Assembly: GCF_030285785.1 (NCBI RefSeq)
Contig: NZ_CP127247.1
Location: forward strand, 496,001 to 560,000
DNA length: 64,000 bases
Direction of reading: 5' to 3'
Source: Parasedimentitalea psychrophila
GTDB lineage: Bacteria > Pseudomonadota > Alphaproteobacteria > Rhodobacterales > Rhodobacteraceae
Position 1 is the stretch's first letter. Each line of letters starts with the position of its first letter. Made by a program: the position numbers and the translations under genes. Positions 1 to 64,000 of the stretch are shown here, in pieces. The notes under the pieces were generated by a model. The model was not told where the DNA came from and did not search any database. It worked only from the letters and a program-made list of their open reading frames with translations.

Positions 1-405
1 ACGCCCGGTTCCGTACCGGTCCGCCAGCTCTTCGATGATCGGAATCGAGCGCGGCAGTGTCGTGACCACGGAATAGCGTTTGGCAATGCCCGCCGCGGCG
101 ATGAAGGCTGCTTCGCACAGACCAATCACCGGCCCGAGGGCCACTTCGCGCGCCGCATCAAGGCCAGGATCGTCAAAGCAGGCAATAATATGCGCCACCG
201 CTCCATTGCGCTCGGCTTCGATGACAGCGTCGAGCATCGCAGCAACTGAGCGCGCTTCGTCGGCGTAGCCTTCGATGCTCGCGGGGGTGCCAAAGGCAGA
301 TTGGGCGATGATTTTTGTGCCCGGGCTACAGGCGGCAATGGCAGTACGACGGATTCCATCCGTCATTGACGCGGACGAGTTTGGGTTAATGACGTGGAGT
401 TTCAT
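1..405 (-). CDS. Asp/Glu/hydantoin racemase family protein (C-terminus outside window)
   Basis: Probable cofactor-independent racemase of the aspartate/glutamate/hydantoin family, which moves a proton with two cysteines. The 135 visible residues start with the family strand VINPNSS. They contain IACFDDPG with Cys76, the position of the first catalytic cysteine in hydantoin racemases; a further cysteine (about residue 97) lies in GLCEAAF. The gene runs off the left edge, so the second catalytic cysteine cannot be checked. Its ATG overlaps the stop of the flavin-reductase-like gene by four bases (ATGA), so it is the last visible gene of the ABC transporter operon. It may epimerise an imported amino acid or hydantoin for downstream catabolism. 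The substrate cannot be told from sequence. Confidence 0.75.
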   Translation of the reverse strand, partial: MKLHVINPNSSASMTDGIRRTAIAACSPGTKIIAQSAFGTPASIEGYADEARSVAAMLDAVIEAERNGAVAHIIACFDDPGLDAAREVALGPVIGLCEAAFIAAAGIAKRYSVVTTLPRSIPIIEELADRYGTGR

Positions 406-1037
406 ACAGTACCGCTCGCTTTAATTCCGGGCCTGGGCTCGGTCGGGGGCTTTAGTTGGAATTGGTTGTCCGACACAATGTAGTTGTCGGCATGAAGCCG
501 GGCGATCGGCTGATAGACGTCGGGGCGCACATGGCGGCCGTTTTCGTGCATGCAGTCGTCACGAACATGCATCTGCAAGACTTGCCCAAGAATGATCGAG
601 CGGCGGTCATAACGGATGGTTTCAACCACCTTGCATTCCATTGCGCAGGGACTCTCGGCAATCCGACCGCCCCGCACCTGTTGCGCCGGCACCCATGTCA
701 GCCCCGCAGTGGCAATCTCGTCCACATCAGGTTCATAGCTTACACCGCAGTCGATCATCGCCTCTGACAAACTCAGGTCCACCATATTGACGACGAATTC
801 GCCATCCTCTTCAATATTTACGACTGTATCCTTTTTCGTCCCGTCAGGACGTGACTGAATACCAAGAATGATGATCGGCGGCTCTTGCGAAAAAACGTTG
901 AAAAAGCTCATTGGGGCGGCGTTTGGCACTCCGGCGGGTGACAATGTCGTGACCAGCGCAATCGGTCGCGGAACGATAAAACTGACCAGTAACCGGTAGC
1001 GGTCTTCGGCAGGAAGCTGGGTGAAATCAAAATCCAT
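402..1037 (-). CDS. flavin reductase-like FMN-binding protein (DIM6/NTAB type)
   Basis: A 211-residue protein of the flavin reductase-like, split-barrel FMN-binding family. PRPIALVTT near residue 20 and NAAPMSFFNVFS near residue 40 are the usual FMN-contact region. Members are stand-alone flavin reductases or flavoproteins acting with oxygenases. I chose the ATG at 1037, which begins MDFDFTQL, because a longer frame upstream would run into the ABC ATPase gene that stops at 1040. It sits between the ATPase gene (2-bp gap) and the racemase gene (4-bp overlap), so it is part of the same transcript. A redox step in breakdown of the imported compound is likely, but no oxygenase partner is visible. 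Confidence 0.75.
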   Translation of the reverse strand: MDFDFTQLPAEDRYRLLVSFIVPRPIALVTTLSPAGVPNAAPMSFFNVFSQEPPIIILGIQSRPDGTKKDTVVNIEEDGEFVVNMVDLSLSEAMIDCGVSYEPDVDEIATAGLTWVPAQQVRGGRIAESPCAMECKVVETIRYDRRSIILGQVLQMHVRDDCMHENGRHVRPDVYQPIARLHADNYIVSDNQFQLKPPTEPRPGIKASGTV

Positions 1038-1039
1038 AT

Positions 1040-2074
1040 CTACTCCGCCGCCTGCAGGGACCAATAGGGCAAACGCCCTTCATCAGCGGCATGGCAAGCT
1101 GAACGCGCACCATCACTGCGCGTCGCAAGGGTTGGGGCCGTTTGTTTGCAGCGATCATTGGCAAACACACAGCGTGGGTGGAAGGTGCACCCTGATGGGG
1201 GTGATATCGGGTTGGGGACTTCACCCGCCACTGGCTCATGTTCAGGCGCCCCCACATCCAGTTTCGGCACGGTCTCCATCAGCAACCGGGTGTAGGGGTG
1301 TTGCGGATTGTGGAATATCTGCTCGCGCGGGCCGATCTCGACAATCCGACCCAAATACATCACCGCCAGATATTCAGCCATGAACCAGACCACGGCAAGG
1401 TCATGGCTGATGAAAACATAGCTCAGACCGAATTCGTCCTGCAAGTCCTTCATCAAATTCAGAATTTGGCTCTGAACACTCACGTCAAGGGCCGAAGTCG
1501 GCTCATCACAGATCAGCAACTCGGGCTTTGTCGTAAGCGCTCGGGCGATCGACAGGCGTTGGCGCTGACCACCGGAAAATTCATGAGGGAATTTCGCGCC
1601 ATCGGCGGGTTGCAGGCCAACCTGCGACAGCAGTTTCCCGACGGCCTGTTCAACTTCGGCATTGGTTTTGCAAATACCGAAATTACGCAAAGGCTCGCCA
1701 ATGATATCGCGAACCCGCCAACGCGGGTTCAACGAGGCGTAGGGGTCCTGAAATATCATCTGCATCCGTCGCCGCAATTCCGGCGGCTTGCCGGCGGGCA
1801 TCTGACCAATTGCCTGCCCGTCAAAGGTGATTTCGCCCTCGTCGGTCTGATAAAGCCCCATCAATAGTCGCGCGACGGTGGACTTTCCGCATCCGGATTC
1901 CCCGACAATGGCAAATGTCGATCCTTTGGGGACGTCGAAACTGACCTGATCCACAGCAGTGAGCGTCTGACGCTGCTTGCCTTCAAGCAGACGGTTCAGC
2001 AGCGGTGCCGAGACGTCAAACCGTTTGCTAATGCCATCGACCTTCAGCAGGGGGTCCCTATTGGTAGTCGTCAT
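1040..2074 (-). CDS. oligopeptide/dipeptide-type ABC transporter ATP-binding protein (OppF/DppF-like)
   Basis: Second ATPase of an Opp/Dpp-type importer, 344 residues. Walker A is GESGCGKST, the signature is FSGGQRQR, Walker B is LLICDEP followed by TSALD, and the H-loop is VFISHD. The C-terminal oligopeptide-transport extension has the expected cysteines (CTFHPRC, then RCKQ), which in OppD/OppF proteins can bind an Fe-S cluster. It overlaps the preceding ATPase gene by four bases. The pair of unequal ATPases with two permeases and one binding protein makes a complete importer; the solute may be a peptide, a modified amino acid or another small amide. Confidence 0.92.
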   Translation of the reverse strand: MTTTNRDPLLKVDGISKRFDVSAPLLNRLLEGKQRQTLTAVDQVSFDVPKGSTFAIVGESGCGKSTVARLLMGLYQTDEGEITFDGQAIGQMPAGKPPELRRRMQMIFQDPYASLNPRWRVRDIIGEPLRNFGICKTNAEVEQAVGKLLSQVGLQPADGAKFPHEFSGGQRQRLSIARALTTKPELLICDEPTSALDVSVQSQILNLMKDLQDEFGLSYVFISHDLAVVWFMAEYLAVMYLGRIVEIGPREQIFHNPQHPYTRLLMETVPKLDVGAPEHEPVAGEVPNPISPPSGCTFHPRCVFANDRCKQTAPTLATRSDGARSACHAADEGRLPYWSLQAAE

Positions 2075-3039
2075 TGTTCATCCCCCTCATATAGGAAACA
2101 GGCAACACGGGTGTCGCCCTTAAGTGTTATTGATGGGCGGGATACAGAGCATATTTCCATAGCTTTTGAACAGCGTGGCGCAAAGGCACATCCGGGGGCG
2201 GGGTTGCGCAGGCCGGGCATAGCGCCAGCGATTTGGGTCAACCGATGGGCCGGGGCGCCCACTTGCGGGATCGAGTTCATCAGACCTCTGGAATAGGGGT
2301 GTAGCGGCGCTTTGATGACTTGTGCCACATCGCCAATTTCGACAAGCCGTCCTGCATACATCACCACCACCCTGTCGGCGGTTTCGGCAATCACTCCCAT
2401 ATCGTGTGTGACCAAGACAACGGCCGTGTTGTGCTCTCGGCAGAGCCGCCGCAGAAGGGCAAGGATCTGGGCCTGAACCGAGACATCAAGTGCCGTCGTA
2501 GGTTCATCCGCGATGATAAGTTTTGGTTCAGAACAAAGCGCCAGTGCAATCACAACCCGTTGCCGCATGCCGCCGGAAAACTGGTGCGGATACTGGTTAA
2601 ACCGCAGTTCCGGGGCCGGAATGCCAACGTCCGTGAGCCATTTAATTCCGCGCACTCTGGCTTCTTTTTTGCTCAGGCCAAGATTCACTTGCATCGTGTC
2701 GACCAACTGTTCACCGACGGTGTAAACCGGGTTAAGGCTGGTCAGCGGGTCCTGGAAGATTGACCCTATCTGGCGGCCTCGGATGCGCCGCATCTGTTCG
2801 CGTGGCAAGTTGTCGATGCGTTTCCCATCCAGCAGAATTTGGCCGGCGCGGATATAGCCTGGTGGTTCAATCAATCCAGTGATTGCGGCCGCTGTGATGG
2901 ATTTACCAGCGCCGGATTCACCGACCAGACCAAGAATTTGTCCTTCTTCAAGGTTCAACGTCAGATTTTTGACAGCTTCAAGCGGGCCGCGGCGAGTCGG
3001 GAATTCAACAACAATGTCTTCGATACTCAGAAGGCTCAT
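2071..3039 (-). CDS. oligopeptide/dipeptide-type ABC transporter ATP-binding protein (OppD/DppD-like)
   Basis: First ATPase of the importer, 322 residues. Walker A is GESGAGKS, the signature is FSGGMRQR, Walker B is LIIADEP followed by TTALD, and the H-loop is VLVTHD. The C-terminus carries the OppD-type extension with clustered cysteines (GCAFAPRC, then EICS). It starts eight bases after the stop of the permease gene and is coupled to the next ATPase gene by an ATGA overlap. Confidence 0.92.
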   Translation of the reverse strand: MSLLSIEDIVVEFPTRRGPLEAVKNLTLNLEEGQILGLVGESGAGKSITAAAITGLIEPPGYIRAGQILLDGKRIDNLPREQMRRIRGRQIGSIFQDPLTSLNPVYTVGEQLVDTMQVNLGLSKKEARVRGIKWLTDVGIPAPELRFNQYPHQFSGGMRQRVVIALALCSEPKLIIADEPTTALDVSVQAQILALLRRLCREHNTAVVLVTHDMGVIAETADRVVVMYAGRLVEIGDVAQVIKAPLHPYSRGLMNSIPQVGAPAHRLTQIAGAMPGLRNPAPGCAFAPRCSKAMEICSVSRPSITLKGDTRVACFLYEGDEQ

Positions 3040-3047
3040 GGGTTACC

Positions 3048-3971
3048 TCAGCGGAGTTTTGGGTTGAGAGCGTCACGTAGCCAGTCGCCCAAAAGGTTGA
3101 CCGACAACACCAGCGCCGCGAGCGTGGCCGCCGGGAATATCACGACCCACCAGATGCCAGAAAACAAATATTCATTGCCAATCTGAATGAGCGTGCCCAG
3201 CGATGGCTGCGTCGCAGGCATGCCAACCCCCAGAAAACTGAGTGTCGCCTCTGTCAGAACCGCCATACCAAGGTTGATAGTGGCTAGGACAAGGACCGGC
3301 CCCATTACGTTCGGCAGAATATGGCGCAGCATGATGCCGCCCGATCCGGTGCCCAGTGTGCGCGCTGCTTCGATGTATTCCTTACTGCGCTCTACCATGG
3401 TGGAACCGCGCACCGTACGGGCATACTGAACCCAGTTGGTGAGACCAATCGACAAGATCAGCACCAACAAGGCGGAATCCGCGTGTGCGGACTGCGGCAA
3501 TATTCCGCGTAGAATGCCATTGATCATCAGCGCCACAAGAATGGGCGGAAAGCTAAGCAATACGTCGGCTATCCGCATCAGAACGGCATCAACAAACCCG
3601 CCAAGAAACCCACCGATCAGACCAGACAAAACCCCGATGAAGGCCGCCAGGAAGACGCTGGAAAATCCGACGATAAGCGAAATACGCAATCCATAGATGA
3701 TCGAAGACAGCACATCACGTGCCTGGGTGTCAGTACCCAAAAGATAGTTCGACTGGCCGCCGTCGACCCAAGCCGGAGGCAATTCGCTGTCAAACAAGCT
3801 TAACTGTGCAATATCGAAGGGATCGTGGGGCGAAACCAAGGGCGCAAACAACGCCGACAGCATCATGAGTGCAAGCACCGTCGCTGAAAAAACCGCGACG
3901 CGGGATTTCCGAAAGCTGTAGGCGATATCGCTGTCCCAGACTGTATAGAGTTTTTGTGTAAGTACCGACAT
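3048..3971 (-). CDS. ABC transporter permease (OppC/DppC-like)
   Basis: A 307-residue inner-membrane permease of the DppC type. It has a short cytosolic N-terminus, a first transmembrane segment around residues 25-45, a periplasmic stretch ending in LLGTDTQARDVLS (the typical DppC loop), and five further hydrophobic segments. The EAA loop (EAARTLG...HILPN) contacts the ATPases. I chose the ATG at 3971 (MSVLTQKL) because GAGGAGG lies just upstream; the open frame extends further but overlaps the DppB-like gene. The two permease genes are ten bases apart. Confidence 0.9.
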   Translation of the reverse strand: MSVLTQKLYTVWDSDIAYSFRKSRVAVFSATVLALMMLSALFAPLVSPHDPFDIAQLSLFDSELPPAWVDGGQSNYLLGTDTQARDVLSSIIYGLRISLIVGFSSVFLAAFIGVLSGLIGGFLGGFVDAVLMRIADVLLSFPPILVALMINGILRGILPQSAHADSALLVLILSIGLTNWVQYARTVRGSTMVERSKEYIEAARTLGTGSGGIMLRHILPNVMGPVLVLATINLGMAVLTEATLSFLGVGMPATQPSLGTLIQIGNEYLFSGIWWVVIFPAATLAALVLSVNLLGDWLRDALNPKLR

Positions 3972-3981
3972 CCGGGCCTCC

Positions 3982-4971
3982 TCAGACGCCACGGCTGGCG
4001 GAGGGGCGTTCCATCCGCAAGCGTGGGTCAACAACGTGATAGAGCAGGTCAACAATCGTGTTGATGACCACAAAGATCAGGGAAACCAGCACCAGATAAG
4101 CGGCCATCACTGGCACATCGGTGAAGTTGACTGCCTGAATAAACAAGAACCCCATTCCAGGCCACTGAAACACCGTTTCCGTAATAATTGCAAAAGCGAT
4201 CAGCCCGCCAAGTTGCAGACCGAAAATCGTCATTACCGGGATCAGTGTGTTCTTCAACGCGTATTTGAAGTTCACAATGCGGTTCGGGATGCCGCGGGCA
4301 TGGGCAAATTTTATATAGTCGGTGCGCAACACTTCAAGCATCTCTGCGCGCACCAGACGCATGATCAATGTCATTTGAAATAACGCGAGCATGACCGAGG
4401 GAAGGACCAGTGCCTTGAGACCCGCGACTGTCAGAAATCCAGTCGTCCACCAGCCCAGATCAACCACTTCACCGCGTCCGAAACTTGGCAGCCAGTGGAG
4501 ATTCACAGAGAAAATCAAGATGAGCAGGATGCCGGTGACAAAAGTTGGCACCGAGATTCCAAGCAGAGAGATGATCTGCAATCCTTGGCTTATCCAGCCG
4601 CTTGGGTTTAGCGCGGTATAGATCCCCAGCGGTATGCCCAGCATCAAGGACAGAAGTGCCGCCACAAGAACAAGTTCCGCGGTCGCGGGGAAACGTTCCA
4701 CCAGAAGATCCGAAACCGGCCTATTGTTGCGGTAGGACTGTCCGAAATCACCCTGCGCAACGTTCGAAATGAACCGCCCGTATTGCACCAGGAATGGATC
4801 GTTGAGACCGAGCTTTTGCGACATCTCGGCCCTGTCCTGTTCGGTTGCATCTTCGGGCAGAAGGTTGGTGATCGGGTCGCCCAGAAATCGAAACATCAAA
4901 AAGGCGATGGACGCCACAACCAACATTACCAGCGCAGCCTGCACCAATCGGCGAATTAAGAAAGCTAGCAT
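3982..4971 (-). CDS. ABC transporter permease (OppB/DppB-like)
   Basis: A 329-residue permease of the DppB type with the standard start MLAFLIRRLVQ, in which the first helix follows at once, a periplasmic domain, and five more helices. The EAA-type loop is around RTDYIKFAHARGIPNR. The ATG at 4971 has a GGAG ribosome binding site; upstream in-frame codons are not family-like. It follows the binding-protein gene after a 57-bp spacer that contains a GC-rich hairpin, and precedes the DppC-like gene in one operon. Confidence 0.9.
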   Translation of the reverse strand: MLAFLIRRLVQAALVMLVVASIAFLMFRFLGDPITNLLPEDATEQDRAEMSQKLGLNDPFLVQYGRFISNVAQGDFGQSYRNNRPVSDLLVERFPATAELVLVAALLSLMLGIPLGIYTALNPSGWISQGLQIISLLGISVPTFVTGILLILIFSVNLHWLPSFGRGEVVDLGWWTTGFLTVAGLKALVLPSVMLALFQMTLIMRLVRAEMLEVLRTDYIKFAHARGIPNRIVNFKYALKNTLIPVMTIFGLQLGGLIAFAIITETVFQWPGMGFLFIQAVNFTDVPVMAAYLVLVSLIFVVINTIVDLLYHVVDPRLRMERPSASRGV

Positions 4972-4997
4972 GGCAATCTCCGTTGACAGAAAGTAGT

Positions 4998-5021
4998 GGC
5001 GGGCCCCCACAAGAGCCCGCC
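4998..5021 (-). terminator. GC-rich hairpin between binding-protein and permease genes
   Basis: Perfect 7-bp stem, GGCGGGC at 4998-5004 and GCCCGCC at 5015-5021, with a 10-base loop and no T-run after it. It starts eight bases past the stop of the solute-binding-protein gene. I read it as an attenuator or 3'-end stabiliser that keeps the binding protein more abundant than the permeases. Similar hairpins lie at 36331-36360 and 59958-59989. Confidence 0.55.
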
Positions 5022-5028
5022 TTGGTGA

Positions 5029-6600
5029 TCAGTTCGCGATCTGCGCCAGCCACAAGCGTGGCTTATCGTCAGCGGTCTGCGGAATTTCCACCACATCGCG
5101 CGCAGCCCAGGACAACGGCTGCTGATGAAGCGGCAACCAGGCCAATTCGTCGTCGGCGATTTTCAGCGCTGCAATCGTCATCTCAACCCGTTTGTCCGCA
5201 TCAAGCTCGACAGCAACGGCTGTGGTCAGGCGGTCCACCTCCGGGTTGGAATAGCCACCGGGATTCCAGGTGCCATATTGCCCCTCAGGGGTGTGCAGCA
5301 TCGCAGACAGAACGCTGAAGCCATCCAGCATCGGCAAAGTTGCCCAACCGAGCATGAACATATCGGTTTCACCCGCACGTGCACGTTGGAAATGCAGAGA
5401 CTTGGTTTCCGTGGTCAAAGCAACTTCAATCCCGACACGCGCCATCATTGCAGACAGCGCCTGACAAATTTCCGCGTCGTTGACATAACGGTCGTTCGGG
5501 CAGTTCATTGCCAGCCGGAAACCATCAGCGTAACCGGCTTCGGCCAGTTTGGCCTTGGCCGCTTCGGGGTCGTATGCCGAAATTGCGTCAACCTCGGCGT
5601 CGAAGCCAGACACATCTGGTGCCACCAATGTGCCGGCACTACGCGATGTACCACGCATTATTTTCTCGTGCAGCAGATCGTAGCTGATCGACTCGGCAAT
5701 CGCTTGGCGAACGCGCAAATCTTTCAGAGGATTACCGTCGGCATCCGAGTTGTTGAGTGTATCGCTAAGGTTGAAACCCATCATGATGGTGCGCAAACCC
5801 GGTGCTTGCATCACCTTGATACCGTCCGTGCCTGCAATCCTGCGCGCATCTTGCAACGGCGACGGGAAAATCATGTCAAGCTCACCAGAAAGCAGTGCAG
5901 CAACCCGTGTGGCATCGGAATTGATTGGGTTCAACTCGATCTGTGTCAGGTTGTGCACCGGCTCATCCCACCAGCCTTCGTTGACGGTCAACACCGTCTT
6001 GGCATCAGGCGTACGGGATTTCAGGATAAACGGACCGGTCCCATTGGCGTTCGAGGTGGTGTAGCCTTCTTCGCCTTTTTGCGCGTCGATTGGGTCCAGC
6101 GAATCGTGTTCTTCGAGCCAACCACGGTCCATGATGTAAATGTTGGTCAGGTAATTGTTCAGCAGCGGCGAGGGACCTTCGAGAGTGATATCCACCGTGA
6201 AGTCGTCGACTGCGACCGCGCCAATGACCCCGGCCATGTTGCCACGAACCGGCGAATCCGGATGGATCGCGCGATTGATCGATGCCACGACATCTTCGGC
6301 AGTGAATTCTTGTCCGTCGTGGAACGTTACACCTTCGCGCAGATGATAACGTGCAGTGGTTTCACTTACCCATTCCCATTCCGTGGCAAGTGCAGGTTCG
6401 GTTCCCAGCGAGGCGTCATAGCGCACGAGAGGTTCATAGACATGGTGCAAAAAGGCGACAGTGAAACTGTCGGTCATGGAATGTGGATCCATACCATACA
6501 AATCGCCGCTTGAACCGAGTCTGAATGTTTCCGCACTCGCGCCCCCGACGTTGAGTGCCATCGCGGAGACGGCCGCAAGTACTAGCCCAGATGTTTTCAT
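5029..6600 (-). CDS. ABC transporter periplasmic solute-binding protein, family 5
   Basis: A 523-residue extracellular binding protein of the peptide/nickel family (SBP_bac_5). It has a Sec signal peptide (MKTSGLVLAAVSAMALN, cleavage near ASA-E) followed by the family core, including LATEWEWVSETTARYHLREG near residue 70 and an ending in LPLHQQPLSW. The ATG at 6600 is preceded by GGGAGGAAG; the open frame extends 55 codons further upstream through AT-rich intergenic DNA and does not look coding there. It is the first gene of the transporter operon and divergent from the GntR gene. The solute is probably not a plain peptide, since the neighbours are an amidohydrolase and a racemase. Confidence 0.92.
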   Translation of the reverse strand: MKTSGLVLAAVSAMALNVGGASAETFRLGSSGDLYGMDPHSMTDSFTVAFLHHVYEPLVRYDASLGTEPALATEWEWVSETTARYHLREGVTFHDGQEFTAEDVVASINRAIHPDSPVRGNMAGVIGAVAVDDFTVDITLEGPSPLLNNYLTNIYIMDRGWLEEHDSLDPIDAQKGEEGYTTSNANGTGPFILKSRTPDAKTVLTVNEGWWDEPVHNLTQIELNPINSDATRVAALLSGELDMIFPSPLQDARRIAGTDGIKVMQAPGLRTIMMGFNLSDTLNNSDADGNPLKDLRVRQAIAESISYDLLHEKIMRGTSRSAGTLVAPDVSGFDAEVDAISAYDPEAAKAKLAEAGYADGFRLAMNCPNDRYVNDAEICQALSAMMARVGIEVALTTETKSLHFQRARAGETDMFMLGWATLPMLDGFSVLSAMLHTPEGQYGTWNPGGYSNPEVDRLTTAVAVELDADKRVEMTIAALKIADDELAWLPLHQQPLSWAARDVVEIPQTADDKPRLWLAQIAN

Positions 6601-6673
6601 AACTTCCTCCCTGGAATGTGAAGCCGGGATCACCCGACATTTACGCAACGTACATAGATAGAAATTTTTGTCC

Positions 6674-6697
6674 ACAATTATTGTTAACAATTTTTGT
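6674..6697. promoter_or_regulatory. candidate GntR operator between divergent transcripts
   Basis: Imperfect 24-bp palindrome centred on 6685/6686, with 10 of 12 base pairs matching. The core ATTGTTAACAAT (6680-6691) is perfect and the outer arms are ACAA and TTGT. It lies in the AT-rich 201-bp gap between the binding-protein gene (start 6600) and the GntR gene (start 6802), where a repressor could control both directions. That the adjacent GntR protein binds here is inference. Confidence 0.45.
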
Positions 6698-6801
6698 TGA
6701 CGAAATTTTCTGTATTTGCAATTGTCTGAAATGCGAAGCCATGCGATCCGATAATCATTCGGCATGCAGTGCGGAATGAGTTAAGGAGGTCGGACTAGGT
6801 A

Positions 6802-7500
6802 ATGGAAATAGACGCAAAATCTACAGAGATGGGTATCTACGAACGGATATGGGCGGCCATAGCCGAGCGTAAACTTCCACCCGGCACTCGTCTGAAAGAA
6901 GAACGACTGTGCGAAATATTCAACGTTAGCCGACCCCGCATTCGCCGCGCATTGGATCAATTGGGTCATGATGGGCTGGTCAAGCACATTCCGCACCGTG
7001 GCGCCTTTGTTGCAACACCTTCGATCGACGAAGCGCGTGATGTTTTGTACACTCGTCAGGTCATCGAGCCTGGGATACTTCGTGCCCTCACCGAGCGAAT
7101 TACACCAAACAAGATCAAAACCTTGCGCGACCATGTCGCCCAAGAGCGAGAAGCACATTCCACGGGTGAAAATGCGGCAATCATCCGGCTCTCAGGCGCT
7201 TTTCACCTGTTGCTGGCCGAACTCGCCGAAACACCGATCCTGACCGATGTGCTGCGTGACCTTGTGTCAAAGAGCACCCTTGTGACCGCCGTTTATCAAC
7301 CCAAATCGGTGTCACAATGCGGCCCGGATGAACATGAAGACATCATTCACCACCTTCAGCAGGGCGACACTCTCGGAGCGATTGCCTCTATGGACCATCA
7401 CCTCAGAGATATCGAAACCCAGTTGAATTTGGCGCAATCCGCAGATGACGCCAAGTTGCAGGCCGACCTGTTGAGCAACGCATTTTCAGAAGACACATAG
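6802..7500 (+). CDS. GntR family transcriptional regulator, FadR/FCD subfamily
   Basis: A 232-residue regulator. The winged helix-turn-helix spans residues about 10-75, with LPPGTRLKEERLCEIFNVSR and a recognition helix containing RIRRALDQL. An all-helical FCD ligand-binding domain follows, with its expected histidines in AFHLLLAEL and later helices. An AAGGAGGT site precedes the ATG. One base separates it from the amidohydrolase gene, so it is probably co-transcribed with that gene, and it is divergent from the transporter. FCD regulators usually sense a substrate or intermediate of the neighbouring pathway. Confidence 0.88.
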   Translation: MEIDAKSTEMGIYERIWAAIAERKLPPGTRLKEERLCEIFNVSRPRIRRALDQLGHDGLVKHIPHRGAFVATPSIDEARDVLYTRQVIEPGILRALTERITPNKIKTLRDHVAQEREAHSTGENAAIIRLSGAFHLLLAELAETPILTDVLRDLVSKSTLVTAVYQPKSVSQCGPDEHEDIIHHLQQGDTLGAIASMDHHLRDIETQLNLAQSADDAKLQADLLSNAFSEDT

Positions 7501-7501
7501 C

Positions 7502-8884
7502 ATGACAACACTATATATCGCCGGTGCCACAGCCATCACCATGAACCAAGAACGCCGAGTGATCGATGACGCGGTGCTGGTGGTGACCGACGACAGGATA
7601 ACGGCCGTTGGCACCGCTACAGAGATCGAAATTCCGCCGGGTGCAGAGATCATCGACGCGCACGGCATGATCGCCCTGCCGGGCCTGATCGATAGCCACG
7701 CTCATGCCGGGCACGGATTGACCCGCAATCTTGGCGCAGGAGATGTCGCTGCCTGGTTTGATGTTTGCGAGGCATTTTACACCCGCGCCTCCACCGCTGA
7801 TTTTTGGCGTGCCGAAGCGCGGTTAAGTGCAATGGAGCGCCTGAAAGCCGGGATCACCACCTGCACGATGTTGCTTGGCGGTGGCAGCGACCACTACCGT
7901 ACCGAAACGACAGAAGCTGGCGATCTACATTGCGCTGCCACGCGCGAATTCGGTCTTCGTACCAATCTGGCGGTCGGACCAAACCAGCCCCCCTTCCCCA
8001 AAAAATATCGCAGCCTCGACCTGTCCCAAGACATCGACGTGAGCTTTGAGCAACAGCTGGAAACCTGCCGCGCGCTGATCGAAAGCCATAATGACCTTTT
8101 GGACAAAGGCACCGGCATTTGCCTTATCATGCCGGTCTATCAACCAGATGAGTACGCGCAGAACCCGGACGAAATCCGCTCAATGTGCAACGACGTCATG
8201 GCGCTTCGAGACGAATTCGGCGTTCTATTCACACAGGATGGCCATCGAAACGGATCCATCGCGTTGGCAGAGACTCTTGGATTGTGTGGCCCGGATTCTT
8301 ATTTTTCGCACAGCGTTGATCTGACGTCTGAGGACATGGAAGCCGCTTTGCGCACAAACACTGCGATCGTACACAACCCGTCGGCCATCATGTCCATTTA
8401 CGGCCGCTGCCCAGTTCCCGAATTGCTGGAGATGGGCGTCAATGTTGCGCTTGGATCAGATGCCGCCGCCCCTGACAGGGGCTACGACATGTTTCGCCAT
8501 ATGGCCCAATGCCTGCACTATCATCGCCGTCACTTTCGTGACCCGGCGGTATTGATGCCAAAGCAAGTTATCGAAATGTGTACAATTAACGCCGCCAAAG
8601 TGCTCGGACTTGAGACGGAACTCGGCTCATTGGAAGTCGGCAAGAAAGCCGATATCGTGCTGCTTGACCGTCAAAAAGCCCATCTATTCCCACCGATGAT
8701 GCCGCTGACAACCGTTGCTCAGTTTGCCAATGCCGCGGATGTCGACACGGTCATCGTCAACGGAAAAATCTGCATGCGGAACAGAAGCATACTTGTGGAC
8801 GAAGCAGAGGTTCTGGCGAGCGCAGCAGCAGAACTTGATAAGGCACTCAGGCGAACCGGGCTACTTCACTTGCTCGTCGAATAG
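7502..8884 (+). CDS. metal-dependent amidohydrolase (Atz/Trz, chlorohydrolase-like family)
   Basis: A 460-residue amidohydrolase with the family layout: a split N-/C-terminal beta sandwich and a TIM barrel. Metal ligands are visible in GLIDSHAHAGHG (HxH, about residue 62). Further candidate ligands are the histidines in TQDGHRNG and YFSHSVD and the aspartate in NVALGSDAAAP, which follows HNPSA. The family removes amine or halide groups from heterocycles or hydrolyses cyclic amides. Neighbouring genes (GntR, importer, racemase, flavin reductase) point to breakdown of an imported N-containing compound. The exact substrate is unknown. Confidence 0.85.
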   Translation: MTTLYIAGATAITMNQERRVIDDAVLVVTDDRITAVGTATEIEIPPGAEIIDAHGMIALPGLIDSHAHAGHGLTRNLGAGDVAAWFDVCEAFYTRASTADFWRAEARLSAMERLKAGITTCTMLLGGGSDHYRTETTEAGDLHCAATREFGLRTNLAVGPNQPPFPKKYRSLDLSQDIDVSFEQQLETCRALIESHNDLLDKGTGICLIMPVYQPDEYAQNPDEIRSMCNDVMALRDEFGVLFTQDGHRNGSIALAETLGLCGPDSYFSHSVDLTSEDMEAALRTNTAIVHNPSAIMSIYGRCPVPELLEMGVNVALGSDAAAPDRGYDMFRHMAQCLHYHRRHFRDPAVLMPKQVIEMCTINAAKVLGLETELGSLEVGKKADIVLLDRQKAHLFPPMMPLTTVAQFANAADVDTVIVNGKICMRNRSILVDEAEVLASAAAELDKALRRTGLLHLLVE

Positions 8885-8898
8885 GCTAGAAGGTGCTG

Positions 8899-9546
8899 TT
8901 AAACGGATGCGTGGACAGAGACGAATTTCTGCAATGTACGCATGCTCCGAAAGCCCAACATCGCCCGTTCTCGTCGTCGAAACGGCCCCTTCTCGTGGTT
9001 TGCTAACAAACCACTGCCAGGCAGTGAGTGAGAATTCTCGCACCGATTGTTCATCCAACGACCAGTTTCCTGCTTCTGTGCATTGCCTATGACTTTCATG
9101 GCAGCACCGTAGGATCGAAGTTTGTCCGTCACGATGACATGCGGGTTCCCATAGCGTTTCATGATTTTTCGTAGAAATTTCAACGCCGTCTTGCGATCCC
9201 TGCGTTTAGTGCCAAAGGTTTCTAACACTTCACCTTCGTGATCCACAGCACGCCAAAGATAGTGCATCTCGCCGTTGATCTTCACGAAAACCTCGTCCAG
9301 GTGCCATTGCCAATTGGAATGGGCGCGCACCTGCTGGATACGATTGCTGCGGATCTCCGCGGCGAACAACGGGCCGAACCGATTCCACCAGAAACGGACT
9401 GTCTCGTGACTGATATCAATCCCTCGCTCGTGCAACAGGTCTTCGACATTTCGGAGGGAGAGAGGGAACCATACGTACATCATCACCACCAAGCGAATGA
9501 TCTCGGGGCTGCTATGAAAGTACTTGAAAGGATCACGTTTCGTCAT
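8899..9546 (-). mobile_element. IS6-family (IS26-like) transposase, C-terminally shortened and interrupted in frame by palindromes
   Basis: A 215-residue DDE transposase. The N-terminal region (SPEIIRLVVMMYVWFPLSLR, then a conserved HETVRFWWNRFGP) and the acidic triad are intact: D in WHLDEVFVK, D in VTDKLRSYG, E in NNRCENSH. Family members normally run from ENSH directly into LPFRRRERAM; here about 14 residues (SLPGSGLL...EKG) are inserted, encoded by two adjacent palindromes at 8995-9026. The protein stops right after FVSVHASV, about 20 residues short of usual, 14 bases from the amidohydrolase stop. GGTGCTGTTAAAC at 8893-8905 may be one terminal repeat; I found no matching copy on the other side. 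It is probably a decayed, immobile copy. Confidence 0.85.
8995..9026. repeat. double palindrome inserted in the IS6 transposase gene
   Basis: Two nested perfect inverted repeats. The first has arms GTGGTTTG (8995-9002) and CAAACCAC (9007-9014) around CTAA. The second is CACTGCC A GGCAGTG (9012-9026). They share three bases (9012-9014), so only one can fold at a time. They coincide with the stretch that is absent from normal IS6 transposases, which points to insertion of a small palindromic repeat that kept the reading frame. Confidence 0.6.
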
Positions 9547-9746
9547 CCTGGAACGCTACAAATTCGCTCCGCCCGCCTCAAGCAGATTCCCTCTGACACC
9601 GCCACGTCCACACATGGCACTGCCCTGGCGGTGTATCGCAACTCGCTATGACAGATGCCCAAAGGTCTTCCTCTCCGCTATCGCACTGGCCGCAGCAGTC
9701 ATCTTTTGGCGGTGTAATCAATGTGTTTGGATCCTAGAATGGATAT

Positions 9747-12700
9747 CTACACGAAACTGTCAAAATCAACTTCGAAGTAGTCGAAACGTGCTGGTTCGCT
9801 GCCATCCCGGCTGATTTGGAAGGAAACCAGATCACCGGTGTTCAAAGCGATGTCGCCGACAGACGCAATTCTGAAACTGTCGGGTGAGGCGGTGCTGCTG
9901 CCCGCATCTTCATCAAAATCAATCGATCCGGCCAAGTTACCGTTCACAAACACGGAGAGTTCCGATTGCCCGTCATTTTCGTCGAAGATACCTAAGTGGA
10001 ATTCGTAAAACCCGGAAATTTCGTCGAACAGGTATGTCGCCTCCTGAAGCATATCGTCGGTCGCCTTAAGAAGTGCTCCACCCGAGGCGAGCGCGTTAGT
10101 CTCGACCGTCAGGTCATCCGTTGTTGGCAAAAGCGTTTCAGCTTCAACCCGGAATAGTTCTGGCGGATCACCAGCACCGCCCGGTTCCGTGACCGTAAAG
10201 AGGAATGTGTCTGATACAGAATTCAGGTCGTCGTCCGTGGCGGTAACAGTGATGTCCAAACCGCTTACAGATGCCGCACCTTGGGAAACTTCGAATTCTC
10301 CGTTTACAAACGAGACGCCGGGCGGCAGCACGTCTGCGGTATAGGCCAAAAGATCGCCGTCAACATCGCCGAAATTACCGGTGATATCGAGAGAGCTCCC
10401 CGGCTCCAGCCAGGCATCCCGAATGAAGTTTGCCACAGTCGGAGACGTTTCGTTGATGGCCACAAAAGTTGAATTTGCCCCGCTCGGGTTCGGGCTGCTG
10501 CCGTCCCGGTAGATTTCAAAATGGTCGATATGCAGTCCAACACTGCGACCGGCAATATATACGTCGTAAAGTCCTGCTTCGGGGAAGATTATCTGATCAT
10601 CGCCGCTGGCTTCAGCAATCGAGCTCAGGTTGTTTCCAAACTCGCCTGAGCTGTTGACATTCGCAATCCGGGCGAACCCTTGATTGAAGTCGCCGTCCTC
10701 CCCGGCACCGTTCGGCCGAAGATCCCCCAGTGTGACCGATGGATCAGAAACAGAGACAACATTGAAACGCAGATCATTCTGCTGATCGTTTCTTATTCCG
10801 TCCGGTCCGGAGAAGTTCAATGCGTCGCGGGTCACCCGGAAACTCCACTCGAATGCTTCACCGACCTGCTCCTCCGGCACCATAATGCGGTAGACAAGCT
10901 GATTGTCGCCACTGCGTGCGAGGGGATTGTTGACAATGCTCGTGTCATTGGTGAGCCCGGTGTCCTCGACATCACTTACTGCGTCCAGAATGTCGTTCGT
11001 GAATACGAAATAGCCGTCGCCCTGCTCGCCGGAGTTGTTGTCGTTCCAGGCGCCGCTTTCAACATAAACAAAGGCATCGTTTGCCCCGCTGCGTATCTGG
11101 GCAACACCTGTACCGCCAAGGCTCTCGACTTGGATCTTGTACCGGAAATTGGAGTCCGCCCCCACACCATCAAAATAGCCGTCGCTGGTAATCGGAGGCT
11201 GTCCGTCGTCAGACAGCGCCACAGTGAAGCCTTCGAGGGACGGGTCGGCTGCAACCGCATTGCCACTGGTGTCCAGCACCTCACCCGCCAGCAGCGCCAC
11301 CGTATAGCTGCCCTCATCGGCCGTATCCCAAGTGCCACCAGGGGCCGCCACAGTGTAGGTCGCCGTGCGGGGGGAGCCGTCACTGCCAGTATCGACGCTG
11401 ACGGCGCTGACCGTGAGCGCGCCGCCCGGCCCGGTAACCGTGATGTCGCCCGCATCTATGCTCGCAAAATCGATGCCCGCATTATCGGCAAAGGTCACGG
11501 TGATGTCAGTGCTGGCTGTGCCCGCTTCTGCTGGTCCCACGTCCGGCGCCTGTGCAGACTGCACAAAGGGCGCCAGCGTATCACCGCCGCCGCTCCCGGT
11601 GAAGGTGAAGTCCAGATAGTCGGTCCGCAGCGGTTCGCCGCCGTCCTTGAACCCGGAAATCTCGATCACATCGCCCAAAGACAACGACACCCCGCTGAAG
11701 GTGAATTCGGCAAAGGCGGTCTGATTGGCGACCGCATCCCCGGCATCGACGTCCCACACAAAACTGCCGGCCAAAAAGCCATTCACCCAAAGGTTCATCT
11801 GCGACTGGCCGTCGGATTCATCGTAGTGGCCGACGGTCAGGTCGTAGCTGCCATCGGTATCCATAAAGGTATAGGAGGCGCGCTGCTCTCCCGACCCACC
11901 GGCTTGCAGATACTGACCGCCAGAGGACTGGCCGCTGTTCTTGATAACAAAGCCGCTGACGATCGTCATCGTCTCTGCTTCAACCCGGAAGGGATCGCCG
12001 ATGATCGTCACCGATACGGCCGCGGGCACAGAGCGCGCGCCCTGGTCGTCGGCCACCGTATAGGCGATGTCTGTCACTGCGCCGTCGTAATCCGCCTCAG
12101 GCGTGAAGGTGATCGAGCCGTCGGTGTCATCCACCGTCCAGACGCCTTCGCCCGGGACTGACTTCACCTTGCCGCTGGCGTCATCCGCCGCCTCGATCTC
12201 GACGCTCGCCGCATCGAGCGTCCCATCCGCATCCGTGTCATTGGCAAGCACATCAACCGCCACCGAGCTGTCCTCGGCAACCGTCCCGCTGTCGGCAGAC
12301 GCAACGGGTGCATCGTTGAACACGATACTCTCGATACCCGTCAGCGTGTCGGTACCGTCATCGCCATCCGCGGCGTTGTTGTCGGTGACCGTGAAGCTGC
12401 CGCCGCCATTGTCGACAACCGTGTAGCCAGCTTGGATGCCCGCGTAGAGCACCGTGTCAGTACCCACCCCGCCATTGATGGCGTCATTGCCGCCATTGCC
12501 GAAGAAGCTGTCGTCGTCATCACCGCCGGTCAGGGTATTTGCCCCGTCATTGCCCTCAATGCGGTTGGCGGAGGCATTGCCGGTGACATCGATGTTGCCG
12601 TCACCTTGGAGGGTGATGTTGAGAATGCCGGGATCGAGGGTGAGGGTGCCTGAGGTGCCAGCGGGCGCATCGAGTGTGAGGCCTTCCTTGCCGACCGTGA

Positions 12701-13691
12701 TGGCACCGGCCGCGCCGTAATTGTCCGACAGCGCGATACTGGCGAAGTCGAAGGACGTGTCGATGGCCGCCTGAAGATCGGTGAAATAGGCCGTGCCACC
12801 GTCCAAACTGCCATCCGGATGATCGGGGTTATTGCTCCTGGCGAAACGGCTTGTGGCGGAAAGGGCCGTCTCGTCGATTACCACGCCATAGACAATGACT
12901 TGTGTGGCCAGCACAATCGCTGTGTTGGCTTGCCCAGTAAAATTGGCAATATCCTCGGCAATAACCACGCTGCTTTGATCGAATGCCTGATTAAACTCAA
13001 AAAACAGGATGCCGTCGCCCCCGCCGGAAACCGCATTGTTTTGCAGTGTGACAGCCTGCATAGTGGTAGAAAGTTGGATCCCTGCGCCAATTGTATTGGG
13101 CTGGGAGAAGGTGACGTTGTTGCTGCTGATCTGGGAGTTCTGAAGAAAACCATTTAAAATTATGCCGGAACCACCACCCCCCGTGGACAGAGTGATCACA
13201 TTGTTCTGAACATTGGATATGGCATCGGGATGTTGGATTTGGATCCCCACTACAAGGGTTTGAATATTGTTGGCGCTGACCTCTGCGCCTCCTTCGATCA
13301 ACACTGCCTCAATCGACCTGCCCTGGACAATGATATTGTTGGTAATCAGCCCTCCGGTAGCGCCGTTGATAACCTCGATGCGTTCGTCGAACGACGTGCC
13401 CGACACCGTAAAACCGTCAATCGTCACATTGTCGGCCTGAACCACGAACCGGTCGACCATCACCTCCGCCCCGCGCGCACCCGTGTTCGGATCAATCCCC
13501 GCATTGGTGTCCGTCTCAATGGTCAGCTCTTTGGTGACCGTGACAGCCTCCGGCACGACGGGGGCGTAGTCCGCCGCTATCACTCGGATCGTGAAGCCGT
13601 CTTGCGTTTGTGGACTGTTAATCGCGTCCTGGATCGTACTGAACGTCGCTACGAATACGCCAAGGCCGTCTAGAACATTAACGCCAGCCAT
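9747..13691 (-). CDS. large secreted mosaic protein: beta-helix, RTX-like repeats, Ig/cadherin-like domains, duplicated VEAET module
   Basis: A 1314-residue acidic protein with no Sec signal. Order seen: an Asn/Ile-rich right-handed beta-helix (about 5-340); a short RTX-like calcium-binding block (about 365-420, with NDGANTLTGGDDDD and GNGGNDAINGG); a cadherin/VCBS-like domain with VDVLANDTDADG (about 463-565); a module beginning FRVEAET (568-704); an Ig-like domain (about 712-825); a long region with a further Ig-like domain; and a second FRVEAET module (1180-1314). Both modules share DE(S/N)DGQS and VNG(F/N)LAGS. The acidic and aromatic C-terminus (EVDFDSFV) fits type I secretion, but no secretion genes are nearby. 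I prefer the ATG at 13691, which has GGAG nine bases upstream; one at 13706 is possible. Likely a surface or released carbohydrate-binding or adhesin protein. Confidence 0.75.
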   Translation of the reverse strand: MAGVNVLDGLGVFVATFSTIQDAINSPQTQDGFTIRVIAADYAPVVPEAVTVTKELTIETDTNAGIDPNTGARGAEVMVDRFVVQADNVTIDGFTVSGTSFDERIEVINGATGGLITNNIIVQGRSIEAVLIEGGAEVSANNIQTLVVGIQIQHPDAISNVQNNVITLSTGGGGSGIILNGFLQNSQISSNNVTFSQPNTIGAGIQLSTTMQAVTLQNNAVSGGGDGILFFEFNQAFDQSSVVIAEDIANFTGQANTAIVLATQVIVYGVVIDETALSATSRFARSNNPDHPDGSLDGGTAYFTDLQAAIDTSFDFASIALSDNYGAAGAITVGKEGLTLDAPAGTSGTLTLDPGILNITLQGDGNIDVTGNASANRIEGNDGANTLTGGDDDDSFFGNGGNDAINGGVGTDTVLYAGIQAGYTVVDNGGGSFTVTDNNAADGDDGTDTLTGIESIVFNDAPVASADSGTVAEDSSVAVDVLANDTDADGTLDAASVEIEAADDASGKVKSVPGEGVWTVDDTDGSITFTPEADYDGAVTDIAYTVADDQGARSVPAAVSVTIIGDPFRVEAETMTIVSGFVIKNSGQSSGGQYLQAGGSGEQRASYTFMDTDGSYDLTVGHYDESDGQSQMNLWVNGFLAGSFVWDVDAGDAVANQTAFAEFTFSGVSLSLGDVIEISGFKDGGEPLRTDYLDFTFTGSGGGDTLAPFVQSAQAPDVGPAEAGTASTDITVTFADNAGIDFASIDAGDITVTGPGGALTVSAVSVDTGSDGSPRTATYTVAAPGGTWDTADEGSYTVALLAGEVLDTSGNAVAADPSLEGFTVALSDDGQPPITSDGYFDGVGADSNFRYKIQVESLGGTGVAQIRSGANDAFVYVESGAWNDNNSGEQGDGYFVFTNDILDAVSDVEDTGLTNDTSIVNNPLARSGDNQLVYRIMVPEEQVGEAFEWSFRVTRDALNFSGPDGIRNDQQNDLRFNVVSVSDPSVTLGDLRPNGAGEDGDFNQGFARIANVNSSGEFGNNLSSIAEASGDDQIIFPEAGLYDVYIAGRSVGLHIDHFEIYRDGSSPNPSGANSTFVAINETSPTVANFIRDAWLEPGSSLDITGNFGDVDGDLLAYTADVLPPGVSFVNGEFEVSQGAASVSGLDITVTATDDDLNSVSDTFLFTVTEPGGAGDPPELFRVEAETLLPTTDDLTVETNALASGGALLKATDDMLQEATYLFDEISGFYEFHLGIFDENDGQSELSVFVNGNLAGSIDFDEDAGSSTASPDSFRIASVGDIALNTGDLVSFQISRDGSEPARFDYFEVDFDSFV

Positions 13692-14124
13692 CTGTATTTT
13701 CTCCATTTACAACCGCCACTGCAGTCCTTGACGCAGCGCCCGCGACCACCTGACTACCGAGGGTCGAGAATTTGGGCGATGTCACGTCCATGCGCCGGGC
13801 GCAGTAAAAGTTGCCGAACGCAGTGTCATAGACCAGACAGTCATGTTCCTCGTAGTCGGAATCGTTCCCGGTTCACCAGATCGGCAAATCCGCCACTCAG
13901 GTCGACAGGCGATCCACCGCACATACCGATGAAAACAAGTTCATTCTCAGCGGCTTCAAAATTTGCCAACCGACTCATTTCAAGCTTAACCCACATGATC
14001 AGGCGCCTTCTGTCGCGAACTAGTCATGCTATGGTACGGGGAACCGGCGCGCGCCACATCTATCCCTTGGCCAACCGTCAGCCTGTGACGCGCGTCACAG
14101 TTCGGTCATGCACAGACGAGCGCT
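13692..14124. other. 433-bp stretch without a confident gene
   Basis: Two weak minus-strand frames are seen. One is an ATG-started 45-codon frame at 13841-13978 (MSRLANFEAAENELVF at its start). The other is an open frame in a different phase from about 13870 to 13680 reading DYEEHDCLVYDTAFGNFYC. Read together they look like one short gene broken by a frameshift just upstream of the mosaic protein gene. I recognise neither. No hairpin terminator or tRNA is evident. Confidence 0.3.
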
Positions 14125-14664
14125 TCAGTCCGCTTCTGCAATTCTTTTCAGCCCGTCCCGGTTCAGCAAAGTTATCCAGCCCTTAGTCAGATCTAGCAAA
14201 CCATCCCTTTGCCATTTGTGCAGGCAGCGGTTCACATTCTCACGCGAGCTGCCGACCATGTCGGAGATTTCGGACTGTGAATGTGACAGCCGTTTCGTCG
14301 GTCGCGCACCGGCACCTTCACCGCTTGAAGACACGCGGAGCATGGTACGGGCCAGCCGGGACGGCAACTTGAGAAAGGCGAACTCCATCATACGTTCGTC
14401 CGAGCGGCGCAGACGCGCGCAGAGCAATTCGAGCAACCTGATCGCTAAATTCGGAGCGGTTTTCATGACTTGGAGCAGTGCGCGCGGCACTGTCAGAGGA
14501 AAACTATGATTACTTGGAGCGGTGTGGATTCGCCTGGTCAGACTCGAAAAAGACCGAGAGAAATCAATGGTGGTAAAATTCCAAATTTGCGTTTGGGCAA
14601 GTAATAATTTTTCCTCTGACAGTGCACGTGCAGCGCATGCGCGCCCGCCACGACGCAACGCCAC
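14125..14664 (-). pseudogene. Crp/Fnr-type transcription regulator, 5'-truncated
   Basis: Only the C-terminal part of a Crp/Fnr regulator remains. From about residue 57 the frame shows the dimer helix (LAIRLLELLCARLRRSDERM) and the winged helix-turn-helix (SQSEISDMVGSSRENVNRCL, then RDGLL). The cyclic-nucleotide-type beta barrel expected before it is missing. The first 54 codons of the open frame are unrelated DNA: they run through a 139-bp inverted-repeat element (14487-14625) whose inner end coincides with the start of homology. The break therefore looks like an insertion followed by deletion of the promoter-proximal half. It is unlikely to be a working regulator. Confidence 0.7.
14487..14625. 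mobile_element. 139-bp MITE-like element with perfect 17-bp terminal inverted repeats
   Basis: GCACTGTCAGAGGAAAA at 14487-14503 and its exact reverse complement at 14609-14625 bound about 105 bp of AT-richer DNA with no gene. Small size, perfect ends and lack of coding capacity fit a non-autonomous miniature element or a solo pair of insertion-sequence ends. No clear target duplication is visible. It lies exactly between the truncated Crp/Fnr gene and the truncated DUF2924 gene, so it probably marks the rearrangement that removed both 5' parts. Confidence 0.6.
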
Positions 14665-14870
14665 CCCACCTCAAGTCGCCCGCCCTCAGATCCGGTGGGC
14701 GACTGCTGCGCCAATGGAACGGCGTAACTTATACCGTTGATGAAACCGATACCGGGTTTGTCTGGAACGGTGCGCGCTACCGCTCGCTCTCGGCTATTGC
14801 CCGCGCGATCACCGGCGCACACTGGTCTGGGCCCCGCTTCTTCGGGCTCAAGGGAAAGACGCTGCGATGA
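14622..14870 (+). pseudogene. DUF2924 domain protein, 5'-truncated
   Basis: An 82-codon frame that holds only the C-terminal half of a DUF2924 protein: LLRQWNGVTYTV, GFVWNGARYRSLSAIARAITG and HWSGPRFFGL are typical. Full-length members are about 150-200 residues and normally lie directly before a serine recombinase of the kind found here. The only start available is a GTG inside the right repeat of the 139-bp element. The stop overlaps the recombinase ATG by four bases, so the original translational coupling is kept. It may still be translated as a fragment. Confidence 0.7.
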
Positions 14871-16549
14871 GCATCCCAAAAATGCGCTGCGCGATCTACA
14901 CCCGCAAATCCTCGGAACACGGGCTTGATCAGGACTTCAATTCTTTGGATGCTCAATATGAAGCCTGCACCGCCTACATCGCCAGCCAACGCCAGGAAGG
15001 CTGGAAGCTGCTGACCGAGCGCTATGATGACGGTCGTATCTCCGGCGGCACGCTCGAGCGTCCTGCCCTGCAACGCCTGCTGGCCAGCATCGATGCCGGC
15101 CACATAGATATGGTGGTCGTCTACAAGATCGACCGCCTCACGCGGTCGCTGCCGGACTTCGTGCGCATGGTCGATCGGTTGGACGCCGCAGGCTGTTCTT
15201 TTGTCTCCGTCACCCAAGCCTTCAACACCTCTTCCTCGATGGGTCGGCTGACTCTGAACATGCTCCTGTCCTTCGCCCAGTTCGAGCGCGAAGTCACCTC
15301 CGAGCGGATCCGCGACAAGATTGCTGCCTCCAAGAAGAAAGGCCTCTGGATGGGCGGCGTCCCGCCCATCGGATATGATCCCCATCCAGACCCGATGACC
15401 CGGGAGTTGGTGCCCAATGAAGGTGAGGCTGAAACGGTCCGTCAACTCTTCGACCTCTATGAGACCCTTGGCTGCCTTGCGGGTGTGGCGCGCGAAGCCG
15501 CCCGGCTCGGTTTACGCTCCAAAAACCATGTCTTTTCTACCGGTCGGGAGCAGGGTGGCAATGCCTTCAAACGCGGTCAGATCTATTCCCTGCTGCGCAA
15601 TCCCGTCTATCTCGGCAAGATTTGCCACAAGGACAAGATCTGGCCCGGAACTCACCCGGCCATCGTTGAAAAGGATCAATGGGACCGGGTTCAGGAAAAG
15701 CTGCAGGCTGCAAGCGCCCGTCGACGGGGACAGGTGCCAGCCAAAAATCGGGCTGGCAACCAGGCAGGCGCCGCCTGTCTGACCGGACTGTTCCGCGACG
15801 AAACCAGCGACCTGCTCACGCCAACCCACACGCAACGCCATGGCCGACGCCTGCGCTACTACATTTCCAACCGGCTGATCTCGGGTGGGACGGATCCCTC
15901 AGGCTGGCGCCTGCCTGCCTTGGCCTTTGAAGATTCTGTTGCCAAAGTGATCTCGGATCATCTTGCGGAGCAGGCAAAGCGACACCGGATTCTCGCTCAT
16001 ACCGAAATGGCCCCCTCCGTTAGCGCATCCAGCAAGGCGACTGACTTTGTGGCCCGGATCAAAAAAGCGGGCATCACCGTCGTCGCCCCGATGATCACAT
16101 CAGGTGAAATCGCCCGCGGGCGGATCTGGATCAACCTAGATCACATATCTCTAGCCGAAGCCCTGAACCTACCCCCCAGCGCTCTCAACTCCGACTTCTT
16201 TGCTATTAGTGCCCTCTTCACCTGCCGCCGCCGGGGCGTGGAGATGAAGATCATTGCAGGCGAAACCGAACCCGCTCCTGACGCAGCAATGATCCGCGCT
16301 CTGCGCAACGCTCATCTCTGGGCTGCCGATCTGCGCAGCGGCACCCCGCTGGCCCGGATCGCCGAAGCACGAGGTGTCTCCAAAAGCTACGTCGCCCGGG
16401 TTCTCCCCCTCGCCTGTCTTTCACCTAGAATTCAGACTGCGATTCTCGAGGGCTCCCAACCGGTCAACGTGAACCTCGAAACTCTGGTGCGCAGCCGACT
16501 GCCACTGGACTGGAATGAACAGGAACGAAAGCTCGGGATCCGCGTTTGA
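14867..16549 (+). CDS. serine recombinase (large resolvase/integrase type)
   Basis: A 560-residue site-specific recombinase. The N-terminal resolvase domain (about 6-150) has AIYTRKSSEHG with the catalytic serine at about 15, plus YKIDRLTRS and the FAQFEREV helix that carries catalytic arginines. A recombinase domain follows (about 170-290, with GQIYSLLRNPVYLGKICH). Then comes a module like that of this family (TPTHTQRHGRRLRYYIS) and a C-terminal helix-turn-helix (IAEARGVSKSYVARVL). It appears intact. Relatives pair with DUF2924 proteins in alphaproteobacterial mobile islands. The gene ends 12 bases before a strong hairpin and about 360 bp from the 3' end of a tRNA-Ser gene. Confidence 0.88.
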   Translation: MSIPKMRCAIYTRKSSEHGLDQDFNSLDAQYEACTAYIASQRQEGWKLLTERYDDGRISGGTLERPALQRLLASIDAGHIDMVVVYKIDRLTRSLPDFVRMVDRLDAAGCSFVSVTQAFNTSSSMGRLTLNMLLSFAQFEREVTSERIRDKIAASKKKGLWMGGVPPIGYDPHPDPMTRELVPNEGEAETVRQLFDLYETLGCLAGVAREAARLGLRSKNHVFSTGREQGGNAFKRGQIYSLLRNPVYLGKICHKDKIWPGTHPAIVEKDQWDRVQEKLQAASARRRGQVPAKNRAGNQAGAACLTGLFRDETSDLLTPTHTQRHGRRLRYYISNRLISGGTDPSGWRLPALAFEDSVAKVISDHLAEQAKRHRILAHTEMAPSVSASSKATDFVARIKKAGITVVAPMITSGEIARGRIWINLDHISLAEALNLPPSALNSDFFAISALFTCRRRGVEMKIIAGETEPAPDAAMIRALRNAHLWAADLRSGTPLARIAEARGVSKSYVARVLPLACLSPRIQTAILEGSQPVNVNLETLVRSRLPLDWNEQERKLGIRV

Positions 16550-16561
16550 GCCCAACCCCGT

Positions 16562-16591
16562 TTTGTCACAACAGATCCCTGTTGTGACAAA
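16562..16591 (+). terminator. hairpin downstream of the serine recombinase gene
   Basis: Perfect 13-bp stem, TTTGTCACAACAG at 16562-16574 and CTGTTGTGACAAA at 16579-16591, with loop ATCC. It begins 12 bases past the recombinase stop and ends in a short A-run, with a T-run on its left, so it would work best on the opposite strand. The right arm overlaps the first copy of the CCCTGTT repeat, so the hairpin may also be part of a recombinase binding region. Confidence 0.55.
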
Positions 16592-16742
16592 GCACCTTCC
16601 CTGTTCAGGCCAAATAGATCCCTGTTCTACTGTTTAGGGAGTTTCATCGCAACTCACTGTAATCCATCCACGATTCTGACTCGGAAACTCTGAATACGCC
16701 GATAAATCAACAAGTTCCCTGTAAATACCCTGTTACCAGGGA
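16575..16742. repeat. cluster of CCCTGT(T/A) repeats between recombinase and tRNA-Ser
   Basis: Copies of (A/T)TCCCTGTT start at 16575, 16597 and 16618, spaced 22 and 21 bp (two helical turns). Related copies start at 16715 (TTCCCTGTA) and 16726 (TACCCTGTT), and an inverted CAGGGA at 16737 forms a small hairpin with the last one. AGATCCCTGTT occurs twice exactly (16573, 16616). The rest of the 361-bp gap has no gene. Phased copies suggest a protein-binding array, perhaps recombinase accessory sites or an element end. Confidence 0.5.
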
Positions 16743-16910
16743 GTTCTCCCAAAACGGCACCGCCTCAATCAGGCAACAGAGACTGGCAAGGCTGTTCATG
16801 CAAAGAGGCTGACTTTGGTACGTCTCGGCGTAAAATCCCATCACGCAATCGACGGAAATCGCGCACGAATTCAGAGTAAATTCCGTATGGTAAATCGAGA
16901 CGGGCATGGG

Positions 16911-17000
16911 TGGCGGGGAGACGGGGATTCGAACCCCGGGAACGCTCTCACGTTCAACGGTTTTCAAGACCGCCGCATTCGACCACTCTGCCACCTCCCC
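16911..17000 (-). tRNA. tRNA-Ser (anticodon UGA)
   Basis: A 90-nt class II tRNA with encoded CCA. The acceptor stem pairs GGGGAGG (17000-16994) with TCTCCCC. The D-arm contains GAGTGGTCGAA, the anticodon loop reads CTTGAAA (TGA), a long variable arm follows, and the T-loop is GGTTCGAATCC. The long variable arm and anticodon identify serine. Its 3' end faces the recombinase and repeat cluster, the usual orientation when an island uses a tRNA 3' end as attachment site; I found no second copy of that 3' end in the window. Confidence 0.95.
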
Positions 17001-17212
17001 GGTCGGATCGGGGTTTAGGCGCTGCGGGCAACACTGGCAAGAGGAAAACCAACCGGATTTCAATATTGCCTCAAATGGGGATATATTGCCGAGGATTAAG
17101 GGACAGACTTTCCATGATAACAGGCACGCGCTATGGTATCGTCAGGATAGGGCGAACCGGGATAACCGATACGCGACGCAACGACGTCCAAATGACAGGC
17201 AAGGAATACAAC

Positions 17213-18124
17213 ATGCGCGACGCCACGGGGATGAAAACTCGCACCACACGCTTGGCAGCTACGGCCATTTGCCTGGTGCTGTTAACCGCCTGCGAAGACG
17301 GCGCCACACTGGGATTTCTGACGCCTAAGGATAGCGCCAGCGACACCGCGCCCGTCGCCAGCAGCAGTACCCACCTGGTCGAACGCGACGTCGAAGCGCC
17401 GGATGTGTTTCAGGTAACCGCGGCTGGGCTCTGGGACGGGCGGCCGTCGCTGGGCGGCGTTTGGGTGGCTCACCCGGATGCCAAAGACCCCGAACGGGTG
17501 ATCATCCGCAACAATGCCAACGGCAAATTTGTCATCGGCGCCCTGTTTCGCCGCGAACGCGAGATCCCCGGTCCAAAATTGCAGGCCTCCTCGGATGCCG
17601 CCGCCGCACTGGGGATGCTGGCTGGCGCCCCGGTGGAGCTGAACGTCACCGCCCTGCGCCGCGAAACCGTCGATGAAAGCCCGGTGATCGAAGACGCCGC
17701 CGAGGTTGAGATCGCCACGCTGGAACCGGCGACGGGCGACACTGATGACATCTCGCAATCCACGCTTGACCCCATCGCCGGCGCTGCCGCCGCCATTGAC
17801 GCGGCCACCCCGTCTGCCACCCCACCGGCCCCCCGGGCTGCCACCCCGCCGGCCCCCACGGCTCCGAAACCCGCACCCCGACCGTCATCGCTAGAGAAAC
17901 CCTTTATCCAGATCGGCATTTTCAGCGTCGAAGCCAATGCCAACGGCACCGCTGGGCAAATGCGCAATGCGGGCATGATCCCAACCGTGCTAGCCCAGTC
18001 CTCCAATGGCAAACCGTTCTGGCGTGTGCTGGTCGGCCCGGCGCAAAGCAAGTCCGAACGCAGCTCCCTGTTGAAGCAGGTCAAGTCTGCCGGCTTCTCG
18101 GATGCCTATGCGGTCACCAATTAA
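17213..18124 (+). CDS. SPOR-domain lipoprotein
   Basis: A 303-residue predicted lipoprotein. The signal peptide ends in the lipobox LLTAC (Cys27). A folded region follows (VEAPDVFQVTAAGLWDGRPS near residue 65), then a Pro/Ala-rich linker (about 190-225). The C-terminal SPOR domain (about 228-303: PFIQIGIFSVEANA ... FWRVLVGPA) binds denuded glycan strands of septal peptidoglycan. I chose the ATG at 17213 because AAGGA lies nine bases before it and the signal peptide starts there. It is followed after 18 bp by a D,D-carboxypeptidase gene, an order that fits a role in cell-wall remodelling at division. Confidence 0.85.
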   Translation: MRDATGMKTRTTRLAATAICLVLLTACEDGATLGFLTPKDSASDTAPVASSSTHLVERDVEAPDVFQVTAAGLWDGRPSLGGVWVAHPDAKDPERVIIRNNANGKFVIGALFRREREIPGPKLQASSDAAAALGMLAGAPVELNVTALRRETVDESPVIEDAAEVEIATLEPATGDTDDISQSTLDPIAGAAAAIDAATPSATPPAPRAATPPAPTAPKPAPRPSSLEKPFIQIGIFSVEANANGTAGQMRNAGMIPTVLAQSSNGKPFWRVLVGPAQSKSERSSLLKQVKSAGFSDAYAVTN

Positions 18125-18142
18125 TCACCCGAGGGTACAGCT

Positions 18143-19333
18143 ATGATTGATGTCTTGAAATCCTCTGCCAGACTGGTCGCACTGGGTGGCCTGGGTGGCC
18201 TGATGCTTGGCCTCTCGGCGCTCTCTGCCGCAGGCTTTGAAACCAAGGCCCGCGCCGCCTATGTTGTGGATCAGCTGACAGACACTGTTTTGCTGGCCAA
18301 AAACGCCGAAACCCCGCTGCCGCCCGCTTCGATGTCCAAGCTGATGACGCTCTATGTTGCCTTTGAGGCGATCCGCGATGGCCGCCTGACCCTGGATGAT
18401 GAACTGCCAGTCAGTCAGCACGCGATGAGCTATGGCGGCTCCACCATGTTTCTGGACACCACCGACCGGGTCCGGGTCGAGGATCTGCTGCGCGGTATCA
18501 TCGTGTTGTCCGGCAATGACGCCTGTGTGGTGCTTGCCGAGGCGCTCAGCCCGGATGGAACCGAGGCCGGGTTTGCCCGCTACATGACCAAGCGCGCCAA
18601 GCAGTTGGGCATGGCGAATTCAACCTTTGCCAATGCCAATGGCTGGCCCGCCGCCGGACATCGCATGTCGGTTCAGGATCTGGCCATTCTGGCCCAGCAT
18701 CTGATCGAGGATTTTCCAGAATATTACCCCCTGTTTTCGGAAACCGAATTCAAATTTGACGGCCGCGCCCCCTCGAACACCCGCAATCGCAATCCCCTGC
18801 TCAGTCTTGGCATTGGCGCCGATGGCCTGAAAACAGGCCACACAGCTGAGGCCGGCTATGGCTTGGTTGGCTCCGCTGTTCAGGGCGACCGCAGGGTGAT
18901 CTTTGTGCTCTCGGGGCTGGACAGCACCCGCGCGCGGGCCGAACAGTCTGAGGCTCTGGTGAACTGGTCGTTTCGCCAATTTGCCAGCAAAACAATCGCC
19001 AAAGCCTCTGTTCCGGTGGCGCAGGCCGAAGTCTGGCGCGGGGCGCAAAAAACCGTAGATCTGGTGCCCGCCGAGGATCTGGTCGTATTGCTGCCCGCCT
19101 TGTCAGGCAAGCAGATCAACGCCGAGGTGGTCTATACCGGCCCCATCCAGGCGCCCATCAAAAAGGGGCAGAAACTGGCTGAATTGGTGCTGCACCCCGA
19201 AGACCTGCCCGAAATACGCCTGCCCCTTGTGGCGGCAAATGACGTGCCCAGTGGCGGTTTCTTTGTGCGGGTGAAAACCGCCGCATCCGTCCTGATCACC
19301 CAATTCATCAATGGTCCCGAGGCGGCACTGTGA
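18143..19333 (+). CDS. D-alanyl-D-alanine carboxypeptidase (penicillin-binding protein, S11 family)
   Basis: A 396-residue periplasmic enzyme that trims the terminal D-Ala from peptidoglycan pentapeptides. All three active-site motifs are present: SMSK (SxxK), SGN (SxN) and KTG in LKTGHTAEAG. An N-terminal signal peptide precedes them, and the C-terminal beta domain with TAASVLITQFINGP follows, including the end helix that anchors such proteins to the membrane surface. It overlaps tmk by four bases (GTGA). Confidence 0.93.
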   Translation: MIDVLKSSARLVALGGLGGLMLGLSALSAAGFETKARAAYVVDQLTDTVLLAKNAETPLPPASMSKLMTLYVAFEAIRDGRLTLDDELPVSQHAMSYGGSTMFLDTTDRVRVEDLLRGIIVLSGNDACVVLAEALSPDGTEAGFARYMTKRAKQLGMANSTFANANGWPAAGHRMSVQDLAILAQHLIEDFPEYYPLFSETEFKFDGRAPSNTRNRNPLLSLGIGADGLKTGHTAEAGYGLVGSAVQGDRRVIFVLSGLDSTRARAEQSEALVNWSFRQFASKTIAKASVPVAQAEVWRGAQKTVDLVPAEDLVVLLPALSGKQINAEVVYTGPIQAPIKKGQKLAELVLHPEDLPEIRLPLVAANDVPSGGFFVRVKTAASVLITQFINGPEAAL

Positions 19334-19965
19334 CGACACCACTGGCCAAGGGCCTGTTCCTGACCTTCGAAGGTATCGACGGCTCGGGCAAATCCACCCA
19401 ATGCCGCCTGCTGGCGGAAACCCTGCGTCAACAGGGCCACGAGGTTGTCCTGACCCGCGAGCCCGGTGGCTCTACCGGCGCCGAGGAAATCCGCCGTCTG
19501 GTGCTGGAAGGCGATCCCGACCGCTGGTCCGCCGAGACCGAGCTATTGCTGTTCACCGCCGCCCGCCGCGACCATCTGGAGCGCACCATCGAACCGGCCC
19601 TGGAGGCCGGCAAAGTGGTGATCTGTGACCGATTTGCCGACAGCACCCGGATGTATCAGGGCCTGTCACGCGGCGATCTGCGCGCCACCGTCGACACGCT
19701 GCACCAGTTGATGATCACCCGCGAACCCGATCTGACCATCCTGATCGACATGGACCCCGAGGTGGGCCTGTCTCGCGCCAAGGGCCGCCAGACTGCTGAG
19801 GAACGGTTCGAGGATTTTGGCATTGAGCTGCAACAGAAAATGCGCGCCGGATTTTTGGCCCTGGCACAGGAATTTGCCCCTCGCTTTCGGGTGATCGACG
19901 GCACCCAATCCCTCGATGCGGTCGCCGCTGATGTTCTGGCTCAGGTTCGGGCCGCATTGTCATGA
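19330..19965 (+). CDS. tmk: thymidylate kinase
   Basis: Phosphorylates dTMP to dTDP in dTTP synthesis. The 211 residues include the P-loop FEGIDGSGKST, the DR(Y/F)-type motif CDRFADSTRMYQG and the LID region RAKGRQTAEERFED. The start is GTG at 19330, overlapping the stop of the carboxypeptidase gene, and its own end overlaps holB (ATGA). The tight coupling with holB is common in bacteria. Confidence 0.96.
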   Translation: MTTPLAKGLFLTFEGIDGSGKSTQCRLLAETLRQQGHEVVLTREPGGSTGAEEIRRLVLEGDPDRWSAETELLLFTAARRDHLERTIEPALEAGKVVICDRFADSTRMYQGLSRGDLRATVDTLHQLMITREPDLTILIDMDPEVGLSRAKGRQTAEERFEDFGIELQQKMRAGFLALAQEFAPRFRVIDGTQSLDAVAADVLAQVRAALS

Positions 19966-21089
19966 AGGGCAATCCGTCAGACGAAGACCTGCCGCGCGCC
20001 GATCAGGCTCCCGGCGCGTTACATCCGCGCGAAACACCACAGTTGTTTGGCCAGTCTCAGGCGGAATCTGCCTTTCTCACCGCCTTCAATTCCGACCGCC
20101 TGCATCACGGCTGGCTGCTGACCGGACCGCAGGGCATCGGCAAGGCCACCCTTGCCTGGCGCATCGCCCGCTTTCTGCTGGCCACCCCGCCGGCTGAGAC
20201 CGGCCTGTTCGGCGCCCCTCCGCCGGTGGAGACGCTGGATGTCAGCCCCGAACACCCGGTGGCGCACCGCATTCAGGCGCTGGCCGAACCCGGCCTTGCC
20301 GCCATCAGCCGCAGCTATAACGACAAGGGGAAATTGCGCGGCCAGATCGTGGTTGATGACATCCGCGCCCTGAACCGCTTCTTTGGCCTCACTGCCACCG
20401 ACGGCGGACGCCGGGTGGTGATAATTGATGCCGCCGACGACATGAACACCAGTGCCGCCAATGCGCTGCTGAAAATGCTCGAAGAGCCGCCAGCCCGCAC
20501 CACCCTGCTGCTGATCTCGCACCAGCCCTCGCGGCTGCTGCCCACCATCCGGTCGCGCTGTCGCAGCCTGCGCCTGTCGCCGCTGTCCTCCGAGGACATG
20601 CAAAAGGCGCTGACCCAGTCCGGCGCCGAGCCGCCCGCAAACCCGGATCACCTCGCGGCCCTCGCGGGTGGCTCTGTCGGCGTCGCCCTGCGCCTGCTGA
20701 ACCTCGGCGGGTTGCAGATCTATTCCGAGTTGGTGCAGATCCTCGCCTCGATGCCCCGCCTTGACCGACCACGCGCCATGGCCCTGGCCGAGGCCGCCGC
20801 CCAACGCGGTGCGTCTGAGAAGTTCGAACTGCTGCTCACCCTGATCGACGTGGCACTGGCACGGCTGGCCCGTACCGGGGCCACCGGCACGCCGCCAGTG
20901 CCTCAGGCGGCAGCGGATGAGGCAACGGTGCTGACCCAACTGTCGCCCTCCCCACAAGCGGCCCGCGCCTGGGCCGATCTCGCGGCTGAGGTCACCGCAC
21001 GGGCCCGCCATGGTCAGGCGGTGAACCTTGACCCCGCGGCGCTTGTCCTAGATACCGTTTTCAAGATGCAGAAAACCGCGTCCCCTTAG
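19962..21089 (+). CDS. holB: DNA polymerase III subunit delta'
   Basis: Clamp-loader subunit of 375 residues. It has the AAA+ fold with GPQGIGKATLAW (P-loop-like), VVIIDAADDMNTSAANALLK (Walker B region and the family NALLK) and SRCRSLRL (SRC motif that contacts the neighbouring ATPase site). The alphaproteobacterial insert around residues 75-110 replaces the zinc-binding loop of other families. It is co-transcribed with tmk and followed after 43 bp by tatD. Confidence 0.94.
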   Translation: MKGNPSDEDLPRADQAPGALHPRETPQLFGQSQAESAFLTAFNSDRLHHGWLLTGPQGIGKATLAWRIARFLLATPPAETGLFGAPPPVETLDVSPEHPVAHRIQALAEPGLAAISRSYNDKGKLRGQIVVDDIRALNRFFGLTATDGGRRVVIIDAADDMNTSAANALLKMLEEPPARTTLLLISHQPSRLLPTIRSRCRSLRLSPLSSEDMQKALTQSGAEPPANPDHLAALAGGSVGVALRLLNLGGLQIYSELVQILASMPRLDRPRAMALAEAAAQRGASEKFELLLTLIDVALARLARTGATGTPPVPQAAADEATVLTQLSPSPQAARAWADLAAEVTARARHGQAVNLDPAALVLDTVFKMQKTASP

Positions 21090-21132
21090 GTCGGCGCTGC
21101 GCCGCCAGGACGCTCCCGCGACAGAGACAGGC

Positions 21133-21948
21133 ATGACCCAGACCACCATCACTCCCCAGATCACCGATAGCCACTGCCATCTCGATTTCCCCGACTTCGA
21201 GGGCAAGCTGGAGCAGATCATCGCCAATGCAGCCGAGGCCGGTGTGACCCGCATGGTCACCATCTGCACCAAGCTGAAGAACGAGCCCTCCGTGCGCGCC
21301 ATCGCCGAGGCCCACGCGCCGGTGTTCTACGCCGCAGGCACCCACCCGATGAGCGCCGCAAGTGAGCCTATGGCGACGCTGGATCAGCTGCTGGAGCTGG
21401 CCAAACACCCCAAATTTGTCGGCATTGGTGAGACCGGGCTTGACTATCACTACACCGCCGACAGCGCACAGGTGCAAAAAGACAGCCTGCGCATCCACAT
21501 CGCCGCCGCCCGCGACACCGGCCTGCCGCTGATCATCCACTCGCGCGCCGCCGACGAAGACATGACACGCATCCTGACGGACGAGATGAACAACGGCGCC
21601 TTCTCCTGCGTCATGCATTGCTTCTCATCGTCACCAGAGCTGGCCCGCGCCACCCTGGAACTTGGCTGCTACCTGTCGATGTCCGGCATCGCCGCCTTCC
21701 CCAAAAGTCAGGAGATCCGCGACATCTTTGCTGCCGCCCCAATAGACCGCGTGCTGGTCGAAACCGACGCGCCTTATCTGGCGCCGCCGCCCCATCGCGG
21801 CCGACGCAACGAGCCCGCCTATACCGCCCATACCGCCCGCGTCGGAGCCCAGGTCTATGGGCTCGACTACGCCGATTTTGCCGCCCGCACCCAGGCAAAT
21901 TTTGACCGCCTGTTCACCAAGGCCGCCGCCTATGCGGTATCCTCCTGA
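21133..21948 (+). CDS. tatD: TatD family metal-dependent hydrolase (deoxyribonuclease)
   Basis: A 271-residue TIM-barrel hydrolase. Metal ligands are visible in DSHCHLDF, GIGETGLDYHY, IIHSRAADED, MHCFSS and LVETDAPYLAP. TatD-type enzymes act as 3'-5' exonucleases or general metal-dependent hydrolases. Genes of this family follow holB in many proteobacteria. The stop overlaps the next ATG by one base (TGATG). Confidence 0.93.
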   Translation: MTQTTITPQITDSHCHLDFPDFEGKLEQIIANAAEAGVTRMVTICTKLKNEPSVRAIAEAHAPVFYAAGTHPMSAASEPMATLDQLLELAKHPKFVGIGETGLDYHYTADSAQVQKDSLRIHIAAARDTGLPLIIHSRAADEDMTRILTDEMNNGAFSCVMHCFSSSPELARATLELGCYLSMSGIAAFPKSQEIRDIFAAAPIDRVLVETDAPYLAPPPHRGRRNEPAYTAHTARVGAQVYGLDYADFAARTQANFDRLFTKAAAYAVSS

Positions 21949-22745
21949 TGGCAGAGCTGCGCTTCACCATTCTGGGCTGCGGCTCCTCCGGCGGGGTGCC
22001 GCGGCTGGGCGGGGACTGGGGCCAATGCGACCCCAACAACCCTCGCAACAGCCGCCGCCGCTGCTCACTGCTGGTGGAACGCGACGGGCCTGACGGCACC
22101 ACCACGGTGCTGATCGACACCTCACCGGACATGCGCAGCCAGCTGCTGGACAGCGGCACCGGGCGGCTGGACGCGGTCATCTATACCCACGACCACGCCG
22201 ATCACGTGCATGGCATCGACGACCTGCGGATGATTGTCTTCAACATGAAGAAACGGGTGCCGGTCTACGCCAATGGCGATACCCAGAACGGCCTGCTGTC
22301 GCGCTTTGGCTATGCCTTTGTGCAGCCCGAAGGCTCCTCTTACCCGCCAATCCTCGACCTGCGCAGCATCGACGGAGTGGTTTCGATCAAAGGCCCCGGC
22401 GGCACCATCGACTTTCACCCCTTCAAGGTCAACCACGGCGCCATCGACGCGCTGGGATTTCGCATCGGCGACCTCGCCTACCTGCCCGATGTCGCCGAGA
22501 TCTACGATGATGCGCTGGAAAAACTGCAGGATCTCGATTGCTGGATTGTCGACTCCCTGCGCCGCAAACCACACCCGACCCATTTTCACTACGACCGGGC
22601 ACTCGAATGGATCGACCGGCTGCAGCCGCGCCGTGCGGTGCTGACCAATATGCACAACGATCTGGACTACGCCACGGTCGAATCTGAGACCCCTGACCAT
22701 ATCACTCCGGCCTATGACGGCATGGTGATCCGGTATGCAATTTGA
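21948..22745 (+). CDS. MBL-fold metallohydrolase (PhnP-like phosphodiesterase family)
   Basis: A 265-residue metallo-beta-lactamase-fold hydrolase. The N-terminus GCGSSGGVPRLGGDWG and the zinc motif THDHADHVHG (HxHxDH) are characteristic, and later ligands lie in VNHGAI, LPDVAEI and LTNMHND. Homologues are annotated as phosphoribosyl 1,2-cyclic phosphate phosphodiesterase, but placement in the holB-tatD operon with no phn genes suggests a housekeeping nucleotide or RNA phosphodiesterase role. This functional choice is inference. Confidence 0.85.
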   Translation: MAELRFTILGCGSSGGVPRLGGDWGQCDPNNPRNSRRRCSLLVERDGPDGTTTVLIDTSPDMRSQLLDSGTGRLDAVIYTHDHADHVHGIDDLRMIVFNMKKRVPVYANGDTQNGLLSRFGYAFVQPEGSSYPPILDLRSIDGVVSIKGPGGTIDFHPFKVNHGAIDALGFRIGDLAYLPDVAEIYDDALEKLQDLDCWIVDSLRRKPHPTHFHYDRALEWIDRLQPRRAVLTNMHNDLDYATVESETPDHITPAYDGMVIRYAI

Positions 22746-22815
22746 CACCCACAGTTTCTTTTTGCCGAAAATACTCCCGCCGGAGGCATCCGTCCTCTGC
22801 CAGCCCAGGCCGTAA

Positions 22816-23748
22816 ATGTTTCAGAACCTGATTGACGTTATCCTGCCGGTATTTCTGGTGATCGGCGCCGGTTACAGCGCCACCAGGGCCGGCTATTTCA
22901 AACAGGGCCACGTCGAAGGCCTGATGAAGTTCACCCAGAGCTTTGCCATCCCCTGCCTGCTGTTTCGCGCCATCGCCAACCTCGACATCGCCGCCAGTTT
23001 TGATCTGCGTCTGCTGGCCAGCTTTTACGCCGGGGCGACGATCTGCTTTTTCATTGGCGTGTCTGGCGCCCGGCTGATCTTCAAACGCGACTGGGAGGAC
23101 TGCGTCGTCATTGGCTTTTGCTGCCTGTTCTCCAACTCGGTCCTGCTGGGACTGCCGATCACCGAGCGCGCTTACGGCGCCGGTAATCTGACCGGCAACT
23201 TCGCCATCATCGCCTTCCATGCGCCGTTTTGCTACGGGCTGGGCATCACCGTAATGGAGGTGGTGCGCAACCGGGGCGCAGGCCGTCTCAAGACGGTGAC
23301 AGCGGTGTTCTCGGCAATGTTCAAGAACGTGCTGATCCTGGCCATTGGCCTCGGGTTCATCGTCAATCTGACCGGGGTGCTGATCCCAACCGCCATTGAC
23401 GAGGCGCTGCAACTGCTGATCCGCGCCGCCCTGCCCGCAGCGCTGTTCGCCCTCGGCGGCGTATTGGTGAAATACCGCCCCGAAGGCGATATGCGCATCA
23501 TCGGCTTTGTCTGCATGACCTCGCTGATGATCCATCCCTTGCTGGTCTGGACGTTTGGCACCACCCTGGCAGTGCCACAGGATCTGTTCCGCTCCGGGGT
23601 GCTGAACGCCTCGATGGCACCGGGGTTCAACGCCTATATCTTTGCCAATCTGTATGGCCGCGCCAAACGAGTGGCGGCCACCTCGGTGCTGCTTGCCACC
23701 GGTCTTTGCCTGTTTACCGTCTGGTTCTGGCTGACAATACTGGGTTAA
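22816..23748 (+). CDS. AEC family transporter (auxin efflux carrier type)
   Basis: A 310-residue inner-membrane protein with about ten hydrophobic segments, beginning FQNLIDVILPVFLVIGAGY, as in bacterial AEC permeases (malonate, malate or other organic-acid carriers). The central break with polar and glycine residues (about 140-180) separates two five-helix repeats. It is transcribed with or after the MBL gene and is convergent with tctA; a strong hairpin lies between them. Confidence 0.85.
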   Translation: MFQNLIDVILPVFLVIGAGYSATRAGYFKQGHVEGLMKFTQSFAIPCLLFRAIANLDIAASFDLRLLASFYAGATICFFIGVSGARLIFKRDWEDCVVIGFCCLFSNSVLLGLPITERAYGAGNLTGNFAIIAFHAPFCYGLGITVMEVVRNRGAGRLKTVTAVFSAMFKNVLILAIGLGFIVNLTGVLIPTAIDEALQLLIRAALPAALFALGGVLVKYRPEGDMRIIGFVCMTSLMIHPLLVWTFGTTLAVPQDLFRSGVLNASMAPGFNAYIFANLYGRAKRVAATSVLLATGLCLFTVWFWLTILG

Positions 23749-23752
23749 GACC

Positions 23753-23778
23753 CGGGCAGGATAGCCAAATCCTGCCCG
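23753..23778. terminator. bidirectional terminator between the AEC carrier gene and tctA
   Basis: Perfect 10-bp stem, CGGGCAGGAT at 23753-23762 and ATCCTGCCCG at 23769-23778, loop AGCCAA. It sits five bases past the AEC stop and 13 bases before the end of the convergent tctA gene, so it can serve both transcripts, although neither side has a strong T-run. Confidence 0.65.
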
Positions 23779-23790
23779 CTGGGTCCCGTC

Positions 23791-25305
23791 TCAATCGCCG
23801 TCCGCAATACCCTTCGCCCGCAATCGCGCCCGACGGGCCCGGTAGCTGGGTAGGATAATCAGCACTGCGGCAATCCCCAGCAACCCAAGGGTCATTGGCC
23901 GATCCAGAATAAAACCAAGCCCATCATATAGTTGCATTGCCCGGGCAAAGTTGTCCTCCAGCATCGAACCAAGGATGAAGCCGATCAGCAGCGGTGCCAG
24001 CGGGTAGTCGGCAAAGCGCAGCACCGTGGCACAGATCCCCAGCCCCACCAGAATCAGCAGTTCGGTGGCGTTGTTCTGACCGATATAGGCTCCCATCATG
24101 GTGAAAAACAGGATGAAGGGGATCAGATAGTTGCGCGGCACCGCCAAGATCTTGGCGATATAGGGGATCAGCGGCAGGTTCAGGATCAGCAGCACCAGGT
24201 TGCCGATATACATCGAGATGATCACCGCCCAGAAGATCTCGGGCTGATCCACCATCAGGCGCGGCCCCGGGTTGACGTTCAGTGCAATCAGCGCCCCCAA
24301 AAGGATCGCGGTGGTGCCCGACCCCGGAATACCCAGCGTCAACAGCGGCACAAACGAGCCGGTACAGGCGGCGTTATTGGCCGCTTCCGGCGCTGCCAGA
24401 CCTTTGAGCGAGCCTTTACCGAACTTCTCCTGATCCTCTTTACTGGCGATATTGCGTTCCACCGCATAGCCCAGGAACGAGGCAATGGTGGCCCCGGCCC
24501 CCGGCAACACGCCGATCATAAAGCCCTGGATCGACTGGCGGCCAATCACCGGCGCGATCTCTTTGGCCTCGGCCCGCGTGATGCGCAGATCCTTGATCTC
24601 ACCACCGGTCTCATTGTTGGACCGGCTTGGGTCCAGCACCAGATACAGCGCCTCGGGCAGCGCAAACATCGCCATCGCCAGGGTGACAAAGCCAAAGCCG
24701 GATTGCAGATCCATGATCCCCATGGTGAAGCGTGGCATGTTGAACAGCGCCCCCTCGCCGACGGTGGCCATGATCAGCCCCAGCAGGGTCATCAGCAGCG
24801 CCTTGGCAACCTGGCCAGTGCCGGCAAAGGCGGCAATCGCCGACAGGCCAACAACCATCAGCGCGAAATACTCGGACGAATGGAACAGCAGCGCCACAGT
24901 GGCCAGTGCGGGCGCAAAGATCATCAGCAGCACCGCACCGATGGAGCCACCGCAGAACGATGAAATCGCCGCCACGGTCAGCGCCTTGCCGGCCTTGCCC
25001 GCGCGGGCCAGTGGATAGCCATCAAACGAGGTGGCAACGGTTGATGCCACTCCCGGCGCGTTGATCAGGATCGACGAGGTCGAGCCACCAAAAATGGCGC
25101 CGTAATAGACCCCCGCCAGCAGGATCAGCGCCGCCGAGGGGTCGCCAATGGTGATCGCCACCGGGATCATGATGGAGATGATGCTCATCGGGCCCAGTCC
25201 CGGCAACATGCCGATAAAGGTGCCAATCAGACAGCCGCCAATCACCATCAAAATGTTAGAGAAAGTAAAGGCCGTGGTCAGCCCAATCATAATGCCTTCG
25301 AACAT
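23791..25305 (-). CDS. tctA: tripartite tricarboxylate transporter large permease TctA
   Basis: A 504-residue membrane protein of the TctA family with about 12 hydrophobic segments and the conserved glycine-rich stretch MLPGLGPMSIISI, then YGAIFGGSTSSILINAPG. Works with TctB and a periplasmic TctC to import carboxylates using an ion gradient. It follows tctB after one base; the order tctC-tctB-tctA on the minus strand is standard. Confidence 0.95.
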   Translation of the reverse strand: MFEGIMIGLTTAFTFSNILMVIGGCLIGTFIGMLPGLGPMSIISIMIPVAITIGDPSAALILLAGVYYGAIFGGSTSSILINAPGVASTVATSFDGYPLARAGKAGKALTVAAISSFCGGSIGAVLLMIFAPALATVALLFHSSEYFALMVVGLSAIAAFAGTGQVAKALLMTLLGLIMATVGEGALFNMPRFTMGIMDLQSGFGFVTLAMAMFALPEALYLVLDPSRSNNETGGEIKDLRITRAEAKEIAPVIGRQSIQGFMIGVLPGAGATIASFLGYAVERNIASKEDQEKFGKGSLKGLAAPEAANNAACTGSFVPLLTLGIPGSGTTAILLGALIALNVNPGPRLMVDQPEIFWAVIISMYIGNLVLLILNLPLIPYIAKILAVPRNYLIPFILFFTMMGAYIGQNNATELLILVGLGICATVLRFADYPLAPLLIGFILGSMLEDNFARAMQLYDGLGFILDRPMTLGLLGIAAVLIILPSYRARRARLRAKGIADGD

Positions 25306-25306
25306 A

Positions 25307-25801
25307 TCAGCCTCCGGTTCCCATAAAATACGGCAGGGGGCGCAGATAGATCCCCAAAACCTGTTGCACCAGATACCAGACCAGCCCGGTGGCCAGCACG
25401 GTGACCGGCAGCAGATACTGTAGCTTACGTTCCCCCAGCACCATGGCGCTGATGGTCAAAAAGGCCACCGTTGAAAGCAAAAATCCAACCGGTCGCAGCA
25501 TCAGCGCATAGCCCGCCATCATCGCCAGCAGCAGCAGCGCCTGGCCCAGTTTGTAGTCAGTCAGACGGCGATAATCGATATCGCCCTCTTTGGCCCCCTC
25601 GTCGCCCTTGCCTTGCCCCAACAGAATAATCAGCGCACAGCCAATGGCCATGACCACCAACATCTTGGGAAAGGTGCTGGGCCAGATGGCATTGCGTTGC
25701 ATGAACGGCGGCAATCCGACGTCCAGAGTGAAAAAGGCCGCATATCCATAGGCCATGCAGATCATCAGGATGATCAGTGCGATCCAGCGATCAAGCGCCA
25801 T
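25307..25801 (-). CDS. tctB: tripartite tricarboxylate transporter small subunit TctB
   Basis: A 164-residue membrane protein with four hydrophobic segments (about 8-25, 40-60, 80-105, 115-150), which is the TctB pattern. The ATG at 25801 (MALDRWIAL) has GGGGGAGG just upstream and is preferred to an in-frame ATG five codons earlier. It is essential in known systems but poorly conserved in sequence. Confidence 0.88.
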   Translation of the reverse strand: MALDRWIALIILMICMAYGYAAFFTLDVGLPPFMQRNAIWPSTFPKMLVVMAIGCALIILLGQGKGDEGAKEGDIDYRRLTDYKLGQALLLLAMMAGYALMLRPVGFLLSTVAFLTISAMVLGERKLQYLLPVTVLATGLVWYLVQQVLGIYLRPLPYFMGTGG

Positions 25802-25911
25802 CGGATCCTCCCCCAAAAGGTAAGTGTCACCGCCCGTTTTCTTGTCAGAAAACGAGTCGGAATTTTCGAAAATTCCGGGGCCAGTCGCACCCGCCCCGGA
25901 ACATGCATGGA

Positions 25912-26895
25912 TCAGCGAAAGCCGAGCTCAGTCATCAGATCACCAATGATCTTTTCCTGATTTTCCAGGAAGCTGACAAAATCGTCGCCATTGTTGTGGA
26001 TGTTGACCCAGCCATTGCGCGCCCGCACGGCTTCCCATTCGGGGGTCTCATACATCTTGGCCAATGTCGCCTGATAGGCCGCCAGCTTGTCGTCAGACAG
26101 ACCCGGAGCCGCAAAGAACCCACGCCAGTTGACGAACTCGACATCGATGCCCTGCTCCATCATGGTCGCCGCATCCGCATAGGCCGACACCCGCTGATCC
26201 GCAGTCACACCGATGATCTTCACCTCGCCTGCATTGGCCAGGTCCACCGCCTCCGAGAAGCCGGTCGACAGCGCCGCGATCTCCCCCGACAACAAAGCCG
26301 CCATGGCCATGCCACCGGCATCGTACGGGATGTATTTCACCGCCGTTGGATCTTCGCCTGCGGCCTTCATCACCATCGCCGCAACCAGGTGGTCCATGCC
26401 ACCGGGCACCGAGCCACCACCAATGGCGGTGGCGCGCGGATCAGCCTGATAGGCCGCCAGCAGATCGCCCATCGAGTTGATGGCGCTATCCTTGCCAACC
26501 ACAATCGCCGCATAGTCCCCAATGGTGCCGGCAACCATCGTCAGGTCTCGAAAATTATACGGGAACACTCCGGTCAGTGAGCGGATCACGATCGGGGTCG
26601 AGTTGACCATCAGGGTGCCATGCTGGCTGTCGGCGTTCTCAATCAGAAAGCCAATGGCCTTGCCGCCGCCGCCGCCGGACATATTTTCATAACTGGCGGT
26701 GCCGACGATACCGGCGCCGGTCAGCGCCTCGCCGGTGCCGCGCGCAGTGCCATCCCAGCCGCCACCAGCGCCACCGGGGATCAAAAAGTGCAGGCTATCG
26801 AGAATTTTATCCTCGGCCACAGCCGGGGTCCCAAGCGCCAAGGTTGCAGCCGCAGCTACCATCACCGCGCGGCGGGTCAGTTTCAGTTTCATCAT
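25912..26895 (-). CDS. tctC: tripartite tricarboxylate transporter binding protein TctC (Bug family)
   Basis: A 327-residue periplasmic receptor. The signal peptide (TRRAVMVAAAATLALGTPAVA) precedes the Bug core: FLIPGGAGGGWDGTARG near residue 37 is the family's substrate-loop signature, and AIGGGSVPGGMDHLVAA and DAGGMAMAALLSGEI lie in the second half. The ATG at 26895 follows GGAGG. It is first in the tctCBA operon and divergent from tctD. The carboxylate carried cannot be read from sequence. Confidence 0.93.
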   Translation of the reverse strand: MMKLKLTRRAVMVAAAATLALGTPAVAEDKILDSLHFLIPGGAGGGWDGTARGTGEALTGAGIVGTASYENMSGGGGGKAIGFLIENADSQHGTLMVNSTPIVIRSLTGVFPYNFRDLTMVAGTIGDYAAIVVGKDSAINSMGDLLAAYQADPRATAIGGGSVPGGMDHLVAAMVMKAAGEDPTAVKYIPYDAGGMAMAALLSGEIAALSTGFSEAVDLANAGEVKIIGVTADQRVSAYADAATMMEQGIDVEFVNWRGFFAAPGLSDDKLAAYQATLAKMYETPEWEAVRARNGWVNIHNNGDDFVSFLENQEKIIGDLMTELGFR

Positions 26896-26999
26896 ATTGT
26901 CCTCCCATTTGACAAATCACGGCAACGCCGCTCATGACTAAGGGGACCACGACAAGCTGACACAAACCTGTCACGCCAGCAGAAAGGACCACCGATCAT

Positions 27000-27665
27000 A
27001 TGCGTTTCCTATTGGTCGAGGACAATATCAGCCTGGCCACCGCGGTACTGGACCGGCTGCGGATGGATGGCCATGTGGTTGACCATGCCGCAAGTATTTC
27101 CGTCGCCGAGGATTATTCAGCCACCACTGATTACGACTTGATATTGCTGGATATTATGCTGCCAGACGGAGACGGTCGCAGCTTTCTCAGATCGCATCGC
27201 AACCGTCTGATTGAAACCCCGGTGATCGTGCTGACCGCCCGATCCGAGGTCTCGGACCGGGTCGGAATGCTGGACCTTGGCGCCGACGATTACATCACCA
27301 AACCCTTTGATTTTTCCGAGCTCGAGGCCCGCTGCCGCGCGGTTCTGCGGCGCCACGGAGGCGACAGCTCCAACCAGCGACGATTCGGAAATCTGGTATT
27401 CGACCCCTTTGCCGGCACCCTTTCAGTGTCTGGAAAATCCATCACCCTACGTAACAAAGAGCTGCGGCTGCTGGAAATATTCCTCAATGGCCCAGACCGC
27501 ATTCACTCCAAATCGAAACTGGTGGACCGGCTGTTTTCCTACGACGAAGAGGTCTCTGAGAACGCCATCGAGGTCTATGTTGGCCGGTTGCGCAAACATC
27601 TGACCGGCTCCGGGGTTGAGATCACCACCGTGCGCGGCCTGGGCTACCGGATATCACAGATATGA
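27000..27665 (+). CDS. tctD: response regulator, OmpR family (TctD-like)
   Basis: A 221-residue two-component regulator with a receiver domain (LVEDN; phospho-acceptor Asp51 in LILLDIMLPDGDG; TKPFDF lysine) and an OmpR winged helix (about 130-218: ELRLLEIFL, YDEEVSENAIEVYVGRLRKH). It is divergent from tctCBA and overlaps the sensor gene by four bases. In TctDE-type systems it activates the transporter genes when substrate is present outside the cell. Confidence 0.92.
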   Translation: MRFLLVEDNISLATAVLDRLRMDGHVVDHAASISVAEDYSATTDYDLILLDIMLPDGDGRSFLRSHRNRLIETPVIVLTARSEVSDRVGMLDLGADDYITKPFDFSELEARCRAVLRRHGGDSSNQRRFGNLVFDPFAGTLSVSGKSITLRNKELRLLEIFLNGPDRIHSKSKLVDRLFSYDEEVSENAIEVYVGRLRKHLTGSGVEITTVRGLGYRISQI

Positions 27666-29047
27666 GCGATCCGCTGCCCACCAGTGGCTCGCTGCGCCGC
27701 CGTCTGACCCTGCAACTGGTGGGCAGCGCCGCGGTTCTGGCCACCCTGCTGTTCTTTGTGGTGCTCGCCTTTGCCCGCGATGTGGCGCAACAGACCCATG
27801 ACAGCATCCTGCTGGCCTCGGCCACCTCGATCATGGACTCGGTCTCGGTGCAGGCGGATGCGGTCACCGTGGACCTGCCCTATGCGGCGCTGTCGATGCT
27901 GGGCAATGTCAGTAACGACCGGGTGTTCTACAGCGTGTCAATGCGGGGCCAGCTGCTGACCGGCTACGATGACCTGCCCATCAGCGGCCAAATGCTGCGC
28001 TCCGGCCAATCGGCCTTTGATACCCTCTCCTACAAGGGCGACAGCATCCGCATGGTCACCCTGTCGCGGCGTCTGTCGTTGAATGGGGCGCCGGCCGACA
28101 TCCTGATCACCGTCGCCCAAACCCGCGAGGGTCAGGCGGCGCAACTGGCGCAGCTGTCCCGTTCGGCCCTGCAGCTTGGCCTTGGTTTCTTTCTGGTGGC
28201 AACAATACTGGCGATCTGGACCGCGCAGTCCAGCATCCGCCCGCTCAACCAGCTGACCGCAGCCGTATCGCGCCGTGGTCCCAAGGATCTGCGCCCGGTA
28301 AGACGCCCGGTGCCCAGCGAAATGATCCCGCTGGTGCTGTCGCTGAACCAGTTTATCGCCCGCCTGCGGGTCTCGCTCACCCGCTCCGAGGATTTTATCG
28401 CCGAGGCCGCCCACCGGGTGCGCACGCCGCTGGCCACCGTCCGGGCCCAGGCCGAAATCACTCTGCTGCGGGTTGAAAAACCTGAAAACCGCGCCTCGCT
28501 GCGGGAAATGATCCGCGCCATCGACGAAAGCTCACGCGCGGCGGGGCAGTTGCTGGACCACGCCATGGTCACCTTTCGCATCGATAGTCTGGAGCGCAAA
28601 GCGATTGATCTGGCCGAACTGGCCAAAGACCTTGTAGACCGCCTGCAACCGATTGCCGAACTAAAAGACATCGACCTTAGCTTTACCGGCTCCCATTGCC
28701 CGGCAATCACCGGCGACGCCATTCTGGTCCAGAACGCGGTCCGCAACATCCTGGACAATGCGATCAAATATTCCCCCAGTGACCGCGCCATTCAGGTCAC
28801 CACCCGGCAAACCACCAGCGCCATCGTGATCCAGGTCGAAGACCAGGCCGGCGGCTTTGCCGGCATGGACACCGAGGCGCTGACCCACCGGTTCACCCGT
28901 GGCGACAACGCCGTCGGGACTGTCGGCTCCGGCCTTGGCCTGACCATCGCCCGCGAGGTGGTCGAGGCCCACGGCGGCACTCTCCTCATTGAAACCAATA
29001 AATCCAGGACCGGCGCATGCGTATCTCTTTGCTTTCCATTGGTCTGA
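27662..29047 (+). CDS. tctE: sensor histidine kinase (TctE-like)
   Basis: A 461-residue membrane kinase with a short N-terminus, a first helix (about 20-40), a periplasmic TctE-N-type sensing domain (about 41-165), and a second helix (about 172-192). The H-box FIAEAAHRVRTPLATVRAQ has His251, and the ATPase domain has NILDNAIKYS (N box), QVEDQAGG and GLGLTIAREV. It overlaps tctD by 4 bp and the next, periplasmic-protein gene by 31 bp, so all three products are made together. Confidence 0.92.
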   Translation: MSDPLPTSGSLRRRLTLQLVGSAAVLATLLFFVVLAFARDVAQQTHDSILLASATSIMDSVSVQADAVTVDLPYAALSMLGNVSNDRVFYSVSMRGQLLTGYDDLPISGQMLRSGQSAFDTLSYKGDSIRMVTLSRRLSLNGAPADILITVAQTREGQAAQLAQLSRSALQLGLGFFLVATILAIWTAQSSIRPLNQLTAAVSRRGPKDLRPVRRPVPSEMIPLVLSLNQFIARLRVSLTRSEDFIAEAAHRVRTPLATVRAQAEITLLRVEKPENRASLREMIRAIDESSRAAGQLLDHAMVTFRIDSLERKAIDLAELAKDLVDRLQPIAELKDIDLSFTGSHCPAITGDAILVQNAVRNILDNAIKYSPSDRAIQVTTRQTTSAIVIQVEDQAGGFAGMDTEALTHRFTRGDNAVGTVGSGLGLTIAREVVEAHGGTLLIETNKSRTGACVSLCFPLV

Positions 29048-30063
29048 TTGCGGCCCTATCGACCCTATCGGCTCTCGCAAAACCGGCGGCGGCGTTTGAG
29101 GTCGAGGAACACCACCGGTTCGGCACCGGCGAGGCCCGCACGCTCAGGATTCTGTCAACCACCGACACTGCCCTGCTGACGCCGATGATCATGACCTTCC
29201 TGCAGGATCAGCCCGGCGTGGCCATCGACTACACCAGCGCCAGCAGTGCCGAGCTGATGAGTGCCGTGATGCAGGAACAACAGCCCTTTGACCTTGCGCT
29301 CTCCTCGGCGATGGATTTGCAGATCAAACTGGCCAACGATGGCTACACCCGCGCCCATCGCTCCAAGGCGGTGGATCTGATCCCGGTCTGGGGCAACTGG
29401 CGCAACCATGTGTTTGCCTTCTCGCAGGAACCCGCCTCCATTGTGGTGTCACCCTCAGCCTTTGCCGAGCTGGAGATCCCCCAGTCCCGGCAACAGCTGA
29501 TCTCGCTGCTGCGCAAGCACCCCGACCGGTTTCGCGGTCGCATCGGCACCTACGACGTGAGCACCAGCGGGTTGGGCTACCTATTTGCAACCCAGGATGC
29601 CCGCACTTCGGAATCCTATTGGCGGCTGATGGAGATCATGGGCAGTCTGCGCGCCAAACTGTTCTGCTGCTCCAGCGATATGATCGAGGCGGTGGCACGG
29701 GGCGAGATCGCTGTCGCCTATAACGTGCTGGGCAGCTATGCCCGCGCCCGCAAGGATCTGGGCGACCGCATTCTCATCATCGAGCCCGAGGATTACACCA
29801 ATATGATGCTGCGCACCGCGGTGATCCTGACCACGGCGCAGGAACCCGATCTGGCCGGCGACTTCGTCGATCATTTGCTGGACGCCGCCTGGAACAGCCC
29901 CATTGTGGTTGAATACCCCTTTCACCGCTACCCCACCACCGGCACGGCGCGAAACGTGCCGTTCCGTCCCATTCAGCTGGGGCCGGGGTTGCTGGTCTTT
30001 CTGGATCACCTGAAACGCAAACGCTTCCTGAGCGAGTGGCACAGCACTGTGCAGCAAAACTAA
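29017..30063 (+). CDS. periplasmic substrate-binding-like protein linked to TctDE
   Basis: A 348-residue exported protein of the ABC-type extracellular solute-binding fold. The signal peptide is at 1-28, followed by LRILSTTDTALLTPMIMTFL, a two-lobe core with TYDVSTSGLGYLF (hinge-type motif) and VAYNVLGSYA. No permease or ATPase is encoded nearby. The gene starts 31 bases inside the kinase gene, so I infer that it is a periplasmic partner of the sensor: a third component that presents the ligand to TctE, as proposed for other two-component systems with co-encoded binding proteins. An orphan metal-binding role is an alternative. Confidence 0.75.
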   Translation: MRISLLSIGLIAALSTLSALAKPAAAFEVEEHHRFGTGEARTLRILSTTDTALLTPMIMTFLQDQPGVAIDYTSASSAELMSAVMQEQQPFDLALSSAMDLQIKLANDGYTRAHRSKAVDLIPVWGNWRNHVFAFSQEPASIVVSPSAFAELEIPQSRQQLISLLRKHPDRFRGRIGTYDVSTSGLGYLFATQDARTSESYWRLMEIMGSLRAKLFCCSSDMIEAVARGEIAVAYNVLGSYARARKDLGDRILIIEPEDYTNMMLRTAVILTTAQEPDLAGDFVDHLLDAAWNSPIVVEYPFHRYPTTGTARNVPFRPIQLGPGLLVFLDHLKRKRFLSEWHSTVQQN

Positions 30064-30088
30064 TCTGTGCAACAGAACTAGGTCTTCA

Positions 30089-30823
30089 TCACCAGCGCGG
30101 ATCATCCAGCTCCAGCGGAAACCCACGCGGCATTAGCCCGGCCTGAAACCAGTTCACAAAGGAATGGATCGAAAACACCGGCAGCCCGGTCACCCGGCGA
30201 ATGTCACGCGCATAGGGCACCATATTGGTGCATTCCAACACGATGGCCCCCACCTCTGGGTGGGTCTCTACCATAGCGCGGCCGGCCTCGATCATATCCA
30301 GCCGACAGGCCTGAAAATCAATCTCCAGCCTGTCGCCCAGAATATCCTTTGTCAGGGCGCGGCCACCCTCGGTGCCGATCACCGGCGTATCCAGCGGCGC
30401 CCCGGCAGCCGCCAGATGATCCGACCTCAGCGACGGCTTCGAGATGGTGATCACCCCAACCCGTTTACCCGCCGGCAACAGCGCCTGCACCATCGGCACC
30501 TGCATCAGCGACGAGGTCGCCACCGGCACGCCCAGCGCCTGTTTCACCTGATCTTGGATCAGCGCCAGAAAGCCGCAATTGGTGGTGATCCCATCACAGC
30601 CCGACCGCAGCAGATCACGCCCCGCATCAATGAACTGTTGCGCCATCTCTGTTGGATCATTGCGCACCACCTTGTCCGGCGTTGCCCCTGTCACTACCCG
30701 GTACTGCACCGGGAAATCCCAGCTCATGGCATTGCCCATATCACCATAAATGCGGGGAAACCGCGTCTCCAGCATCAGGATGCCAACCGTCGCCCCGTAA
30801 ACCGTCTTACCGCCCTGTTGCAT
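30089..30823 (-). CDS. aspartate/glutamate racemase family protein
   Basis: A 244-residue member of the Asp/Glu racemase superfamily. The two catalytic cysteines can be placed in GITTNCGFLA (about residue 81) and IVLECTNM (about residue 194), so the enzyme is probably active. It is not a copy of the racemase at the left edge, which is of the hydantoin type. I chose the ATG at 30823 (MQQGGKTVYG) with GGGAAGG upstream; the open frame continues into the GntR gene but loses family character. It lies 22 bp after the GntR gene, and its likely pathway partners are the ThDP enzyme and FAD oxidoreductase on the other strand. Confidence 0.8.
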   Translation of the reverse strand: MQQGGKTVYGATVGILMLETRFPRIYGDMGNAMSWDFPVQYRVVTGATPDKVVRNDPTEMAQQFIDAGRDLLRSGCDGITTNCGFLALIQDQVKQALGVPVATSSLMQVPMVQALLPAGKRVGVITISKPSLRSDHLAAAGAPLDTPVIGTEGGRALTKDILGDRLEIDFQACRLDMIEAGRAMVETHPEVGAIVLECTNMVPYARDIRRVTGLPVFSIHSFVNWFQAGLMPRGFPLELDDPRW

Positions 30824-30845
30824 TGGCTGCCCTTCCCGATGGTGA

Positions 30846-31538
30846 TTAGTCTTGTGGCACATAGAGTTGAGAAAACGCGATCCGCACCGCATCGGTCGCA
30901 GCTTCGCGGCGCTTTTCGATATGCCCGCGCATCGCCGCCTCGGCCGCCGCCGCATCGCGCCCCGCCAGTGCCAGCAAAATGCGGCTATGCGCCGACAATT
31001 CACCCGGCACCCGCACGCCTGCCTTGTCCCGCATCCGCTGCAGATCAATCAACCGGATGTAACGGATGCGATCATTCAGACTGCGCAAGCTCCGCTCCAG
31101 CTCGCCGTTGCCAGACAGAAGCACCAACCGCATATGAAACGTCTCGTCCATATCCAACCGCTCGGCTGGGTCGTCGGCATTTTCATATTCGGCCTCGGTG
31201 TGTTGCAGATAGGCGCCCAGTTCAGCAATATCGCCATCGCTGGCCCGGCGACACGACAGCCGCAGGGCCTCACATTCCACCGCCACCCGCGCCTCGTACA
31301 GATCCTGGATATACTTGGGCGTCAGCGATCGGCAGAAGAACCCCCGGTTGTTTTGAAACGTCAGGAAACCTTCGGCCACCAATTGGTTCAACGCCTCGCG
31401 CAGAGGGGTGCGACTGGCCCCCAATTGCTTGGACAGCGCACTCTCGTTGATGCGCTGATCTGGCATAAAGGCAAAGTCCGCAGCCATTTGGCGCAGCGCC
31501 GCATAGACCCGGCTTACATTGCTTTGCTGCTTGGACAT
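30846..31538 (-). CDS. GntR family transcriptional regulator, FCD subfamily
   Basis: A 230-residue regulator. The winged helix-turn-helix (about 8-75) has RINESALSKQLGASRTPLRE, and the FCD domain (about 80-210) carries metal/ligand histidines in FHMRLVLLSGN and ELSAHSRILLAL. It is divergent from the ThDP-enzyme gene; the 128-bp gap holds two short perfect palindromes. Likely a repressor of both directions that responds to the substrate of this locus. Confidence 0.88.
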   Translation of the reverse strand: MSKQQSNVSRVYAALRQMAADFAFMPDQRINESALSKQLGASRTPLREALNQLVAEGFLTFQNNRGFFCRSLTPKYIQDLYEARVAVECEALRLSCRRASDGDIAELGAYLQHTEAEYENADDPAERLDMDETFHMRLVLLSGNGELERSLRSLNDRIRYIRLIDLQRMRDKAGVRVPGELSAHSRILLALAGRDAAAAEAAMRGHIEKRREAATDAVRIAFSQLYVPQD

Positions 31539-31579
31539 GGACCTTACCCGCCTTAGATTACAGACAACTTACAAGAGAA

Positions 31580-31618
31580 TTGACATGAGTGCAAGCTTGC
31601 ATTCTAAACTGTATACAA
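31580..31618 (+). promoter_or_regulatory. candidate promoter and GntR operator of the ThDP-enzyme gene
   Basis: TTGACA at 31580-31585, a 17-bp spacer and TCTAAA at 31603-31608 make a plausible sigma-70 promoter. The spacer contains the perfect palindrome GCAAGCTTGC (31591-31600). TGTATACA (31610-31617), a common core of FCD-type GntR operators, lies immediately after the -10, where binding would block transcription. Confidence 0.5.
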
Positions 31619-31666
31619 TTTTGAACGCAGTAAGTTCAACAGCGAATCAGCCCAGAGGACACCGAT

Positions 31667-33358
31667 ATGACATCGAAACTGAACGGCGCCGAGGCCATGG
31701 TGCAAATGCTTCAGGCGCATGGCGTGCGCCACATGTTTGGCCTTGCCGGTGACACTACGCTGCCGTTTTACGACGCCCTGCTGCGGCTCGATCACGGCAT
31801 CACCCATATCATGACCCGGGACGAGCGCAGCGCCACCTATATGGCCGATGGCTATTCCCGCGTCACCGGTCGGGTTGGTGTCGCCGAAGGCCCCTCGGGC
31901 GGTGGTGCCACCTACATCCTGCCCGGGTTGATCGAAGCCACCGAGAGCTCTTATGCGGTGCTCGGCATCACCACCGATATCTCGGTTGGCTCTTACGGCA
32001 AATACCCGCTGACCGAGGTGGACCAGGACCGGCTGATGGGGCCGCTGACCAAGTGGAACACGGTGATCAAACAGGCCCAGCACATCCCGCGGATGATGCG
32101 CACTGCGTTTCGGGCGATGACCACCGGCCGCTCCGGCGCCGCCCATATCGGCCTGCCCTATGACATCCAGTATGATCAGGTCGATGCCTCGGATATCTGG
32201 GCCGACCCCAAACACCAAAGCTACCCCGCCTACCCCCAGGCCCCGGAACCCGGTGCGGCGCAAGCCGCAGTTGATGCCATTCTGTCGGCCAAAAATCCGC
32301 TGATCGTCTGTGGTGGCGGCGTGGTGATTGCCGGCGCGATGGGGGAACTCTCCCGCCTTGCCAGCCGTCTCGACATCCCCGTCGCCACCTCAATCTCGGG
32401 TCAGGGTTCGCTGGCCGAGATCCACCCGCAATGTCTGGGCGTCGTCGGCTCCAACGGCGGCACCGACCAGACATGGGAAATGATGGAGGCCGCCGATCTG
32501 GTCATCTTCATGGGCTGCCGGGCCGGATCAACCACCACCTCACGCTGGGAGGCGCCAACCGCCAATACCCGCATCATTCACTTTGACAATGACCCCATGG
32601 TGATCGGTGCCAACTACCGCACCGAGGTCGGCGTGGTCGGTGATTTGAAACTGTCGTTGCAACAGGTGAATACAGTGCTGGATACCCGCGATCAGGGGGC
32701 GCAAACCTTTGGTGGCGCGGCCGCAATTGCCGATATCAAGATGCGCAAGTTCGACATCTTTCGCAAACTCGCCAGCAGTGATCAGGCGCCGATCCGGCCG
32801 GAACGGGTGATCGACAGCCTGATGAAGATACTGCCGCCCGATGCCACCGTGGTGTCGGACCCCGGCACCAGTTGCCCCTATTTCTCGGCCTATTACCAAT
32901 TGCCCCAGGCCGGTCGCCATTTTATCACCAACCGCGCCCACGGGGCGCTCGGCTATTCCATGTCAGCGGCCCTTGGCGCCTGGTTCGGCCGCCCCAGCAG
33001 CAAGGTGGTGGCGCTGATGGGCGATGGCTCGTTTGGCTTCACCGTGGGCGAGCTGGAAACCATCTGCCGCTGCCGCGCGCCGATTACCTGCGTGGTGTTT
33101 TCCAACTCCAATTTCGGCTGGATCAAGGCCAGCCAGTTCGCCGACAAGGGCGCGCGCTATTACAACGTCGACTTCAACCAGACCGACCACGCCGCCGTTG
33201 CCGCCGCCTATGGTGTCAAAAGCTGGCGGGTGGAAAACCCGGACGATCTGGACCGGGTCCTGCGCGAGGCCATTGACCAAGACGGCCCCACCCTGATCGA
33301 CGTGGTGATCCAGGCCCTGGAGGAAAGCAACGCCCCGGTGCGGCGCTGGATGGGGTAA
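31667..33358 (+). CDS. thiamine-diphosphate-dependent enzyme (acetolactate synthase-like family)
   Basis: A 563-residue ThDP enzyme with the three-domain layout of the acetohydroxyacid synthase/decarboxylase superfamily. The catalytic glutamate region is TRDERSATYMADGYSR near residue 50. The central domain is about 190-330. The ThDP/Mg motif begins GDGSFGFTVGELET near residue 450 and ends about 30 residues on with SNSN. It is not a biosynthetic ilvB: no small subunit is nearby, and it is controlled by a GntR gene next to a racemase, an amino-acid oxidoreductase and a TRAP transporter. A 2-keto acid lyase, ligase or decarboxylase acting on the imported compound's keto form is a reasonable inference. 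Confidence 0.82.
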   Translation: MTSKLNGAEAMVQMLQAHGVRHMFGLAGDTTLPFYDALLRLDHGITHIMTRDERSATYMADGYSRVTGRVGVAEGPSGGGATYILPGLIEATESSYAVLGITTDISVGSYGKYPLTEVDQDRLMGPLTKWNTVIKQAQHIPRMMRTAFRAMTTGRSGAAHIGLPYDIQYDQVDASDIWADPKHQSYPAYPQAPEPGAAQAAVDAILSAKNPLIVCGGGVVIAGAMGELSRLASRLDIPVATSISGQGSLAEIHPQCLGVVGSNGGTDQTWEMMEAADLVIFMGCRAGSTTTSRWEAPTANTRIIHFDNDPMVIGANYRTEVGVVGDLKLSLQQVNTVLDTRDQGAQTFGGAAAIADIKMRKFDIFRKLASSDQAPIRPERVIDSLMKILPPDATVVSDPGTSCPYFSAYYQLPQAGRHFITNRAHGALGYSMSAALGAWFGRPSSKVVALMGDGSFGFTVGELETICRCRAPITCVVFSNSNFGWIKASQFADKGARYYNVDFNQTDHAAVAAAYGVKSWRVENPDDLDRVLREAIDQDGPTLIDVVIQALEESNAPVRRWMG

Positions 33359-34049
33359 GCAACCCCCGCGCCCCAAAGGCACCCGTTGCGCCGCCAGCGC
33401 GCGCCCTGCTTGCCGGTCCTTAACCCCGCTCTGCCAGTCTCCCGGACGTCGCGACACCCGCCAGACTGGCACACTGGCACCCTGGACTGGGCTCCCTTAA
33501 AACCGGAGTGCTGAGTTAAGCTTTCTTCACGCGGGTGAAAATCCCGTCCCTCTCCGCTTGGGCGGCGCCGTCCCCCCTTATCCCCTGGTCAACCAAGGTT
33601 GCGGAAATGACTTATACAGATCTGAATACACCATCTTTACCGGCAAGGTTGACTTGGCACCGGCCCAAAGCTGTGCCTGACAGGGCTCCAGCTCGGCCTT
33701 GAACAGATGTGAATGCACCCTTGTCTTCAACGGCATTCAAGCCTCCTGGAACACCTCGCGGATGCAGTGGCGGGTCATGTGATCCGGCCCCATGACGTTT
33801 AACGCCCCCCAGAACCGAGGCGGCGCCAGTGACTGTGCCGGTGGCTGGCCGGGCTCGATAATGGCGTGAAAGACTTGGAGCTGGTGAAATCTGGGATGCC
33901 TGGCACCCCTTTTCAAAATAAATGATGCTCTATCCAGAAATTCCTATTTGAAATGAGACCCAAGCGCGGGCATGGTTTCAAAAACTTATGGAAACCACCG
34001 TGCCTCATTTACTCAATCCACACCCAAGACCCGCTGCCGGAGACCGCTC
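33359..34049. other. 691-bp stretch without a confident gene
   Basis: Two consecutive minus-strand frames are visible. An open frame without an early start, about 33943-33737, reads FHQLQVFHAIIEPGQPPAQS near its middle and ends in IREVFQEA. Immediately after its stop (TGAATG) a 52-codon frame at 33736-33578 begins MPLKTRVHSHLFKAELEPC. They may be remnants of a decayed gene; I do not recognise a family. No RNA gene or strong terminator was seen after the ThDP-enzyme gene. Confidence 0.3.
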
Positions 34050-35291
34050 ATGACCGCCTCGCATACTGTCATTGTCGGCGCAGGCATTGTTGGCGCCGCC
34101 ACCGCAATCTGGCTGAGCCGCGCCGGCCATCGGGTCACCCTGATCGACAAGGGCGAGCCCGGCATGGGGGCGTCTTATGGCAATGGCTGCATTCTGGCCA
34201 GTTCCGGCATGGTGCCGGTGACCGCTCCGGGGCTGATCGCCAAGGGTCCGGGCTATCTGCTGAACCCCGACTTCCCGCTGTTCCTGCGCTGGGGCTATAC
34301 GCTGAAACTGCTGCCCTGGCTGGTGAAATACCTGGCCCATGCCAATGACGGCGATACCCGGCGGATTGCCCGCGGGCTGACCCATATCGTTGGCGACAGT
34401 CTACAGCAGCATCAGGCGCTAACCGCTGGCACCGATGCAGCAAAATGGGTGCAACCCAGTGAATACAACTTCGCATACACCGATCGCGCCGCCTTTGGCG
34501 CCGATGCCTACAGCTGGGACCTGCGCCGCGAGGCGGGTTTTGTCCCCGAACTGATCGAAGGCGCCGCCGTGCAGGAGAAAGAGCCGATCCTGGCGAAATC
34601 AATCACCCTGCTGGCGGTGAACAAAAGCCACGGCTTCATCCATAATCCGGCCCATTACGTGCAGGATCTGGTCAAACTTCTGGTCGAAATGGGCGGCACA
34701 ATTGTGCGGGCCGAGGTTAAGGATTTTGATCTCAGCGGCGGGCGAATTCGCGCGGTGGACACCGATCAGGGCCGGTTCGACTGTGATCAGGCGGTGCTGG
34801 CGACGGGGGTCTGGTCCAAGCCCCTGATGCAGAAACTCGGCATCAATGTGCCGCTCGAGGCCGAGCGCGGCTACCATATCCAGTTCAAGAACCCGTCGCA
34901 GACACCCAACAATCCGATGATGATGGCGGCGGGGAAATTCGTTGCTACACCAATGGATCAGGGTCTAAGATGCGCTGGTGTGGTTGAATTTGGCGGCCTG
35001 GAGGACACCCCGTCAGAAGCGCCGCTAAAGCTGCTGCGCAAAAAGGTCAGCGCGCTGTTTCCGCAGCTGACCGCCGACAGTGAAGAAGAATGGTTGGGCT
35101 TTCGCCCGGCGCCGTCCGACAGTCTGCCTCTGATTGGCGAGGTGGGCAACAGCGGCGTCTATGCAGGTTTTGGCCACCACCACATCGGGCTGACAGGCGG
35201 CCCCAAGACCGGCCGCATGATCGCGGATTTGATCACCGGTCAGCGCAATAACATTGATATGACACCCTACGCCCCACAACGGTTTGGCTAG
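34050..35291 (+). CDS. FAD-dependent amino-acid oxidoreductase (DadA-like)
   Basis: A 413-residue flavoprotein of the D-amino-acid dehydrogenase/DAO family. The N-terminal Rossmann motif is VIVGAGIVGAATAIWLSRAG, the substrate region includes LATGVWSKPLMQKLG (about 250), and the C-terminal FAD motif is YAGFGHHHIGLTGGPKTGRM. The ATG at 34050 follows a GGAG and begins at the FAD-binding strand; an upstream in-frame start would add 26 unrelated residues. It heads the TRAP transporter genes (41 bp to dctP). Together with the racemase it suggests deamination of an imported amino acid. Confidence 0.85.
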   Translation: MTASHTVIVGAGIVGAATAIWLSRAGHRVTLIDKGEPGMGASYGNGCILASSGMVPVTAPGLIAKGPGYLLNPDFPLFLRWGYTLKLLPWLVKYLAHANDGDTRRIARGLTHIVGDSLQQHQALTAGTDAAKWVQPSEYNFAYTDRAAFGADAYSWDLRREAGFVPELIEGAAVQEKEPILAKSITLLAVNKSHGFIHNPAHYVQDLVKLLVEMGGTIVRAEVKDFDLSGGRIRAVDTDQGRFDCDQAVLATGVWSKPLMQKLGINVPLEAERGYHIQFKNPSQTPNNPMMMAAGKFVATPMDQGLRCAGVVEFGGLEDTPSEAPLKLLRKKVSALFPQLTADSEEEWLGFRPAPSDSLPLIGEVGNSGVYAGFGHHHIGLTGGPKTGRMIADLITGQRNNIDMTPYAPQRFG

Positions 35292-35332
35292 GGTCAAGGC
35301 AATAACAAAAGAACCAATAGGGAGATCACAAG

Positions 35333-36313
35333 ATGACAACGCATTACACCGTAAAGGCGGCGCTGGCCGTTTCAGCTCTGACATTAGGGGCGACGGCGGC
35401 GATGGCCGAAAAATGGGACATGCCGATGGCCTATTCGGCAACCAACTTCCATTCGGAAATGGGCGTGGTTTTTGCCGACCGCGTGCGCGACTACACCGGC
35501 GGCGAGATCGACATCACCGTACATCCGGGTGGATCGCTGTTCAAAGGCGGCGAGATCAAACGGGCGGTCCAGACCGGCCAGGCCCCGATTGGCGAACGCT
35601 TTATGTCAGCCCACGCCAACGAGGTGCCGCTTCTGGGCTGGGACAACTTGCCCTTTATCGCCACCACCTATGCCGACAACGACAAGCTGTGGAACGCGGC
35701 CAAGGACAAGGTCAACGCCCAGCTGTCGGATCTGAACCTTGTGGCGCTTTATACCTGTCCCTGGCCTGGTCAGGGGTTCTATTTCAAGAAAGAAGTGAAC
35801 TCTTCTGCGGATACCCAAGGGGTCAAGTTCCGCTCCTATAACACCGCCACCGCCACCTTTGCCGAGGCCCTGGGCATGATCCCGGTTCAGGTCGAAGCCG
35901 CCGAACTGTCACAAGCACTGGCCACCGGCGTGGCCGAGGCGTTCATCTCCTCCGGGTCAACAGGATATGATCGTAAAGTCTGGGAACAGCTGACCCATTA
36001 CTACAAGGTCAACGCCTGGCTGCCGCGCAACTATGTGATGGTCAACAAAGGCATCTGGGACGGGCTCAGCGCCGACACCCAGGCTGCGGTGCAAAAAGCG
36101 GCCAACGAGACCGGCGCCGATTGTTCAGCCAAATCGGAAGAACTGGCAGGTTGGTATTTTGAACAGCTGGCAGACAATGGCATGGACGTGACCGACGCAG
36201 GCCCCGAATTCCTGGCCGAGCTGGAAGCGATCGGTGCCAAAATGACTTCGGACTGGCTGGAGCAGGCCGGCGCCGACGGTCAGGCCATTCTGGACGCCTA
36301 TAACGCCAACTAA
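35333..36313 (+). CDS. dctP: TRAP transporter substrate-binding protein
   Basis: A 326-residue periplasmic receptor of the DctP family. The signal peptide ends near AMA. WDMPMAYSATNFHSE and DRVRDYTGGEIDITVHPGGS are typical early motifs. GVKFRSYNTATATFAEALG contains the conserved arginine (about residue 160) that binds the carboxylate of the ligand. It is followed by a hairpin and then the two permease genes. It resembles receptors for organic acids, amino acids or their derivatives. Confidence 0.92.
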   Translation: MTTHYTVKAALAVSALTLGATAAMAEKWDMPMAYSATNFHSEMGVVFADRVRDYTGGEIDITVHPGGSLFKGGEIKRAVQTGQAPIGERFMSAHANEVPLLGWDNLPFIATTYADNDKLWNAAKDKVNAQLSDLNLVALYTCPWPGQGFYFKKEVNSSADTQGVKFRSYNTATATFAEALGMIPVQVEAAELSQALATGVAEAFISSGSTGYDRKVWEQLTHYYKVNAWLPRNYVMVNKGIWDGLSADTQAAVQKAANETGADCSAKSEELAGWYFEQLADNGMDVTDAGPEFLAELEAIGAKMTSDWLEQAGADGQAILDAYNAN

Positions 36314-36330
36314 AGGCACCACTTTACTTT

Positions 36331-36360
36331 ACGGCCCCGCGCAATCCTGTGTGGGGCCGT
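36331..36360 (+). terminator. hairpin between dctP and dctQ
   Basis: Ten-base-pair stem (one G-U), ACGGCCCCGC at 36331-36340 and GTGGGGCCGT at 36351-36360, 18 bases past the dctP stop and without a T-run. Probably a partial terminator or RNA-stabilising element that raises receptor over permease expression. Confidence 0.6.
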
Positions 36361-36386
36361 GTCATATCTGACCGGGGGATAGGGTA

Positions 36387-37100
36387 TTGCGCGATTGGCA
36401 ACCTTTTCTGGGCCTGCCACTATGGGTCTGGCTGTTTATTTTTCCAACTGTTCTGGCGGCGTTTTGTCTGGCCTACCGCGACCCGGCCGAGCGCCTGTTG
36501 CGTCCGGTCTGGCGGCTGCTTGACCGGGTCTATCTGGGCGCTGGCGTCGCCGCGTCCTGTTTCATGGTGGCCATTCTGCTGCTGATCGTGGCGCAGATGA
36601 TCGCACGCTGGAGCAGCCTGACCTTTCCCGGATCGACTGAGTATGCCGGCTATGCGATGGCCGCGACCTCGTTCCTGGCGCTGGCCCATGCGCTGACCCG
36701 GGGCGCCCATATCCGGGTGTCGATCTTCCTGAACATGAACCGGTTTCTGGGCTTTTGGCTGGACGCCGTGGCGATGTGGGTCGCCGCCGTCATCGCCACC
36801 TATTTCGCCCGCTACGCGATCAAGACAAACATCATGTCGGAGTTGCTGAACGACCGCACCCAGGGGCAGGATTTTGTGCCCGAATGGCTGCTGTCTTTCT
36901 TTGCAATGTTCGCCAATGCGCCCGGCAAATGGGCGCAGATCTGGGCCGAGACCGGCTCGGACTGGGTCTATACCCCGGTCTGGCTGCCACAATTGCCGAT
37001 GTCGATCGGCACCGTGCTGCTGGCGGTGGCGATCTGGGATTACCTGACCCGTCTTTTGGTCCAACGCGAAACCAGCATCATCTCGGAGGCGGTCGAATGA
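36387..37100 (+). CDS. dctQ: TRAP transporter small permease (DctQ)
   Basis: A 237-residue inner-membrane protein with four main hydrophobic helices, the DctQ pattern. It is longer than usual because of an extra N-terminal helix (LWVWLFIFPTVLAAF, residues 12-27) and a periplasmic insert (about 150-195). The start is TTG at 36387 (reads MRDWQPFL) after GGGGGAT; the next in-frame Met is inside a helix. It overlaps dctM by four bases (ATGA). Confidence 0.85.
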   Translation: MRDWQPFLGLPLWVWLFIFPTVLAAFCLAYRDPAERLLRPVWRLLDRVYLGAGVAASCFMVAILLLIVAQMIARWSSLTFPGSTEYAGYAMAATSFLALAHALTRGAHIRVSIFLNMNRFLGFWLDAVAMWVAAVIATYFARYAIKTNIMSELLNDRTQGQDFVPEWLLSFFAMFANAPGKWAQIWAETGSDWVYTPVWLPQLPMSIGTVLLAVAIWDYLTRLLVQRETSIISEAVE

Positions 37101-38410
37101 ACGAGCTTTATACCACCATGATCTTTTTGTTCGTGCTGTTCGCCCTGCTGGGCGGCTCGGTGTGGATTGGCCTGGCGCTGATGGGCGTGGCCTGGGTTGG
37201 CATGATGATGTTCACCACCCGGCCACCCGGCGACGCGATGATCACCACCATCTGGACCGGCTCCTCCAGCTGGACCCTGACGGCGCTGCCGCTGTTCATC
37301 TGGATGGGCGAGATATTATATCGAACCCGATTATCGCAAGACATGTTCCGCGGTCTGGCGCCCTGGATGCGCTGGCTGCCGGGCGGCTTGCTGCACACCA
37401 ATATTGCCGCCTGCACCATCTTTGCCGCGGTGTCGGGATCATCCGCTGCCACCCTGACCACCGTCGGCAAGATGTCGATCCCCGAGCTGCGCAAGCGCGG
37501 CTACCCCGAGCATATGATCATCGGCACCCTGGCCGGCGCCGCAACGCTGGGGCTGATGATCCCGCCCTCGCTGACCCTGATTGTCTACGGTGTCACCATC
37601 AATGAAAGCATCACCAAGCTGTTCATGGCCGGCATCCTGCCCGGTCTGGTGCTGGCCAGTCTGTTCACCTTCTACATCATGGGCTGGCATTTCTTCTCCA
37701 AGGGCCCCCGCCCCGACCCGGAACCGCCGATGAGTTTTGGCACCATGCTGGCGGAGAGCCGCTTTCTGGTGCCAGTGCTGATGCTGGTCACGGTGGTCAT
37801 CGGCTCGATGTATATGGGTTTTGCCACGGCAACCGAGGCCGCCGCTGTCGGGGTGCTCGGTTCTCTGACACTGGCTTTCCTGCAGGGCTCGCTGAGCTGG
37901 AAGACCTTCACGGAATCCTTGATGGGCGCCACCCGCACCTCGGCGATGATCTCGCTGATCCTGATGGGGGCGTTCTTCCTGTCGCTGTCGATGGGCTTTA
38001 CCGGATTGCCGCGGGCCCTGGCCGACTGGATCGACACCCTGCACCTGTCGCCGCTGGCGCTGATCGTGGCGCTGACCATCTTCTATGTGTTCCTGGGCAT
38101 GTTCCTGGATGGGATATCATCGGTGGTGCTGACCATGGCGATCATTGAACCGATGATTCGTCAGGCCGGGATTGACCCGATCTGGTTTGGTATCTTCATC
38201 GTGGTGGTGGTTGAGATGGCTCAGGTGACACCACCGATCGGCTTTAACCTGTTTGTGCTGCAGGGCATGACCAAACACGAGATCTCCTATATCTCCAAAA
38301 CCGCCCTTCCCATGGTGGGTCTGATGCTGCTGATGGTGGTGATCCTGGTGGTCTTTCCAGAACTAGCCACCTGGTTGCCTGACAACATCCGCAGCCGTCC
38401 CGGCGGTTAA
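37097..38410 (+). CDS. dctM: TRAP transporter large permease (DctM)
   Basis: A 437-residue permease of the DctM/ion-transporter superfamily with about 12 helices. Conserved stretches are ALPLFIWMGEIL (about residue 60), FAAVSGSSAATLTTVG, and AATLGLMIPPSL (first hairpin region), and VVVEMAQVTPPIGFNLFVLQ near the C-terminus. The ATG at 37097 overlaps the dctQ stop. Uses a sodium or proton gradient to import the ligand handed over by DctP. Confidence 0.93.
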   Translation: MNELYTTMIFLFVLFALLGGSVWIGLALMGVAWVGMMMFTTRPPGDAMITTIWTGSSSWTLTALPLFIWMGEILYRTRLSQDMFRGLAPWMRWLPGGLLHTNIAACTIFAAVSGSSAATLTTVGKMSIPELRKRGYPEHMIIGTLAGAATLGLMIPPSLTLIVYGVTINESITKLFMAGILPGLVLASLFTFYIMGWHFFSKGPRPDPEPPMSFGTMLAESRFLVPVLMLVTVVIGSMYMGFATATEAAAVGVLGSLTLAFLQGSLSWKTFTESLMGATRTSAMISLILMGAFFLSLSMGFTGLPRALADWIDTLHLSPLALIVALTIFYVFLGMFLDGISSVVLTMAIIEPMIRQAGIDPIWFGIFIVVVVEMAQVTPPIGFNLFVLQGMTKHEISYISKTALPMVGLMLLMVVILVVFPELATWLPDNIRSRPGG

Positions 38411-38428
38411 GCACGGATCAAACCCCAT

Positions 38429-38452
38429 GCCCGAGCCACGACAGGCTCGGGC
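38429..38452 (+). terminator. terminator of the TRAP operon
   Basis: Perfect 9-bp GC-rich stem, GCCCGAGCC at 38429-38437 and GGCTCGGGC at 38444-38452, loop ACGACA, 18 bases past the dctM stop. No T-run follows. Confidence 0.6.
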
Positions 38453-38685
38453 TGACCCTTCAAACCTGATCCACCCCAATTAGACCGCTGATCTAAAACA
38501 ATTTTTACCTAAGTTACTGACCTGCCGGAAAGGTTTGTTTTACAAGCGTTTCCACCCAATCATGGCGACATTTGGGCAGTTTCGCCCAATTCATCCGAAA
38601 ATTGACACGATCCGGACGCAATCCCCGCGCACCCTGACAGCTCAGGTTCTTGCGGCCACAGGGGTCGCCACAGGGGGTCATTGCT

Positions 38686-40068
38686 GTGCTTCACAACGAC
38701 ATTGCAGACAATCAGCATCAGGCAGATGAACTGCAATGTGGCTTTAAACTGCTGCACGGTCAGTACCAGATCGAAAGCGCCCTGAGCAGCGGTGGCTTTG
38801 GCATCACCTATCTGGCGCGCGACAGTCTGGACCGCCAGGTGGTGATCAAGGAATGCTTTCCCGCCGGGGTCTGCCACCGCAGCCAGGGCATGGTCGAGCC
38901 GGTCTCCGCTCCTTACGCCAGACAATATAAAACCGTGCTGCGCCATTTCCTGCGCGAGGCCCAGTGGCTGGCGCGCTCGGTGCATCCGGGCATTGTCGGC
39001 ATTCATCAGGTGTTTCGCGAAAACAACACCGCCTATATCGCGATGGAATTCGTCGATGGGGTTGATCTGGTCACCCTGCGCGAGCAGCAGCCCGAGCGCG
39101 TCACCGACGCCCTGCTGCAAGACGTGCTGGAACAGGCCCTGGGCATCCTCGCCTTTATCCACGAGCTTGGCATTTTGCACCGGGACATTTCGCCGGACAA
39201 TTTCCTTCTCAGCCCTGACGGCACCGTAACGCTGATCGACTTTGGCGCCGCCAGCGGCGGCCAGGACGACGGCGATGGCACTCTTGATCCCATGCTGTCG
39301 GTCAAGGACGGCTATTCCGCCCATGAGCTGTATCAGTCAGAGATGCCGCACAGGGCCTCAAGCGATCTCTATTCCTTGGGGGCGACCCTGAGTTATCTGG
39401 TGACCTCTGCACCGCCCCCCATCAGCCAGCATCGGCTGGATGCCCTGACCGCAGGCGACCCGGACCCCTGCCTGACGCTGAGTGATGGCTACCGCGATTT
39501 CAACAAGGCGTTTCTGGCCTCCATCGACAAGGCCTTGTCGGTTCTGCCCGGTGTCCGCTACCAATCAGCTTTGGAATGGCTGGATGAATTGCAGGGTGAT
39601 GTGCCCCAGACACAGGCCCAGACACAGGCGCTGGCTATCCGGGCACAGACCCGGGCAACGCGGGCCATCTTCAGCCCCGACGTGGCACCGCTGAAGATCA
39701 GTGCCGAGCTGGAAAACATGCTCGCCTCGCTGGTTGAAAACACCAATAGCGGGCTGGTTCCTGCGGGTCCGGAAACCTCCAAACACCGTCAGGCCAAGCG
39801 GCCTCAGATACAACCTGATCAGCCCGCCAAGCCGCGCCAGCTGGTCGATATTTTTGGCGACCCAATCGGCGACGTCGATCTTTGGCTGCAAGAGCAGGAC
39901 AGCAGCGCCAGCCGGACACAGCCCATGGCGCCACCCGCCGCCGAGGCAGGTCTCTCTGCCCCCCAGCCAGAGCAGCCCCGCAGCCGCCGCAGAAGCCCCT
40001 TCGCCAAATTCATCCTCTTCCCCCTGCGTCGGATTTTTGGCGGCGCCGCCTCTCAACGCAACGACTAG
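38686..40068 (+). CDS. Ser/Thr protein kinase (PpkA/PknB-like)
   Basis: A 460-residue eukaryotic-type kinase. The catalytic domain spans about 25-290 and has an intact set of motifs: glycine loop SSGGFGITYLA, VVIKECFP lysine, HRDISPDNFLL catalytic loop and LIDFGAAS (DFG). The activation segment (GTLDPMLSVKDGYSAHELYQ) carries Thr and Ser residues. A Pro/Gln-rich linker follows. The end is basic and hydrophobic (FAKFILFPLRRIFGGAA) and may lie on the membrane; there is no transmembrane helix. I chose the GTG at 38686, which has AGGGGG upstream; a TTG at 38650 would add 12 residues. It heads the eight-gene cassette; the FHA gene follows after 29 bp. Confidence 0.88.
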   Translation: MLHNDIADNQHQADELQCGFKLLHGQYQIESALSSGGFGITYLARDSLDRQVVIKECFPAGVCHRSQGMVEPVSAPYARQYKTVLRHFLREAQWLARSVHPGIVGIHQVFRENNTAYIAMEFVDGVDLVTLREQQPERVTDALLQDVLEQALGILAFIHELGILHRDISPDNFLLSPDGTVTLIDFGAASGGQDDGDGTLDPMLSVKDGYSAHELYQSEMPHRASSDLYSLGATLSYLVTSAPPPISQHRLDALTAGDPDPCLTLSDGYRDFNKAFLASIDKALSVLPGVRYQSALEWLDELQGDVPQTQAQTQALAIRAQTRATRAIFSPDVAPLKISAELENMLASLVENTNSGLVPAGPETSKHRQAKRPQIQPDQPAKPRQLVDIFGDPIGDVDLWLQEQDSSASRTQPMAPPAAEAGLSAPQPEQPRSRRRSPFAKFILFPLRRIFGGAASQRND

Positions 40069-40097
40069 CCCGCCGCCACCCGCGAAAAGGACCTCCC

Positions 40098-41414
40098 ATG
40101 AAATTCATCAGAGACATCATCGCCGACAAGCGCGAGCAGAACTCTCCCAATAGGGGGCAGGTTGCCGACGCCAGATCAGATCACGACGTCATGGCCTCGA
40201 TCCTGTCGGAAACCGGTCCAGCGACGGATCCCTTTCGTCTGGATAACCGGTTTCAGGTGTCAGAGCCGCAAAGCAAAGCCACCACGGTGCCTGACCAACC
40301 ACCGGTTTCACCCGAAGAAACCCCACTGGCGGTGGCCGAGCCATTTACGGCCCCCGCCAAGCCGCAGCCAGAGCTGGCCTCTATTGGCGACCCCGAGAGT
40401 GATCTTTTGGATGTTGATTTTCAACGCCTTGTGGCCTCGGCCGCGCCCCGGGAACAGGCGCCGCAGGACCGACCATTCAAGCGGTTCACCCGCACCCAAA
40501 CCCGGCTGCGCAGCCTTGATCTGGACCTGCCTGAGGCTCAGCCCGCTGTCGCCGACAGGCCAACACCAGCCCCCGACCAAGCGGCCCAATCACCGGCCCA
40601 GTCACCGGTCCAGCATCCGGCCCCGATACGCCAAAAAGCCGTTGCTCCGGCCCCTGTTGCTCCGGCCCCTGTTGCTCCGGCCCCTGTTGCTCCGGCCCCC
40701 GCTGTCCCGGCTCCAGTGGACCGCGCGCCAGTTGCCCCGCCACCAGTTGCCCAACCTCCGGTAGCCCAGCCACCGGTAGAGCGAGCGCCGCAAAGGGCTG
40801 CACCGGAAACAGCCGTTCAACCCAGCCTTGGCGCCCCAGCACCGCAGGTCGAGACAGCACCGCAGGTCGAGACGGCCAGACCCGATCCGGCCCAGCCCAT
40901 CGACGTGCCCTCACCTGCCATGGGGCGCGGCTCCAGCAAGGCCGGCCGGGTCAAAACCCGTCTGCTGGGATTCAACCCCGGTCAGGCCGCAGGCGCCGAT
41001 CCCTTTGCCCGCGCTGACGACACTGCGACCTCGGGCTACACCCAATACCCCGTCGGCTGGCTGGCAGTGGTCAAGGGTCCCGGACGCGGCGCCACTTTTA
41101 CCCTGTTCAGTGGCGTCACCATCATCGGTCGCGGCGAAGACCAGACCGTGCGGCTGGATTTTGGCGACAACAGTATCTCGCGCGCCAATCACGCCGCCAT
41201 TGCCTTTGATTCTGAGCAGAACAGCTTTTTCATCGGTCACGGCGGCAAGGCCAATCTGGTGCGCCGCAATGACCGCCCGGTTCTCAGCACCGAAGAGCTG
41301 GCGATGGGGGATCTGATCCGCATTGGCGAAACCACCCTGCGGTTTGTACCGCTCTGCGGACCCGAGTTTGGCTGGTCCGAGACCCCACAGAACGAAGCCG
41401 GGCATGGGGCCTGA
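40098..41414 (+). CDS. FHA domain protein with long Pro/Ala-rich linker
   Basis: A 438-residue protein with an N-terminal charged helix (MKFIRDIIADKREQ), a disordered Pro/Ala-rich middle (about 80-310) and a C-terminal forkhead-associated domain (about 325-430). FHA domains bind phosphothreonine. The usual GR is in TIIGRGED, but the SRxH motif reads SRANH, with one extra residue, so peptide binding may differ. The linker DNA holds four tandem 15-bp units at 40641-40700 (PVAPA in protein). Flanked by kinase and phosphatase genes, it is the likely phosphorylation-dependent adaptor of the cassette. It overlaps the phosphatase gene by 11 bp. Confidence 0.85.
   Translation: MKFIRDIIADKREQNSPNRGQVADARSDHDVMASILSETGPATDPFRLDNRFQVSEPQSKATTVPDQPPVSPEETPLAVAEPFTAPAKPQPELASIGDPESDLLDVDFQRLVASAAPREQAPQDRPFKRFTRTQTRLRSLDLDLPEAQPAVADRPTPAPDQAAQSPAQSPVQHPAPIRQKAVAPAPVAPAPVAPAPVAPAPAVPAPVDRAPVAPPPVAQPPVAQPPVERAPQRAAPETAVQPSLGAPAPQVETAPQVETARPDPAQPIDVPSPAMGRGSSKAGRVKTRLLGFNPGQAAGADPFARADDTATSGYTQYPVGWLAVVKGPGRGATFTLFSGVTIIGRGEDQTVRLDFGDNSISRANHAAIAFDSEQNSFFIGHGGKANLVRRNDRPVLSTEELAMGDLIRIGETTLRFVPLCGPEFGWSETPQNEAGHGA
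40641..40700 (+). repeat. four tandem 15-bp repeats in the FHA protein linker
   Basis: GTTGCTCCGGCCCCT is repeated head to tail at 40641, 40656, 40671 and 40686 (last copy with one change), encoding VAPAP units. The frame is kept whatever the copy number, so length variation between strains is possible. A second, 2-copy 15-bp duplication (QVETA) lies near 40846-40875. Confidence 0.9.
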
Positions 41415-42345
41415 GCTCCAGTTCACTTATGATGCCGCCACCGCAATCAGCCAGGGTCGGCGCGAACGGCAGGAAGATGCCGTTGCCTCGGATTTCATGG
41501 CCGGTGCCGGGCTGGGATTTGCGGTTCTGGCAGATGGTATGGGCGGCCATGCCGCCGGGGACATTGCCAGCAAGATCGTGGTCACCGAGGTGTTCAGCGA
41601 GCTGAAATTCCGCGCCGATGCGCCGCAACAGTTAGAGGCGCAGATCACTCAGGCCCTCTCTGCGGCGGCGCGGGCGGCCAATGACTGTGTCGGCCATTAC
41701 GCCGCCCAGAACGCCAGCGCCGACGGTATGGGGGCCACCCTTCTGGCGCCGGTGCTGTTTCAGGACCGGCTGTACTGGATCTCGGTCGGCGACTCGCCGC
41801 TGTATCTGTTTCGCGACGGTGAACTGATGCGGCTGAATGATGAACACTCGCTTGCCGCGCAGCTGGATGCGCGCGTGACGCAGGGGTTGATGTCGCTTGA
41901 ACAGGCCCACAACCATCCTGACCGGGCCTGCCTGACCTCGGTGCTGTCCGGTCAGGACATTGCCCGCATCGATTGCCGCAGCACCGCCTTTACCCTGCGC
42001 CACCGAGACATCGTGATCGCCGCCAGCGACGGCTTGCAATATCTGGAGGACAGCATGATTGCAGAGGTCCTGACCGCCCGGCAAGACCAGTCCAGCAGCG
42101 ACATCAGCGCCGCGCTGATGGGCTGCCTGCACCACTTGAACGACCCGGAACAGGACAATATCTCGTTCTGCGTCATCAAGGTCTCGGATCAGCTCAAGGC
42201 TGCGACACCACAGGCGCAGCCCGCCAAACCGCCGATCCAGCCGCAGGCTTCAAAGCCGAAATCCAACACCATCACCATCATGGCCTCGGCCTCCAGATCC
42301 AAAGGCATCACCTCTTTTCATATCGTGAATGGCGACAGCGCATGA
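41404..42345 (+). CDS. PP2C-family protein phosphatase
   Basis: A 313-residue metal-dependent Ser/Thr phosphatase. Motifs: GRRERQEDA (first metal aspartate), AVLADGMGGHAAGD, DGMGATLLAPV, WISVGDSPLYL, VIAASDGLQYL, and PEQDNISFCVIKV (last metal aspartate). A C-terminal tail of about 60 residues (Pro/Gln-rich, then SRSKGITSFHIVNGDSA) is extra to the fold. It should reverse the action of the adjacent kinase. The ATG at 41404 lies inside the FHA gene; its stop overlaps the next gene by four bases. Confidence 0.9.
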   Translation: MGPELQFTYDAATAISQGRRERQEDAVASDFMAGAGLGFAVLADGMGGHAAGDIASKIVVTEVFSELKFRADAPQQLEAQITQALSAAARAANDCVGHYAAQNASADGMGATLLAPVLFQDRLYWISVGDSPLYLFRDGELMRLNDEHSLAAQLDARVTQGLMSLEQAHNHPDRACLTSVLSGQDIARIDCRSTAFTLRHRDIVIAASDGLQYLEDSMIAEVLTARQDQSSSDISAALMGCLHHLNDPEQDNISFCVIKVSDQLKAATPQAQPAKPPIQPQASKPKSNTITIMASASRSKGITSFHIVNGDSA

Positions 42346-43568
42346 CACATCCAGACCCAATCCAAAGCCCCTTGTTCGGCCAGTTGCAACAGGCGCTGAG
42401 CCAGCAGGGCTTGCCGCAGGAGTACTTTGATTGGGGCCAGCAGCTGTTGCAACGGCTGGACAAGCCGGTGCAGGTCATGGTCATCGGCTACCCCGGCAGT
42501 GGTAAATCGACGGTGATCGACATGATGTTGGGCCAGTCGGTGATTTGCCGCCACGCCGCCGCCATTCCAGCCCACATAACCGCCCCCATAATCGAAGTCT
42601 GCTATGGCCCCGAAGCCCGTATCGAAATCGAGGCGCCAGACGGCAGAACCAGCTGGCATCCCGGCACCCTCGCCCAGACTGCCCTGCCGCCCGACACCGT
42701 TCGACTGCGGCAAGAGCTGCCCGGCACCCGGCTGCAAACCCACAGCTTTGTCGAGATCTCGCTCTCTGGTTCAGCCGAGCAAAACCATAACATCCTGCAA
42801 CGCGCTGCCCGCCATGCGGATGTCATCCTGTGGTGCAGCGAGGGTTTCACCCCGGCCGAGCAGAGCCTGTGGGCGACGGTTCCAGACGCAAAAAAGGACC
42901 ACAGCTTTCTGGTGCTGACCATGGCCGATCGCCAGATCATGCGCGGCACCTTGACCAGCCTGCTGGCCGGGCTGGATGGCTTTGCCGCCGAGCAATTTCT
43001 CGGCGTCTACCCCCTGGCCGCGGTTCAGGCCATCACCGCACAGACCGCCGACCACACCGTCAACGCCCAGCTGTGGCAGTCCAGCGGCGGCAGGCAGCTG
43101 GCCCGTGATGTGCAAAAGCAGGTCGAACTGGGGCGTGCCTCGGACGTGGATCAGGCCGAAATGCTGGTGCGCCAGTTCGCCCCCAAAGTCGCGGATCAAC
43201 AGTGGCAGCAAACCCCGCCTGCCCCCAAACCAGACCCAACGCCACAGAACACGCCAACCGACGCGTTTCTGCACACCGCGCTGGACCTGTTGCAGGGCCG
43301 TGCCCGTCAGATGCTGGCCGAGACCGACGGCGCCGCAAATGCCGATGCGATCCTTTCAACCTGTATGGACACCGTCAAGGACCTGTCCAAAACCCTTCTG
43401 GCGTCGCAAAACCGCTCGCCACAGGTGCAGGCGGCGCTGGACGGCGCGCAGGACGGCGAAGAGCTGCTGATCCTGTTTCAGCTGGAACGCGGTGAGGACG
43501 CCGCCATAGATGCGGTCACTTTACTGCTGCAACTAAAGAGAGAGATCGCCGATGACATCTCTCAGTAA
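42342..43568 (+). CDS. dynamin-like P-loop GTPase with degenerate G3
   Basis: A 408-residue P-loop protein. G1 is VMVIGYPGSGKST (about residue 47), and a threonine in AHITAPI is a possible G2. The expected DxPG of G3 is absent; the equivalent strand reads VEISLSGSAEQN. The G4 position reads VLTMADR instead of NKxD. After the nucleotide domain (to about 225) comes a Pro-rich linker and a helical C-terminal region. It probably binds nucleotide but may hydrolyse it poorly, and could be a regulatory partner of the two GTPases that follow. The start overlaps the phosphatase stop (ATGA). Confidence 0.7.
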   Translation: MTHPDPIQSPLFGQLQQALSQQGLPQEYFDWGQQLLQRLDKPVQVMVIGYPGSGKSTVIDMMLGQSVICRHAAAIPAHITAPIIEVCYGPEARIEIEAPDGRTSWHPGTLAQTALPPDTVRLRQELPGTRLQTHSFVEISLSGSAEQNHNILQRAARHADVILWCSEGFTPAEQSLWATVPDAKKDHSFLVLTMADRQIMRGTLTSLLAGLDGFAAEQFLGVYPLAAVQAITAQTADHTVNAQLWQSSGGRQLARDVQKQVELGRASDVDQAEMLVRQFAPKVADQQWQQTPPAPKPDPTPQNTPTDAFLHTALDLLQGRARQMLAETDGAANADAILSTCMDTVKDLSKTLLASQNRSPQVQAALDGAQDGEELLILFQLERGEDAAIDAVTLLLQLKREIADDISQ

Positions 43569-43607
43569 CCCCCGCTGTAATCACCATCGCCATTGGGCCA
43601 GATTCTC

Positions 43608-45671
43608 ATGAACATGCAGCCACAGATCGACAGAACGACCAATATTCATGCCGCCGCGCGCCCGGCCAATCTGAACGCCGGGATGGAGCCGCTTGCCGAG
43701 CTGGCCACCCAGATGGCCGAGCTGGACGGCGCACTGGAGGCTTTGGCGGGTCAGACCGGCGACAAGGCGCAGCGCACCCTGTTGCGCCTGAACAAAGAGC
43801 TGGCCGGTTTTGAGCCCTGCATCACCCTGTTGGGACAGGTGAAATCCGGCAAGACCTCGCTGGTCAACGCGATGGGCGGCTGGGCTGACCTGCTGCCTTC
43901 GGACGTCAATCCCTGGACCTCGGTTGTGACTTCGCTGCACCTGACGCCGGGCGATGCCCGGGTTGAAACCAGTGCCCGTTTTCAGTTCATGACCGAGGCT
44001 GAATGGGACCGGTTGCTGACCAAGGGCGGTCGCATTGGCGAGATGGCGGGCCGGGCTGGGGCCGAAGGTGAGCTGGCGAAAATCCAGGCCCAGATCGAAC
44101 AGATGCGCGAGCGGTCGCGCAACCGGCTGGGCCGCAAGTTCGAACTGCTGATGGGGCAGACCCATGAATACGAGTATTTCGACAAGAACCTGATCGAACG
44201 CTATATCTGCCTTGGCGATGATTTTGATCTTGAGTCGGGCATGGAGGGCGAGGACAGTCAGGGCCGGTTTGCCGATATCACCCGCTCGGCCGATCTGTAT
44301 CTGAACAGCCCCACCGTGCCCATTGCTCTGTGCCTGCGCGATACTCCCGGTGTCAATGACACCTTCATGATGCGCGAACAGGTGACCATTCAGGCGATCC
44401 GCGACAGCCGCATCTGCGTGGTGGTGCTCTCTGCCAGTCAGGCGCTGACCTCGGTGGATATGGGGCTGATCCGGATGATCTCGACCCTGAAATCGCGTGA
44501 GGTGGTGATCTTTGTCAATCGCATCGACGAACTGGCGGACCCGGCCAATCAGATCCCCGAGATCGAGGCCAGCATCCGCCAGACATTAGACAGCCACCAC
44601 GGACCCAAGGAGGCCGAGATCATTTTTGGCAGCGCCTATTGGGCCGGGAAAGTGCTGACCGGTGAGCTGGAGGAGATGCAGGGCGCCAGCGGTGCCGCCT
44701 TGCTGAACTGGGCCAAAGTCGGGCTTGCCGCCGCCAACCCCGATCAATCGCCGCAGGATATGGCCTGGGCACTGTCTGGCCTGCCGGAGCTGCTCCGCTC
44801 TATTTCAAACCGCATCGTCAAGGATCTGGGCGCCCCCCTGCTGGCCCGCGTTGCCAGCTCGGCCATCACCATGACCACCGGCCAACAGGCGGCCCATGCG
44901 GTGATGATCCGTGGCTCCAAACCCGGCGCGGCCCTGAACATGCGCGACATCGAAACCCGGTTCGAACAGATCGTCACCTCCCAGATGGCGGCGCTGGAGG
45001 ATGAAATCGACGCGGTGTTTGACGCCTTTCGCCAGCGGGCGGACCGGGCCCATGCCACATTTGTAAACCGCGCCACCCATTCGCTGATCGACCATCTGGA
45101 ACGCTGGGGCGAAGCCTGTGTTTGGGAATATGATGCCACCGGGCTGCGGCTGCTGCTGAAATCGGCCTATTCGGTGATGACCAGCCGGGTGCAGGCCACT
45201 GCCCTGGCGCGCTATGAACTGGCCGTGCAAGAGGTGGCCGGGCTGCTGTATGCAGGGTTTGGCACGGCGGTGGAGGGCATTCAGATTTCGGTACCCGAGG
45301 CGCCAACAGTGCCCTCTCCGGTAGCACTGGGTCAGACAATTGCATTGGATTTCAATGACAACTGGTGGAGTTCCTGGTGGCGGCGCACCCGGGGTTACAA
45401 GGCCTTTGTCAAAAACTTCCAACAGCTGATCTGCGGTGAAACCGAGGATTTCATGACCCAGCTCAAGCAGGTTCAGACCGCCGATACCCGCGCCAGCACC
45501 CTTGCCGGATTACAGATCTTTTTTGAGGACCAACGCAATATCTTAATGGAAATCGCCGATCACTGTCGACAGGACCAGGACGTTCAGGACCTTTTCGCCA
45601 GCCAAGGGCAACAGCAACGACAGGATATAACGCAGGCCGCGTTGACCACCCTTGGAAAATATACCGCATGA
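43608..45671 (+). CDS. large dynamin-like GTPase
   Basis: A 687-residue protein with a complete GTPase set: G1 LLGQVKSGKTSL (about residue 80), G2 threonines in NPWTSVVTS, G3 CLRDTPGVNDTF (about 248) and G4 VIFVNRIDEL (about 308). A helical stalk with FRQRADRAHATFVNR and other heptad-rich stretches occupies about 430-560. Near 585 a Trp/Arg-rich segment, NDNWWSSWWRRTRGYKAF, looks like a membrane-inserting paddle, and a final helical bundle follows. Bacterial dynamin-like proteins remodel or stabilise membranes. ATG at 43608 was chosen over a TTG five codons earlier. It overlaps the next GTPase gene by four bases, as often seen for paired dynamin-like genes. Confidence 0.82.
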   Translation: MNMQPQIDRTTNIHAAARPANLNAGMEPLAELATQMAELDGALEALAGQTGDKAQRTLLRLNKELAGFEPCITLLGQVKSGKTSLVNAMGGWADLLPSDVNPWTSVVTSLHLTPGDARVETSARFQFMTEAEWDRLLTKGGRIGEMAGRAGAEGELAKIQAQIEQMRERSRNRLGRKFELLMGQTHEYEYFDKNLIERYICLGDDFDLESGMEGEDSQGRFADITRSADLYLNSPTVPIALCLRDTPGVNDTFMMREQVTIQAIRDSRICVVVLSASQALTSVDMGLIRMISTLKSREVVIFVNRIDELADPANQIPEIEASIRQTLDSHHGPKEAEIIFGSAYWAGKVLTGELEEMQGASGAALLNWAKVGLAAANPDQSPQDMAWALSGLPELLRSISNRIVKDLGAPLLARVASSAITMTTGQQAAHAVMIRGSKPGAALNMRDIETRFEQIVTSQMAALEDEIDAVFDAFRQRADRAHATFVNRATHSLIDHLERWGEACVWEYDATGLRLLLKSAYSVMTSRVQATALARYELAVQEVAGLLYAGFGTAVEGIQISVPEAPTVPSPVALGQTIALDFNDNWWSSWWRRTRGYKAFVKNFQQLICGETEDFMTQLKQVQTADTRASTLAGLQIFFEDQRNILMEIADHCRQDQDVQDLFASQGQQQRQDITQAALTTLGKYTA

Positions 45672-46627
45672 CGCAGGAGACAGCCATGCCAAGCCCCGAC
45701 AGCCCCCCCTCCGCCCCCCAGCGCAAGCCGCGCCTGGCGCTCATGGGCGAATTCAGCGCCGGTAAAAGCACCCTGACCAACCTGCTGGTCAGCCGACAGA
45801 TCCTGCCCACCCGTGTCACCGCAACGCGGCTGCCGCCGGTGTGGATATCCTATGGCGACGACGCGGCCTTTGTGGTGGCAACCGACGGCACCCAGACGCC
45901 AGTCGCGCTAGAGGATCTTGGCGAGATCCAGATGGAGAGCACGGCGATGATACGGCTGTTCTTTCCCTCCGATGCGCTGACCCTTTGCGATCTGATCGAC
46001 ATGCCAGGGATTTCCGACCCAAACATGGAGCCCGAGGTCTGGCAATCGCTGATGCCCGAGGTGGACGGGGTGATCTGGTGTACCCATGCAACCCAGGCCT
46101 GGCGCCAGTCCGAGGCGGCGGTCTGGGATCATATTGCCGAGACAGTGACCGGCCCCAACATCCTGCTGGTCACTCATTTTGACAAGCTGTGCAACGACCG
46201 GGACCGCAGCCGGGTGGTGGCCCGGGTCGCTAGGGAAACCGGCGCGCTGTTCGACAGGATCTTTCCGGTGTCCCTAAGCCAGGCCCTGCAGGCGGGTGAT
46301 GACATCGAGGCCTGGAAGGCCAGCGGCGCCGACAGGCTTGTTGAATTTCTGGTTGAAACGCTGCTCGACAGACCCCTGTCCACTGCGGCTGCTGCCATGG
46401 CAACCGGTGAACAGACCGCCAGTGACCGCTCCCCCGAGGAGATTATGCAGGCCGAGGTCTTTGCCATTGGTGACATTCGCGACATCGCCGAGCCGGAGCA
46501 CGACGACCCAATCAACCCGGATTCTGCCCCGGCTGAGGACTATGTGGTGCCCCGCCGCGTCAAGGCCGAAAGGCGGGGACAGCGCAGGGTCGATCGTCAC
46601 CCCAGATTGGCAACGCATGATGAATAA
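45668..46627 (+). CDS. dynamin-like GTPase, small
   Basis: A 319-residue GTPase: G1 ALMGEFSAGKSTL (about residue 30), G2 threonines in TRVTATRLPP, G3 CDLIDMPGISD, G4 LLVTHFDKL. The nucleotide domain ends near 230; a low-complexity acidic then very basic tail (VPRRVKAERRGQRRVDRHPR) follows, which could bind acidic lipid or RNA. GEFSAGKST is the classic P-loop of bacterial dynamin-like and Era-like families. The start overlaps the large GTPase gene, suggesting that the two work as a hetero-oligomer. Confidence 0.82.
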   Translation: MTQETAMPSPDSPPSAPQRKPRLALMGEFSAGKSTLTNLLVSRQILPTRVTATRLPPVWISYGDDAAFVVATDGTQTPVALEDLGEIQMESTAMIRLFFPSDALTLCDLIDMPGISDPNMEPEVWQSLMPEVDGVIWCTHATQAWRQSEAAVWDHIAETVTGPNILLVTHFDKLCNDRDRSRVVARVARETGALFDRIFPVSLSQALQAGDDIEAWKASGADRLVEFLVETLLDRPLSTAAAAMATGEQTASDRSPEEIMQAEVFAIGDIRDIAEPEHDDPINPDSAPAEDYVVPRRVKAERRGQRRVDRHPRLATHDE

Positions 46628-46669
46628 GGCGCGCCAGCCAGCCGGGCGGTGCCTCTGCGGGGGCCCCAG

Positions 46670-47059
46670 ATGGACATAACCGCACGGCTGGATTCCCTGC
46701 GCAAGACCACTGCCGGATGTGGCCTGGTTGCCTTTGGTGATCTCGGCACCCGGCTGGTGCTGCGCAGCAGTGCTGCCGTTCAGCACCGGCAAGAATATCT
46801 GGACCAGCTCTGCGCCCAGGCCGAGCATGGGTTTCACCTGCAGGATGCCCTTGCAGCTCCGATCACCGCGCCCAGCGGTGGCGCCGCCACGGTGATCGTC
46901 GTCACGCCGCAGGAAACCCGGATATATATCCGCAGGCCCGGCGCGACAGCCTCCACCGCAAACGATGCCATTCTAGCGGTCTGTGACAATGAGCACAGCG
47001 CCCAGGCTCTGGTGGCCCCGGCAATGAGCTTGCTGAGCGACCTGTCCGAGGGGGCATGA
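46670..47059 (+). CDS. small roadblock/LC7-like protein
   Basis: A 129-residue soluble protein. The pattern LDSLRKTTAGCGLVAFGDLG, then VLRSS, a helix with QEYLDQLCAQA, a second sheet VIVVTPQETRIYIRR and a closing helix resembles the roadblock/LC7 fold (as in MglB), whose members regulate small GTPases. The resemblance is by eye and weak. The ATG at 46670 is preceded by GGGGG; a GTG at 46649 is possible. It overlaps the last gene of the cassette by four bases. A GTPase-regulating role next to three GTPase genes is inference. Confidence 0.55.
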   Translation: MDITARLDSLRKTTAGCGLVAFGDLGTRLVLRSSAAVQHRQEYLDQLCAQAEHGFHLQDALAAPITAPSGGAATVIVVTPQETRIYIRRPGATASTANDAILAVCDNEHSAQALVAPAMSLLSDLSEGA

Positions 47060-47853
47060 TGTCACCTTTGAACGCAGAACAATTGGCCGGACAGGACAAC
47101 ACCACCAGCCCCCTGCGGGCGCTTCTGATCCGGCTTTGCGCCGATGTCTCGGGGCTGCAGGGAGAGCGACGCGATGCCGCCCAGGGGCGGGCCAACCTGA
47201 TGGGCAGCCTACTGGCTGAAATTGATGAGACCATATTGCCCCGGCAGTTGACCTTGTATTTTGATCAGGTCGTCGTTGCCAGATTGCGGGTCAGCCAGCG
47301 CAGGCTGCTGTCGCTTGAACTTGCCAGTGACATTGGCCCAGCGGATCACGCTGGGCTGACCTCCACTGTGCAGGTCTACGCGCAGCAACTGCACCACCTG
47401 TCGGCCAGATACCAGGGCACCGGCTTCCGGATCACCCGGCAGGTCTGTGAGACTGGCATAGAGACTGAAAGCTGCTCGGCGTCTCAACTGGCCGAAAGCC
47501 TTGCTTCGCAGCAACAGGACAGCCGGCTGGAACGGCTGCTGACCATGATCGGCGCCTCGGCTGACGCCTGGGCTTTGCAGGCTGAAACCGCCGGTCAAAA
47601 CCGCAGTCACGGCCCGGCCCCATTGGCCCGCCAGCTTATGGATCTGGCCGCAACCGATCGGGCCGCAAAGCAGAAAAATGGCCACGCCCTGAGGCTGCCG
47701 GACAAGACCCCGCACTATCTGCTGCTGTCGATATCCAGTGAGATAAAGCTCATTGTCGCCTGCGACCAGACCGAGACCTTGCTGATTGCCTTACCCGTCC
47801 AGCATCTGGCAGCTGCGGATGCAGCCTGGCACATGGTTTTCTCCGCGCCGTAG
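47056..47853 (+). CDS. hypothetical protein closing the kinase-GTPase cassette
   Basis: A 265-residue protein that I do not recognise. It is soluble, with an N-terminal helical region (about 15-60), a beta-rich stretch (LTLYFDQVVVARLRVSQRR, about 65-85), a helical middle and a C-terminal beta pair (HYLLLSISSEIKLIVACDQT, then LLIALPVQHL) like the sheet of a roadblock or profilin-like fold. No signal peptide or transmembrane segment. Its ATG overlaps the previous stop, so it is translated with the cassette. A hairpin terminator follows at 47899. Confidence 0.6.
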   Translation: MMSPLNAEQLAGQDNTTSPLRALLIRLCADVSGLQGERRDAAQGRANLMGSLLAEIDETILPRQLTLYFDQVVVARLRVSQRRLLSLELASDIGPADHAGLTSTVQVYAQQLHHLSARYQGTGFRITRQVCETGIETESCSASQLAESLASQQQDSRLERLLTMIGASADAWALQAETAGQNRSHGPAPLARQLMDLAATDRAAKQKNGHALRLPDKTPHYLLLSISSEIKLIVACDQTETLLIALPVQHLAAADAAWHMVFSAP

Positions 47854-47898
47854 CCAGCGGCCCAGCCCCCCCCTTCTCCCGACCTGATCCGACCCGAA

Positions 47899-47916
47899 AC
47901 CTGCCTTCTGGCAGGT
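47899..47916 (+). terminator. hairpin after the kinase-GTPase cassette
   Basis: ACCTGCC (47899-47905), loop TTCT, GGCAGGT (47910-47916). It lies 46 bases past the last stop of the cassette and about 90 bases before the first gene of the next operon, so it separates the two transcription units. No T-run follows. Confidence 0.55.
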
Positions 47917-47963
47917 CCGGAAAAGGGTTTTCCGTTGACAAGGTTTGACGTCGCGCAATACCA

Positions 47964-47975
47964 TTAGCATACGAA
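47964..47975. promoter_or_regulatory. candidate operator, site A of a shared 12-bp motif
   Basis: TTAGCATACGAA, imperfectly palindromic (TTnGnATnCnAA), 32 bases before the start of the FAD-subunit gene. Its reverse complement TTCGTATGCTAA differs at one position from site B (56958-56969) and at four from site C (58568-58579). Position just upstream of the ribosome binding site suggests repression. Confidence 0.5.
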
Positions 47976-48006
47976 CAACTTTTCAATCGCCCGAGGAGCA
48001 GGGATT

Positions 48007-48840
48007 TTGGCCTATTTCGCCCCAACCACGCTGAACGACGCGCTGGCCCTGATCGCCTCGGAGACCGTCAGCATCATTGCAGGCGGCACCGATGTCTTTC
48101 CCGCGCAGGGTCAGACCCCGTTGCAAGAAAGCCTATTGGATGTCACCCGTATCGACGGGCTGACGGGGCTGCACTGGGGCCCAGATGGGCTGCGCATCGG
48201 CGCCGCAACGCGCTGGAGCGAGATCGCCAACGCCGATCTTCCCGATGGCTTTGCCGGCTTGCAGGCGGCGGCGCGCACGGTGGGCAGCGTGCAAATCCAG
48301 AACGCGGGCACCATTGCCGGCAATATCTGCAACGCCTCTCCGGCGGCGGATGGCATGCCGCCGCTGATAACGCTGGGGGCCGAGGTCGAGATCTCCGGCC
48401 CCGATGGACCCCGCCGAATGCCGGTAGAACAGTTTGTGACCGGCCCGCGTCAGATCCAGTTGGGCGCTCGCGAACTGGTGACGGCCATTCTCATCCCGCC
48501 GCTGCCAGCCCATTGTCGCGCGGCGTTTGAGAAACTGGGCAGTCGCACATATCTGGTGATCTCCATCACCATGGTGGCGGTGGTGATTGGCTGTGATGCC
48601 ATGGGCCGTATTGATTTTGCCCGCGTCGCAGTCGGCGCCTGCTCGCCGGTTGCCCAACGACTGATGGGGCTTGAGGCGGATCTGATCGGGCAAATGCCGC
48701 AGCAGGTCACGGTCAGCCCTGACCATCTGGCACCACTGGCGCCGATCACCGATATTCGCGCCGATGGCGGCTATCGGCTGGAGGCGGCGGCCGAACAAAT
48801 CAAACGAGCAATTGGCAAGGCAGCGGTTTCAAATGGATAA
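48007..48840 (+). CDS. molybdenum hydroxylase FAD-binding subunit (CoxM-like)
   Basis: A 277-residue FAD subunit of the xanthine dehydrogenase/CO dehydrogenase family. SIIAGGTDVFP and TVGSVQIQNAGTIAGNICNA are the pyrophosphate- and FAD-binding motifs, and the CO dehydrogenase-type C-terminal domain follows from about residue 165. Passes electrons from the Fe-S/Mo subunit to an acceptor. The start is TTG at 48007 with GAGGAG 11 bases upstream; no ATG fits. It overlaps the next gene by eight bases. Substrate assignment comes from the neighbouring hydroxynicotinate reductase and enamidase genes. Confidence 0.88.
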   Translation: MAYFAPTTLNDALALIASETVSIIAGGTDVFPAQGQTPLQESLLDVTRIDGLTGLHWGPDGLRIGAATRWSEIANADLPDGFAGLQAAARTVGSVQIQNAGTIAGNICNASPAADGMPPLITLGAEVEISGPDGPRRMPVEQFVTGPRQIQLGARELVTAILIPPLPAHCRAAFEKLGSRTYLVISITMVAVVIGCDAMGRIDFARVAVGACSPVAQRLMGLEADLIGQMPQQVTVSPDHLAPLAPITDIRADGGYRLEAAAEQIKRAIGKAAVSNG

Positions 48841-51589
48841 GCAGGTCTTACACCCGATGACAGAATTTCGCCTGAACAGCCAGAATGTCAGCGTCACCCC
48901 GCTGGCCGGAGAGCGCCTGTCGCAGACCCTGCGCGAAAAACTTGGGCAGCGCGATGTCAAAGTCGGCTGTGATGCGGGTGATTGTGGGGCCTGTACGGTG
49001 CTGATCGACGGTGCGCCGGTCTGTGCCTGCCTGACCCCAACCCATCAGGCCGATGGGCGGAACGTGGAAACGCTGGCTGGGTTGGCCACTGGTGACCCGG
49101 ACGCCCAGCGCCTGTCGGAGAGCTTTCAAAACCACGGGGCGGCGCAATGTGGCATATGCACCCCCGGCATGATGGTTGCGGCGGTGGCACTACTGCGCGA
49201 AACGCCGACACCGACTGATGGTCAGGTCAAGGATGCATTGGGCGGCGTGCTCTGTCGCTGCACCGGCTATCGCAAGATCATTGATGCGGTACTGGCCAGC
49301 CATGCCCAGATCCCCACCGGCGCTGAGGTGGGTGATGGTGCCGTCGGGGCCTCTATCCGGCGGCTGGATGGCGCGGCCAAGGTCAGTGGAACCGAGATGT
49401 ACGGCGACGATGTTGCCCCGGCTGATGCGCTGGTGCTGCGGGTCATCCGCTCACCCTTTGCCCATGCGGGGTTTACCTTTGGTGACTTGCAGCAATGGCA
49501 GGCCCAGACCGATGGTATCGAGGCGGTGTTAACCTGCGCAGATATTCCGGGTCAGAATGTATTTGGCGTCATCCCGGATTTTGCCGACCAGCCGGTGTTT
49601 GCCGAGGGCACAGCCCGGTTCCGCGGCGAGGCCATCGCCGCCGTTGTTGGGCGCGCCGATGTCATGCAGGTCTTTGACGCCAGCACATTCCCGGTGGACT
49701 GGAGCGAATTGCCCAGCGTCGAGAGTGTGGCCACAGCGACCGCGCCGCTGGCGCCGCAACTGCATCCGGGTCGTGACAACAACCTGATGTGCAGCGGGTT
49801 TGTCCAGCAGGGAGATGCGGCGCAGGCTGCGGCAGGCGCAGATGTCTGTGTCGAGGGCCAGTTTCAGACCGGGTTTGTCGAACACGCCTATATCGAACCG
49901 GAGGCGGGCTTTGCGCAGATCATAGATGGCCGGGTCGAGGTGCACGCCTGCACCCAGGCCCCGGTGATGGATCTTGACGCGCTGGAGATCATTCTGGGCA
50001 TGGACCGCAAGGATATCCGCATCCTGCCCACCGAAGTCGGTGGTGGTTTTGGCTCAAAGCTGGATCTGTCGGTGCAGCCCTATCTGGCGCTGGCGGCACT
50101 GCGCACGGGGCGGCCGGTGCGGATCACCTATAGCCGCTCGGAATCGATGCAATCGACCACCAAACGGCATCCCTCAAACATTCAGCTGAAAATCGGCGCC
50201 AACCGGGATGGGCGCATTCAGGGCTTTGACTTTTCCGGCGATTTCAACACCGGCGCCTATGCCAGTTGGGGCCCAACCGTATCCAACCGGGTGCCGGTGC
50301 ACGCCTCTGGCCCCTACCGCATCCCGAACTACCGGGCCGAGGCGCGGGCGATCCACACCCATAACCCGCCGTCAGGTGCCTTTCGTGGTTTCGGAGTCCC
50401 CCAGGCCGCCATCGCTCAGGAAAGTCTGTTTGACGAATTGGCGGATAAGCTGGGCATCGACCGGCTGCAATTTCGCCTGCTGAATGCGCTGGAGGACAAC
50501 GCCCCCACGGTCTGTGGTCAGGTGTTTGAACAAGGTGTTGGGGTCAAGGCCTGCCTATCAGCGCTGCAACCGGCCTGGGAGGTTGAGCGCGCAGCGGCAG
50601 CCACGTTTAATGCGGTCAACAAGACCCATAAGCGCGGCGTCGGCATCGCTGCCGGCTGGTATGGCTGCGGCAATACCTCGCTGCCCAATCCCTCGACCAT
50701 CAAATCGGGCATCCGGCCTGATGGCACCGTGGTGCTGCATCAGGGCGCGATGGATATCGGTCAGGGGGCCAATACGGTGATCACCCAGATCTTTGCCACC
50801 GCCCTGGGCATTCCGGTGCGCCAGATCCAGCGGATTGGCGCCGACACCGATGTCACCCCGGATGCGGGCAAGACCTCGGCCTCGCGCCAGACCTATGTGT
50901 CGGGCAATGCTGCAAGGCTGTCCGGTCTGGCCCTGCACGCTGCGATCCTGAAGCGGGTCAATGCCAGTGATGGCGCCAAGCTGGAGTTTAGCACTGGAAC
51001 AATCCGGGTTATCGACGGCGCCAGCGAACACCGGATCAACCTGTCGGCGCTGTCGCATGACGGCGAGGGCTATGTATTTCGCGCCGAGGAGACCTATGAT
51101 CCCCCCACCAAACCGCTGGATGCAAACGGTCAGGGCAGCCCTTATGCGCAGTTTGGCTATTGTGCGCAGCTGGTGGTGGTCGAGGTGGACAGCCTGCTGG
51201 GCACGGTGACGCCAATCCGGTTTGTCGCCGCCCATGACGTGGGCAAGGCAATCAATCCAATGCTGGTCGAGGGTCAGGTCGAGGGCGGCATTGCCCAGGG
51301 CCTGGGCATGGCCCTGATGGAGGAATACATTCCGGGCCGCACCGAAAACCTGCATGATTACCTGATCCCCACCATCGGCGATGTGCCGCCAATTGAAACG
51401 ATCATTGTCGAGGTCCCGGACGCCCATGGCCCCTACGGTGCCAAGGGGCTGGGTGAGCATGTGCTGATCCCCACGGCTCCGGCCATTCTGAACGCCATCA
51501 AAGACGCCGTGGGCGTGCGACTGACACAGGTTCCCGCCACTCCCGCGCGTGTTCGGGCCGCAATCAAGGACTTGACCGATGGCAACTGA
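48833..51589 (+). CDS. fused [2Fe-2S]/molybdopterin hydroxylase subunit (nicotinate dehydrogenase-like)
   Basis: A 918-residue fusion of two subunits that are separate in most relatives. Residues about 8-160 form the iron-sulfur part: first cluster GCDAGDCGACTVLIDG, second cluster CGICTPGMM and CRCTGY. Residues about 170-918 form the Mo-binding part with GGGFGSK, AFRGFGVPQ, DIGQGANTV and AKGLGEH, whose glutamate is the catalytic base of this family. It should insert a water-derived hydroxyl next to ring nitrogen, such as nicotinate to 6-hydroxynicotinate. ATG at 48833 is used; one at 48857 is possible. It overlaps the reductase gene by 11 bases. Confidence 0.85.
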   Translation: MDKQVLHPMTEFRLNSQNVSVTPLAGERLSQTLREKLGQRDVKVGCDAGDCGACTVLIDGAPVCACLTPTHQADGRNVETLAGLATGDPDAQRLSESFQNHGAAQCGICTPGMMVAAVALLRETPTPTDGQVKDALGGVLCRCTGYRKIIDAVLASHAQIPTGAEVGDGAVGASIRRLDGAAKVSGTEMYGDDVAPADALVLRVIRSPFAHAGFTFGDLQQWQAQTDGIEAVLTCADIPGQNVFGVIPDFADQPVFAEGTARFRGEAIAAVVGRADVMQVFDASTFPVDWSELPSVESVATATAPLAPQLHPGRDNNLMCSGFVQQGDAAQAAAGADVCVEGQFQTGFVEHAYIEPEAGFAQIIDGRVEVHACTQAPVMDLDALEIILGMDRKDIRILPTEVGGGFGSKLDLSVQPYLALAALRTGRPVRITYSRSESMQSTTKRHPSNIQLKIGANRDGRIQGFDFSGDFNTGAYASWGPTVSNRVPVHASGPYRIPNYRAEARAIHTHNPPSGAFRGFGVPQAAIAQESLFDELADKLGIDRLQFRLLNALEDNAPTVCGQVFEQGVGVKACLSALQPAWEVERAAAATFNAVNKTHKRGVGIAAGWYGCGNTSLPNPSTIKSGIRPDGTVVLHQGAMDIGQGANTVITQIFATALGIPVRQIQRIGADTDVTPDAGKTSASRQTYVSGNAARLSGLALHAAILKRVNASDGAKLEFSTGTIRVIDGASEHRINLSALSHDGEGYVFRAEETYDPPTKPLDANGQGSPYAQFGYCAQLVVVEVDSLLGTVTPIRFVAAHDVGKAINPMLVEGQVEGGIAQGLGMALMEEYIPGRTENLHDYLIPTIGDVPPIETIIVEVPDAHGPYGAKGLGEHVLIPTAPAILNAIKDAVGVRLTQVPATPARVRAAIKDLTDGN

Positions 51590-53069
51590 ACGCATGACCC
51601 CCGCCAAAATCCGCTGTGACGCCTGCCCGGTGATGTGTTTCATCGCCGAGGGCAAAATCGGCGCCTGTGACCGCTATGCCAACCACGGCGGCGATCTGGT
51701 GCGGCTGGACCCGCTGACCATCATTGAAAACACCAGCCACAAGCTGGTGCCGTTTATGAAGGACAGCATGCCCGAGGACTGGGACGGAAATATCGTTCAG
51801 GGTGATCGCCCCTTTGTCACCGCCGTCGGCGCTGGCACCACCTATCCCGACTACAAACCGGCGCCGTTCATCGTCAGTCAGGAAATTGATGGCGTCGATA
51901 TGGTCACCGTGGTGACCGAAGGCATCTTCTCGTACTGCGGGGTGAAGGTGAAGATCGACACCGACCGCCACATTGGTCATGAGCGCGACGTGGTGCGGGT
52001 GGGCGGCGAGCCGATCGGTCATGTGATGACCAGCGAATACGGATCAAAAATGCTGTCACTGGGCGGCGTCGAGCACCTGACCGGCGGCAGCAAGAAAGAA
52101 GGCCGGATGACCTGTGATGCGCTGCTGCGCCTGTGCAACCGCGAACCGGTAGAGATGCAGATCGGCGAAGAGGATCACACAACGACCCTGGTGGTTGAGG
52201 CTGGCAAGCCGCCACTGGTCAACGGCATGGAAGAGAAACTGATGCGGGTGGGTTGTGGATCGGCGACCATCGGCATGTTCCCCAAGCAATGGGTTGGCCA
52301 TGTGGACGAGGTGGTGGTGGTGGATGACCATATCACCGGCGTGTTGTCCGAACACCAGACCGGCAAGATGCTGGAGGTGGCGCCGACCGGCATCAAGATC
52401 AAGGGCCGCAAATCTACCCCCGGTCGCTATTTTCAGGTGGCCAAACCCGGCACCGGTTGGGGCGGCACCGATATCGAGGACCCGCTGACCATTCTCGGCC
52501 CCTTCAACCCCAAGATCGCCTGGGAGGGTCTGAGCCTGCTGATGGTCTCTACCACCGGCGAGCAGTTTGGCTATTTTGTGCTGGACGCCGACCTGATGCC
52601 GCAACCAGCCGAGATCCCTGCCCGGCTCAAGGCCTCGGCGGATCTGATTGCTGAGAACTGTGAGCCCTCAATCTGTTCGGTGCTGTTCATGGGCGGCGCC
52701 GGTGGCAGCCTGCGCGCCGGGGTGACGGAAAACCCGGTGCGGCTGACCCGCTCGGTCAAGGACTCGCTGACCTTTGTGTCCTGCGGCGGTGCCGAGAGCT
52801 ATGTCTGGCCCGGCGGCGGCATCACCGTGATGGTGGATGTGCTGGATATGCCCACCGGATCATTTGGCTATGTGCCCACCCCGGCGCTGGTGGCACCGAT
52901 TGAATTCACCATGCGGGTGGCCGATTACGCCACTCTGGGCGGCCATATGGATGAGATCAAAAAGGTCTCGTCCATCGTGTCGGCTGAGACCCGCAAGATT
53001 GCGCAGCGTGACAGCCAGCCGGACCCGATGGACCGTACCAATTATCGCTGGGCAAAGGAACGCCGCTGA
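51579..53069 (+). CDS. hnr: 6-hydroxynicotinate reductase homologue
   Basis: A 496-residue homologue of the E. barkeri enzyme that reduces 6-hydroxynicotinate to 1,4,5,6-tetrahydro-6-oxonicotinate with ferredoxin electrons. The N-terminus has the [4Fe-4S] motif CDACPVMC plus GACDRYANHGGD. MRVGCGSATIGMFPKQ near residue 222 includes a GSAT like the acceptor motif for covalent FMN. The rest is a two-domain alpha/beta enzyme (SICSVLFMGGAGGSLRAGVT near 365). It is translated with the hydroxylase (11-bp overlap) and with the ApbE-like protein (TGATG). I rely on remembered family features and gene order; substrate could be a related pyridine. Confidence 0.82.
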   Translation: MATERMTPAKIRCDACPVMCFIAEGKIGACDRYANHGGDLVRLDPLTIIENTSHKLVPFMKDSMPEDWDGNIVQGDRPFVTAVGAGTTYPDYKPAPFIVSQEIDGVDMVTVVTEGIFSYCGVKVKIDTDRHIGHERDVVRVGGEPIGHVMTSEYGSKMLSLGGVEHLTGGSKKEGRMTCDALLRLCNREPVEMQIGEEDHTTTLVVEAGKPPLVNGMEEKLMRVGCGSATIGMFPKQWVGHVDEVVVVDDHITGVLSEHQTGKMLEVAPTGIKIKGRKSTPGRYFQVAKPGTGWGGTDIEDPLTILGPFNPKIAWEGLSLLMVSTTGEQFGYFVLDADLMPQPAEIPARLKASADLIAENCEPSICSVLFMGGAGGSLRAGVTENPVRLTRSVKDSLTFVSCGGAESYVWPGGGITVMVDVLDMPTGSFGYVPTPALVAPIEFTMRVADYATLGGHMDEIKKVSSIVSAETRKIAQRDSQPDPMDRTNYRWAKERR

Positions 53070-53926
53070 TGCCTCCCGTCGCCCGTATCCTGTCCTGCGG
53101 CACCCGGTTGCATTTGCAACATGGGCCGATTGATCTGGTGATCGGCGCGGATGGGGATCGGGCAACGGCTTTTGCCGCGGCTGAGGCGCGGTTTGCAACT
53201 GTGCTGGAGGAGCTGGTCACCGAGTTGCCGCTGTTGAAATCGCAGCTTTTCGCCAAGTCTCCCCGCCCCAAGGGTGGCATCGCCCAGATCATGGATCGCG
53301 CCACGCGGCCCCATTGCAGTGCCTTCATCACCCCGATGGCGGCGGTGGCCGGGGCGGTGGCGGACACGGTTTTGGCCGCAATGCGCGTGGCCACGCCGCT
53401 ACAGCGGGCCTATGTCAACAATGGCGGCGATATCGCCCTGCACCTAAGCCCCGGACAAAGCTTTGCAACGGCCATGATGGATCATCAAGGGTATGATCTT
53501 GGCCGTATCGAGATCACCCATGCGGACGGGATCGGCGGCATCGCCACCTCAGGCCGGCATGGCCGCAGCCTGTCGCTGGGCATTGCCGATAGTGTCACGG
53601 TGCTGGCCGCCAGCGCCGCACAGGCGGATGCCGCCGCCACCCTGATCGCCAATGCGGTGGACCTGCCCGGTCATCCCGCCATTCACCGCCTTGCCGCCGA
53701 CCAGTTGCAAAGCGACAGCGATCTGGGCGACCAGCCGGTGGTCACCCAGTGTCAGCCGCTCTCAGCCACCGAAATCCACACCGCCCTGCAAGCCGGCGCC
53801 CATCGGGGCTTGGACATGATGCACTCCGGCCATATCATTGCCGCAGCTTTGTTTTTGCAGGGCGACAGCAGGTTGATTGGCCACACCGGTTTCACCCCAT
53901 CCATTAGGACGCAGTTATATGCCTGA
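53069..53926 (+). CDS. UPF0280 family protein (ApbE-like)
   Basis: A 285-residue UPF0280 protein. The family is related to ApbE, the FAD:protein FMN transferase. Seen: GPIDLVIGADGDRATAFAAA near the N-terminus, MAAVAGAVADTVLAAM (about 89-104) matching the ApbE-type helix, YVNNGGDIALHLSPG (about 117-132, the NxGGD motif) and GIATSGRHGRSLSLG (about 155-170, the ATSG motif). Gene order directly after the reductase suggests that it attaches flavin to that enzyme. This is inference; the family has no firmly assigned reaction that I know of. Confidence 0.8.
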   Translation: MPPVARILSCGTRLHLQHGPIDLVIGADGDRATAFAAAEARFATVLEELVTELPLLKSQLFAKSPRPKGGIAQIMDRATRPHCSAFITPMAAVAGAVADTVLAAMRVATPLQRAYVNNGGDIALHLSPGQSFATAMMDHQGYDLGRIEITHADGIGGIATSGRHGRSLSLGIADSVTVLAASAAQADAAATLIANAVDLPGHPAIHRLAADQLQSDSDLGDQPVVTQCQPLSATEIHTALQAGAHRGLDMMHSGHIIAAALFLQGDSRLIGHTGFTPSIRTQLYA

Positions 53927-54500
53927 TTTACAAATCCGAAAGATCATCTCATCCCGCGAAGAGGTCTACCACGAAGGCGGCCCGGTCGCCGCGACCCCGC
54001 TGTTGCGCGGGGCTATTCTGGCGGTGATCAAGAACCCCTTTGCCGGCCGCTATGAGCCCGAGATCCAGGGCTTCATGGAAGACCTGAAACCACTGGGACT
54101 GGAGATGGCGCAGCGGCTGCTCGACATGTTGGGCGGCGCCGACAAGATCCAGGGCTATGGCAAGGGATCGCTGGTTGGCGAAGGCGGCGAGCTGGAGCAT
54201 GGCGCCCTGTGGCATGCGCCGGGGGGCTATGCCATGCGCCAGCTGCTGGGCAGCGCCAACGCCATTGTGCCATCGTCGAAAAAGGTCGGCGGCGTCGGCG
54301 CCCGGCTGGATGTGCCGATCACCCATATCAACGCCGCCTATGTGCGCAGCCATTTTGATTCAATGGAGGTCGGTTGCAACGATGCGCCCCGCGCGGGTGA
54401 GCTGGCATTTGCCCTGGTGATGACAACTGGTCCAAGGGTGCATTCGCGCTCTGGCGGGTTGGAGGCCTGGGACATCAAGGGTGAGGATGGATTACGATGA
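53919..54500 (+). CDS. DUF1185 (amino acid synthesis family) protein, copy 1
   Basis: A 193-residue protein of DUF1185, structurally characterised in Bordetella but of unknown reaction. LQIRKIISSREEVYHEGG, AVIKNPFAGRYEPE, GEGGELEHGALWHAPGG, VPSSKKVG and INAAYVRSHFDSMEV are family-typical. ATG at 53919 lies eight bases inside the UPF0280 gene. About 45 percent of positions look shared with the next gene, so the pair arose by duplication and may form a heteromer. It may act on the ring-opened aldehyde or its tautomer, but this is a guess from gene order. Confidence 0.8.
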   Translation: MPDLQIRKIISSREEVYHEGGPVAATPLLRGAILAVIKNPFAGRYEPEIQGFMEDLKPLGLEMAQRLLDMLGGADKIQGYGKGSLVGEGGELEHGALWHAPGGYAMRQLLGSANAIVPSSKKVGGVGARLDVPITHINAAYVRSHFDSMEVGCNDAPRAGELAFALVMTTGPRVHSRSGGLEAWDIKGEDGLR

Positions 54501-55081
54501 GTGTAAAAATTCGCAAAATCGCGGTGAATGTCGAGGAAATCCATTCCGAGATCGGCCGGGTGATCAACCCGGTGACCCGCAAGGCGGTGGCGGTGGCGGT
54601 GATCGAGAACCCCTTTGCCGGGCAGTATCACGAAGATCTGTCAGACCTGATGGAGATCGGTGCCGAGCTGGGCGGCTTGCTGGGGGCCAAATGTGTCGAG
54701 GCGCTGGGGATCACCCCGGAGCAGGCCGAGAGCTATGGCAAATCGGCAATGGTTGGCGAGAACGGCGAGCTGGAACATGCGGCGGCCATTCTGCATCCCA
54801 AACTGGGCGCACCGCTACGGGCGGCAGTTGAAAAAGGCGCCGCGCTGGTGCCGTCGTCGAAAAAGATGGGCAGCCCCGGTCAGGTGCTGGATGTGCCGCT
54901 GGGCCATAAGGATGCGGCCTACGTGCGCAGCCATTTCGACGCCATCGAAGTGCGCCTGAACGATGCGCCTCGGGCCAATGAAATCATGGTTGCGGTTGCT
55001 GTCACCGACAGTGGTCGCCCATTGCCCCGGGTGGGCGGGCTGACCAGCACAGAGGCCATTGGCAAGGACGGGCTAAAGTAG
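54497..55081 (+). CDS. DUF1185 (amino acid synthesis family) protein, copy 2
   Basis: A 194-residue paralogue of the preceding protein. It repeats the marks IRKIAVNVEEIHSE, VIENPFAGQYHEDL, GENGELEHAAAILHP, VPSSKKMG and DAAYVRSHFDAIEV. The ATGA overlap means coupled translation. The glycine-rich loop region differs between the copies (HAPGGYAM in copy 1, HPKLGAPL here), which suggests divided roles. It ends this operon; the MarR gene follows after 108 bp. Confidence 0.8.
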   Translation: MSVKIRKIAVNVEEIHSEIGRVINPVTRKAVAVAVIENPFAGQYHEDLSDLMEIGAELGGLLGAKCVEALGITPEQAESYGKSAMVGENGELEHAAAILHPKLGAPLRAAVEKGAALVPSSKKMGSPGQVLDVPLGHKDAAYVRSHFDAIEVRLNDAPRANEIMVAVAVTDSGRPLPRVGGLTSTEAIGKDGLK

Positions 55082-55160
55082 ACAGGACTTGCAAGATCAC
55101 GGGGAGAGAGCGGCCACCATCGCCGCGACCTCTGCGTGATCGACATTGCCCGTCGGCCTC

Positions 55161-55178
55161 ATTCGTACTAACACGAAT
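55161..55178. promoter_or_regulatory. inverted repeat before the marR gene
   Basis: ATTCGT (55161-55166), six bases, ACGAAT (55173-55178), 11 bases before the marR start. An 18-bp dyad of this form is typical of MarR operators and suggests autoregulation. Its left half (TTCGTA followed by CTAA) resembles site A of the shared motif with two bases missing. Confidence 0.45.
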
Positions 55179-55189
55179 AAAATTCGGGA

Positions 55190-55642
55190 ATGAAAAGAGC
55201 AAAAATGGCCAAGCCTACCCCAGACAGCCAAGACGATTACATCCTGGATGATCAGGTTGGCTATCTTATGCGTCAGGCCAGCCAGAAACATGCGGCGATC
55301 TATCAATCCCATGCGTTACAAGGGCTTACCGCAACTCAATTCGCCGCGCTGACCCGCCTGCACGAGCAGGGAAAATGCTCGCAGAACCAGTTGGGCCGGT
55401 TGGCGTCAATGGACGTTGCCACCATCAAGGGAGTCGTGGATCGGCTTCGCAAAAAAGGCTACGCGAATGTCGAGGCCGACCCGAACGACAAGCGGCGCAG
55501 TCTGATTTCGCTGACGGCACAGGGCCGCCAGCTGATCGAGGAGATGTTCCCGGTGGCCCATCGCATCACCGCCGAGACTCTGGCGCCGCTGACCGCCGCC
55601 GAACAGCAAAAACTGTTAAAGCTGCTGCGCAAACTGTCCTGA
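55190..55642 (+). CDS. MarR family transcriptional regulator
   Basis: A 150-residue winged-helix regulator. YLMRQASQKHAAIYQSH is the dimer helix, GLTATQFAALTRLHEQGKCS and QLGRLASMDVATIKGVVDRL are helix-turn-helix and recognition helix, KKGYANVEADPNDKRRSLI is the wing. It lies between the hydroxylase operon and the convergent enamidase gene. Such regulators commonly sense the aromatic substrate of the pathway. ATG at 55190 is used; 55205 is an alternative. Confidence 0.9.
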   Translation: MKRAKMAKPTPDSQDDYILDDQVGYLMRQASQKHAAIYQSHALQGLTATQFAALTRLHEQGKCSQNQLGRLASMDVATIKGVVDRLRKKGYANVEADPNDKRRSLISLTAQGRQLIEEMFPVAHRITAETLAPLTAAEQQKLLKLLRKLS

Positions 55643-55702
55643 GGGCCTAAACAGCGCCCATTGGTTGCCAGTTCGCCCGGTGGCAAGCCGGGCAGCGCCC
55701 GA

Positions 55703-55719
55703 CCCTCCCCACGGGAGGG
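55703..55719. terminator. hairpin between convergent marR and enamidase genes
   Basis: CCCTCCC (55703-55709), loop CAC, GGGAGGG (55713-55719), with an outer GCGCCC/GGGCGC pairing possible. It lies between two convergent stops and may serve both. Confidence 0.55.
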
Positions 55720-55757
55720 CGCTTTGCACCCACCCAGGGTCAGGCGCTACCCTTGGA

Positions 55758-56927
55758 TTATTGCACCAAAACCTCGGGCAGCCGGGTTGCCGGCGGCGTA
55801 TTGCGACTGCGCTGGCTGCGCACGACGCCGTCGATGATGGTCATGCCCACACCCGGTAGATTGCCCAACTGAACCGATTCCAGCATGGTTTTGCCCGGCG
55901 CATGCTGGGCCTGATCCATCAGCACAAAATCGGCACAATAGCCCTGTTCGATCAAGCCGGTGTCCAGCTCGCGCTGGCGCGAAGTATTGCCATTGGCAAA
56001 GCAAAAGGCGATTTCGGCCGGGACATTGCCCAGTGACGACAGCATTGCCACCATGCGCAGGATGCCCAGCGGCTGCACCCCTGACCCGGCAGGACCGTCG
56101 GTGCCAAGGATGATGCGGTCCATCACCTTCAGCTCACGCGCGGTGTTCAGGGTCAGCAGTGCGGCACGTTCATTGCCGTTGTGGACAATTTCCAGCCCTG
56201 CGGTGCAGCCTTCGCACAGGCACATGATCTGATCATCCGGCAGCGCGGTGTGGCCGCCGTTGATGTGACCGATGATATCGGTGCCGGTTTCCAGCACCAT
56301 GTCGGCGTCAATCAGCCCCGAACCGGGGATCGAGGGGCCGCCGGTGTGGATGGTCGATTGAATGCCGTATTTACGGGCCCAGTCCACCATCTGCTTGGCG
56401 GTCTTGCCATCCTTGACGGTGCCCAGCCCCACCTCGCCCAGCAGGGTGACACCGGCGTCGGCCAGATCCTTGAAATCCTGCTCCACCATACCGTGTTCGA
56501 TCACCGGCGCGCCGGCCATCACCTTCATTCCTGAGGGGCGGAAATTCTCGTACCAGCGCTGCGCCGCAATCGCCATCGCCTTGAGCCCGACAATATCCCG
56601 GGGGCGGCCCGGCATATGCACTTCGCCCGCCGAAATCAGCGTGGTGACGCCGCCGTGCAGGGTCGAATCAATCCAGTTAACCTGTTGTTGGCGCGGTGTA
56701 TAATCGCCCACCACCGGGTGAATGTGACTGTCGATCAAGCCCGGCGCCAGCGCCACACCATGGGCATCGACAACCAAAGTGGCATCATCGGTATCCAGGT
56801 CTTTCTCATAGCCCCATTCATGAATTTTACCATCAATGGCAATCATGCAGTCGCCGTCGAGTATCGGTTGCTCCATCTTGCCAGACAGCAGTAAACCAAT
56901 ATTTTTAATGACAAGTTTCTCGGTCAT
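55758..56927 (-). CDS. ena: enamidase homologue (amidohydrolase, nicotinate pathway)
   Basis: A 389-residue amidohydrolase resembling E. barkeri enamidase, which hydrolyses 1,4,5,6-tetrahydro-6-oxonicotinate to 2-formylglutarate and ammonia. Family marks that I recognise: LVIKNIGLLLSGKM, GLIDSHIHPVVGDYTPRQQQ (HxH metal ligands about residue 66), HGGVTTLISAGEVHMPGRP, GEVGLGTVKDGK, IHTGGPSIPGS, HINGGHTALP, LGTDGPAGSGVQPLGILR and the ending SRNTPPATRLPEVL. Metal ligands (H, H, E/K, H, H, D) can all be assigned. It is on the opposite strand to the operon, with site B of the shared motif 31 bases upstream. Confidence 0.85.
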   Translation of the reverse strand: MTEKLVIKNIGLLLSGKMEQPILDGDCMIAIDGKIHEWGYEKDLDTDDATLVVDAHGVALAPGLIDSHIHPVVGDYTPRQQQVNWIDSTLHGGVTTLISAGEVHMPGRPRDIVGLKAMAIAAQRWYENFRPSGMKVMAGAPVIEHGMVEQDFKDLADAGVTLLGEVGLGTVKDGKTAKQMVDWARKYGIQSTIHTGGPSIPGSGLIDADMVLETGTDIIGHINGGHTALPDDQIMCLCEGCTAGLEIVHNGNERAALLTLNTARELKVMDRIILGTDGPAGSGVQPLGILRMVAMLSSLGNVPAEIAFCFANGNTSRQRELDTGLIEQGYCADFVLMDQAQHAPGKTMLESVQLGNLPGVGMTIIDGVVRSQRSRNTPPATRLPEVLVQ

Positions 56928-56957
56928 GGCCAGGGTCTCCAGGGTGTGATTTATTCA

Positions 56958-56969
56958 TTTGTATGCTAA
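56958..56969. promoter_or_regulatory. candidate operator, site B of a shared 12-bp motif
   Basis: TTTGTATGCTAA, in the 146-bp gap between the divergent enamidase gene and the membrane-protein gene. It matches site A (reverse complement) at 11 of 12 positions and shares CATTTGTAT with site C at 58566. Confidence 0.5.
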
Positions 56970-57073
56970 CGTATCTCCTTTGGGCGTCAAGCCCGTTAGA
57001 TCGCGAAAACAAAGGCCCGATGGCAAGACGCTGTACAGGTTTCCATCCGCCTGACTATAAGACTGGCATCCAT

Positions 57074-58525
57074 ATGACTTATACTTTTCCAAGGTTCAGA
57101 CCCATCTCACCCACATTTCCCGGACTATTGATCGCTGCCTGCCTTGGTTGGTTTTGGCAATCGCAACCCGCTCAGGCGCATGCCTCGGAGCAGGCGCTGG
57201 TACTGTTGCTGCCTACCAACCTGTATATTCTGGCCGGCTGCGCGGCGGTTGTGGCCTCGATCCTGGGGGTGGCGCTGCTCTCGGAGGCGCGATTGCTGGC
57301 GGCGTTCAAACCGCTGTCGCTGTTAAGCGTCAAACTGCCCGGATCTGTGACACATGTGATCAGCATTGTGTCGATGACATTTCTGTTTGCGATCAGCGCA
57401 ATCGGAGCCTTTGGCACCCATGATCCGCTGAACAACCTGTTTTCGCTGACCATCTGGGCCATTTGGTGGGTCGGGCTGGTGGTGGCGCATGGGGTGTTGG
57501 GCAATCTGTGGCATGCCCTGAACCCCTGGACCGGGCTGTATCATATCCTGCTCGGCTATCAGTCGGCGCCGCCGGTTCTGAGGTTGCCAAGGGCCTGCGG
57601 GTACTGGATTGCGGTGCTGGTGTTTCTGGCGTTCGGCGCCTTTGAGATCGCCGATCCGGCCCCGGATGACCCGGTGCGGCTGACCAAATTCGTGCTGGGC
57701 TATTGGCTGTTCACCTTTTTCGGCATGATGCTGTTTGGCGCCAGAATCTGGCTGTCGCGCTGTGAGCCGTTCACCATTCTGTTCCGGCTGATCGCGGCGA
57801 TCTCGCCCGTGCGCTGGCTGCCGCGCCTATCCATCGGCCTGCCCGGCTGGTCGATCTTCTCGCTGAGCAAGCCCCCGGTCAGCCTGGCGGTATTCTGCCT
57901 GATCCTATTGGGAGTCGGCAGCTTTGACGGGCTAAAGGAGAGCTTTTGGTGGCTGGCCAAAATCGGGGTGAACCCGCTGATGTTCCCCGGAAAATCAGCG
58001 ATCTTCTGGCCCTCGGTCATCGGATTGCTGGCGCTGAATGCCGCACTGGTCTGCGTCTTTGCAGCGGTGGTCTACATCGGCAGCCGCGCCGCAAACGCCC
58101 GCCTTGTGCCAAAAGACCGGGTGCCCTTTGTCACTGCGTTTTGCTGGCTTTCCCTTTCGATCATTCCGATTGCACTGGGCTATCATTTTGCCCATTTTTT
58201 CATCTATTTTCTGGTCAACGGCCAATACGCTCTGCTGGCGCTGAGCGACCCCTTGACCCATGGTGCGAATTATCTGGGACTGGCGAAGACGCAGGTGACA
58301 ACCGGGTTTCTGAAAACAAAAGACAGTGTTCAGGTGGTCTTTTTCATTCAGGCCGCAGCTGTGGTAGTGTCGCATGTGGTGTCAGTTCTGATCGCGCATG
58401 GCCTGACCGCCCGGCTATATCAGAGCAAGCGAGCAACCCTGATCAGCCAGATTCCACTGGCGATTTTCATGATCCTATATACGTTTTTTGGCCTCTGGCT
58501 GCTGGCCACTCCGCGCGGCATGTGA
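57074..58525 (+). CDS. polytopic membrane protein of unknown function
   Basis: A 483-residue protein with a cleavable-looking N-terminal segment ending AQAHA, followed by about 12 hydrophobic helices. Recognisable spots are VLLLPTNLYILAGCAA, HALNPWTGLYHIL and HFFIYFLVNGQYALLALSDP. It loosely resembles membrane proteins that databases label fenitrothion hydrolase, a label I would not trust for function. It is divergent from the enamidase gene and 109 bp before the importer operon, so a transport or membrane enzyme step in the same pathway is possible. ATG at 57074 is chosen because the signal-like segment starts there. Confidence 0.6.
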   Translation: MTYTFPRFRPISPTFPGLLIAACLGWFWQSQPAQAHASEQALVLLLPTNLYILAGCAAVVASILGVALLSEARLLAAFKPLSLLSVKLPGSVTHVISIVSMTFLFAISAIGAFGTHDPLNNLFSLTIWAIWWVGLVVAHGVLGNLWHALNPWTGLYHILLGYQSAPPVLRLPRACGYWIAVLVFLAFGAFEIADPAPDDPVRLTKFVLGYWLFTFFGMMLFGARIWLSRCEPFTILFRLIAAISPVRWLPRLSIGLPGWSIFSLSKPPVSLAVFCLILLGVGSFDGLKESFWWLAKIGVNPLMFPGKSAIFWPSVIGLLALNAALVCVFAAVVYIGSRAANARLVPKDRVPFVTAFCWLSLSIIPIALGYHFAHFFIYFLVNGQYALLALSDPLTHGANYLGLAKTQVTTGFLKTKDSVQVVFFIQAAAVVVSHVVSVLIAHGLTARLYQSKRATLISQIPLAIFMILYTFFGLWLLATPRGM

Positions 58526-58567
58526 CGGCAAAGCCAAACTTCACCGGAAAAAACTCTGGACAAGTCA

Positions 58568-58579
58568 TTTGTATACACA
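58568..58579. promoter_or_regulatory. candidate operator, site C of a shared 12-bp motif
   Basis: TTTGTATACACA, 56 bases before the binding-protein start, containing the perfect palindrome TGTATACA (58570-58577). It shares nine of twelve positions with site B, including the flanking CA (CATTTGTAT). Confidence 0.45.
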
Positions 58580-58634
58580 CAATATGATTTTAATGCACCT
58601 TGCGTAACGGTGCACCACTGGGAGGTGAAAAATA

Positions 58635-59933
58635 ATGGTAACGAAACCGGAATCCAAATTTACCCGTCGCGGAGTGTTGAAAACATTGGCCGCTGGAACG
58701 GGCGCCATTGCGGCCACCAGCGTCCTGCCCGGCCTGTCTGGCTTTGCCCAGGCGCAGAGCTCGGCCCCGATCAAGATCGGCTTTCAGGTGCATCGCACCG
58801 GCATCGGCGCTGCTTATGGTCGCTGGTACAACCGCACCTCGCAGGCTGCGGTGAAACGCATCAACGATATGGGTGGCATCAATGGCCGTCCGGTCGAGTT
58901 GGTCGCCGAAGACGACGGCACCGACCCCAAGCGCGGCGCCGAGGTTATCGAGAAATTCGCAACCCAGCATGAATGCGACATCGCCTTTGGCACCCTGTTC
59001 AGCCATGTTGTCTATGGCTCGGCCCCGCGCGCAGGCGAGCTGAAGCTGCCGTATTTTGTGGTCTCTGAAGGCCACCACGTCGCCAGTGGCAAGCTGAACC
59101 GCTACACTCTGCAACCCGGCATCACCGATGTGAAAAGCCAGGTGCAGGCGATGGCGCCGTTTGTCGCTAATAATCTGGGCAAGAAGGTCACCATGATCTT
59201 CCCCGATTTTGCCTTTGGCCATGATCACCGTGATTTCTTTACCGCCGCAATCGAGGCCCAGGGTGGTCAGGTGGTCGAGAGCATCGCCATTCCACCGACC
59301 GAAACCTCGTTCAGCAAGTATTTCCCGCGTATCCCGCGTGAAACCGAAGTGATCTATCACGTCATGGTCGGCCCCGCTGTGCTGACATTCGTCAAAGAGC
59401 TGGGTGAATTCTTTGGTCCCAACAGCCCTGAGATCTTTGGCTTTATCGACAGTCTTGAGGCGGTGGATCTGAAAAGCCCCGGACTTGAGTTCCTCGAAGG
59501 CACCTATTTCTGGGAGGGCAACCCGCGCAATGCGCAGGCCGACCAGAGCAGCCATGATGCGGCCTACCGGGCTGCCGTGGGCGTCGATGACAATGGCGCC
59601 TCGGTGGAGGATGCGCAGGATGTATCGACCTATTCCCACATGTTCGGCTGCTGGGAGACCCTGAACGTCATCAAGCGCGGCATGGAGACGGCCAATTATC
59701 AGGGACCGGCGGATCGCCAAAAACTGATTGAGGCGGTTGAGGCAATGTCGGACATGCCGCTGTCGGATGATCATCCGCAGGGCGCCAAACGGTTCAACGG
59801 CAAGACCCACCAGACCTTTGGCCATCAGTATATCTCAAAGGTATCCGATGGTAAGCTGGTGGTCGAGCACACCACCTCGATTGAGGACGGGCTGTACGAA
59901 GACGAGGTGGATTACACCACCCAGTCGTTCTAA
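58635..59933 (+). CDS. livK: ABC transporter substrate-binding protein, branched-chain/urea/amide type
   Basis: A 432-residue type I periplasmic binding protein. The N-terminus has a twin-arginine signal (FTRRGVLKTLAAGTGAIA, cleavage near AQA), so it is exported folded. IKIGFQVHRTGIGAAYG, INDMGGINGRPVELVAEDDG and FSHVVYGSAPRAGELKLPYF are the usual ligand-loop region. Receptors of this class carry amino acids, urea, amides or aromatic acids; the pathway context suggests nicotinate or another pyridine carboxylate. It is followed by a hairpin and the permease genes. Confidence 0.88.
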   Translation: MVTKPESKFTRRGVLKTLAAGTGAIAATSVLPGLSGFAQAQSSAPIKIGFQVHRTGIGAAYGRWYNRTSQAAVKRINDMGGINGRPVELVAEDDGTDPKRGAEVIEKFATQHECDIAFGTLFSHVVYGSAPRAGELKLPYFVVSEGHHVASGKLNRYTLQPGITDVKSQVQAMAPFVANNLGKKVTMIFPDFAFGHDHRDFFTAAIEAQGGQVVESIAIPPTETSFSKYFPRIPRETEVIYHVMVGPAVLTFVKELGEFFGPNSPEIFGFIDSLEAVDLKSPGLEFLEGTYFWEGNPRNAQADQSSHDAAYRAAVGVDDNGASVEDAQDVSTYSHMFGCWETLNVIKRGMETANYQGPADRQKLIEAVEAMSDMPLSDDHPQGAKRFNGKTHQTFGHQYISKVSDGKLVVEHTTSIEDGLYEDEVDYTTQSF

Positions 59934-59957
59934 CACCACTTTTAGTCTGCAAAAACA

Positions 59958-59989
59958 GGACCGCGCCGACCCTTGAGGAGGCGCGGTCC
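59958..59989 (+). terminator. hairpin between livK and livH
   Basis: Perfect 10-bp stem, GGACCGCGCC at 59958-59967 and GGCGCGGTCC at 59980-59989, loop of 12. It starts 24 bases past the binding-protein stop and lacks a T-run, like the hairpins at 4998 and 36331. Confidence 0.6.
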
Positions 59990-60036
59990 GGCCTATCGGC
60001 CAGGCAATACAACTCTTTAAACCGAGGTTATAACTC

Positions 60037-60963
60037 ATGGACTTTGGTCCTCACTTACTGCTGGCCTCACTTGAAGGCGCTGTGACGGCGGCCATTCTGG
60101 CCCTGACGGCCATGGGGCTGAGCATTGTGTTTGGCGTCATGCGCGTCGTCAATGTGGCACATGGAGAATTCTACATGCTGGGCGCGGTGATCGCCTGGTG
60201 GGTGACCTCGCTAATTGGTGGCCATCCGGCGATTGGCTTTATCCTGGCGCTGGGGATCGCACCGCTGGTGGTGGGTCTGTTGGCCGCTGCTGCTGACAAG
60301 CTGATCCTGCAAAAGATCAACTATGACCCCGACCGCACCATCGTGGCGACGATCGGGCTGATGTATATCATCCAGCAGACCACGCTGATGACATTTGGCC
60401 CCGATGCCCGCCCGGTGCAGCCGCCGTTCAACACCCGCCTTGCCCTGCCTTGGTTTGAGTACGGCGAAAGCGGCTTTGCCATGGTCTGGCCCTGGGGGCT
60501 CAGCATCACCAGTTACAAATTATTCGTGATCGTCGCGGCGGTGGCTATCCTGACCACCCTGTGGTTGCTGATCACCCGCAGCAAGGTCGGCTTGATCATG
60601 CGCGCCACACAATTGGACAGCGAAACCGCGCTGGCCTTTGGGGTGCCGGTGGACCGGGTCTATATGTGGGTGTTTGGCTTGGGTGCCGGACTGGCCGCCG
60701 TAGGAGCGGTGCTGGTGGTGCCAATTCAGCAGGCGCATTACCTGATGGGGCATGACCCGCTGCTGCTGGCCTTCATCACCGTGATCATCGGCGGTCTGGG
60801 CAGTCTGCCCGGCACCATTATTGCCGCCATTCTGATCGGCATGAGCGACGGCATCATCTCAGTCTTCTTTTCGCCGACGCTGGCCAAGATCATCGCAACA
60901 CTGTTGGTGGCCATGGTGTTGGCGTTTCGCCCGCAGGGTCTGTTGGGGAGGTCAGCACATTGA
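60037..60963 (+). CDS. livH: branched-chain-type ABC transporter permease (LivH)
   Basis: A 308-residue permease with eight or more helices. ALTAMGLSIVFGVMRVVNVAHGEFYMLGA is split over the first helices and is the LivH hallmark; AFGVPVDRVYMWVFGLGAGLAA and GGLGSLPGTIIAAILIGM are the EAA-like and C-terminal motifs. The stop overlaps the TTG start of livM. Confidence 0.92.
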   Translation: MDFGPHLLLASLEGAVTAAILALTAMGLSIVFGVMRVVNVAHGEFYMLGAVIAWWVTSLIGGHPAIGFILALGIAPLVVGLLAAAADKLILQKINYDPDRTIVATIGLMYIIQQTTLMTFGPDARPVQPPFNTRLALPWFEYGESGFAMVWPWGLSITSYKLFVIVAAVAILTTLWLLITRSKVGLIMRATQLDSETALAFGVPVDRVYMWVFGLGAGLAAVGAVLVVPIQQAHYLMGHDPLLLAFITVIIGGLGSLPGTIIAAILIGMSDGIISVFFSPTLAKIIATLLVAMVLAFRPQGLLGRSAH

Positions 60964-61904
60964 CCGATACCCAGCGTTCCAACCTGCTGCATCTGGGGGT
61001 GATTGCCCTGCTGGCAGCGGCGTTTTTCATTCTGCCCGCCTATCACGTCGGCAACCTGTCGCGCATCATGGTGCTGGCGGTCTATGCCATCGGCTATAAT
61101 TTCCTGTTTGGCTATACCGGCCTGCTTAGCCTTGGCCATGCGTTGTTCTTTGCCGCAGGCATGTACGGCCTAGGCCTGTCGATGGAGCTGTTCGATCTGA
61201 CCTCAGCCCCGGCGCTGGCGGTTGGGCTGGCCTCGGCGCTGGTGGTGTCAGCGGTGATCGGCTTTCTGGCGCTGCGCACCAGTGGCGTGTCCTTCATGAT
61301 CGTGACGCTAATGTTTGCCCAAGCCGGATATCTGTCGATCCTGTATTTTGGCAGCTACACACGTGGCGACGAAGGCTTTGTCATTCCGCAGGCCGAGCGG
61401 GTGATGTTCGGGGTGGATCTAAGCCAGGACACCACCCGCTATTTCGCCGCACTGCTGCTGTTTTCGATCTGCTTTCTCGCCGTTGCCCGATTGGTGCAAT
61501 CGCCATTTGGCCGCACCCTGATTGCGATCCGCGAGAACGAGGAACGGGCCCGGATGCTGGGCTATAACACAGTCGCGCACAAGCTGAAGGCGGTGATCAT
61601 CTCGGGCACCATATCGGGCCTTGCGGGTGCGGCATATGCGCTTCTGTTTGGCTATGCCGGAGCGACCTTTGCCACCGTGCAATATTCGATCTTTCCGCTG
61701 CTCTGGGTGTTGCTGGGGGGGGCTGGCACCACCATCGGGCCGCTGATCGGTGTCATCTTCATGTTCTATCTGATTGATTTGAGCAGTTCGATCACCTCGG
61801 CCTATATGCTGATTGCCGGCGTTGTGCTGGTGCTGTTGACGCTGTTTGCGCCGCAGGGACTGGCGGGCGAACTCAGGAAGCGAGTGTTCAAATGGATGCC
61901 ATGA
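60960..61904 (+). CDS. livM: branched-chain-type ABC transporter permease (LivM)
   Basis: A 314-residue permease. YAIGYNFLFGYTGLLSLGHA is the LivM hallmark, and AIRENEERARMLGYN is the ATPase-contact loop. GGAGTTIGPLIGVIF lies near the end. The start is TTG at 60960, inside the end of livH. The end overlaps livG by 13 bases. Confidence 0.92.
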   Translation: MTDTQRSNLLHLGVIALLAAAFFILPAYHVGNLSRIMVLAVYAIGYNFLFGYTGLLSLGHALFFAAGMYGLGLSMELFDLTSAPALAVGLASALVVSAVIGFLALRTSGVSFMIVTLMFAQAGYLSILYFGSYTRGDEGFVIPQAERVMFGVDLSQDTTRYFAALLLFSICFLAVARLVQSPFGRTLIAIRENEERARMLGYNTVAHKLKAVIISGTISGLAGAAYALLFGYAGATFATVQYSIFPLLWVLLGGAGTTIGPLIGVIFMFYLIDLSSSITSAYMLIAGVVLVLLTLFAPQGLAGELRKRVFKWMP

Positions 61905-62623
61905 ATATCCTGTCGACCAAGGGCCTGACCAAGGCCTATGGGGGCATCAAGGCCAATACAGACATCGACTTTGTCCTGCCTCGCGGCAAGACCATGGCGC
62001 TGATCGGCCCCAATGGTGCGGGCAAATCGACCTTTGTCGGCATGCTCTGTGGCCGCATATCAGCCACCAGTGGTGATGTGTTCTTTGAGGGGCAGAATAT
62101 CAATGCCCTTGCGGCGCATCAGCGGATCTCGCTGGGCATTGCCTATACCTTCCAGATCACCTCGGTCTTTGCCGGGCTGACGTTGCATGAAAACGTCGCA
62201 CTGGCGGCGCGCCGCAGGTTGGGCGCGGATGCCGCGGCGGTGAATGCCAAGGTGGCGGATGTTTTGGCGCGGGTGGGATTGACCGACCGCGCCGAGCAGA
62301 TTGCCGGCGATCTGAGTTATGGCCATCAGCGCCTGCTGGAAATCGCCATGGGACTGGCGCAGGACCCGCGATTGTTCATTCTGGACGAACCCACCCAAGG
62401 GCTGGCGGATTCCGAGGTGGCCGATTTCATCGCGCTGATCAATGCGCTGGCGGGGGAAACCACCATCCTGCTGATCGAACATAACATGGATGTGGTGATG
62501 CAGACCGCGGCCTATATCACGGTGCTGAACGGCGGCGAGATCCTGGCGGCGGGCACCCCCGACGAAATCCACGCAAACGAGGCGGTGCAAGCGGCCTATC
62601 TGGGGACCACCACCAATGCTTGA
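61892..62623 (+). CDS. livG: branched-chain-type ABC transporter ATP-binding protein (LivG)
   Basis: A 243-residue ATPase. Walker A is GPNGAGKST, signature LSYGHQRLLEIAMGLA (the LivG variant in which SYG replaces SGG), Walker B LFILDEPTQGL, H-loop LLIEHNMDVV. The ATG at 61892 is preceded by AGGAAG; 61901 is possible. Overlaps livF by eight bases. Confidence 0.94.
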   Translation: MDAMNILSTKGLTKAYGGIKANTDIDFVLPRGKTMALIGPNGAGKSTFVGMLCGRISATSGDVFFEGQNINALAAHQRISLGIAYTFQITSVFAGLTLHENVALAARRRLGADAAAVNAKVADVLARVGLTDRAEQIAGDLSYGHQRLLEIAMGLAQDPRLFILDEPTQGLADSEVADFIALINALAGETTILLIEHNMDVVMQTAAYITVLNGGEILAAGTPDEIHANEAVQAAYLGTTTNA

Positions 62624-63311
62624 AATCAATGACATTCAGGTTGCCTATGGCCGGGTGCAGGCGCTGTTTGGTGTATCTCTGACCGCCAAACCGGGCGAGA
62701 TCCTGTGTATTCTGGGCCGCAATGGGGCTGGCAAGACAACCATCATGAAATCCATCATGGGGCTGCTGCCGCTAATGTCGGGCAGCATCCATCTGGACGG
62801 CGAAGAGATCAGCGCCCTGCCCCCCCATAAGATCCCCACCCGGCGGGTTGGCTATGTACCACAGGGGCGGCGGTTGTTTTCCGAGCTGACCGTGGCTGAG
62901 AACATCGAGATGGGCATGATGACCTGCAAATCAGATGAGGACACCCGCGAATGGGTGCTCGACATCTTTCCCCGCCTGCGTGAACGGTTGCAGCAACAGG
63001 CCAGCACCCTGTCGGGGGGGGAACAGCAGATGCTGGCAACCGCCCGCGCCCTGTGTTTGCGGCCAAAGGTCTTGCTGCTGGATGAGCCGACCGAAGGCTT
63101 GCAGCCCTCGATGATTGAGCAGATCCGGCAGGTTGTGGTGCGCATGCGCGACGACGGTGTTGCGGTCATTTTGGTGGAGCAACGGGTGGATGCGGTGTTG
63201 TCGATTGCCGACAAGGTGGCGTTTATCGAACATGGCCAGACCCGCGAGATGCTGGAGGCCGCAGAGCTGCGCGCTGATCCGCAGAAAATCCACCAATATC
63301 TGGGGGTTTGA
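62616..63311 (+). CDS. livF: branched-chain-type ABC transporter ATP-binding protein (LivF)
   Basis: A 231-residue ATPase. Walker A is GRNGAGKTT, signature LSGGEQQMLATARAL, Walker B VLLLDEPTEGL, H-loop ILVEQRV. RRVGYVPQGRRLFSELTV (Q-loop region) is typical of LivF. Last gene of the importer; no clear terminator follows before the next gene 100 bp on. Confidence 0.94.
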   Translation: MLEINDIQVAYGRVQALFGVSLTAKPGEILCILGRNGAGKTTIMKSIMGLLPLMSGSIHLDGEEISALPPHKIPTRRVGYVPQGRRLFSELTVAENIEMGMMTCKSDEDTREWVLDIFPRLRERLQQQASTLSGGEQQMLATARALCLRPKVLLLDEPTEGLQPSMIEQIRQVVVRMRDDGVAVILVEQRVDAVLSIADKVAFIEHGQTREMLEAAELRADPQKIHQYLGV

Positions 63312-63411
63312 GCCGCCCCGCATTTAACGCATAATCCAGTAGCCCACTTGCCAGCCCTCATGTGACAGCGCTAAAACCCTGACATATTAGAGTTTTGCGG
63401 GCAGGTATTTG

Positions 63412-64000
63412 ATGGACATGACAGCATATTTCTTCGTCTTTGCGATCCCTGCGGTAATATTTGCCGGCATCAGCAAGGGCGGGTTTGGATCCGGCGCGGC
63501 CTTTGCCTCATCTTCGTTTCTGGCGATCATTCTTGAGCCGGGCTTTGCGCTGGCGCTGATGTTGCCGCTGCTGATGCTGGTCGATCTGGCCTCGCTGAAA
63601 CCCTATTGGGGCCGCTGGAATTTGCGCGACTCAGCCTTGTTGCTGGTCGGTGGTCTGCCCGGTGTGATGCTGGGAACACTGCTGTACCGGGCCGTGAACG
63701 CCGATGCCATGCGGGTGATGATCGGGGTGATCTCGGTTGGCTTTGTCGTCTGGCAGATGTCGACCAACCTGCGAAAAAATCTGGTCGATCGCCCGCCGAT
63801 GCCGGAATGGGCCGGGGCGCTGGCCGGGGTTGTCGCCGGTTTCACCAGTTTTGTCAGCCATGCAGGTGGCCCACCGGCGGCGGTCTATATGCTGGGGCGT
63901 AGGATGAGCAAGACCGAGTATCAGGCCTCGACCGTGCTGGTGTTTGGAGTGCTGAACTCGGCCAAACTCATCCCTTACGGGTTTCTTGGCCTGTTCACCC
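63412..64000 (+). CDS. TauE/SafE family membrane permease (partial, right edge)
   Basis: The first 196 residues of a TauE/SafE (DUF81) permease: FFVFAIPAVIFAGISKGGFG is the family start, with conserved FTSFVSHAGGPP (about residue 145) opening the second repeat. Members export sulfite, sulfoacetate or other small organic anions. The ATG at 63412 follows AGGT. It lies 100 bp after the importer operon; whether it belongs to it is unclear because the gene leaves the window. Confidence 0.85.
   Translation, partial: MDMTAYFFVFAIPAVIFAGISKGGFGSGAAFASSSFLAIILEPGFALALMLPLLMLVDLASLKPYWGRWNLRDSALLLVGGLPGVMLGTLLYRAVNADAMRVMIGVISVGFVVWQMSTNLRKNLVDRPPMPEWAGALAGVVAGFTSFVSHAGGPPAAVYMLGRRMSKTEYQASTVLVFGVLNSAKLIPYGFLGLFT

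Follow-up and report, generated by a model that had tools for sequence, protein, structure and literature searches.

A conserved eight-gene cassette of Rhodobacteraceae that may set a dynamin-like pair under a kinase-FHA-PP2C switch

Eight adjacent genes on the plus strand (38686-47853) of the 64-kb window, i.e., the whole stretch of Parasedimentitalea psychrophila DNA analyzed here, encode a Ser/Thr kinase, an FHA protein, a PP2C phosphatase, three proteins with a GTPase fold (G1, G2 and G3), a Roadblock/LC7-fold protein (RB) and a further protein, ORP, whose C-terminal half is probably of the roadblock type as well. That these eight genes are one functional unit is practically certain. The function that we propose for the unit is that of a dynamin-like pair acting at the inner membrane, provided with roadblock regulators and switched by phosphothreonine, a reading for which we see the chances as evenly balanced. 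The parts belong to known kinds, and it is their combination, together with the link between dynamins and a kinase-FHA-PP2C circuit, that, so far as we could verify, is new; in agreement with what an earlier note on this DNA had supposed, no description of a system with this composition was found in the open-access literature.

The operon, its two modules and their distribution

The eight open reading frames, read in the sequence of the window, are all on the plus strand, and the junctions between them measure, in gene order, +29, -11, -4, +39, -4, +42 (or +21) and -4 bp; the ORF coordinates thus bear out both the co-directional arrangement described in the earlier note and its statement that at all seven junctions the genes either overlap or stand no more than 42 bp apart. 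When compared with the locus of Parasedimentitalea denitrificans (L009), all eight genes have dN/dS values of 0.11-0.27 and are under purifying selection. The G+C content is 62.7% in the cassette and 59.9% in the window, so that composition gives no sign of a foreign origin.

A scan of genome contigs returned 80 loci, all belonging to the Rhodobacteraceae in the broad sense. When these loci were searched with profiles, all eight families were found, with order and strand unchanged, in 68 of the 80, and since the same order recurs in so many loci the arrangement is far beyond chance. As for the 12 incomplete loci, 11 lack genes only on the side of a contig end, while RB was undetected in the remaining one (L048). 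An even sample of 198 genomes of the family gave a G2 match in 51 of them and a strong one in 48, and in all 48 of the latter G2 and G3 are neighbours. Of the 47 genomes examined, 27 have the whole set of eight genes within ~8 kb, as does the window, and 30, again with the window in addition, have the trio of kinase, FHA protein and PP2C together with G2 and G3; several of the genomes that lack the full set have the locus cut by a contig end. Outside the family, no match was obtained in the sampled genomes of the class (337) and of the phylum (349), a result in which remote relatives could be missed. Copies of the cassette are also carried on plasmids of Leisingera and Ruegeria.

The cassette divides into a regulatory module (kinase, FHA protein, PP2C and often G1) and an effector module (G2, G3, RB and ORP), as can be seen from divergent loci in which the two are split or rearranged. 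Locus L142 has the modules face to face, L125 and L143 have the gene order G2-G3-RB-ORP-G2'-G1-kinase-FHA-PP2C, and in two genomes (G003 and G168) the kinase-FHA-PP2C(-G1) set occupies a locus separate from the dynamin genes. Forty of the 198 genomes encode the FHA protein, and G2 is present in 38 of them, against 10 of the 158 FHA-negative genomes (Fisher p about 6e-29, a value that overstates the strength of the association because the test assumes independent genomes and related genomes are not independent). The co-occurrence of the modules even when they are non-adjacent is evidence for a shared function beyond operon adjacency. The 10 genomes with G2 and without the FHA protein include three (G022, G098 and G159) that are 84-89% complete and have their G2 loci cut by contig ends. 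Seven sampled genomes hold G2-G3 relatives and no detectable FHA protein, which argues that G2 and G3 can function independently of the kinase module. The reverse condition, FHA protein without G2, was met in two genomes: one (G184) has kinase, FHA protein and PP2C with no more than a short G1-like remnant, and in the other (G146) the contig ends soon after the PP2C gene.

The proteins of the cassette

The first gene (38686..40068, GTG start) encodes a Hanks-type Ser/Thr kinase of 460 aa (Pfam Pkinase, 9e-28) in which the motifs GGFG, IKE, HRD and DFG are present, so that the intact catalytic motifs reported in the earlier note are confirmed. By hydropathy, the kinase of the window is without a transmembrane helix. 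Its C-terminal tail carries a VDIFGxPI-D segment, common in relatives and lost in the most distant ones, and its end is basic/hydrophobic. The Ser/Thr phosphatase (41404..42345, 313 aa) is Stp1-like (Pfam PP2C_2, 4e-13), with an NCBIfam Stp1 match of 7e-41 that remains under the equivalog cut-off.

Between these two genes lies that of the FHA protein (40098..41414, 438 aa), in which a long variable linker precedes a C-terminal FHA domain, recognized by Pfam (FHA, 7e-6) and by alignment. A K-T-x-x-x-G-F motif stands out in this linker, with R284, K286, T287, G291 and F292 invariant in 19 sequences from both locus types. In its extended form, RVKTRLLGF (40947..40973), the motif is exact in 70 of the 77 FHA sequences of the full type, and the Pfam FHA match begins 48 residues after its end and 54 residues after its Thr. 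In OdhI/GarA a Thr ahead of the FHA domain controls this domain as a phospho-switch, and by analogy the Thr of the motif, Thr287 (codon 40956-40958), is likely to be the phospho-acceptor, for which it is our candidate. Because constancy extends beyond the Thr, RVKTRLLGF may be a docking site instead of a phospho-site. In the P. psychrophila genome KTRLLGF is found at a single site, in the FHA protein, and no second protein with the motif was detected.

The earlier note had counted three P-loop dynamin-like GTPases, which holds for G2 and G3, both recognized by Dynamin_N, and probably not for G1. In the large dynamin-like protein G2 (43608..45671, 687 aa; Dynamin_N, 7e-12) the P-loop, DTPG and NRxD motifs are intact in all 81 sequences, of which 79 also carry a C-terminal ALD..WWxxWW motif. 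By profile comparison the nearest solved chains of G2 are the Cj-DLP pair (5owv_A, 3e-9) and BDLP (2j68, 1e-8), with the match to solved DLPs spanning the N-terminal region. The short dynamin-like GTPase G3 (45668..46627, 319 aa; Dynamin_N, 2e-11) has a basic C-terminal tail; the P-loop is found in 75 of 81 sequences and D-PG, by a strict pattern, in 67 of 81, and the window copy has an intact P-loop and DMPG. In gene arrangement and motifs G2 and G3 thus correspond to a dynamin-like pair, being two adjacent genes of the dynamin superfamily in which the GTPase motifs named G1 and G3 are intact. The short GTPase-fold protein G1 (42342..43568) is a paralogue of G3 (BLASTP, 4e-7), and its Pfam Dynamin_N match (1e-4) is below the cut-off. 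DxxG is absent from 80 of the 81 scored G1 sequences and the P-loop is kept in 78 of 81, and from this loss and retention G1 is read as probably a nucleotide-binding pseudo-GTPase. One G1 is publicly annotated as "zeta toxin family protein", a label that probably rests on the P-loop.

The last two genes encode proteins to which Pfam is blind. RB (46670..47059, with an alternative GTG at 46649; 129 aa) was modelled with AlphaFold2 from 47 sequences (pLDDT 91), and the model has the roadblock order alpha-beta-beta-alpha-beta-beta-beta-alpha. Its best fold match is the Streptomyces roadblock protein 3kye (Foldseek 5e-5, Z 13.8, 117 residues, 2.7 A), followed by Ragulator subunits and by MglB (Z about 12.7), while a Pfam search at 0.01 gave no family for any of the 47 members. 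RB is therefore assigned to the Roadblock/LC7 superfamily by its modelled fold only, and the roadblock-like nature suggested for it in the earlier note is upheld on these grounds. ORP (47056..47853, 265 aa), of which the same note had made an orphan, is likewise a family with no Pfam match; its AlphaFold2 model (37 sequences, pLDDT 85) shows the RB order of elements in the C-terminal half (residues about 151-265), which resembles most closely MglB, the Rag CTD and roadblock chains (E about 1e-3, Z about 7, rmsd about 4 A). This half is thus probably a second domain of roadblock/longin type, and the orphan label gives way to that of a second probable roadblock-type protein; the N-terminal half has no assignable fold. 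RB and ORP would represent two roadblock-type families missed by Pfam and linked to dynamins, not to Ras-like GTPases.

Neighbouring genes, related systems and rival explanations

Beyond close relatives, no ninth gene was found to be conserved next to the cassette in the 80 loci, with the exception of a two-component/LuxI set. In 17 full-type loci a response regulator adjoins the cassette, in most cases with a sensor histidine kinase and a LuxI-type autoinducer synthase; these genes differ in their orientation to the cassette, and the loci that have them are scattered on the G2 tree (8 label changes). The P. psychrophila genome, when searched for an orthologue of this histidine kinase, gave only generic histidine kinases. 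A second group of neighbours is found in the divergent loci, where the kinases of L083, L138, L142 and L143 have a transmembrane segment and where, in L125, L138, L142 and L143, one or two secreted LysM-like/solute-binding-3-like proteins (with signal-like N termini in L142 and L143) follow the kinase module or sit inside it. Such a gene is absent near all 80 full-type loci, and the search for this sensor in the P. psychrophila genome gave only a LysM-level match. Both kinds of neighbours point to an extracellular or periplasmic input, and neither is present at the window copy. A precedent is offered by the GlnH-GlnX-PknG-OdhI cascade, in which a periplasmic binding protein feeds a Ser/Thr kinase and an FHA protein (PMC9769921). 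The cassette shares with the GlnH-GlnX-PknG-OdhI/GarA system of actinobacteria the Ser/Thr kinase, the FHA protein whose Thr motif precedes the FHA domain and, in its variant loci only, the periplasmic binding-type proteins; it differs in having no link to 2-oxoglutarate dehydrogenase and in possessing a dedicated PP2C and dynamins, and the window copy differs also in that no binding protein gene is nearby.

The adjoining Hanks kinase, FHA protein and PP2C phosphatase resemble the PpkA-Fha-PppA threonine phosphorylation pathway of type VI secretion (PMC3953482), and the cassette might be such a pathway, displaced from the tss genes, to which the GTPases would be accessory, all the more so as P. 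psychrophila does have TssC, on another contig (C3, the cassette being on C1). However, secretion genes are absent from the cassette, and TssC, which occurs in 45 of the 198 sampled family genomes, is absent from 33 of the 48 cassette genomes, its frequency (15/48) being not significantly different from that in the other genomes (30/150, p = 0.12); moreover, apart from the two-component/LuxI set, no flanking family is conserved beyond close relatives. Regulation of type VI secretion was thus rejected on the basis of genome co-occurrence, and a displaced pathway of this kind is very improbable. The same figures sustain the earlier view that the cassette is a stand-alone conserved unit without a tie to secretion genes: the eight families co-occur, with order kept, in the 68 loci mentioned above, and neither of the outcomes named in advance as contrary to that view, namely that the trio and the GTPases are rarely together or that tss genes are always present, was observed.

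A role in anti-phage defence or conflict, in which the dynamin pair would damage or seal the membrane on infection, would agree with the patchy spread of the cassette in the family (48/198 genomes), with its plasmid copies and variable flanks and with the generic kinase models PD-T4-6 and mad6 that it matches in PADLOC; yet PADLOC-DB 2.0.0 holds no model for the combination and returned, besides these generic kinase matches, only weak GTPase ones, homologues were not found in the phage or viral-contig collections, and the flank clusters common to several loci are metabolic or of the two-component/LuxI type, with no known defence gene among those inspected. We regard this role as unlikely. The absence of homologues from the phage collection and from viral contigs also led to the rejection of a prophage or viral origin. 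An equally unlikely alternative is that the cassette serves polarity, division or nucleoid positioning, either by setting position in the manner of MglA/MglB or through a CrfC-like action of G2 at the replication clamp. In favour of it are the MglB-like fold of RB (Z 12.7) and the match between the C terminus of G2 (residues 583-680) and CrfC (NF007368, 8e-6). This match, though, is far below its cut-off, a Ras-like MglA partner was not found in the operon by Pfam, and absence from most genomes of the family disfavours a core role in the cell cycle. With MglA/MglB and other systems with Roadblock/LC7 regulators of GTPases (PMC9481161, PMC11016934) the cassette has in common the fold of RB and the presence of a roadblock protein beside GTPase genes; it differs in that the partners of RB and ORP, two families unrecognized by Pfam, would be GTPases of the Dynamin_N type and not Ras-like ones.

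The dynamins of bacteria mostly work in pairs encoded in one operon (PMC6104087), and with the known pairs, i.e., Cj-DLP1/2 of Campylobacter (PMC6104087), BDLP, DynA/DynB and LeoABC, the cassette has in common the adjacent large dynamin-like genes. It differs from them in the shortness of G3 and in the third short member without DxxG, G1, and it adds the kinase-FHA-PP2C module and the roadblock-type proteins. LeoABC of enterotoxigenic E. coli, which is dynamin-like (PMC4159319), suggests a further alternative, namely that the cassette governs the output of outer-membrane vesicles or of secretion, which is the role proposed for that system. The LeoA and LeoBC profiles do match G2 and G3, weakly (3e-9 and 0.002), but mainly over the GTPase region, so that they indicate the superfamily only. 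Furthermore, we know of no kinase-FHA module in LeoABC, and control of vesicle output seems quite unlikely for the cassette.

A proposed phosphorylation switch and its meaning

In the reading that we prefer, that of a phosphothreonine-switched dynamin pair, the effector would consist of the large GTPase G2, with a C-terminal half that may be stalk-like, and of the short GTPase G3, which would assemble with each other and act on the inner membrane from its cytoplasmic face, while RB and the C-terminal domain of ORP would form or control the GTPase assembly. Kinase and PP2C would act on the FHA protein, with the invariant Thr of K-T-x-x-x-G-F as the likely target. The FHA protein could then exist in two states, one with the FHA domain occupied by the phospho-Thr of the same protein and one with the domain free to engage the pseudo-GTPase G1 or the GTPase assembly, which it would thereby license or block. 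The input is probably a condition of the envelope or of the periplasm, given that in related loci the kinase has a transmembrane segment and is accompanied by two secreted LysM/solute-binding-like proteins. The physiological output could be envelope repair, vesicle output, defence or polarity, of which the first three had been envisaged in the earlier note. More tentatively, and with somewhat less confidence than in the switch itself, the cassette may stand for an undescribed class of membrane-remodelling machine, in which a dynamin-like pair, two roadblock-type proteins and a pseudo-GTPase are switched by a kinase-FHA-PP2C circuit reading the periplasm. If true, it would be, to our knowledge, the first bacterial dynamin system under reversible Ser/Thr phosphorylation.

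The triggers of bacterial dynamin-like proteins are largely open, and most of these proteins are known only as operon pairs. In the cassette, conserved gene order and co-occurrence across genomes connect a dynamin-like pair with a kinase, a phosphatase and a phosphothreonine reader, and this makes the regulation of bacterial membrane remodelling directly testable in cultivable Leisingera, Shimia and Roseovarius. It thus suggests that many marine Rhodobacteraceae may possess an undescribed phosphorylation on/off switch for the remodelling of their membranes.

Probable type VI secretion genes and the 3' end of the cassette

Two matches of the TssC type, a marker of type VI secretion (T6SS), were found in the genome of the window on contig C3 (about 45596-60146), which is not the contig that carries the cassette, and thus this genome probably possesses a T6SS, located on C3. 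Downstream of the last cassette gene, a 7-bp inverted repeat (ACCTGCC/GGCAGGT, window 47899-47916) was spotted by eye, and the terminator scan gave no report of it at these positions; a promoter-like site (window 47935-47964) lies upstream of the following gene.

Variant and reduced loci

The homologue of G1, the short GTPase-fold protein, at L141:7691-8926 is publicly labelled "zeta toxin family protein", apparently a misannotation resting on the P-loop. At L210:6735-11671 (genome G184), only the kinase, FHA and PP2C genes and a short G1-like remnant are present, and no match to the large dynamin-like GTPase G2 was found genome-wide; this locus may be a decayed cassette. In the variant loci L125, L138, L142 and L143, the kinase module is accompanied by secreted proteins (L142:19436-21780 and L143:28078-30491) that begin with a LysM-like segment and also contain a part resembling solute-binding-3; L138, L142 and L143 encode kinases with a transmembrane helix.

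In L144 (plasmid of Rhodobacter sp. CZR27) and L123 (genome G153), dynamin-like pairs are repeated in tandem, two or three per array, and the kinase trio is absent; after the L144 array come a histidine kinase, a DUF6781 protein and one of AarF/UbiB type. An AAA/ABC-type ATPase ORF is placed between ORP, the last cassette gene, and the dynamin pair at L127:7086-8303, and L130 has an ORF of the same cluster at the equivalent position.

Signalling genes beside the cassette

In up to 17 loci from several genera (L023-L025, L028-L035, L038, L040, L041, L044, L065 and L084), the cassette adjoins signalling genes in varying relative orientation: one for a response regulator, one for a sensor histidine kinase and one for an autoinducer synthase of the LuxI type. 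These flanking genes suggest a quorum or two-component signal as a possible input of the cassette.
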